The translations under genes and the position numbers were made by a program. A model generated the notes under the pieces. That model saw nothing but the letters and a program-made list of their open reading frames with translations, searched no databases and was not told the origin of the DNA. Positions 1 through 29,178 of a stretch of DNA of 29,178 nucleotides are shown here, in pieces. Source of the stretch: a virus; IMG/VR virus record IMGVR_UViG_3300025889_019797, positions 1 through 29,178 of that record, one strand, 5' to 3'. How positions within the stretch are numbered: the stretch's first letter is position 1; every line of letters starts with the position of its first letter.

Positions 1-422
1 TTATAAATAGTACTACGTTTGGGATTATCTTTTTTACATTGTGCGATGCGTTCTTTCTTAGTACCTTTAGTATCATTTTCATAATACAACCAAGATTCCC
101 AATAAGAATCATTACTACCTACTTCACCTTTTGGTCCTAAAAATGTAATTGCGATTTGCCATTTCCAAAATACAAATGACCAAATTGGGCACCATTCAAA
201 TCTATAGTCAGTATTACTCCATTTTGTCTTGTATCCCAATCCTACAAAGTCAAAGCCAAACCACTTTGGAACAAATTTCAAATATCCAGGTTTATCAGGA
301 TTTTTAACTGTTCTACGTGGAAAAAAATAAGGAGTACCTATAGCAATCTTACCTACATATACTTTAACTCTTGGCCTTACAAAGGGTGAGTTAAGTATCT
401 TGAGAAATCCGAATTTGTTCAT
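1..422 (-). CDS. Aromatic-rich phage protein of unknown function, 3' end outside window
   Basis: An open minus-strand frame begins at the ATG at 420-422 and runs for 140 codons without a stop to the left edge, so its C-terminus is missing. The product is rich in Trp, Phe and Tyr, with a central stretch reading PKWFGFDFVGLGYKTKW and then a WCPIWSFVFWKW segment. I see no signal peptide or catalytic motif. From memory, similar Trp-rich proteins recur in tailed phages without an assigned role. The first 32 bases of the gene overlap the end of the upstream gene at 391-597, which suggests translational coupling. A weak AAGG lies just before the start. Confidence 0.7.
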   Translation of the reverse strand, partial: MNKFGFLKILNSPFVRPRVKVYVGKIAIGTPYFFPRRTVKNPDKPGYLKFVPKWFGFDFVGLGYKTKWSNTDYRFEWCPIWSFVFWKWQIAITFLGPKGEVGSNDSYWESWLYYENDTKGTKKERIAQCKKDNPKRSTIY

Positions 423-597
423 AACCTTTTTTTATTTGTTCGTAATCATCTATACAAATGGCTACTCTAATACCATCTAAAAAACCAATTACTTCTTTAT
501 TTAGTCTATATTCATATTTAAATTTTGTAATATCTATTTCAACCCATTTTTTATACGGGTCTTTCCCTAAAACACGAAGAAATATCGGGTGTTTCAT
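391..597 (-). CDS. Small hypothetical protein (68 aa)
   Basis: This encodes a 68-aa soluble, charged protein that I do not recognise. It begins MKHPIFLRVLGKDPYKKWVE and contains a predicted beta-rich first half (EIDITKFKYEYRL) followed by a Tyr/Ile/Lys-rich helical end. No metal-binding or membrane segment is visible. It lies between a 27-aa membrane peptide gene (stop at 601) and the gene reading off the left edge, with which it overlaps by 32 bases. It is likely co-transcribed with both. The function cannot be inferred. Confidence 0.6.
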   Translation of the reverse strand: MKHPIFLRVLGKDPYKKWVEIDITKFKYEYRLNKEVIGFLDGIRVAICIDDYEQIKKGYEQIRISQDT

Positions 598-600
598 GGT

Positions 601-684
601 TTAGGCAAAAATAAACGCAACTACACCCATAACAATAAAAGTACCTATTACTAAAACAAGTGTTATTAATTCATCTTTTTTCAT
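601..684 (-). CDS. Very small single-pass membrane protein (27 aa)
   Basis: The ATG at 682-684 opens a 27-codon frame that stops with TAA at 601-603. The peptide has a short charged start (MKKDE) followed by about 20 uninterrupted hydrophobic residues (LITLVLVIGTFIVMGVV and on), so it is one predicted transmembrane helix and little else. The start is preceded by AAAGGAT, one of the few Shine-Dalgarno-like sites here. It sits 3 bases upstream of the 68-aa gene. Small membrane peptides are common in phages (holins, spanins, superinfection exclusion), but nothing here decides which. Confidence 0.55.
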   Translation of the reverse strand: MKKDELITLVLVIGTFIVMGVVAFIFA

Positions 685-723
685 ATCCTTTATTTTTAAT
701 GAATACATATTTTATTTTAAAAA

Positions 724-1193
724 AACGTAGGAGGATTGACGGGTTATTTATTTATTTATTTATTATCCGTTTATTTGTCGTTTTGGTTCTTTTAATACCC
801 CAGATGATACGACTTTATCAATTCTGGAGTCGATGTAACGTTTTGTTTCATCAATTTCCCGATGGAGATCTTCTTCATGTTTGTGATGTTCTCTATCGAT
901 TGATTCAATTTGATTTATTATGGTTTTTTCAACCATTGTGACATCGCGACTACAATTTTCAAATTGTTTCCAAATTTCACGATTTGCATTTTCTATTTCT
1001 TGTCTTAAATCACTTTCAATTTCAGTACATGACTGTGTAAGTGATTCTGTTTTTCTTGTTAGTTGATTAATCTTAACTAAACCTACAACAATAGCAACTA
1101 AAATTAATACTGCTACAATTGTAAGCATACCTAAAACAAATGATGTTATTTCCATGATTTCTAAAATTTAATATGTCAAAGAACTCCTACGTT
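724..1193. repeat. Inverted 10-bp pair AACGTAGGAG flanking the coiled-coil gene
   Basis: AACGTAGGAG is present on the plus strand at 724-733 and on the minus strand at 1184-1193. Both copies are followed within a few bases by TTGAC in the same relative orientation. They bracket the 130-aa membrane coiled-coil gene. This could be a protein-binding site pair, or chance in a short sequence. Confidence 0.3.
763..1155 (-). CDS. Membrane-anchored coiled-coil protein (130 aa)
   Basis: An N-terminal hydrophobic helix (about residues 5-28, rich in Leu, Val and Ile) is followed by a long charged region with heptad-like spacing (about residues 30-112), so the protein is probably anchored in the membrane with a coiled-coil stalk in the cytoplasm or periplasm. 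There are two isolated cysteines and no enzymatic motif. The 3' end runs into a TTTA tetranucleotide stretch at 747-762. The gene is bracketed by an inverted pair of a 10-base sequence (AACGTAGGAG at 724-733, its complement at 1184-1193). It is the first coding gene downstream of the structured RNA and its terminator. Function unknown. Confidence 0.65.
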   Translation of the reverse strand: MEITSFVLGMLTIVAVLILVAIVVGLVKINQLTRKTESLTQSCTEIESDLRQEIENANREIWKQFENCSRDVTMVEKTIINQIESIDREHHKHEEDLHREIDETKRYIDSRIDKVVSSGVLKEPKRQING

Positions 1194-1204
1194 GCCCCTA
1201 ATAT

Positions 1205-1251
1205 AAAAAACCCCTAGCAGTAATCCAAGCGTCCTTAACACTTACTAGGGG
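1205..1251 (-). terminator. Strong hairpin terminator ending the structured RNA
   Basis: On the minus strand CCCCTAG (1251-1245) pairs with CTAGGGG (1217-1211), and inner GTAA/TTAC and AGTG/CGCT pairs can extend the stem. Six T residues follow (1210-1205). This is a textbook intrinsic terminator for minus-strand transcription. It separates the tRNA/RNA unit from the coiled-coil gene. Confidence 0.75.
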
Positions 1252-1552
1252 GTGTTACTAGTTATAGGGTTGAGCAGTTATGACTCGTCAGTCAGGTGCT
1301 GCAGCAGGTCCCATTTCCCAATAACTCTATGACCAATAAGCAGTTCTAATGGAGTGACTACTGGTACTTTATAACTCTGAAAAATATATTTTCAGAGGGA
1401 CCATGGGTATTATCCATGGTAGGGTTATTAATAAATATGGGTGGCGAAGAGTTTGCAGTTCTTCATTTCTACTTCTGAATATGCTGATCAAGTCGACTTC
1501 ACAGCAGGAATTTCATTTTCGTCTATTACCACCCATCTACCTTGACAGGGTG
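1205..1552 (-). ncRNA. Candidate structured noncoding RNA directly after tRNA-Leu
   Basis: No credible protein is encoded between the tRNA and position 1205. The stretch is clearly GC-richer than the genes around it: 31 of 60 bases are G or C at 1261-1320. On the minus strand it forms many perfect stems. An 8-bp closing stem pairs 1529-1536 with 1437-1444 and encloses a 5-bp hairpin (1446-1450 with 1460-1464). Outside it lie a 7-bp hairpin (1400-1406/1414-1420), a 9-bp hairpin (1375-1383/1389-1397), an 8-of-9 stem (1317-1325/1261-1269) enclosing a 5-bp hairpin (1281-1285/1290-1294), and a T-tailed terminator at the end. I recognise none of tmRNA, RNase P RNA, 6S RNA or group I intron. Co-transcription with the tRNA is an inference from the absence of a terminator between them. 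Confidence 0.6.
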
Positions 1553-1637
1553 TACTTGGGGCGGGAATCGAACCCGCACGGGCCTAATGCCCACAGGATT
1601 TTAAGTCCGGCGTGTCTACCTATTCCACCACCCAAGC
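1553..1637 (-). tRNA. tRNA-Leu (anticodon UAA)
   Basis: The 7-bp acceptor stem pairs 1637-1631 (GCTTGGG) with 1560-1554 (CCCAAGT), with one G-T pair at the end and discriminator A at 1553. The anticodon loop reads CTTAAAA, giving anticodon TAA. The T arm contains GGTTCGAATCC, and there is a long class II variable arm as expected for leucine. The 3' CCA is not encoded (CAC follows), so it must be added by the host enzyme. By eye TTA is the main leucine codon in this AT-rich window, so the tRNA fits the phage's own codon use. It is followed directly by the structured RNA. Confidence 0.95.
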
Positions 1638-1642
1638 AATTA

Positions 1643-1732
1643 TTAATATTTTCTTTTTTTAGTAGTAGAAATTAACCAACTTAACCATTCTTTAAATTGA
1701 TTAGCATTCTGTCTTGGACTATTCTTGCTCAT
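1643..1732 (-). CDS. Very small basic hypothetical protein (29 aa)
   Basis: The ATG at 1730-1732 opens 29 codons ending with TAA at 1643-1645. The peptide starts MSKNSPRQNANQFKEWLSWL and ends in a Lys/Arg-rich tail. The central part could form an amphipathic helix with two tryptophans. The start overlaps the end of the 51-aa gene upstream by 14 bases, a spacing typical of this genome, and the tRNA begins 5 bases downstream. It is accepted on position and composition only, and could be a chance frame. Confidence 0.4.
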   Translation of the reverse strand: MSKNSPRQNANQFKEWLSWLISTTKKRKY

Positions 1733-1874
1733 AATCATCTTCATTTATAACTTCAATATCATCAAAAGTAGTATCAGGATCACATTCTATATTTTCAGGC
1801 ATTATTATAGTTTTATTAGGAAATCTAATAATCGCCACTGGTAGGTATAGATGTTTTTTAACCTTATATTTCAT
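1719..1874 (-). CDS. Small acidic hypothetical protein (51 aa)
   Basis: The ATG at 1872-1874 is preceded by an A-rich leader (AAAATAAAAA), matching other starts in the window, and the frame ends with TAG at 1719-1721. The first half is basic and hydrophobic (MKYKVKKHLYLPVAIIRFPN) and the C-terminal half is strongly acidic (repeated Asp and Glu). No known motif is visible. It lies 41 bases downstream of the 101-aa gene and overlaps the 29-aa frame by 14 bases. Confidence 0.6.
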   Translation of the reverse strand: MKYKVKKHLYLPVAIIRFPNKTIIMPENIECDPDTTFDDIEVINEDDYEQE

Positions 1875-1915
1875 TTTTTATTTTAAATATAAGAAAAAAG
1901 ATTTAAATAATATAA

Positions 1916-2221
1916 TCATTTTTTCTTTTCTTCTAAAAACTTTATTGCTTTAACAATCTCACCACATTGTTCATATAACTCATTTTCTTCAAATATAGAT
2001 AAATTATTTTTTAATGTAGTTATAAACTCAGTACGATCAATAGTTATATCATAAATAGTTTGTTCTTGTTCTACTAAAACAGATAATGCATGTAAATGCC
2101 TTTTTCTACCGTTTAAATTTTTTAAAATTGTTTCAACTAAAGCAGTTGAAATTCTTAAATCACGATTTGAAACCAACTCTTCAAATTCATTGCTATCAAA
2201 CACATTTATTTCAGTCGCCAT
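1916..2221 (-). CDS. Hypothetical helical protein (101 aa)
   Basis: A 101-aa, charged, mostly helical protein that starts MATEINVFDSNEFEEL and ends in a Lys-rich tail. It has no cysteines in metal-binding spacing, no membrane helix and no signal peptide. The start overlaps none of its neighbours: the upstream 51-aa gene stops at 2223, leaving 1 base. It is part of a run of small minus-strand genes in the left part of the window. I do not recognise a family. Confidence 0.65.
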   Translation of the reverse strand: MATEINVFDSNEFEELVSNRDLRISTALVETILKNLNGRKRHLHALSVLVEQEQTIYDITIDRTEFITTLKNNLSIFEENELYEQCGEIVKAIKFLEEKKK

Positions 2222-2222
2222 A

Positions 2223-2378
2223 TCAAAATAAATTTAAAAAGTCAGTATTAATTTGTTTTCCCTTTAGCTTACTAAGTTTTTCCTCATTCTCCAACATTTT
2301 TGTAGCTAATTTTTCAAGATGTTTCTCCTTTTGTTTATCATAATCTTTAACTACTTTATTATGTTTTTTCTTCTTCAT
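2223..2378 (-). CDS. Small Lys-rich coiled-coil protein (51 aa)
   Basis: The ATG at 2376-2378 gives a 51-aa frame ending with TGA at 2223-2225. The product is very basic at the N-terminus (MKKKKHNK) and then continues as a Lys/Glu/Leu-rich helix with heptad-like spacing over about residues 8-42. It fits exactly between the HNH-like gene (stop at 2393) and the 101-aa gene (start at 2221). No function can be assigned. Confidence 0.6.
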   Translation of the reverse strand: MKKKKHNKVVKDYDKQKEKHLEKLATKMLENEEKLSKLKGKQINTDFLNLF

Positions 2379-2392
2379 CTCATTTATAAATA

Positions 2393-3046
2393 TTATTTTT
2401 TCCTTGAAACTAAAGAATAAGGATCGTCATCTACTTTTTTATCCCATAAACCTAATTCATCTAATCTTTTCTTTTGATAATCATCTAATTGAAAATCAAC
2501 TGCTTCACTTGTTTTATAAACTGTCTGATGTCCTTCTAACGACTCAATGTCTTTATCATTAAATACGTTTCCTAACCGTAAAAAATAACAGTTATAACAA
2601 GATAATTGACAGTTACCATCTCTATAATTATGTTTATTAGTATCTTTAAAAAACATAATCAAAGGTGTTTTCCCATCTAATTCTCTTCTTTCATCAAACC
2701 CACACCAATAACATTGTTCAATTAAATAACCACCCTCAATTAATTTTATCTTTAATTTTTCAGGTGTAAATGAAGATGCATCTGCCCTACCATTAACTAT
2801 ATCTTCTATAGCAGGCATTTTTCTCCCAAACGGAGTGTGACTCATAAATTTTGGAATTCCTTTACCACTTTGATTTTTATGTAAATCAAATAAAGATAAA
2901 CCTGTTTCTTCATCTTTATAAGCCTTCATAAACGGCTTTAAATGCTGGTATGAACAATTTAAATAACGAGCTGCTGCTTTAATTGAACGAGTCTGTTTCA
3001 TGGCTCTTAAAACATCCTCTTTTGATATTGGTTTTGGTTTTGCCAT
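2393..3046 (-). CDS. HNH-fold zinc protein with degenerate catalytic site (217 aa)
   Basis: The first 45 residues look like a helix-turn-helix (SIKAAARYLNCSYQHLKPFMKAY), as in resolvase or homeodomain-like DNA-binding domains. The second half has the layout of a zinc-containing HNH domain: CxxC at 112/115, a DGKTPL strand, then CxxC at 150/153 with CQLSCYNC. In active HNH nucleases the strand after PL carries one or two catalytic histidines and the last motif ends in NCH. Here these positions read MFF and NCY. It therefore keeps the zinc fold but probably not the nuclease chemistry. It is more likely a DNA-binding regulator or an inactive homing-type protein. The start is 1 base after the stop of the zinc-finger gene upstream. 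Confidence 0.65.
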   Translation of the reverse strand: MAKPKPISKEDVLRAMKQTRSIKAAARYLNCSYQHLKPFMKAYKDEETGLSLFDLHKNQSGKGIPKFMSHTPFGRKMPAIEDIVNGRADASSFTPEKLKIKLIEGGYLIEQCYWCGFDERRELDGKTPLIMFFKDTNKHNYRDGNCQLSCYNCYFLRLGNVFNDKDIESLEGHQTVYKTSEAVDFQLDDYQKKRLDELGLWDKKVDDDPYSLVSRKK

Positions 3047-3047
3047 G

Positions 3048-3395
3048 TTATAAATCTTCTAATCCATCTAACAATGTATTATCCCAGTCTTTTAAATCAT
3101 CTTCATCTTCCTCCTCTACAATAACCTCTCCATCTTCATCTTCATCATCTATTTCTTTAGGCTCTAATAATTCTTTCTCAGTGTAATTCTTTTTAATTTC
3201 AAACACTTCAAATTCATCAGGATCCATTATTACCATATCATTCCAAGTATGGTCTTTTTCTCCTAACATAACAGATACTCCTCTTTTAGCTCCTACAGTT
3301 GAGCAATTAACACAAGTCATAGTATTAGGAAGAGCTTTAATTCTCAATGGGTGGATTATCTCTTGACATTTAATACATTTTCTATCTTCCATCAT
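3048..3395 (-). CDS. DksA/TraR-type zinc-finger protein with acidic tail (115 aa)
   Basis: The N-terminus has the C4 zinc finger of the DksA/TraR family: C7xxC10, then IxxxRxxALPxxxxC28xxC31. This short motif is known to bind zinc and, in DksA and TraR, to help placement in the RNA polymerase secondary channel. The long coiled-coil of DksA is missing. Instead, the C-terminal 45 residues are dominated by Asp and Glu. It may act as a small transcription factor, but with only the finger conserved this is a family-level guess. It overlaps the upstream gene by 14 bases. Confidence 0.65.
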   Translation of the reverse strand: MMEDRKCIKCQEIIHPLRIKALPNTMTCVNCSTVGAKRGVSVMLGEKDHTWNDMVIMDPDEFEVFEIKKNYTEKELLEPKEIDDEDEDGEVIVEEEDEDDLKDWDNTLLDGLEDL

Positions 3396-3768
3396 ATTGT
3401 TTTATAAATTTGTATAATTGTAAAGGAGTGTTAATGATGTGTTTTTTGTTATTTTCATCTAATAATGGATAAACTTCTCCTTCTGGTGATAAACTTTCAA
3501 ACACCCACCAAAAAATAATGTTTCGTTGAAGTGGATTATATATTTTATCTAATAATGTTCTTATAATTTGGATGTACATATCATCATAAACTGAAAGGTT
3601 AATCCCTGAGTTTAAAGCATTTTTAGAGTAAGCATCTAGGGTGCAAAGATTAGTTACTAAATCTATAAAGTATTTTTCTTCTTTTTTCTTTATTGATTTT
3701 TCACTTTCTTTTATTTTAACGTTTTGACCTGCTAGGTCGACTATTGTTTTTATTTTGCTCTCGTTCAT
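3382..3768 (-). CDS. Hypothetical helical protein (128 aa)
   Basis: A 128-aa protein I do not recognise. It has a Lys/Glu-rich N-terminal helix (about residues 18-32), then a mixed segment with a Trp-containing hydrophobic helix (NIIFWWVFESL, about residues 84-94). There is no membrane helix long enough to span and no catalytic motif. The start lies 53 bases inside the upstream gene. No later in-frame methionine occurs until about residue 64, so I keep this start. It is co-directional and coupled with the DksA-like gene. Confidence 0.6.
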   Translation of the reverse strand: MNESKIKTIVDLAGQNVKIKESEKSIKKKEEKYFIDLVTNLCTLDAYSKNALNSGINLSVYDDMYIQIIRTLLDKIYNPLQRNIIFWWVFESLSPEGEVYPLLDENNKKHIINTPLQLYKFIKQYDGR

Positions 3769-3922
3769 ATTCTTTTACTTCAAAAACATTTAAAAAGTCT
3801 TCTTTAGACATTTCTTTATAATGAGATGCTAATAATATAGCATCCTCTAAATTGATTGCTTCAAGTTTACCATATGGTTCTTGTTTAGGATCAATTTTAC
3901 TATAGTAAATAAATAGTTTCAT
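3716..3922 (-). CDS. Small hypothetical protein (68 aa)
   Basis: A 68-aa protein starting MKLFIYYSKIDPKQEPYGKL. The first part has beta-strand character, followed by a helix and a very basic, Ser/Arg/Asn-rich C-terminal tail. The tail overlaps the start of the 128-aa gene by 53 bases, so its composition may be constrained by that overlap. It begins 6 bases after the sugar operon's last glycosyltransferase gene and is probably read through from it. Function unknown. Confidence 0.55.
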   Translation of the reverse strand: MKLFIYYSKIDPKQEPYGKLEAINLEDAILLASHYKEMSKEDFLNVFEVKEYEREQNKNNSRPSRSKR

Positions 3923-3928
3923 TTGATG

Positions 3929-5251
3929 TTATTTAAATATATACGTATCCATTTTTGGGACGAGATATTGGGAAGCATTTTTATGCTTAACATTTATATC
4001 TTCAAGTTTATTTATAATTACATCAAAATTAAAAAGATTATATTTTCCTTGATAACTTTCTGTTTCATATAATTGTCCTAATACTTCATTGACATTCATA
4101 ATAAAACCTTGTACTTCTTGATTATTTATATTTTTTAATAAATTATACATTGTAGTTGAAATTACAACATCATTAGATGATATAGTTTCAAGATTATTTG
4201 CATAAATTATTCTTTCACCAAATTCAACAGGATTAAATCCATCAATAATTTCATACCAATGTTGAGTAGTGTAATTCCATCTTTTATTAGCGTAATAATA
4301 AGTATCAAATAATGTTTGATTATATAATTCTAGAACTACATCAGCATCATTTATATAAATTTTATTAAAATATGGTTCTACAAATTTTAAAATATTTAAA
4401 TCTACTCCGGTGTCAATATCAATGTATAATGAAGTATTAAATTTAATTTTATAATCATGTCCAAAATAACCCCATTTACGAATAAATCGTTTTAATTCTT
4501 CTTGATCTGCTTTTGATTGAAGTATATTTTTCTTATCAGCAGAATCAGTTTGTTTAAACCAATCATTTCCTCTACTTGAAACACACGTAAAATGATATAC
4601 ACAAGCATTCCATGATTGAATAGTATTTAAACCACATGCTTTCATTCTAATAATCATATCAGAATCTTCTCTTGAACATCTAAATTGAGTATCAAATCCA
4701 CCTAAAACTTCAAACCATGTATTTTTATAAACAGCAAATGGAGCAAAATGACCATCCATATTAGGTCTGTTTTCTTTTTGTAATTCATTTACAAATTTAT
4801 CAAATTCATCGAATTTGAATTCATCTGGTGTTATACCAAAATCTTTTACAATTTTTTCAGGTGAACCTGGATGTAATGGGGGTTCAATTCGAGCACAAGA
4901 TAAAACTGTATTTTTATCTATATTTTTAGAAATATGTTTATCTAAATCTTTTCCAGCCACCATATCAGATTGTAAGTAACACACGATAGGGTTTGAAGCG
5001 TGATGGAACATAATAGAAACATTTCGTTGACTACCTATAGGAAATTCTGTTTCATTCCTATGAATTTTTAAATTAGGAAATGTTGGTTGTAATTCAAGTA
5101 AATGTTCATAAGTATTTTGATTATCTGAATCGATAAAGATTAATATTTCATGATTTTCTAATTGGGTGTTCTTTTTTAAAGAATTTAATAATAATGTAGT
5201 GTAATCTTTTTCATTTTTAGCAGATGCTATACAAAATGTTATATTTTTCAT
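3929..5251 (-). CDS. Family 2-type glycosyltransferase with C-terminal extension (440 aa)
   Basis: Residues 1-230 form a GT-A nucleotide-sugar transferase domain. It opens with the strand ITFCIASAKNE, has a DSD at 41-43 and a QSDM at 94-97 (metal/sugar-nucleotide site), GGFD at 184-187, and the catalytic-base region RCSREDSDM with Glu-Asp at 195-196. It should transfer a sugar from an NDP donor to a growing glycan in the cytoplasm. The last 210 residues have no motif I recognise and could bind the acceptor. It is the last sugar gene of the operon, overlapping the epimerase gene by 4 bases (ATGA). Donor and linkage cannot be told from sequence. Confidence 0.8.
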   Translation of the reverse strand: MKNITFCIASAKNEKDYTTLLLNSLKKNTQLENHEILIFIDSDNQNTYEHLLELQPTFPNLKIHRNETEFPIGSQRNVSIMFHHASNPIVCYLQSDMVAGKDLDKHISKNIDKNTVLSCARIEPPLHPGSPEKIVKDFGITPDEFKFDEFDKFVNELQKENRPNMDGHFAPFAVYKNTWFEVLGGFDTQFRCSREDSDMIIRMKACGLNTIQSWNACVYHFTCVSSRGNDWFKQTDSADKKNILQSKADQEELKRFIRKWGYFGHDYKIKFNTSLYIDIDTGVDLNILKFVEPYFNKIYINDADVVLELYNQTLFDTYYYANKRWNYTTQHWYEIIDGFNPVEFGERIIYANNLETISSNDVVISTTMYNLLKNINNQEVQGFIMNVNEVLGQLYETESYQGKYNLFNFDVIINKLEDINVKHKNASQYLVPKMDTYIFK

Positions 5252-6042
5252 TTTTGTTGTTTTAATATGTTATAAACTTCTTTTATTCCTTGTTCTAATC
5301 CAATTAAATGGAAAGGTTTTATTAAATGGTTCCCACAATAATCATCACCTTTTTCTTTATCATCTATTATTATATCAACTTTATGATCATCTAAAGAATT
5401 AATAATTTCAGCTATTTGGTTAAGGGTGTATTTTTTTAAATAACTACAATTTATGCTTCGAATAGGAAATTCTTGTTCACGTTGATTAAGTAACCATTCA
5501 ATTAAGGAAACTAAATCTTTTATATAAAAGAAATCCATTTTTTTATCTTGATGGATTTCTATATTTTCTTTATTAATATATCTTATAATATTACTTTTAA
5601 TAAATCTTCGATCTAATTCATTTTCATCAAATACAGCATATATCTTGACATTTATTGATTTTGGATCATTAGCCATTAATTGATTAATAATATGTTTACT
5701 AAATCCATAAGGTGTATTTGCTTTATCTTCTGCCCCTGAGCCGAAATGAATAAATTTATCAAATTTATCTCTACAGCGCATTAAATTATCATACATTAAA
5801 AGATTTGTTAATACAACATCTGGACCTTCAAGTGGGTTAAGTCTATTACCTCCTTTTACAGCAGTATGGATCACAACATCAAAATATTTATTTGAAAAGT
5901 AATGTTCAACAACTTCACGATGAGTAAGATCAAGATCAGCTCTAGATATTAAAGTTATATCATATTTAGAATATAAATAAGAATGAAGGCTTTTAGCAAT
6001 ATAACCACCTCCTCCTGTGATTAATATTTTTAATCTATCCAT
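5248..6042 (-). CDS. NAD-dependent epimerase/dehydratase, extended SDR (264 aa)
   Basis: A Rossmann fold opens the protein with ILITGGGGYIAKSL (GxxGxxA/G variant). The catalytic pair is Y112-xxx-K116 in PYGFSKH, preceded by HFGSGAE, so the usual Ser/Thr lies near residue 102. At 264 residues it is short for an NDP-sugar epimerase (often 300-350). It likely reduces, epimerises or dehydrates a sugar nucleotide or sugar acid made by the neighbouring TPP enzyme, whose gene overlaps its start by 13 bases. The exact reaction is not deducible. Confidence 0.8.
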   Translation of the reverse strand: MDRLKILITGGGGYIAKSLHSYLYSKYDITLISRADLDLTHREVVEHYFSNKYFDVVIHTAVKGGNRLNPLEGPDVVLTNLLMYDNLMRCRDKFDKFIHFGSGAEDKANTPYGFSKHIINQLMANDPKSINVKIYAVFDENELDRRFIKSNIIRYINKENIEIHQDKKMDFFYIKDLVSLIEWLLNQREQEFPIRSINCSYLKKYTLNQIAEIINSLDDHKVDIIIDDKEKGDDYCGNHLIKPFHLIGLEQGIKEVYNILKQQK

Positions 6043-7757
6043 TGTATATTTTTTAATTCACCAGGTATAAATTTACCATTTTCATCTAATGAAGCTACTA
6101 CTTTAGGTTCATGAAACTCTTCAGGATCAGTAAATACTTCTAAAACACATGGTCCATCTTGTGATAAGAAGTCTTTTAATACTTTTTCTATATCTTGATT
6201 TGTTTCAATACTATAATAAGGCAAATCATATGCTTTAATTACTTTTTCAAAATCAGGAAATGATACTCCACTATTTTTTTCAGATGCTACAAAACGACCA
6301 TCAAAAAACGTTTTTTGAGATATTTTAATTGAAGTGTAACCATCATTATTTAATAGAATAAGTTTAATAGGAAGATTATAATGTTTCATAGTTTGTAACT
6401 CATGAATATTTAAATGTAAACTTCCATCCCCTTCAATACAGACTATTTTATGATGTGTAGCAGCTCCTAAAGCCGCGGGTAAACCATACCCCATTGGGGC
6501 GCAACCAGTATTAGTAATTAATCTTTGTTTACCATGTAAATCCATTACCTGCATAGTAACAACATTAGCTGATCCATCACTAGTAACAATATGGTGATCA
6601 GTAGGTATTATATTAGATAATTTTTCTATAAAAGCATAATGGCTAGTGTATTCTGTTTTATTCCTATGTTTGGGTAATACTCTGGGTTCACAAGACCATT
6701 CAAAACATTCATCTAACCATTGTGAATCAGTTTGGGGTAAATTTTGTGGGTATAATAAATCTAAAAATATTTTAGCATCAGACTGTACTCTTAAATCTGT
6801 AAATAAAGTTGGTTTGTTTAATTCATTACGATCTATATCTATATGAACTTTATAAGCTTGTTTAGCGAATCCTTTAAAATTATATCCTGTTTGTCTAACA
6901 TATAATCTACTACCTATAGTTAAAAGAAAATCACATTCACTTAAAAGATTATTTGCTCCTATTTGAGCATGTGTTCCAAATCTACCACAATAATATTTAT
7001 AATCTTCATTTACAATATCATTCCCATTAACTGCTGTTATTACAGGTATATTTGTTTTATTTAATATTTTATGAAGTATATCAACTCCTCCACTTAAACG
7101 AACCCCATTACCTACAATCATAAGTGGTTTTTTAGCTTGATTCCATTTTTTTCGAATTCGCTCTATTTCTGATGGAAGTGGAGTTGGGGTTATTAAATCA
7201 TTTTCCCATCCTATTAATTCATTCGGTTCAATATTAGTTGATTGTATATTTAATGGAATATCAATCCAAACGGGACCTGGTCTTCCTGAGGTGGCTAAAG
7301 CACATGCTTTTTCGAGATGATATTTTATTTCAGAAGCTTCATTGACTTGAACAGCATATTTAGTCATGTTTTTAACAGACTCAATTATATTAAATTCTTG
7401 ATCACCTAATTGCCTTAAAGGTAAACCTGTATAATTTGTAGTCATTTCTTTATTTACTTGCCCACTAATATAAATTACAGGAATTGAATCTAACCAGTTA
7501 CATAAAGTACCTGTTAAAGCATTTGTACCTCCAGGACCACTTGTAATAAGACAAGCTCCTAATTTATTATTCATTCTAGCATAACCTTCAGCTGCTAACG
7601 CTGCTGCTTGTTCATGATGTGTTGCTACATAATTTACCCCTTCAGTTGTTCCTAAAGAATCAATTAAAAATATACAACCTCCTCCAGACACAGTAAATAC
7701 TGTATCAACTCCATAATTATCTCTTAAAAATTGAATAACATAATCAGATAATCTCAT
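6030..7757 (-). CDS. Thiamine-diphosphate enzyme, acetolactate synthase-like (575 aa)
   Basis: A full-length member of the TPP-dependent decarboxylase/synthase family. The PYR domain carries the cofactor-activating Glu49 in HHEQAAA. The central domain is present. The PP domain has the metal/TPP motif GDG at 443-445 running to NN at 470-471. Family members condense a pyruvate-derived two-carbon unit onto an acceptor. No acetolactate synthase small subunit or other branched-chain amino-acid gene is nearby. Instead it lies between an epimerase and a sugar-phosphate-cyclase-like gene with 13- and 14-base overlaps. I infer a role in making a branched or unusual sugar rather than valine. Confidence 0.85.
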   Translation of the reverse strand: MRLSDYVIQFLRDNYGVDTVFTVSGGGCIFLIDSLGTTEGVNYVATHHEQAAALAAEGYARMNNKLGACLITSGPGGTNALTGTLCNWLDSIPVIYISGQVNKEMTTNYTGLPLRQLGDQEFNIIESVKNMTKYAVQVNEASEIKYHLEKACALATSGRPGPVWIDIPLNIQSTNIEPNELIGWENDLITPTPLPSEIERIRKKWNQAKKPLMIVGNGVRLSGGVDILHKILNKTNIPVITAVNGNDIVNEDYKYYCGRFGTHAQIGANNLLSECDFLLTIGSRLYVRQTGYNFKGFAKQAYKVHIDIDRNELNKPTLFTDLRVQSDAKIFLDLLYPQNLPQTDSQWLDECFEWSCEPRVLPKHRNKTEYTSHYAFIEKLSNIIPTDHHIVTSDGSANVVTMQVMDLHGKQRLITNTGCAPMGYGLPAALGAATHHKIVCIEGDGSLHLNIHELQTMKHYNLPIKLILLNNDGYTSIKISQKTFFDGRFVASEKNSGVSFPDFEKVIKAYDLPYYSIETNQDIEKVLKDFLSQDGPCVLEVFTDPEEFHEPKVVASLDENGKFIPGELKNIQWID

Positions 7758-8760
7758 AAATTTGATTTAAAACTTTTATTAATATATTAGTATTTTCTAT
7801 ATTTTCCAAGAACGGTTTATCATTTATTAAAACCATCGTTAATTTACCTGTACTTTTTTTATCTGATTTGATTATTTCTAGGAGTAAATCTAAATCAAAC
7901 CATTCTTGTTTAAAGGTCAAATTATTATTTTTTATTAATGATATACCTTTTTCAATAATTGAATCATAGTTGGAAACATTATAACCTAATTCTTTAGATA
8001 TCATTACTGCCACCATACTTCCTATAATAACAGCTATACCATGAGGAATAATATTTTCAGATGTTGATTCTAAAGCATGACCAAAAGTATGACCAAAATT
8101 TAAAAATTTACGTTCACCCTTATCAAATTCATCTCTAGATAAAATATCAATTTTATATTTTAACCCATCATGAATCATAGATTCTATAGATGATGCTGGG
8201 TCAAAATCAAGTATTTTATTTTGTAATATATGGAATTTAAAAATTTCTCCTAATCCACTAGTATAATCTAATTTAGAAAGAGTTTGAGTAAATTTAGGGT
8301 AAACTATAATATCTGTTGGTGGATAAAAAGTACCAATTATATTTTTCCGGTCTACAAAATTAATAGAAGTTTTACCCCCAACACAACTATCAGCTTGAGC
8401 TAAAAGTGTTGTTGGTATAAGAGTATATTGAATTCCTCTACAATAAACTGAAGCACAAAATCCTATAAGATCTTGAAGAACACCACCACCAATTACTACT
8501 AATTTAGTTTGTATATTAGCTCTACGTTCTGTTAAATTTTGTAATACCCTAGCAGTACCAGTATAACTTTTAATCGCTTCAGAACTAGTTAATATAATAT
8601 TATTATCTCGTTGTAAAGATGGATAAAGGTTATTTACATTATCATCAATAAATGTAATAGTATTAGGTTGATCAATATAATATTCTATTTCTTGTATTGT
8701 ATCAACAAAACTTAATTTATAATCTGATATTTTTGATTTTATTTCTAATATGTTGTGCAT
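7744..8760 (-). CDS. 3-dehydroquinate synthase-like sugar phosphate cyclase (338 aa)
   Basis: It matches the dehydroquinate synthase superfamily along its length: NAD-binding GGGVLQD (91-97), the loop IPTTLLAQADSCVGGKTSIN, GEIFK, then NFGHTFGHALE. The three expected metal ligands are present as Glu172, His224 and His240, and the active-site residues Lys175, Lys203, Arg217, Asn221 and His228 also line up with AroB. The ring-closing chemistry on a sugar phosphate should therefore work. No other shikimate gene is near. The neighbours are an SDR (16-base overlap) and a TPP enzyme (14-base overlap), so the product may be a cyclitol or a higher sugar. True AroB activity is the alternative. Confidence 0.85.
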   Translation of the reverse strand: MHNILEIKSKISDYKLSFVDTIQEIEYYIDQPNTITFIDDNVNNLYPSLQRDNNIILTSSEAIKSYTGTARVLQNLTERRANIQTKLVVIGGGVLQDLIGFCASVYCRGIQYTLIPTTLLAQADSCVGGKTSINFVDRKNIIGTFYPPTDIIVYPKFTQTLSKLDYTSGLGEIFKFHILQNKILDFDPASSIESMIHDGLKYKIDILSRDEFDKGERKFLNFGHTFGHALESTSENIIPHGIAVIIGSMVAVMISKELGYNVSNYDSIIEKGISLIKNNNLTFKQEWFDLDLLLEIIKSDKKSTGKLTMVLINDKPFLENIENTNILIKVLNQIYEII

Positions 8761-9386
8761 GAATAACCTCCATCTATTATAATATTTTGACCACTTATAT
8801 AGCTATTATCTATTGTAAGTTGATAAGTTAATTTAGCTACTTCTTCAGGCAATCCTAATCTTCCTATAGGTATTTGTTTTGATAATAATGCTATTTCTTC
8901 TTTAGTATTATTTTGATAAGTTAAATCAGTACCTATAAACCCTGGGGAAATAGTGTTAGTTAAAATTCCTTCATGAGCGTATTCAGCTGTTAATGATTTA
9001 GTAAGGGAGTGTAGAGCACTCTTACTAGCACTATAAGCTGCTCGTTTTGGTTTAGATGTATCAATCCAAATACTTCCGATATTTACAATTCGCCCATACT
9101 TCTGATCAACCATATAAGGTAAACAATGTTGTATTATTTGAAGAGGTGAGAAGTAATTAACTCGCATCACCTCTTCATCTGAAATATCTTTAATAAAGGT
9201 TAAGGGGTTTATTCCTGCGTTATTTATTATAATATCGAAATATCCACCAACTCCTTTAAAATGTAACGGTTTTGATAAATCTAATATATCTCTGGTAGGA
9301 GCATTTACTTGATGTCCTTTTGATAAAAAAAGATCAACTATGGCTTTTCCAATTCCTTTTGAACCCCCAGTAACCAGTACTCTCAT
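8745..9386 (-). CDS. Short-chain dehydrogenase/reductase (213 aa)
   Basis: A classical SDR: TGGSKGIG at residues 6-13 binds NAD(P), NNAG lies at 55-58, and the catalytic tetrad is Asn77, Ser105, Tyr118 and Lys122 (YSASK). The C-terminus ends with the usual SGQNIIIDGG. At 213 residues it is slightly short, with a trimmed region after the nucleotide-binding site. It probably oxidises or reduces a hydroxyl or keto group on the product of the neighbouring cyclase or aldolase. Its start codon overlaps the aldolase stop by 1 base, and its end overlaps the cyclase gene by 16 bases. Confidence 0.85.
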   Translation of the reverse strand: MRVLVTGGSKGIGKAIVDLFLSKGHQVNAPTRDILDLSKPLHFKGVGGYFDIIINNAGINPLTFIKDISDEEVMRVNYFSPLQIIQHCLPYMVDQKYGRIVNIGSIWIDTSKPKRAAYSASKSALHSLTKSLTAEYAHEGILTNTISPGFIGTDLTYQNNTKEEIALLSKQIPIGRLGLPEEVAKLTYQLTIDNSYISGQNIIIDGGYSCTTY

Positions 9387-10186
9387 TATTTAAAAGAAAC
9401 AGATTGATTGATTCTATCTTGAATCATTTGGATTCGTTTAATATCTTGATTAGCTAATGTTGCATAATATTCATTTTTAGCTTTTAACCATTCATATTCA
9501 AACATTTGAGCTTTAGATAATGCTCTAGATAAGTTTTTTAAAGACACAGATGGATCAAAAATAGCATAACGTGTTTCAAATTTATCTAATAATCCTTCTG
9601 AATGTAATGTTTTTAAAAAATCTAATGAATCAGTTGATACAGCTCCACCTAAACAAGCTTTAAGTCCTTTTCGTTTTGCATTTTGAAATACAGAACGAGC
9701 CATATCTAATACTTCTTTACTATTAACATAATTACGATCTTTACCCATTGATGATACTAAATCAACACGACCAACAGTAACCCCATATAACTCTTTAGCT
9801 TCATCTGAATGAATCATTTCAACGGCATTTTGTACAGCAGTAATAGTTTCAATATTAACATTAAGTTGAAGTGATGAACGAATATCCTCAGGGATATATG
9901 TTCGAGTAGCTTGAATAAATTTTTTAAGACCAAATTCAGATTCAACCATAGGTGCTACTAATCCTTTTACCCCAATGATAGAAGCATCTTTTAAATCTCT
10001 AATTGCTTCAGGACCACCTATTTTTAAAGTAATTTTAGTTTTAGCTTGATTACAAACTTCTTTTAATCGAACAGTTTCATTAAATAAAGCCCCTTCATCT
10101 TCAAAACTAGTTTTAATACCTATTAAACCTTCATTTTCAATCAGATCAGTAAGGATTTTTACACATTTAAATTCTCTTGCATTCAT
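9386..10186 (-). CDS. HpcH/HpaI-family aldolase (citrate lyase-like, 266 aa)
   Basis: A TIM-barrel class II aldolase of the HpcH/HpaI/CitE group. The metal ligands are visible as Glu113 (NVNIETITA) and Asp142 (VGRVDLVSSMG), with the barrel strand GVKGLVAPMVES before them. Family members join pyruvate or a similar keto acid to an aldehyde, or cleave such adducts. It lies between the RmlB-like gene (3-base gap) and the SDR (1-base overlap), inside the unusual-sugar part of the operon. I infer that it helps build a chain-extended or acidic sugar precursor. Its C-terminal 50 residues are helical and outside the usual core. Confidence 0.8.
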   Translation of the reverse strand: MNAREFKCVKILTDLIENEGLIGIKTSFEDEGALFNETVRLKEVCNQAKTKITLKIGGPEAIRDLKDASIIGVKGLVAPMVESEFGLKKFIQATRTYIPEDIRSSLQLNVNIETITAVQNAVEMIHSDEAKELYGVTVGRVDLVSSMGKDRNYVNSKEVLDMARSVFQNAKRKGLKACLGGAVSTDSLDFLKTLHSEGLLDKFETRYAIFDPSVSLKNLSRALSKAQMFEYEWLKAKNEYYATLANQDIKRIQMIQDRINQSVSFK

Positions 10187-10189
10187 AAT

Positions 10190-11158
10190 TTACCAAATAA
10201 ATTTATTTTTATAATAATTAATTATACTATCTATTTCCTCAGAGAACAATTTTTTTGGTTCCCATCCTAAAGATTTAATTTTAGAATCATCTAAAGCATA
10301 ACGGACATCTTGCCCTTTTCTATTACAAGAAAAATCAATATATGTTTCAACATCATGAAAATCTTCCCAATTAATAACTCCTAAATATTTAGTAATAACA
10401 GCCTTTACAGTCTCAATATTTTGTTGTTCAAAACCACCTGCTACATTATAAATTTCACCTACTTGACCTTTTTCAATTAATGTAATCACAGCTTCAGCAG
10501 TGTCAGCGGCATGTAACCAATTTCTATAAGGTAAACCTTGATTATGAAGTGGAATTTTACGTTCTAAACTTAATAACTTTACCGCTTTAGGGATTAATTT
10601 TTCAACATATTGACCAATACCATAATTATTTGTTGGTCGAATAATCATATAAGGAATATTATGTGTTCTACCCCAAGCCATAACTAACATATCAGCTGCT
10701 GCTTTTGTAGCTGAGTATGGGTTAGATGGTTTTAATAAATGATTTTCATCATGGGCACCTTCTTCAATATCACCATATACTTCATCTGTACTAAAATGGA
10801 GTAATATTGGTTTTTGGGTATTTTCTCCTCTATGATTTTTGATTAATTCAAGTAAATTATGAACTCCATCTATATTTGATTTAACAAATTCAGTACTGCT
10901 AGCAATTGAATTACCAACATGAGTTTCAGCAGCTGTATTAATTACAAAATCACAGTCATATAAAAATTTTAATTCATTAATATCACAATGAACAAAAGAA
11001 AAATTAGGGTATGATTTAAATTCTTCTAATAAATCTTTATTAGCAGCATAAGTCATTTTATCAACTCCTTTTACATACCATCCTTTTTTAAGACACGCCC
11101 TAGTCACATAAGATCCAATAAAACCAAGACATCCAGTCACATATACTACTTTTATCAT
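10190..11158 (-). CDS. RmlB-like NDP-sugar 4,6-dehydratase (322 aa)
   Basis: An extended SDR closely patterned on dTDP-glucose 4,6-dehydratase: GFIGS at 12-16, AAETHVGNSI, the catalytic STDEVYG with Thr-Asp-Glu at 124-126, Y148-xxx-K152, NNYG, EKLIP, and a C-terminal RKGQDVRYALDD..LGW. The Asp-Glu pair and Tyr/Lys needed for 4,6-dehydration are present, so a 4-keto-6-deoxy hexose product is likely. It is about 40 residues shorter than enterobacterial RmlB, and RmlA, RmlC and RmlD are absent, so the substrate may be another NDP-sugar. It is packed between the GT-A transferase gene and the aldolase gene. Confidence 0.8.
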   Translation of the reverse strand: MIKVVYVTGCLGFIGSYVTRACLKKGWYVKGVDKMTYAANKDLLEEFKSYPNFSFVHCDINELKFLYDCDFVINTAAETHVGNSIASSTEFVKSNIDGVHNLLELIKNHRGENTQKPILLHFSTDEVYGDIEEGAHDENHLLKPSNPYSATKAAADMLVMAWGRTHNIPYMIIRPTNNYGIGQYVEKLIPKAVKLLSLERKIPLHNQGLPYRNWLHAADTAEAVITLIEKGQVGEIYNVAGGFEQQNIETVKAVITKYLGVINWEDFHDVETYIDFSCNRKGQDVRYALDDSKIKSLGWEPKKLFSEEIDSIINYYKNKFIW

Positions 11159-11159
11159 T

Positions 11160-12125
11160 TTATAAAAAATTATTTATTTTTAAATATTCATCCACTTTAT
11201 CTAAAAATACTTTTGGTTTTCCTTTACCTTGGGTATGACCAATAAAATGAGTAATTCGAGATTCTAAAGCTGGGCCCCATCCATTTAATTCATTTTCAGG
11301 GCTTAATTCACCATATTTGGGATGATGACCAAAATTAGGTATCACAAAATACTCTTCAGAATTTAATATATGAGGATTATTTTTAGAAAATACAGTATTC
11401 ATTAAACCAAAAAACGATTGTTGTTGAGTATCAATTAAAAATCTTTTAGGTCCAAAAAATTCTTCTCCATTTTCATCTCTTACTGAGGCGTAATCAAATA
11501 AATCTAATATAAATTTAAATCTATCTTTAGATAGAAATTCATCATAAATACTTAAATCAATTCCTTGAAAACCAGCATTAAATCCTTGAACTTGGGGATT
11601 TCTATTAATATAAATATCTCTAAATCCTTCTCCAAACTGTTCTAATAATTTTGGAAAGAGTACTTTATCACAATTAGCATTTAGTGGTTCTGAAATTAAT
11701 ACTGGGGTGTTAGATAAAATTAAATCGCAGATATGTTTAAAATCATCATTGATTAAAATATCATCATCATAAATTAAATAATAATGTTTTAATTTTACCC
11801 TACGAAGATAATGAGCCATTATAATAAAATAAGCTGCTTTCCATGTTCTAAATTTATCTGTATAATCTAAATCATAAAATTCAGTTACATAGTTATCAAA
11901 AAATTCTTTATCATATGAGTAAAGATTTTCAATATGTTTATCAATTAATTTAGCCCATTTATCATCATCACCTAAATCACCCTCAATTACATTATCCCAT
12001 AATATATGGAATTCAATTTTTACATCCGGATAAAGAGATTTTATTTTAGATTGTAATTGATGTAAAGCAAAAAATGATTGTTTATTTTTAGCTCTCATCA
12101 GATTAGATATAATTATTTCTTTCAT
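11160..12125 (-). CDS. GT-A glycosyltransferase, possibly GT8-like (321 aa)
   Basis: The pattern YYLIYDDDILINDDF puts a DDD metal-binding site at 120-122, and a later GFNAGFQGID plus HFIGHTQGKGKP near the C-terminus resembles the donor-site ends of GT8-type enzymes. The middle is Phe/Tyr/Asp-rich. It is a soluble, presumably cytoplasmic sugar transferase acting on a lipid-linked or protein-linked acceptor. Single-base gaps separate it from the GT11 gene upstream and the RmlB-like gene downstream. Family placement is by motif only and could be wrong. The transferase call is firmer. Confidence 0.65.
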   Translation of the reverse strand: MKEIIISNLMRAKNKQSFFALHQLQSKIKSLYPDVKIEFHILWDNVIEGDLGDDDKWAKLIDKHIENLYSYDKEFFDNYVTEFYDLDYTDKFRTWKAAYFIIMAHYLRRVKLKHYYLIYDDDILINDDFKHICDLILSNTPVLISEPLNANCDKVLFPKLLEQFGEGFRDIYINRNPQVQGFNAGFQGIDLSIYDEFLSKDRFKFILDLFDYASVRDENGEEFFGPKRFLIDTQQQSFFGLMNTVFSKNNPHILNSEEYFVIPNFGHHPKYGELSPENELNGWGPALESRITHFIGHTQGKGKPKVFLDKVDEYLKINNFL

Positions 12126-12126
12126 T

Positions 12127-12966
12127 TTAATTTTCGTTGATTATATGTTTCCACTCTGATGGGTAATAATTTGAATTAATATGTGACCAAGGACTATATG
12201 ATTTTAAATAATTAGCCGGGCATGTTATTTTTTTATTAGGGTTATAATTTCTATAGGCTGCCCACCAACTGTAAGAGCTATTAGCTATAATCTGATGGTC
12301 ACATAAACTCATTAAGATTAAATCAACATAATCAGAACCAGGTTCTATAAATGTAACCATTTCTCCTTCAATTAGATTTTCTTTACACCATTCAATATCA
12401 TTTGAAAAAATTACAAAATGATACTTTTCAATCTCAGAGATATACTCTTGTAATGCTTCAGAATAATATTCATTTGTTAATTTACAAAAATGGTCATGTT
12501 GAGGTAATAAATAATCTCCTCTACGAACATGAATAGCTACCATTTCTTTTCCCTCAACTTTAATATTATTATAAATCTGTTTAGCAGCATTAAAATGTAT
12601 AGTACCCCAGTTCCAATTTAATACATCTTGAGAATATTTTGGATGCCAATAATGAAATAAATCAAAACGATTTTCAATATTATAATTTTTATTTGGATCT
12701 ATTCTTTGAATTAAAGTTTCATCTACAATTTTAGAATCATCAGGCCTAATATTAATAAAATCATTAAAAAAATTATCAGGAGCAACTATAATAGGAATAT
12801 CTACTAACTCAGCAAATTTAAACCCATATCCTTGAGATAAACTAGATTCAGAAAAAATAATCTCATGATTAGTCTCTTTTGCAACAGCATACAAACTAGC
12901 ATACTGTTGCAATTGAGAACCTAAATTACCTGATCCACCTATAGTTTTAAAGGTAATATAACTCAT
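12127..12966 (-). CDS. GT11-family alpha-1,2-fucosyltransferase-like protein (279 aa)
   Basis: The GDP-binding motif HVRRGDY at 146-152 and the downstream block DLILMSLCDHQIIANSSYSWW are the signature of GT11, whose known members transfer L-fucose from GDP-fucose in alpha-1,2 linkage. The N-terminal GNLGSQLQQYA segment also fits (normally GRLGNQLFQYA). GDP-L-fucose would be supplied by gmd and fcl, which lie just upstream in the same operon. The stop of the upstream dehydratase overlaps its start by 1 base. The acceptor is unknown. Confidence 0.85.
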   Translation of the reverse strand: MSYITFKTIGGSGNLGSQLQQYASLYAVAKETNHEIIFSESSLSQGYGFKFAELVDIPIIVAPDNFFNDFINIRPDDSKIVDETLIQRIDPNKNYNIENRFDLFHYWHPKYSQDVLNWNWGTIHFNAAKQIYNNIKVEGKEMVAIHVRRGDYLLPQHDHFCKLTNEYYSEALQEYISEIEKYHFVIFSNDIEWCKENLIEGEMVTFIEPGSDYVDLILMSLCDHQIIANSSYSWWAAYRNYNPNKKITCPANYLKSYSPWSHINSNYYPSEWKHIINEN

Positions 12967-14312
12967 TACAGATTTTCAAAGAATTTATCAACTACCTGTC
13001 CTATATACTCAATTTGTTCATCTGTAATACCTGGATAAACTCCTAGGAAAAATGTATCTTGAGTAGTTTTAGTAGCTATTGGAAACATATTAACCGGATC
13101 ATTATAATGTTCAAACATTTCAAGACCACTATATGCTGGGTGGAATAAAGCATTTCCTGTAAAATATGAACGGGTTTGGATTTTAGCGTTTTCTAAATGT
13201 TCAACTAAATCAATTTTTTGGAATGGAACATTATCTTTTAATGTTAATAAGAAACCAAACCAACTAACTTCTGCTTTGTCAAGCGCTTTAGGTAAATGGA
13301 AATATTGATCATATTTTTTAAAGATATCATACATTTTATTAAAATTCTCTTTTCTACGAGCATGCATAAGCTCTAATTTATCTAATTGAGCTAATCCAAT
13401 AGATGCTTGAATTTCAGTTGGTTTTAAATTATACCCAATTTCATCAAATACATAACGGTGATCATAGTTAATTTCAGGATATTTAGGGAACCAACTATTC
13501 ATTCTCATTCCGCAAGCAGTACCACAAGTGACATTTCCAGGTTTAATAGTATTACAATAACATGCACGACCCCAATCACGTAAAGATGCTAAAGCCATTC
13601 TATGCCTAGCCGGATTACAAGCTACAAATCCTCCTTCACCTGTTGTCATATGGTGAGCTGGGAAGAATGAGCATGTTGAAATTTTACCAAATGAACCTAA
13701 TGGTTGGCCATCCCAAGATGAACCTAAAGCATCACAACAATCTTCTAAGAAAATTAATTTATATTTTTCTACAATAGCCATTAAACGATCCATATCAGGT
13801 GGATTACCTAATACATGAGCAAAAATAATACCTTTAATCTCTTTATTAGTATCTTCTTCAAGTAGTTTTTCTACTTGATCTAAATTAAGGTTTAGATTTG
13901 GTAATTCAACATCCACAAATACAGGTTCAAAACCATTTTGAATTAATGGATTAATAGTAGTAGGAAAACAAACTACAGGAGTAATAAATTTACTTCCTTT
14001 AGGTAAATTACCTCCTCTTTTTGTTCGTAAAAGAGATACCATTAATAAGTTAGCTGAACTACCTGAATTAACAATAATACCATCTGATTTTCCTAAATGA
14101 GGAGCAAATTGTTTTTCAAATTTTCTTCCGTTTTCACCTAAAATAAACCATCCTTTTAATAATGAATCTACAGCTGCTGTGTATTCATCATCATTAAAAA
14201 ATGGACCTGAATATTGAACCCAATCAACTCCAGGTGTCCATGTTTTGTTAGTTTGTTGTTCTTTAACAAATTCACTAACTAAATCTAAAATTTGTTGTTT
14301 TTTATTACTCAT
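12966..14312 (-). CDS. rfbH: RfbH-like PLP/iron-sulfur NDP-4-keto-6-deoxyhexose 3-dehydratase (448 aa)
   Basis: A DegT/DnrJ/EryC1/StrS fold protein with SGSSANLL and EDCCDALG (Asp191 for the PLP ring nitrogen). The usual PLP lysine is replaced: the segment reads SFFPAHH with His220, as in the 3-dehydratases RfbH (E1) and ColD, so it should remove the C3 hydroxyl rather than transfer an amino group. Four cysteines at 251, 253, 263 and 267 match the E1 [2Fe-2S] cluster region, but the spacing is CxC-x9-CxxxC rather than CxC-x2-C-x7-C. E1 needs an E3 reductase, and none is seen here. Substrate could be the GDP-sugar from Gmd or the product of the RmlB-like enzyme. It has its own candidate promoter. 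Confidence 0.8.
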   Translation of the reverse strand: MSNKKQQILDLVSEFVKEQQTNKTWTPGVDWVQYSGPFFNDDEYTAAVDSLLKGWFILGENGRKFEKQFAPHLGKSDGIIVNSGSSANLLMVSLLRTKRGGNLPKGSKFITPVVCFPTTINPLIQNGFEPVFVDVELPNLNLNLDQVEKLLEEDTNKEIKGIIFAHVLGNPPDMDRLMAIVEKYKLIFLEDCCDALGSSWDGQPLGSFGKISTCSFFPAHHMTTGEGGFVACNPARHRMALASLRDWGRACYCNTIKPGNVTCGTACGMRMNSWFPKYPEINYDHRYVFDEIGYNLKPTEIQASIGLAQLDKLELMHARRKENFNKMYDIFKKYDQYFHLPKALDKAEVSWFGFLLTLKDNVPFQKIDLVEHLENAKIQTRSYFTGNALFHPAYSGLEMFEHYNDPVNMFPIATKTTQDTFFLGVYPGITDEQIEYIGQVVDKFFENL

Positions 14313-14331
14313 TTATTTTATTTTAATAGTT

Positions 14332-14367
14332 CTAAAGATAAAAAATATAATTTAAATAATCAAGCTT
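14332..14367 (-). promoter_or_regulatory. Candidate Bacteroidota-type promoter inside sugar operon
   Basis: On the minus strand AAGCTTG (14367-14361) is followed after exactly 20 bases by TATCTTTAG (14340-14332). This is the -33/-7 layout of Bacteroidota sigma factors. The -33 box covers the end of gmd, and the 47-base gap before the RfbH-like gene is the only real gap in the 16-kb operon. Confidence 0.55.
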
Positions 14368-15334
14368 TATTATAAAAATTTAACCAATACTCAATCATTT
14401 CATCTAACATACTTTCAAAAGTATATTCAGGTTTCCATCCTGTTGCTTCTTTTAATTTAGAAGAATCACCTTTAAGTTTGTGTAACTCTTCGGGTCTAAA
14501 AAATTTAATATCTGCTCTTACGTAGTCTTTCCAGTTCATATTTAATTTAGAAAATACATACTCACATAGATCTTGTACTGAATGAGATATTCCTGTTGCA
14601 CAAACAAAATCTCCTGGTTGGTCAAGTTGGAGAAGCATCCACATTGCCTTAACATAATCTTTAGCATGCCCCCAGTCTCGAGTAGCAGTTAGATTACCTA
14701 AACGAAGTTCATTTGATAGACCTAATTTAATTTTAACAGCTTCTTTTACTACCTTATTTGTAACAAAATTAGTACCTCTTCTTGGTGATTCGTGATTAAA
14801 CAGTATTCCATTTGAAACAAACATTCCATAAGAATGTCTATAATTTCGACTAATATTATATGAAAATACTTTAGCACATCCATAAGGTGAAACTGGGCTC
14901 ATTGGTGTTGTTTCCCTTTGAAATCCATCTTCATCTATATTATTGCCAAACATCTCAGAAGAAGATGCTTGATATATTTTACAATCAGGTTTAATTAATT
15001 TAACAGCTTCTAATAAATTTAAAGTCCCTATACCAGTAACATTAGCTGTATAAAGTGGTTGATCAAAAGAAATTCTGACATGAGATTGAGCAGCTAGATT
15101 ATAAATTTCATCTGGTTTAATTTCATCTATAATCCTAATTAATGATGATAGATCTGTTAAATCAGCATAATGTAATTTTAATTTATTAAAAACATTATTT
15201 AATCTAGATGTTTGATTTTCAGATACTGAATTTCTTTTTAGTGTGCCATGGATTTCATATCCTTTTTCTAAAAGGAACTCAGCTAGATAAGATCCATCCT
15301 GCCCATTTATTCCTGTTATTAGTGCTTTTTTCAT
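14360..15334 (-). CDS. gmd: GDP-mannose 4,6-dehydratase
   Basis: Gmd converts GDP-D-mannose to GDP-4-keto-6-deoxy-D-mannose, the first step to GDP-L-fucose and to several deoxy sugars. The sequence has the family's TGINGQDGSYLAEFLL cofactor loop, NLAAQSHV, the active-site SSSEMFG with Glu127, Y151-xxx-K155 (YGCAK), and NHESPRRGTNFVT, all highly specific for Gmd. Length 324 fits. The start overlaps the stop of fcl by 4 bases (ATGA), so the two enzymes of the pathway are coupled. GDP-mannose must come from the host. Confidence 0.95.
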   Translation of the reverse strand: MKKALITGINGQDGSYLAEFLLEKGYEIHGTLKRNSVSENQTSRLNNVFNKLKLHYADLTDLSSLIRIIDEIKPDEIYNLAAQSHVRISFDQPLYTANVTGIGTLNLLEAVKLIKPDCKIYQASSSEMFGNNIDEDGFQRETTPMSPVSPYGCAKVFSYNISRNYRHSYGMFVSNGILFNHESPRRGTNFVTNKVVKEAVKIKLGLSNELRLGNLTATRDWGHAKDYVKAMWMLLQLDQPGDFVCATGISHSVQDLCEYVFSKLNMNWKDYVRADIKFFRPEELHKLKGDSSKLKEATGWKPEYTFESMLDEMIEYWLNFYNKA

Positions 15335-16248
15335 TTACCTTTATTTACTAAATATTCATATGTTAATTTAATCCCTTGATGTAATGAAATTGGATTAAAA
15401 TCTGGTATTTTGTTTTTTAATGATTCAATAGAAACATCTTTTCTAAATTGTCCGTTTGGTTTTGAAGTATCCCAAATAATATTTAAATGTTTTGAATTAC
15501 AAGCATCTAATGCTATATCAACCATTTCTTTAATAGATAAATTTTCAGGTGTAGCTATATTAAAATTACCTTCTATTTTATTTTTCACTATATAAACTAT
15601 TATCTTAGCAAAATCATCAGCATGTATAAATTGTCTTAATGGAGTACCATCACCGAATAATGTAATATGATTATCTCCATTTGTATTAGCATCGTATATT
15701 TTTTTGATTAACGCTGTGATAAAATGGCTATTTGATTCATTATCTTTATCATCTAAACCATATAAATTGCAAGGAATTAAATATTGATATTTAGTTCCAT
15801 ATTGTTTATTATAAGCATCTATTTGAACAGCTAATGATCTTTTAGCATACCCGTACGAAAAATTAGTTTGAGTAGGTGGTCCTAAATGTAAATCCTCTTC
15901 TTTCATAGGATAGTTTTCTACTACATCTGGGTAAATGCAAGTACTTAATATTCCTATAAAATGCTTGGTGTTTGTTTTTTTAGCATATTCTAATAAAAGA
16001 GTATTCATTAAAACATTTTCAGTAAAATACTCAGCTGGTTTAGCTATATTATCTATTATTCCTCCTACTTTAGCTGCTAGATGGATTACTATATCAGGTT
16101 TATGTTTTAAATACATTAATCCAACTCCATTTTCAGTTGTTAAATCAAAGTCTTTAGAAGATAAATAAACAGCTTCTGGTAAATATTTTTGTAAGGCTTT
16201 ACCTACTAGACCACTTCCTCCTGTGACTACAATTTTAGATTGTGTCAT
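15331..16248 (-). CDS. fcl: GDP-L-fucose synthase (epimerase/reductase)
   Basis: Fcl (WcaG) epimerises and reduces GDP-4-keto-6-deoxymannose to GDP-L-fucose using NADPH. Counting from the ATG at 16246-16248 the protein has 305 residues: cofactor loop VVTGGSGLVG (7-16), Ser102/Cys104 in LSTCIYP, Y132-xxx-K136 (YGYAK), and NSHFITAL carrying the catalytic His. An upstream in-frame ATG at 16344 would add 32 residues unlike any Fcl and overlap the previous gene by 110 bases. The chosen start gives a 14-base overlap typical of this operon and places the Rossmann strand right at the N-terminus. Confidence 0.93.
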   Translation of the reverse strand: MTQSKIVVTGGSGLVGKALQKYLPEAVYLSSKDFDLTTENGVGLMYLKHKPDIVIHLAAKVGGIIDNIAKPAEYFTENVLMNTLLLEYAKKTNTKHFIGILSTCIYPDVVENYPMKEEDLHLGPPTQTNFSYGYAKRSLAVQIDAYNKQYGTKYQYLIPCNLYGLDDKDNESNSHFITALIKKIYDANTNGDNHITLFGDGTPLRQFIHADDFAKIIVYIVKNKIEGNFNIATPENLSIKEMVDIALDACNSKHLNIIWDTSKPNGQFRKDVSIESLKNKIPDFNPISLHQGIKLTYEYLVNKGK

Positions 16249-16858
16249 ATAACTGATTTTGTTTTTCTTGTTTTTCAATTGTTTTAGGGTGATATAGAGC
16301 AAAATATTCAATATCTGGTAACACTGTGTATGTTTTAAAACCATCTAGGCGTTCATGTACTTTATTCACCCATTTTATTTCAGATGTGTTTTTCCAAATA
16401 CGCCATTGAAAATCAGGCCAATTAACCCAACCTTCTTCATTTACTCTCCAACCCCATTTTGCTATATGAGTTGCTGTTAAACCCTTTACAGTGTTTACTC
16501 GTGGTACAAGAAAAACATCCATTTCAGGATTAATTTCTAATAATTCAGGTAATGTTTTAATTAAATCTTCTGATGGGATTTCATCAGCATCAATTTGAAA
16601 AATATAATCACCATTACATAAACTAGTTAATTTATTTTTCCAATCTGCAAAATGACGATCAAATTTTCCTTTATGCCATAAAAATTCTCCATTTATAGAG
16701 TGGGTGCGGAGAAAATTCTCCACTTCGGGGTCACCATTTACTTCATCATATAATATCACTATATTGTCTTGAGTACGTTTGTGTTGAAGTAAAAAGTTCA
16801 CTAAACGTTGAATTTCTATAAATTCATTACAGACTGTGATTGCATAACTTATTTTCAT
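16235..16858 (-). CDS. Family 2 glycosyltransferase, WaaE/KdtX-like (207 aa)
   Basis: A compact GT-A enzyme: the N-terminal strand SYAITVCNE, a DADE metal site at 90-93 within YIFQIDADEIP, and a Trp-rich region (WGWRV..WPDFQWRIWKN). This pattern matches small GT2 proteins of the LPS-core WaaE/KdtX type, known to add glucose or heptose to core sugars. It is shorter than the usual roughly 250 residues and lacks the C-terminal membrane-associating part. The gene lies 5 bases after the 154-aa unknown and overlaps fcl by 14 bases. Confidence 0.8.
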   Translation of the reverse strand: MKISYAITVCNEFIEIQRLVNFLLQHKRTQDNIVILYDEVNGDPEVENFLRTHSINGEFLWHKGKFDRHFADWKNKLTSLCNGDYIFQIDADEIPSEDLIKTLPELLEINPEMDVFLVPRVNTVKGLTATHIAKWGWRVNEEGWVNWPDFQWRIWKNTSEIKWVNKVHERLDGFKTYTVLPDIEYFALYHPKTIEKQEKQNQLYDTI

Positions 16859-16863
16859 ATTTT

Positions 16864-17328
16864 TTATTCAGGTAAAATTCCAATATAAGAAAGAGCTTCA
16901 ATATAATCTCTCTCAGTAAACATTTTCATGTTTTTCATATCCATTTTAAATTTCATAAATTCTCCTGGTTTACCTGGGATTGGATGTTTTTCTTTATCTT
17001 CTTCTGAGATTTCGATAGCTTTAACAGCTGCCCATCCCCAATTAGAGATATCAGATCCATTAGCAAATACCATACCTTTATCAGGAACATTAATTGTATT
17101 TGGTAACCAAATTAATCCAGTTTCAGGGTCAGTCCAAGCTAAATCTTTATACAACTCAGGCAATGTTTCCATTTGTTGTTTATAAAATTCATGATCTTCC
17201 TTCATAAATGAATTTGTCCAAAAACCACAAGATAAACTCATGTAATTATAAACTTCAGGAGCAACTTGCATTTTATAGCATAAATCACCTCCTGATTTAG
17301 GGCAATTAATTATTTCTTCGTGTTGCAT
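16864..17328 (-). CDS. Hypothetical protein with N-terminal cysteines (154 aa)
   Basis: A 154-aa protein beginning MQHEEIINCPKSGGDLCYKM with cysteines at 9, 17 and 34 (SLSCGFWTN). This resembles half of a zinc ribbon, with one ligand missing or supplied by a histidine. The rest is Met/Glu/Lys-rich with a conserved-looking WTDPETGLIWLPNT segment. From memory, similar proteins occur in T4-like phages without a known role. It is placed between two glycosyltransferases (1-base overlap upstream, 5-base gap downstream), so it may assist glycan transfer, but that rests on position only. Confidence 0.65.
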   Translation of the reverse strand: MQHEEIINCPKSGGDLCYKMQVAPEVYNYMSLSCGFWTNSFMKEDHEFYKQQMETLPELYKDLAWTDPETGLIWLPNTINVPDKGMVFANGSDISNWGWAAVKAIEISEEDKEKHPIPGKPGEFMKFKMDMKNMKMFTERDYIEALSYIGILPE

Positions 17329-18617
17329 TATTTTGTTGGGGTTAATTTAGGTAATTCAATTTTATTTAATTTAGGTAAATTAAGTTGTACTTGTTTAGGA
17401 AAATCAGGAATTTTTTCAGCAAATGTTTTATCTAATTTTTCTTTCATTGCTTCAAATGAAAATTTAGTACGTGATTGAAAACCTTGACGTTTAGCTTTTT
17501 CAGCATACCCTTTATAATTTTCAAATACATCTTTTAAATAATGACCTGTATGCCCTGTATCTACACTAAACCACTCTGATTCTGCTAATAACATGTTATT
17601 TGCTGCTGATGGATGTACTTTAGTCATTGTACCTGGTAATAAAGTAACAAATTCAGAGTTTAAATAATCAATATGTCCACTCCAATTAGTTGTAATGATT
17701 GGTTTATTAGTGAGTGAAAATTCAAGTAATGGACGACCAAATCCTTCTCCTTTAGTTAAATTAATCATAGCTTTAACTTTAGGATGATTATAAATCTCAT
17801 TCATTTCTACATCAGTAAATTCACCATGAAGTAAATAAATATTTGGAAGGTTATTTGATTTTACAGTATCTTTAATTGATTTGATTCGTTTAATTAATTC
17901 ATCACGATCCATATAAGAAGAACCTACTGTTGATGTTTTTAAAATAAGCGCAGGTTTTTTAGATTTATTTTTAAATGTTTCATAAAACGCTTTAATTAAT
18001 AAACCTACATTTTTTCTATCTTCACCTAATTGTCCTTGCATCCAATGTCCTACAAATAAATAAGCAAATTCTTCTTTTACATTAGATAAATTAAAAGTTG
18101 ATTTTATTGGTTTATATTTTTCAATATCAGCTCCTTCAAAAATTATTTCACTATCACCTTTCCACTCTATAATCCCTACAGGTTGATTAGTTCGTTGATC
18201 ACGTTTTTCAAATTTACTTTCTTTAAGCACTTTGATTGTATGTTCAGAAGAACCTAAAATTAAATTCATACGTAAACAACCTTCAATCCATTCTGCTGGC
18301 GCTATTGTTGTTTCAATTCCTGCAGTACATCCAATATTATATTTTCCTATAGGTTGGAATTCATTTGGGACTGTAATTTGCATCCAAATTTCAGGTTGTG
18401 CTGGTAATTGAGGGTTTTGAAGGATATATTGGATTAAAAATCCCCATTCAGGATTATTTTTAATAAATCCTTTCGGTGTAGCACCCCAACGTTGTGGAAG
18501 GATTTTTACATCATATTTATTTAATTCAATAATCGCTTTAACGATATCGCGAGAACGGGCTCCATACCCACTATAAGTGTCAATTGGGCAGCTGATTACA
18601 AATACTGGTTTGTTCAT
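17328..18617 (-). CDS. GT4-like glycosyltransferase (429 aa)
   Basis: A GT-B fold enzyme. The N-terminal domain has the acceptor-side loop DTYSGYGARSRDIV. The C-terminal domain has the donor-binding motif KGEGFGRPLLE (E-x7-E type, residues 291-299) followed by NKPIITTNWSGHIDYL. It should transfer a sugar from an NDP or GDP donor with retention. It is adjacent (5 bases) to a second GT-B gene upstream with a similar architecture, perhaps an ancient duplication. Donor and acceptor are not deducible. Confidence 0.8.
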   Translation of the reverse strand: MNKPVFVISCPIDTYSGYGARSRDIVKAIIELNKYDVKILPQRWGATPKGFIKNNPEWGFLIQYILQNPQLPAQPEIWMQITVPNEFQPIGKYNIGCTAGIETTIAPAEWIEGCLRMNLILGSSEHTIKVLKESKFEKRDQRTNQPVGIIEWKGDSEIIFEGADIEKYKPIKSTFNLSNVKEEFAYLFVGHWMQGQLGEDRKNVGLLIKAFYETFKNKSKKPALILKTSTVGSSYMDRDELIKRIKSIKDTVKSNNLPNIYLLHGEFTDVEMNEIYNHPKVKAMINLTKGEGFGRPLLEFSLTNKPIITTNWSGHIDYLNSEFVTLLPGTMTKVHPSAANNMLLAESEWFSVDTGHTGHYLKDVFENYKGYAEKAKRQGFQSRTKFSFEAMKEKLDKTFAEKIPDFPKQVQLNLPKLNKIELPKLTPTK

Positions 18618-18622
18618 AACTT

Positions 18623-20062
18623 TTAATATACAAATTTGTGATTAATTGTGTCTTCTTTTATTTCATTAACATTGATTAGTTCATATTTTTCTCGTGGAGT
18701 CCACGTGTCAAATAATTTATCTATCGCATGAATTGCTCTTACTCCCATATATTCTCCTGTAAGCCCAGCTTCATTTACTGCCCAATGTCTTCCTACTTTA
18801 CCAAGATCTTTTCTCATTTCTCTACCTAAAGCGTATACTTCAGAAATTCGTGTTGCTGCGTCTTCAGCATTACATCTATCATCCCAAATATAAGGTGTTT
18901 TAGGTGAACCTTGGATTGAACGATTTGTTGGATAAACCGGAAACGCCCATGAACCATGATTTTTATAACGGCCTGTATGATTTGAAGGTATTTCAGGTGA
19001 TGGTGTGTACCAATTTCCATATTCGTCTTCAAAACGCATTTGATCTTGCATTCCACCAGTCACATTAGCTATAATTACAGTTCCTGCTAAAATTGCTTCT
19101 GTTAATGATAATCCCCAACCTTCATTTGATGTTAATAATATTTGAGCATCTGCTATATTATACATCATATTTAATTGTTTATTATCTAATTTATTAAGAG
19201 AAAAATAAATAGCATCTGGGTAATCAGGAAATAATACTTTACGTACAGCTTCTAAATCAGTTCCATGTTCTGAAACTAATTCAGTATGCATAATCATAGC
19301 GCATTTAGCTGCTTTTTCTTTAGGTAAAGTATCTAAAAATAATTTAAAAGCAAGCATTGTATCAGGAATTTGTTTACGCCTAATATTTCTAGAGTTAAAG
19401 AATACAACAAAATCTTTTTCTTTATCTCTAAACAACATTTTCTTAAACTCTTCTAATTCTTTTATTTCATCCTCTTTTTCAATTGGATAATACATTTCAT
19501 GATTTAAACCATGAGGAACATACTCAATTACTTTTTTATTTGCTTTTTCACCTAAAACAAGTTCATTAATTAACTTAGTTTGTTTTGAAATTGCTAACAA
19601 CGCATCACATGACTCATAAAATGCTTTATTATATAATGGTGCTGGGTAATCATCCCAAATATTTAAATAAATGATTGGAATATGTTGTCTAACTTCATTC
19701 TCAATCATAAATAACCATTCAAAATACCTTGGATCGGTAATTAACATTATAGCATCTGGTTTTTCGATTTCCATCATTTGCCTGATAAAATCAGCATCCC
19801 CATAACCATCTACTGGATAAAGAAAAACAGATGAATCTGTTAATCCTGTATTTGCATTTGTGTCTCCACTTAAGTCAAAACGTTTACCTTTTTCTGGGTG
19901 TTGGATAGCTCCCGCGATGTTAACCCAATTAAAATGTTGGGCCGTGTTTAAAACTAATTCTCGTGCTACTGTTGCTACACCTGAGTGTACTCTTAAGTCA
20001 TCGCTAATTAATAGAATTTTTTTCCTCTCGTTTTGAGGCAAATACTTAAAACTTGAATTCAT
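18623..20062 (-). CDS. GT4-like glycosyltransferase, first gene of the sugar operon (479 aa)
   Basis: A GT-B glycosyltransferase. The N-terminal domain starts KILLISDDLRVHSGVATVARELV (glycine-containing acceptor loop), and the C-terminal domain carries SNEGWGLSLTEAI (residues 312-324) with AGTVIIANVTGG, the retaining GT4 donor site. At 479 residues it is longer than average, mainly from a C-terminal helical extension after the Rossmann domain. A well-formed promoter lies directly upstream (20077-20113), so it likely leads the 16-kb operon. It may prime or extend a glycan on host or virion components. Confidence 0.8.
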   Translation of the reverse strand: MNSSFKYLPQNERKKILLISDDLRVHSGVATVARELVLNTAQHFNWVNIAGAIQHPEKGKRFDLSGDTNANTGLTDSSVFLYPVDGYGDADFIRQMMEIEKPDAIMLITDPRYFEWLFMIENEVRQHIPIIYLNIWDDYPAPLYNKAFYESCDALLAISKQTKLINELVLGEKANKKVIEYVPHGLNHEMYYPIEKEDEIKELEEFKKMLFRDKEKDFVVFFNSRNIRRKQIPDTMLAFKLFLDTLPKEKAAKCAMIMHTELVSEHGTDLEAVRKVLFPDYPDAIYFSLNKLDNKQLNMMYNIADAQILLTSNEGWGLSLTEAILAGTVIIANVTGGMQDQMRFEDEYGNWYTPSPEIPSNHTGRYKNHGSWAFPVYPTNRSIQGSPKTPYIWDDRCNAEDAATRISEVYALGREMRKDLGKVGRHWAVNEAGLTGEYMGVRAIHAIDKLFDTWTPREKYELINVNEIKEDTINHKFVY

Positions 20063-20076
20063 GTAACTTTAATTTA

Positions 20077-20113
20077 TTATAATATAAGAATTTATTCCTC
20101 TGTTTCCAAGCTT
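20077..20113 (-). promoter_or_regulatory. Candidate promoter for the surface-sugar operon
   Basis: Minus strand AAGCTTG (20113-20107), then exactly 20 bases, then TATATTATAA (20086-20077). Transcription would start about 10-15 bases before the ATG of the first GT4 gene. The -33 box lies in the last codons of the ribbon-helix-helix gene. Confidence 0.6.
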
Positions 20114-20289
20114 AAATCACTATGGTTATGAATTTTCTTTTTAAATTCATCATCTGTTAAATAGAGATGAATAGCTCGTTCACTTAATTTTTGGAATGAG
20201 AACTTACGCTTGATACATTCTACTCGAAACTGTTCAAATAGATCTTTGTCTAATTTAACACTTGTTAATTGTTGATTTTTTTCACTCAT
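20092..20289 (-). CDS. Ribbon-helix-helix-type DNA-binding protein (65 aa)
   Basis: A 65-aa protein with a short polar start, a strand TSVKLDKDLFEQF, and two helices (about residues 18-32 and 37-48), which is the size and order of an Arc/CopG-type ribbon-helix-helix repressor. The C-terminus is acidic. Such dimers bind operators through the beta strand. It ends inside the promoter of the glycosyltransferase operon and could control it, but no operator palindrome stands out. No toxin gene accompanies it, so an antitoxin role is less likely. Confidence 0.6.
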   Translation of the reverse strand: MSEKNQQLTSVKLDKDLFEQFRVECIKRKFSFQKLSERAIHLYLTDDEFKKKIHNHSDLSLETEE

Positions 20290-20332
20290 ATATTTTTATT
20301 TTAATATTATCGTATATAAATATATGAGGAGA

Positions 20333-21268
20333 TCAGAAAGTTGCAGAGCATAAATGAGTTTTATAAAATGGACACCATTTACAATTATCATTTACTTTAG
20401 GTTGATGTTCAACTTGTTTATAACCATTTCGATCAAATGCTTGTTCTATAAATTCTTCAATTGATTTTGTTACTTTATTTAATTTTACTTTTCCTGATGC
20501 TGGTTTAAACCATTGTACACGTTTAATTACAAATTGTTCACTTTCAAATATTTTACGTTTTACAATCATAAACTCTATATCTATATTCTCTATTGGTATA
20601 TTATATAGTTCAGAAAAATATTTTTTATAAATTATAAGTTGAAATTGTTTTTGTTCATTAGCTTTTTCTTTTTTGCTCCATCCAGATCTGCTTGTTTTAA
20701 TATCTATGATTTTGATTGAATTAGTTGGTTCATGATATAAAACAACATCTAAATAAGCTTGAAACATTATATTCTGGAGTTTAGAATATGGGTTTAATAT
20801 AAGGGGTAATTCTATTCCTATTAAATGCCAACCTCGTTTACTGAAATGTTTATTTCTATCTTTAGCTATTTCTCTTATAATTTCTACTCCATCTTCATAA
20901 AATTCTCTAAGTTCATCTGGTGTAGCAAAATGTTGATTATTATTTGCTTTGTATTGTTTTTTATACTCTTCTCTAAGGTTTTCTTCTAATAGTTCAGAAG
21001 TATTAAGGCGATCTGCTTCTGCTCCACTTTTTTCATAAAACACAGTTAGATAATGTTGAAGTGTTTCATGTAAAGCTGTTCCAAAAACTGTATGGATTGA
21101 AGAAGTAAATTGTTTGTAACCTTCTCTATATTGTAGTGACCATTTTTTAGGGCACTCATTAAACATAGACATTTGGGAATATGAAATAGACTTTTGTGTT
21201 GCGTAGTCTATTTGGGGTAAAACCTTAGTTTTTATTTCCTTTAATATGGAAGGTAACTTTTTTTTCAT
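20333..21268 (-). CDS. PD-(D/E)XK exonuclease, Cas4/RecB-nuclease type with Fe-S cysteines (311 aa)
   Basis: The domain opens with SYSQMSMFNECPKKW, the usual start of the PDDEXK_1/AddB/Cas4 group, then His67 in GTALHE, Asp174 in AYLDVV, DIK at 189-191 (IIDIKTS), and a Q-x-Q-x3-Y motif at 208-214. Cys39 together with Cys296, Cys299 and Cys307 forms the four-cysteine set that binds a 4Fe-4S cluster in Cas4 and AddB. It is probably a single-strand-acting exonuclease in phage recombination or DNA processing. No cas genes or CRISPR array lie in the window. Its candidate promoter lets transcription begin at or very near the ATG, so the mRNA may be leaderless. Confidence 0.88.
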   Translation of the reverse strand: MKKKLPSILKEIKTKVLPQIDYATQKSISYSQMSMFNECPKKWSLQYREGYKQFTSSIHTVFGTALHETLQHYLTVFYEKSGAEADRLNTSELLEENLREEYKKQYKANNNQHFATPDELREFYEDGVEIIREIAKDRNKHFSKRGWHLIGIELPLILNPYSKLQNIMFQAYLDVVLYHEPTNSIKIIDIKTSRSGWSKKEKANEQKQFQLIIYKKYFSELYNIPIENIDIEFMIVKRKIFESEQFVIKRVQWFKPASGKVKLNKVTKSIEEFIEQAFDRNGYKQVEHQPKVNDNCKWCPFYKTHLCSATF

Positions 21269-21271
21269 TAC

Positions 21272-21307
21272 CTAAAGATAAGAAAAAGCCTGCGGTTAGG
21301 CAAGCTT
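21272..21307 (-). promoter_or_regulatory. Candidate promoter for the PD-(D/E)XK nuclease gene
   Basis: Minus strand AAGCTTG (21307-21301), 20 bases, then TATCTTTAG (21280-21272). The -7 box ends 3 bases before the ATG at 21268, which predicts a leaderless transcript. The spacer coincides with the hairpin of the terminator at 21283-21309. Confidence 0.6.
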
Positions 21308-21309
21308 TT
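21283..21309 (-). terminator. Hairpin terminator before the nuclease gene
   Basis: GCCT/AGGC pair around the loop AACCGC, flanked by A-run and T-run (AAAAGC at the start, GCTTTTT at the end) on the minus strand. The A/T flanks are symmetric, so it could work in both directions. It overlaps the nuclease promoter, so termination and re-initiation share the same bases. Confidence 0.55.
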
Positions 21310-21333
21310 CTATAAAAAGTTTTATTTGAGAAA

Positions 21334-21660
21334 TTATCTAAATTTATTTAAATACTCAGGGGATACTTCTTTTTCTCCAATAGTATATGCTTTTCCTTTC
21401 ATTACTACACCTAAAACTTCCATCATCCCGCTTACAGCATCTTCTAATGTTTCTTCTTCAGGTATTTCAACTCCGTCTATTTCTATGCCACTTAAATCTA
21501 TTTCGTTTTTAAGGAAAGTTTTAAGTTTATTTGCTAATTGACTAAAAAATGCTGAGTTAGATTCTGTATCAAAATCATCATATTCATCTAATTTAGCTTT
21601 GTACTCACCTTCTGTGATAATGCCTGAAAGCATTTGCATACGTAGTTGTTCTTGTGTCAT
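21334..21660 (-). CDS. Small protein with N-terminal GIITE module (108 aa)
   Basis: Residues 6-26 (LRMQMLSGIITEGEYKAKLDE) match the N-termini of the proteins at 21773-22447 and 22684-23310 almost residue for residue. The rest is different: an acidic middle and a short globular-looking end (VLGVVMKGKAYTIGEKEVSPEYL). The sequence around ITE-G fits the (L/I)xE cleavage rule of the T4 prohead protease, so this may be a targeting peptide for a protein packed in the capsid. This is inference. The start overlaps the upstream 38-aa gene by 4 bases (ATGA). Confidence 0.7.
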   Translation of the reverse strand: MTQEQLRMQMLSGIITEGEYKAKLDEYDDFDTESNSAFFSQLANKLKTFLKNEIDLSGIEIDGVEIPEEETLEDAVSGMMEVLGVVMKGKAYTIGEKEVSPEYLNKFR

Positions 21661-21773
21661 TTTATTTTTTTATATTCGTTAATAAGCTGTTCATTGCGTT
21701 TAATCATTTTAAGACGTTTTGCTAAATTACCTCTATTACGTTTTGGTTTCCCTTCTTTTTTTGCTTTAGCCAT
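21657..21773 (-). CDS. Very small, highly basic protein (38 aa)
   Basis: The ATG at 21771-21773 opens 38 codons ending in TGA at 21657-21659. The start overlaps the previous stop by 1 base (TAATG) and the stop overlaps the next start by 4 bases (ATGA), a perfect fit between two coding genes. The product starts MAKAKKEGKPKRNRGNLAKR and is about 40% Lys plus Arg. It could bind nucleic acid or be an internal head peptide. No family recognised. Confidence 0.6.
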   Translation of the reverse strand: MAKAKKEGKPKRNRGNLAKRLKMIKRNEQLINEYKKIK

Positions 21774-22447
21774 TATTTATTTTTTAATTCGTCTTCTTTT
21801 TTAGCTAATTTTTTAACATAATCACCCCATGCCCCTCCATAAGTACTTTTACCTGTTTCTGGGTTGTAATTTATTTGAAATGTGTCTTTATCTGAAATTG
21901 TTTTATTATATACTGAATCCGCTCCTAATCTTGTATCATATGATTGTTCAAATGAATCATCAAATTCATCATTATCACTAGTATATCTTGTATATCTATC
22001 AGTCCCAAATTTTTCTCCACTATCATATTCACCTTTAGTTTGATATTTTTTTCCTATTGCTTTTCCAGTTCTATCAAAATAAGTTGTTTCAATGGTTTGT
22101 TGAAGTTTAATTAATTCTGGTTTGGTAAGTTCTTTGTTTTCTCCTTCAAAACTTTGATAAATACTATCTTCTGGTTGTATATTAAAAAGGGTATCTATTT
22201 TTTTGGATGTTGATTTATTTTCTAAATCTTTTAAAAGATTATTAGCTTGTTTTAATTCTATTTCTGTTGGTTTATAATCAGAAGCTATATCTATAACTTG
22301 GGCTTTTGCTTCACCTCCTAATAATGTCCCTAAAGCTAATAATACTCCAGCAGTTATATCTTTTAAACCTTCATCCAATTTTTGTTTATACTGGTTTTCA
22401 GTAATGATACCAGCTAAAAATTGCATCCTAAGTTGTTCTGAGGTCAT
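21773..22447 (-). CDS. GIITE-module protein with acidic body (224 aa)
   Basis: Residues 6-26 (LRMQFLAGIITENQYKQKLDE) form the shared N-terminal module. A Leu/Gly-rich hydrophobic stretch follows (about residues 33-45, GVLLALGTLLGG), possibly a signal or membrane-inserting segment. The remaining 175 residues are hydrophilic, rich in Asp, Tyr, Thr and Lys, and of low complexity (YDTRLGADSVYNK and similar). No enzyme motif is visible. A virion-internal or ejected protein is one reading. It is separated from the 77-aa gene upstream by 1 base. Confidence 0.65.
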   Translation of the reverse strand: MTSEQLRMQFLAGIITENQYKQKLDEGLKDITAGVLLALGTLLGGEAKAQVIDIASDYKPTEIELKQANNLLKDLENKSTSKKIDTLFNIQPEDSIYQSFEGENKELTKPELIKLQQTIETTYFDRTGKAIGKKYQTKGEYDSGEKFGTDRYTRYTSDNDEFDDSFEQSYDTRLGADSVYNKTISDKDTFQINYNPETGKSTYGGAWGDYVKKLAKKEDELKNK

Positions 22448-22448
22448 T

Positions 22449-22682
22449 TTATTTGATAATTCCTGCTCGTATTTGGAGCATTTTTATTTCTTCAATATCT
22501 TCAGGAGAACCAACAATTAGATCATAATCTTTCATAGTTAATGTTTTTCCTGAAAGGGCTAAATCAATTGCGTTTTCAGTTACATTATGTAAATCCATGT
22601 CAGTTTGAGCATCTTCTCTAGCATATTCGAGTAAACGAATAAATAGAGGAATGTCTAATGTGATTGTGTCTCTTTGGTTCAT
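22449..22682 (-). CDS. Small protein with C-terminal LQIRAGIIK tail (77 aa)
   Basis: A 77-aa protein, mostly helical and acidic (MNQRDTITLDIPLFIRLLEY at the start). From memory such small acidic proteins recur in marine phages without a known role. Its last nine residues, LQIRAGIIK, are nearly identical to the end of the unrelated 315-aa protein at 25358-26305 and resemble the MQxLAGIITE module of its neighbours. One-base gaps on both sides place it within a run of module-bearing genes. Confidence 0.65.
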   Translation of the reverse strand: MNQRDTITLDIPLFIRLLEYAREDAQTDMDLHNVTENAIDLALSGKTLTMKDYDLIVGSPEDIEEIKMLQIRAGIIK

Positions 22683-22683
22683 T

Positions 22684-23310
22684 TTAGTAGTTGTTTTTTT
22701 CTTCTACTTCTTTACCTTCTTCTAAATCATCAAACATATCGTTTATAATAGATTGGGCTAGATCTTCAAAATCGATTGAATTGTTACCTTTACCCATATT
22801 CCAAACATGATCTAAAGCACTTACTAAATAACTAATTCTATCATTAGTATTTGGATTAACCATAGCTTCTTCTACTTCTTTACCTTCTTCAACTTCTTTT
22901 TCTACTTCATTTAAGTCATATTTTTGACTTAAAAAATGTTCAAAAGCATCTTCGTAATCTGCTTTAGCGCGAGATGGGATTTGATTAATTGCTCCAACTC
23001 CAACTATTCCACCAGCAATATAATGCTCGTTAAGTGAATCTTTTTCTTCTTGTACTTCACCATATGAAAGATCACCAACATGTTTACCAATCATGTTGAA
23101 TGGGTTCCATTTTCCTAATTCTTTTCCATCGTTATCTTTAGCCTTCACATAACCAGATTCATTGTCAAATTTAGTTCCTTCAGGAAATGATTTTTTCCAT
23201 TCATCAAAATTATCATATAATCCTTTTCTAAGTTCTTCAACTTTTTCTTTATATTCGCTTTCTGTAATTACACCTGAAAGCATTTGCATACGTAGAGTTT
23301 CTTTATTCAT
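22684..23310 (-). CDS. GIITE-module protein with EEGKEVEE repeats (208 aa)
   Basis: The N-terminal module reads LRMQMLSGVITESEYKEKVEE (residues 6-26). The body contains KWNPFNMIGKHVGDLSYGEV, a short Gly/Ile-rich segment (HYIAGGIVGVGAI), and two copies of EEGKEVEE, one in the middle and one near the C-terminus, encoded by a perfect 24-base direct repeat. The second half is helical. No catalytic motif seen. The two acidic repeats could come from slippage or unequal exchange. Confidence 0.65.
   Translation of the reverse strand: MNKETLRMQMLSGVITESEYKEKVEELRKGLYDNFDEWKKSFPEGTKFDNESGYVKAKDNDGKELGKWNPFNMIGKHVGDLSYGEVQEEKDSLNEHYIAGGIVGVGAINQIPSRAKADYEDAFEHFLSQKYDLNEVEKEVEEGKEVEEAMVNPNTNDRISYLVSALDHVWNMGKGNNSIDFEDLAQSIINDMFDDLEEGKEVEEKNNY
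22699..22890 (-). repeat. Perfect 24-bp direct repeat inside the 208-aa gene
   Basis: 22699-22722 and 22867-22890 are identical and encode the acidic peptide EEGKEVEE twice, 168 bases apart in the same frame. This is an in-frame internal duplication that could expand or shrink by recombination. Confidence 0.8.
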
Positions 23311-23331
23311 TTTAATGTTTTATAATAAATA

Positions 23332-23538
23332 TTAGGTTTTTAATGTCTGTTTAATTTTTTCAAGATAAAGTATAGCATCCATATGTTCTTGTTTAGCATG
23401 TTCAATCCATTCTAAAATATCTAAATCTTCACGATCTAAATCAACTCCATATTTTTCTTTACCTTTTTGTGCTCTTACTATAAATTGATCAATAATTGAA
23501 TCAACAATTGAATCTGTAACCTTAATTTCTCTATTCAT
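23332..23538 (-). CDS. MazG-like small protein (68 aa)
   Basis: The pattern FxxRAxxGKxKYG, then LDILEWIEHAKQEHMDAILYLEKIK, fits a small phage family related to the all-alpha NTP pyrophosphohydrolases (MazG/dUTPase-like), in which the EH..DA.LYL helix carries metal-binding acids. At 68 aa it contains only the core helices, so it would have to dimerise, and the E-x-x-E motif is incomplete. It may trim unwanted nucleotides or have lost activity. The start overlaps the stop of the clamp-loader candidate by 1 base. Confidence 0.6.
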   Translation of the reverse strand: MNREIKVTDSIVDSIIDQFIVRAQKGKEKYGVDLDREDLDILEWIEHAKQEHMDAILYLEKIKQTLKT

Positions 23539-23993
23539 TATTTTAATAACTTATTTATTTCTTTATCTTCAATCCCCATAGAGTATAAAACATGTCGTAC
23601 TCCATGTTCGCGTAAAATGTCAATATATTCTTCAGCTTCGCCTAAACTGCATTCAAAATGTTTTGCTACGTACTCTACTAAAGTAGCAGGCTGTTTCTTT
23701 GTTCTTGACTTAACGTACTTCAAGAACGTTTTAGCTTTTGGGATCATCTCTCTATAAATTAAATATATTTGTTGTTTGTTCTCGTAAGGTAGAGTTTGAA
23801 CAAAATTAGCTAATTCAACGTAATTTATATTCATAGATACATATCGATGTATCATGTAAGAGTTCCATTTCTCCCATGATTCTTCCGAAATATTTTCAAT
23901 AGGAGTTTTATAGAGGGTGATTTCATTTAACCACCCCCATATATCTTTTATTTGCTTCTTAGATGTCAAGAGCAATATCTTTATATTCCTCAC
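23538..23993 (-). CDS. Probable clamp loader small subunit (T4 gp62-like, 151 aa)
   Basis: The protein follows the loose pattern of T4-type gp62: an early segment (WGWLNEITLYKTP), a middle block ESWEKWNSYMIHRYVSMN, then an arm reading YREMIPKAKTFLKYVKSRTKK, and a C-terminal helix pair (FECSLGEAEEYIDILREHG). gp62 has no ATPase motif and joins four gp44 subunits to load the sliding clamp. This family diverges fast, so the call leans on gene order: the gp44-like gene lies 420 bases upstream, as 44-62 in T4. The start sits 35 bases inside the preceding gene. Confidence is moderate. Confidence 0.6.
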   Translation of the reverse strand: MRNIKILLLTSKKQIKDIWGWLNEITLYKTPIENISEESWEKWNSYMIHRYVSMNINYVELANFVQTLPYENKQQIYLIYREMIPKAKTFLKYVKSRTKKQPATLVEYVAKHFECSLGEAEEYIDILREHGVRHVLYSMGIEDKEINKLLK

Positions 23994-24201
23994 GAATATC
24001 TGGAGGAAGTGTATCTAAAATAATTTTTTTAGTTTCTAAATCATAGAATACTGGGATTGGGATGAGTGAATCTTCATCAGCTCCAATTAAAAATTTAGAT
24101 ACTTTACGAATGATTACTGCTTGTCCAAATAATTGCCCACCATCAAGACTGGTTATGGCTGTTGTGTTTTTAAAATCGATGTTTAATTGTGGTTTTTCCA
24201 T
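23959..24201 (-). CDS. Small hypothetical protein in the replication cluster (80 aa)
   Basis: An 80-aa protein with mostly beta-strand character, starting MEKPQLNIDFKNTTAITSLD and ending in an acidic, Ile-rich tail. It contains a GGQLFGQAVIIRKVSKFLIG stretch that may be a small barrel. Located between the clamp loader large and small subunit genes, it could be a replication accessory or translational repressor, as regA sits nearby in T4. It shows no similarity to RegA that I can see. The end overlaps the gp62-like gene by 35 bases. Confidence 0.55.
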   Translation of the reverse strand: MEKPQLNIDFKNTTAITSLDGGQLFGQAVIIRKVSKFLIGADEDSLIPIPVFYDLETKKIILDTLPPDIREEYKDIALDI

Positions 24202-24209
24202 TTTATTTA

Positions 24210-24416
24210 TTATTTATTTTTTATTTTATCTTTTTTATAATCTATAAAGTCAACTATAAATCCAGTTGCTACAATTATATTCATTCCTAATGACATTAAT
24301 ATTTCATGTATGTCTTCATAAACTGTTGTCATTAAATGAATATGACCAATAGTCCAAAAAGGTATAGCTAAATTTTGAGATACCCATGAAAGAGTGTATT
24401 TTATAAAATATTTCAT
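24210..24416 (-). CDS. Small membrane protein (68 aa)
   Basis: It contains two hydrophobic helices (about residues 12-30 and 39-57), separated by a short loop with histidines and acids, and ends in a Lys-rich tail (YKKDKIKNK) that would stay in the cytoplasm. There is no signal peptidase site. The start overlaps the stop of the clamp loader gene by 4 bases (ATGA), so it is translated with it. The function is unknown. A membrane protein inside a replication operon is a little unusual. Confidence 0.6.
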   Translation of the reverse strand: MKYFIKYTLSWVSQNLAIPFWTIGHIHLMTTVYEDIHEILMSLGMNIIVATGFIVDFIDYKKDKIKNK

Positions 24417-25321
24417 ATTACTTCTATAATTTTAGCAATCGCAGACATTATGTTAATTTCTTTATCAATTCTAAAATTCGCTTGATGTAAATGTTCATTT
24501 AATATAATTGTAATAGAACCTTCTTTACCTGGGGCGTATTTAGAAGAGTGTTCAAATAATGAACGGTATAATTCTTCAAAGTCTTTTATATTTGAATCTG
24601 CTATAATTTGCCTAATAGTAAGCCATTTTTTATCACCTACTAATTCTTTTAATACTTCTTTAATATAATTATTTGAAGTTAAAACAGTTTCATCTAATTG
24701 AACATGATCATCTTTTACAGACATTTGAATTACATTCAACATTTTCCTCATATCAGGATAATATTGAATAATAAGTGTTTTAAGATCTTCAGGTTGATAA
24801 GATAAATTTAATTGGTCTGCTAATATCCAAGTTAAATGATTATAAACATCCTTTTTAGTTGGAGGTACAATTTTAAGTACTTGACATCGTGATTGTAAAG
24901 GATCAATAATTCGTTCTATAAAATTACATGTTAAAATAAAACGTGTTGAACGAGAAAATGTTTCAATTACATTTCGTAAAGCAGCTTGTCCTTGAATAGT
25001 AACAAAATCAGCTTCATCTAATATCACTACTTTAATTCCTTTCCAAGATGCAGAACTAGCAAATCCTTTTACTTTTTCTCTAATAGTATCAATACCATTT
25101 TCATCTGAAGCGTTGATATAGAGATAATCACAATCTAAATTTTTAACTATGATTTTAGCTAATGTAGTTTTACCTGTACCTGCAGGTCCATAAAAAATAA
25201 AATTTTGAATATCCCCTTGGTCAAGATATTTTTGAATTATATCTTTAACATTTTCATTGCCTACATAATGTTTTAATTCAGTAGGACGAAAACGCTCTAC
25301 ATATAATGTATTTTCTTTCAT
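24413..25321 (-). CDS. 44: Clamp loader large subunit, RFC-type AAA+ ATPase (T4 gp44-like)
   Basis: An AAA+ protein of the RFC small-subunit/gp44 family: Walker A GPAGTGKTT (45-53), Walker B VVILDEAD (98-105), sensor 1 (ILTCNF), and the SRC arginine-finger motif at 144-146 (LQSRC). The N-terminal YVERFRPTEL matches the usual YRP opening. Length 302 fits gp44 (319 aa). It uses ATP to open the sliding clamp and place it on primed DNA. The other parts are the gp62 candidate 420 bases downstream and the probable clamp at the right edge. A promoter-like sequence 4 bases upstream suggests a leaderless mRNA. Confidence 0.93.
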   Translation of the reverse strand: MKENTLYVERFRPTELKHYVGNENVKDIIQKYLDQGDIQNFIFYGPAGTGKTTLAKIIVKNLDCDYLYINASDENGIDTIREKVKGFASSASWKGIKVVILDEADFVTIQGQAALRNVIETFSRSTRFILTCNFIERIIDPLQSRCQVLKIVPPTKKDVYNHLTWILADQLNLSYQPEDLKTLIIQYYPDMRKMLNVIQMSVKDDHVQLDETVLTSNNYIKEVLKELVGDKKWLTIRQIIADSNIKDFEELYRSLFEHSSKYAPGKEGSITIILNEHLHQANFRIDKEINIMSAIAKIIEVI

Positions 25322-25325
25322 AACC

Positions 25326-25356
25326 TTAATATATTAAAAACTTTTATTAAAACAAA
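25326..25356 (-). promoter_or_regulatory. Candidate promoter for the clamp loader genes
   Basis: Minus strand TTTG (25356-25353), a 19-base spacer, then TATATTAA (25333-25326). The box ends 4 bases before the ATG at 25321, so the transcript would be nearly leaderless. It lies in the 36-base gap after the 315-aa gene. Confidence 0.45.
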
Positions 25357-25357
25357 T

Positions 25358-26305
25358 TTATTTTATAATACCGGCTTTAATTTGAAGATTACGTTTAAGT
25401 TTACGTTCAAATAATCTATTTATGTAATCTTGTACTTTTTGTTGAACTCCACTTCTTTCTTTATTACTCTTAAATCCTGAAATTTGTAATATAGCGTTGT
25501 TTGGGTCTTGTTTAGAAGGTATTACTTTGATTTTTAAATCTGAAGTTTCAGGTTTTAATTCAGAAATTCTAGATTCTAGATCATCTTTTAAATCTTCAGC
25601 ATCATCTACTGTTAAAATTGAACCATCAGCATTTTTAAGAATATTATATGATGAAATAGATGGTGTATCTTTTTCTTTTGTTTTTGGTTTTTTTTCAATT
25701 TCAGCATCTTGCTTATTAATAATGAAATCTTTTATACCTGCACTTTTCATTATCGTTCTAAGAATTTTCTCTAAAGTATCATCACCAGGAATATTTTTAT
25801 TTTTTTCTCTAGGAAACACTAAAAGATTATCTTGTTTATCCCAACTTAATATTGAGGCTACACTAGTAAGAGAAGTAATTAAATCATCTAAATCAGTTTT
25901 AGTGTATCTAAGATTATAGAATGAATCTTTAACTTCTTGAGGAAGTGCATCATAACTTAAATCAATTAATTCTGATGTGTCTATGCTAGGAACTCTATTT
26001 TTAATATCTTTAAGTTTAGCATTTCTCCAAACATCATTTGAACTATTCCATAATACTTTAGCTTTGGCTTTTTTAACTGGAGGTGCTCCTGGAGGGCCTG
26101 CTAAGAATTCTTTAGCTTGTTGAACATTAACATCAACATTTTGTTGGTATGATTTATATTCACCGTAATTATTTAAATCTTCTAAAGCATCTTCAACGTT
26201 ATTTATTGGAGTTTCTTTAGTAGTTATAAAATATTCTTGAGGGGTATAAGTTCTTTTTCTGTTGTCTTCTTCCTCGTTCTCAAATAAAAAGTCTAGTAAT
26301 CTCAT
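25358..26305 (-). CDS. Hypothetical protein with C-terminal LQIKAGIIK tail (315 aa)
   Basis: The N-terminus MRLLDFLFENEEED is a short amphipathic helix ending in acids, similar in style to T4-type capsid targeting peptides. The body has a low-complexity hinge (GPPGAPPVKKAKAK, about residues 70-83), then alpha/beta regions with an ISELKPETSDLKIKVIPSKQDP segment that may be a small globular fold. The last residues NLQIKAGIIK repeat the tail of the 77-aa protein at 22449. Not recognised. A structural or head-internal protein is a guess. It follows a terminator and precedes the gp44 promoter, so it may be its own unit. Confidence 0.65.
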   Translation of the reverse strand: MRLLDFLFENEEEDNRKRTYTPQEYFITTKETPINNVEDALEDLNNYGEYKSYQQNVDVNVQQAKEFLAGPPGAPPVKKAKAKVLWNSSNDVWRNAKLKDIKNRVPSIDTSELIDLSYDALPQEVKDSFYNLRYTKTDLDDLITSLTSVASILSWDKQDNLLVFPREKNKNIPGDDTLEKILRTIMKSAGIKDFIINKQDAEIEKKPKTKEKDTPSISSYNILKNADGSILTVDDAEDLKDDLESRISELKPETSDLKIKVIPSKQDPNNAILQISGFKSNKERSGVQQKVQDYINRLFERKLKRNLQIKAGIIK

Positions 26306-26319
26306 AATTATAAATATTT

Positions 26320-26347
26320 AAAAAAAAAGACCCGTTACATCGGGTCT
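26320..26347 (-). terminator. Intrinsic terminator of the groES-groEL unit
   Basis: A perfect 7-bp stem AGACCCG/CGGGTCT on the minus strand (26347-26341 with 26334-26328), with a 6-base loop and a run of T residues (from 26328 down to 26320). The stop codon of the 87-aa gene (26335-26337) lies in the loop. Confidence 0.85.
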
Positions 26348-26598
26348 CCGTAGATATTAAAGCGTTTAATTGGTTCAGGCTGGATTTCTTTTTCTTCACT
26401 TCGGATAACATAAAGTTTACTATCTAAAGGAGATAAGCGAAATTCTGCTTTTTCTTGGTTTATATCAAACCACGCTTCTAAAGCATCAGTAATTGACTTA
26501 TGGATTACTTTATTTTTATCATTTACAAGCACCCACTGATCTCCAGGGGGTACTCGTGTTGCTATAAGTTCGTTATATTCTACTTTTTCTATTTTCAT
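26335..26598 (-). CDS. Small hypothetical protein after groEL (87 aa)
   Basis: An 87-aa protein starting MKIEKVEYNELIATRVPPGD. It has a beta-rich first half (WVLVNDKNKVIHKS), an acidic helix (ITDALEAWFDINQEK) and a Pro-rich tail. No known motif. It begins 1 base after the GroEL stop and ends in the loop of the terminator, so it is the last gene of the chaperonin transcript. A role in folding is only suggested by position. Confidence 0.6.
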   Translation of the reverse strand: MKIEKVEYNELIATRVPPGDQWVLVNDKNKVIHKSITDALEAWFDINQEKAEFRLSPLDSKLYVIRSEEKEIQPEPIKRFNIYGDPM

Positions 26599-26599
26599 A

Positions 26600-28555
<1,956 letters not shown>

Positions 28556-28559
<4 letters not shown>

Positions 28560-28912
28560 ATTTCTATTTTATTTAACATTGATTCCATTCCTTCTTTAAC
28601 GGTATTCCAAGTATTAATATATTCTTGGATACTTTCATATTCACCTTGGTTTGAATAAAATTTTTCTTTAGCAATGCGATTTAAAGCATTTTTAAAACTT
28701 GTATAATATCCTATAACATTCTCTCTTTCTTTACCAGATGCTTTAGCACCTCTAAATCCTTTTTCAGCAATCTTTTTTTCTATTACTGTAAAATTAGATG
28801 TATCTTTTACAATGTAAAAGGGTTCAATTGAAGGGTCTTTAATAGTACAATAATTAGATTGTGTGTCATTTTCATCCCTAACAGGACGACCTTTTGTTTT
28901 CGTTTCCGCCAT
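28556..28912 (-). CDS. Hypothetical protein, first gene of the chaperonin unit (118 aa)
   Basis: A 118-aa soluble protein with a central EPFYIVKDTSNFTVIEKK segment, a GYYTSFKNALNRIAKEKF helix and a YESIQEYINTWNTVKEG end. From memory similar small proteins occur in T4-like phages of Bacteroidota hosts without known function. The start is the ATG at 28910-28912, preceded by an A/T-rich leader and the promoter at 28933-28966. It overlaps groES by 4 bases, so translation is coupled. Confidence 0.65.
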
Positions 28913-28932
28913 AACTAAATTTAAATTTATAA

Positions 28933-28966
28933 CTATAATATATTAAAACTATTTTGAATATCCAAA
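28933..28966 (-). promoter_or_regulatory. Candidate promoter for the chaperonin unit
   Basis: Minus strand TTTG (28966-28963), a 20-base spacer, then TATATTATAG (28942-28933). It lies in the 68-base gap upstream of the 118-aa gene and would give a leader of about 15-20 bases. Confidence 0.5.
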
Positions 28967-28980
28967 TTCTAGAATAAATA

Positions 28981-29178
28981 TTAAAAAGCACTTTCTTCTT
29001 TACGTACCATATAATATTCACATGTTGTATCTTCTGAGTTAAATTCAAGTTTCATTAAACCTTGATAACTTAAATAAATATTTCCATTTTCTAAATCTTT
29101 GTTTTCTTTAAGTATGTTTCTAAACATATCTGAGTTGAATGGTATTTCAATTTTTTCTTGTTTGATTGTACCATACAT
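28981..29178 (-). CDS. Probable sliding clamp (T4 gp45-like), C-terminal part only
   Basis: Only the last 65 residues lie in the window. The Met at the right edge is probably internal. The segment runs IPFNSDMFRNILKENKDLENGNIYLSYQGLMKLEF, then a EYYMVRKE strand and SAF at the end. This resembles the final domain of gp45-type clamps, where a helix, a G-x-Y-x-L strand and a final Y-x-V/I strand close the ring. Finding the gp44-like and gp62-like loader genes downstream supports it, since T4 has the order 45-44-62. With so little sequence this remains tentative. Confidence 0.5.
   Translation of the reverse strand: MYGTIKQEKIEIPFNSDMFRNILKENKDLENGNIYLSYQGLMKLEFNSEDTTCEYYMVRKEESAF

Follow-up and report, generated by a model that had tools for sequence, protein, structure and literature searches.

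The window studied here, a 29,178-nucleotide stretch of viral DNA, encodes what is on balance probably a phage-borne copy of a pathway from bacteria, whose product would be a nucleotide-activated sugar of the yersiniose/erwiniose type, 3-deoxy and branched at C4, with the branch turned into a carbocycle. A serious, if tentative, possibility is that a ThDP-dependent enzyme elongates the sugar at C4 with a phosphorylated 4-hydroxy-2-oxo acid made by the pathway itself and that a dehydroquinate (DHQ)-synthase-type cyclase then builds the carbocycle on the sugar, yielding a ring-branched (~C12) product through an exchangeable end module (a phosphatase, or a short-chain dehydrogenase plus the cyclase) found in viruses and two bacterial phyla.

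Gene cluster and its recurrence

The genes of the module and of the surrounding glycan cluster are as follows.

3929..5251, minus strand: GT2c, family-2 glycosyltransferase (PF00535, 34.7 bits)
5248..6042, minus strand: EPI, extended SDR/RmlD-like reductase or epimerase, 264 aa (PF01370, 5.7e-17)
6030..7757, minus strand: TPP, ThDP-dependent carboligase, relative of YerE-like JanthE, 575 aa (top PDB match 8rph)
7744..8760, minus strand: CYC, DHQ-synthase-like cyclase of the TIGR04425 clade, 338 aa (TIGR04425 306.9 bits versus aroB 240.0)
8745..9386, minus strand: SDR, short-chain dehydrogenase, partner of the cyclase, 213 aa (PF00106, 1.5e-36)
9386..10186, minus strand: ALD, HpcH/HpaI-family (class II pyruvate) aldolase, 266 aa (PF03328, 50.1 bits, cut-off 25)
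10190..11158, minus strand: DEH, NDP-glucose 4,6-dehydratase-like protein, 322 aa (TIGR01181, 292.2 bits, under its cut-off of 365.1)
11160..12125, minus strand: GTx, 321 aa (homologs in loci L008, L010 and L041)
12127..12966, minus strand: GT11, family-11 (fucosyltransferase-type) glycosyltransferase, part of the glycan cluster around the module (PF01531, 93.2 bits)
12966..14312, minus strand: RFBH, RfbH-type PLP/PMP sugar 3-dehydratase (PRK15407, 442.3 bits, over its cut-off of 423)

The first-pass annotation had described ALD, SDR, CYC, TPP and EPI as a five-gene module acting as a unit, with overlaps of 1 to 16 bases. All five reading frames were found where it placed them, on the minus strand, and the overlaps between consecutive genes were computed as 1, 16, 14, and 13 bases. 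GT2c in turn overlaps EPI by 4 bases and is a candidate transferase for the pathway product. The order DEH-ALD-SDR-CYC-TPP-EPI recurs across dozens of viral contigs, which rules out a chance neighborhood, and the claim of a unit is borne out. The module extends beyond the five genes first named, a His-type RfbH encoded upstream and the 4,6-dehydratase-like protein also belonging to it. In most viral loci DEH is found a short distance upstream of ALD, and its TDE and YxxxK motifs are invariant (36/36). RFBH is an RfbH family member, carrying a histidine (H220) in place of the lysine along with the iron-sulfur cysteines C193, C251, C253, and C267, and the catalytic histidine is present in all 36 DegT homologs of the examined loci, making every one a His-type 3-dehydratase. 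With these two enzymes in the module, the product therefore probably derives from a 3-deoxy-4-keto sugar nucleotide, rather than being a free cyclitol. GTx gave no match in Pfam or NCBIfam; it is conserved beside DEH in some relatives.

The record is classed as viral and has a gene for a phage clamp loader (phrog_168). In a search of the window together with 35 related contigs, 6 of these 36 records proved to carry a T4-type gp23 capsid gene. The module is encoded by a phage, as had been proposed, but it is not confined to phages: operons of Bacteroidota and Pseudomonadota carry it, with rfbF-rfbG-rfbH in the same operons, and this rules out a phage-only module. Among 296 Bacteroidota genomes searched, ALD adjoins a TIGR04425 cyclase in five of the eight that bear the cyclase (hypergeometric p = 1.7e-7). 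The genes therefore co-occur widely in viruses and bacteria, the outcome opposite to the one named earlier as fatal to the proposal. The RfbF, RfbG, and RfbH proteins encoded next to the bacterial module all score above the curated thresholds of their families, and none of the viral loci has an RfbF or RfbG homolog. A search of a public phage collection for ALD found none. Thymidylate-synthase-family genes occur in 10 of the 36 records, both of those examined being thymidylate synthase according to PHROGs, and these genes gave no evidence of hydroxymethylation that would point to DNA hypermodification as the destination. Literature searches on TIGR04425, DHQ synthase in carbocyclic O-antigens, and phage branched sugars returned nothing useful, and a paper on bradyrhizose gives no biosynthesis genes.

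Carboligase, aldolase, and cyclase

In TPP the expected residues E49, GDG (443-445), and NN (470-471) are invariant in all 41 distinct copies (40 viral, one bacterial). The best PDB match is 8rph, JanthE, with 367.8 bits against 250.1 for the runner-up and 36% identity over 538 residues. In the tree TPP clades with JanthE against acetolactate synthases (support 100/100), JanthE being a long branch and the sole YerE-like reference, and the branch leading to the TPPs of loci L124 and L126 is very long. The enzyme is thus a ThDP carboligase, but nearer by scores and tree to YerE-like JanthE than to acetolactate synthase, to which it had been likened; it misses the acetolactate synthase cut-off (TIGR00118, 352.5 versus 538.35 bits). 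As in YerE-like clusters, genes for a 3-deoxy-4-keto sugar nucleotide lie alongside (RFBH in the window, RfbF/G/H in bacterial loci). ErwE, of the same subclass as JanthE, prefers 4-hydroxy-2-oxo acids, which it uses with CDP-4-keto-3,6-dideoxyglucose (PMC12247030).

ALD belongs to the HpcH/HpaI class II pyruvate aldolases by Pfam family, TIM-barrel fold, and Glu/Asp metal ligands. Its AlphaFold model (pLDDT 91.9) finds HpaI class II pyruvate aldolases as the best PDB matches (Foldseek 1.4e-9). E113 and D142, assigned as metal ligands by motif and without superposition, are invariant (43/43), and in an alignment by eye the motif matching the catalytic R70 of HpaI seems to carry an invariant K55 instead. 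We propose that ALD makes a phosphorylated 4-hydroxy-2-oxo acid donor. This would suit TPP because ErwE uses 4-hydroxy-2-oxo acids, the type of product that class II pyruvate aldolases form, and the fold of ALD matches theirs. The two-carbon transfer suggested previously is unlikely, since the aldolase nearly always adjoins the YerE-like enzyme, and a longer, ErwE-like 4-hydroxy-2-oxo acid donor is the better fit. A distant aldolase of Ilyobacter sits in a catabolic-looking operon and is uninformative for this module.

For CYC, the seven residues listed in the first-pass annotation (E172, K175, K203, R217, N221, H224, and H240) are present and invariant in all 32 distinct viral copies, as are K130, K139, N140, and H228, so that the metal-binding and catalytic positions known from DHQ synthase are retained; the model (pLDDT 92.3) has the DHQ synthase fold. 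The protein is nevertheless not AroB, as judged from its sequence: it misses the aroB equivalog cut-off (240.0 versus 305 bits) and splits from 17 AroB sequences with 100/99 support in a tree built without solved 2-epi-5-epi-valiolone synthase (EEVS) or 2-deoxy-scyllo-inosose synthase (DOIS) sequences. A tight grouping with AroB, which would have spoken against the original proposal, is thus not what the tree gives. By sequence score CYC reaches 149 bits with the best AroB, 85 with DOIS, and 77 with EEVS. Its best NCBIfam match is TIGR04425; it falls in that clade, carries the motifs DSC[IVL]G[GS]KTS and DEFD, and has the SDR partner, in which Y118 and K122 are invariant. The window copy scores 306.9, below the cut-off of 400, and a bacterial ALD-linked cyclase scores 451.9, above it.

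CYC and TPP are distant members of the AroB and acetolactate synthase superfamilies, and copies of those enzymes could in principle boost the host supply of aromatic or branched-chain amino acids. We regard such metabolic theft as very improbable: both curated cut-offs are missed by the margins given above, CYC lies outside AroB, TPP groups with JanthE, and the neighbors are glycan genes. Scores, trees, and context led us to reject shikimate or amino-acid auxiliary metabolism.

Exchange of the end module and proposed pathway

In related loci either SDR plus CYC or a HAD(-like) phosphatase occupies the same place. Among 47 complete viral loci, 37 have SDR plus CYC and 10 have the HAD protein, with both or neither in none; among 14 bacterial loci, 8 have CYC, 6 have HAD, and none has both (Fisher p = 3.3e-4, with kinship ignored). 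The phage HAD protein (131 aa) was assigned by motifs alone, PHROGs weakly calling it phosphoheptose isomerase and Pfam and NCBIfam giving no match. The TPP tree indicates that the swaps occurred repeatedly. In the sister bacterial loci G067 (CYC) and G295 (HAD), TPP, ALD, and RfbH are 86%, 83%, and 80% identical while the swap block differs. Because the enzymes making and attaching the chain look unchanged between the two, CYC or HAD would act after the TPP step or independently of it. In viruses the TPPs that go with CYC and those that go with HAD fall into separate clades, and their substrates may therefore differ. ALD stays with TPP in loci without CYC and so is tied to TPP and not to CYC alone.

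These observations bear on two other arrangements of the same enzymes. In the first, ALD would make a DAHP-like heptulosonate phosphate, CYC a dehydroquinate-like ketone that SDR reduces, and TPP would add a pyruvate-derived two-carbon unit to the cyclic ketone, the deoxysugar genes serving another residue. CYC keeps all DHQ synthase residues, including K203 and R217, whose counterparts bind the DAHP carboxylate, and a carboxylate-bearing substrate before decarboxylation is therefore possible, a point that also weighs against the ring-branched reading. Cyclic ketones are among the substrates of YerE-like enzymes, and pyruvate alone suffices as donor for YerE, which takes a two-carbon unit from it (PMC12247030). 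SDR-CYC pairs also occur in TIGR04425 loci without ALD or TPP, and two of three such pairs without TPP or RfbH lie near an HpaI-type aldolase. We nonetheless consider this cyclitol-acid route unlikely, as the replacement of SDR plus CYC by HAD beside nearly unchanged ALD and TPP would be difficult to account for were CYC the source of the TPP substrate, and RfbF/G/H share the same bacterial operons. Less likely still is that two independent pathways are juxtaposed and serve one glycan, one for a YerE-type branched sugar (RfbH, TPP, and EPI) and the other for a separate carbocycle (ALD, SDR, and CYC); the stand-alone SDR-CYC pairs and the sufficiency of pyruvate for YerE would suit it, but the retention of ALD with TPP in CYC-less loci would not.

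For the ring-branched sugar, the enzyme classes and their context come from the sequences, and from them we infer substrates, step order, and product. DEH and RFBH would supply a 3-deoxy-4-keto sugar nucleotide, as would RfbF, RfbG, and RfbH in bacteria, where the product by the known pathway is CDP-4-keto-3,6-dideoxyglucose. ALD would join pyruvate to a phosphorylated aldehyde, giving the phosphorylated 4-hydroxy-2-oxo acid, which TPP would decarboxylate and couple to the C4 ketone by YerE/ErwE chemistry, so that C4 would become a tertiary alcohol and the side chain would bear a ketone. CYC would then expel phosphate and close the chain to a ring by the DHQ synthase mechanism, with SDR reducing the ring ketone; with erythrose 4-phosphate as the aldehyde, a six-membered ring and a C12 sugar would result. 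In the alternative loci the phosphatase would strip the phosphate and the branch would stay open. EPI, in which Y112 and K116 are invariant (38/38), would carry out a final reduction or epimerization, and we propose that it reduces the new side-chain ketone; an EPI-like gene occurs in several bacterial operons of both types. A glycosyltransferase would finally attach the sugar to a host or viral glycan. The non-AroB, ring-forming cyclase and the ThDP carboligase support the earlier idea of an unusual sugar that is branched and probably carbocyclic; its suggested acidic character found no support.

Comparison with known systems

If the proposed pathway is correct, it assigns a role to a family of cyclases listed by NCBI only as hypothetical, explains the aldolase in some branched-sugar clusters, predicts a class of sugars with a cyclohexane-type ring hanging on a deoxysugar, and shows that viruses carry most of an unusual sugar pathway. 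The chemistry of the phosphatase/cyclase swap is directly testable with the two closely related bacterial operons.

Like the erwiniose and yersiniose A pathways (ErwE, YerE), the module combines RfbF-RfbG-RfbH in bacteria, or a His-type RfbH in phage, with a YerE-like ThDP carboligase and a reductase; unlike them, it nearly always has an HpcH/HpaI-type aldolase beside the carboligase, plus a phosphatase or an SDR and DHQ-synthase-like cyclase. Among the described branched-sugar pathways that we found, none has the cyclase. JanthE, the closest solved structure to TPP by sequence, makes tertiary alcohols from ketones but has a CDG motif where the phage enzymes keep GDG. CYC shares the DHQ synthase fold and catalytic residues with AroB, DOIS, and EEVS, yet the tree excludes it from AroB, and by sequence score it is further from DOIS and EEVS, whose substrates are free sugar phosphates. 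It is closest to TIGR04425 (AroB-related putative sugar phosphate phospholyase [cyclizing]), named by NCBI as a hypothetical equivalog only; the bacterial relatives pass the cut-off and pair with an SDR, whereas the phage clade is divergent and falls under it, and a SIS isomerase and a CMP-type transferase, but no TPP enzyme, occur in some of the other TIGR04425 loci. Branched sugars of the YerE/ErwE type are already known, but the ring-branched kind is probably previously undescribed.

Gene content and setting of the module

The five overlapping genes claimed by the first-pass annotation are all in place on the minus strand, where successive overlaps measure 1, 16, 14 and 13 bases. The cyclase and TPP-enzyme residues that it had listed were all found and are invariant across every copy examined.

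12966-14312, minus strand: RFBH, RfbH-type sugar 3-dehydratase
10190-11158, minus strand: DEH, 4,6-dehydratase-like protein
9386-10186, minus strand: ALD, HpcH/HpaI-family aldolase
8745-9386, minus strand: SDR, short-chain dehydrogenase
7744-8760, minus strand: CYC, DHQ-synthase-like cyclase
6030-7757, minus strand: TPP, ThDP carboligase
5248-6042, minus strand: EPI, extended SDR

ALD belongs to PF03328 (Pfam), and a structure search with its predicted fold (pLDDT 91.9) gave HpaI class II pyruvate aldolases as the best match. CYC, whose model has the DHQ-synthase fold, scored higher with TIGR04425 (306.9 bits) than with aroB (240.0 bits), below the curated cut-off of each, and retains residues that bind the DAHP carboxylate in AroB. 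The nearest PDB entry to TPP is 8rph (367.8 bits, the second match reaching 250.1), the structure of JanthE, a YerE-like enzyme catalyzing acyl addition to ketones. Pfam places SDR among the classical and EPI among the extended short-chain dehydrogenases. DEH, directly upstream of the module, has intact TDE and YxxxK motifs, while RFBH, three genes further upstream, exceeds the RfbH cut-off and has both the catalytic His and the iron-sulfur cysteines typical of sugar 3-dehydratases. TPP also matches phrog_11199 (PHROGs, E 5.4e-99), a family of unknown function that can probably be named as a YerE-like or acetolactate-synthase-like ThDP enzyme.

The window, classed as a virus in IMG/VR, has a G+C content of 28.9% and a phage clamp-loader gene; a T4-type gp23 capsid gene was found in 6 of the 36 records searched (window plus 35 related contigs). 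One contig (G826, locus L056) has frameshifts in ALD, TPP and gp23, possibly sequencing errors. Elsewhere in the window are adjacent GroEL and GroES-like genes (26600-28559), a tRNA-Leu (taa; 1552-1637, minus strand) under a probably spurious ORF (1403-1675), and GDP-mannose dehydratase-like and fucose-synthase-like genes (14360-16344), the latter ORF (15331-16344) overlapping the next glycosyltransferase by ∼110 bases, which makes an internal start (MTQSKIVVTGG) probable. Three neighboring proteins (21334-21660, 21773-22447 and 22684-23310) have in common an N-terminal sequence resembling MTxEQLRMQxLxGIITExxYKxKxxE, and LQI[KR]AGIIK forms the C-terminal end of another two (22449-22682 and 25358-26305), possibly tags for virion targeting or processing.

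Two versions in viruses and bacteria

IMG/VR searches returned 9 loci with CYC as the query and 52 with ALD, and most of these viral loci repeat the order DEH-ALD-SDR-CYC-TPP-EPI. A second viral version lacks SDR and CYC and has instead, between ALD and TPP, a protein of 131 residues bearing HAD-type motifs (DFDG...T...DD), which had no match in Pfam or NCBIfam and whose PHROGs match is labeled phosphoheptose isomerase. Among the 47 loci with complete flanks, a set that includes the window and some contigs that are near duplicates, SDR+CYC is present in 37 and the HAD-like protein in 10; no locus has both or neither. No RfbF or RfbG homolog was found in any viral locus examined. The DegT proteins were of the His type in 36 of 36 cases (34 from viral rows, one from the window and one bacterial); the iron-sulfur cysteines are missing from some of them.

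Among bacterial genomes, 9 of 395 from Bacteroidota and 8 of 398 from Pseudomonadota carry an ALD relative. Five Bacteroidota genomes have the operon order TPP, SDR, CYC, ALD, four of them with RfbH and/or RfbF plus RfbG in the fetched stretch; all three are absent from the 7.8-kb contig of the fifth (L101). In one Bacteroidota SDR+CYC operon the cyclase (451.9) passes the TIGR04425 cut-off, and RfbF, RfbG and RfbH each pass their own. Co-occurrence of TIGR04425 and ALD in Bacteroidota is far over chance (hypergeometric p = 1.7e-7). Two genomes (G295 and G094) carry rfbF, rfbG, rfbH, TPP, a NagD-like HAD and ALD, the HAD of Arsenicibacter rosenii being different from theirs, and Pseudomonadota have both versions. 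Altogether, SDR+CYC is present in 8 bacterial loci and HAD in another 6, none having both (Fisher p = 3.3e-4, kinship ignored), although such values overstate the independent evidence because many loci are near-duplicate or related. No TPP homolog was found within the fetched stretch of one HAD locus (L121). A radical SAM/SPASM-type protein, called by Pfam in L122 (7341-8465) and by a similar sequence start in L123 (2663-3766) and L121 (8198-9364), adjoins ALD in these Pseudomonadota HAD loci.

The SDR-CYC pair is also found in further TIGR04425 loci (L096 9267-11703, L097 8971-12722 and L100 9404-11814), which have, in place of TPP and RfbH, genes named by eye, apart from the L096 SIS domain (Pfam), as SIS-domain isomerase, Gfo/Idh- and phosphoglycerate-dehydrogenase-like and cytidylyltransferase-like, with an additional HpaI-type aldolase in L097 and L100. 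They apparently represent a second carbocycle pathway.

In the cyclase tree, viral, ALD-linked bacterial and other TIGR04425 cyclases separate from 17 AroB sequences with support of 100/99, which was weaker in an earlier tree including three very long rows. The TPP tree sets the TPP enzymes and JanthE apart from acetolactate synthases (100/100), JanthE and the synthases being long branches. Bacteria of the CYC and HAD types interleave on it, and the swap therefore occurred several times. The nearest such pair, G067 (CYC) and G295 (HAD), shares 86% identity in TPP, 83% in ALD and 80% in RfbH and differs in the SDR+CYC or HAD block.

Proposed pathway

Since this pair has near-identical TPP, ALD and RfbH but different blocks, the simplest reading of the sequences is that acceptor sugar, donor and coupling step are common to both and that the block would set how the chain is finished. 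HAD phosphatases dispose of phosphate by hydrolysis and DHQ-synthase-type cyclases by elimination with ring closure, so the ALD product is likely phosphorylated. Class II pyruvate aldolases yield 4-hydroxy-2-oxo acids. A member of the YerE-like subclass, ErwE, joins acids of this type to CDP-4-keto-3,6-dideoxyglucose but does not accept pyruvate (PMC12247030). Taken together, this donor preference, the aldolase product type and the phosphate logic suggest the order ALD, TPP, CYC+SDR or HAD, and EPI. ALD would make a phosphorylated 4-hydroxy-2-oxo acid; were the aldehyde erythrose 4-phosphate, the decarboxylated chain would be arranged like DAHP, with the sugar replacing the carboxylate, and could close to a six-membered ring. 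Weak spots of this proposal are the CYC residues that in AroB bind the DAHP carboxylate, the viral loci in which neither RfbF nor RfbG was found, and the HAD-like phage protein, given its phosphoheptose isomerase label in PHROGs.

The earlier interpretation, a branched, acidic or carbocyclic residue, was right in spirit but incomplete, as it left out DEH and RFBH upstream and the bacterial operons. The module is probably a version of the YerE/ErwE branched-sugar pathway whose end module is likely to form a carbocycle, and it is present in viruses and bacteria. The YerE/ErwE pathway itself is already known; what is new is an end module that probably forms a carbocycle on a route of this type.
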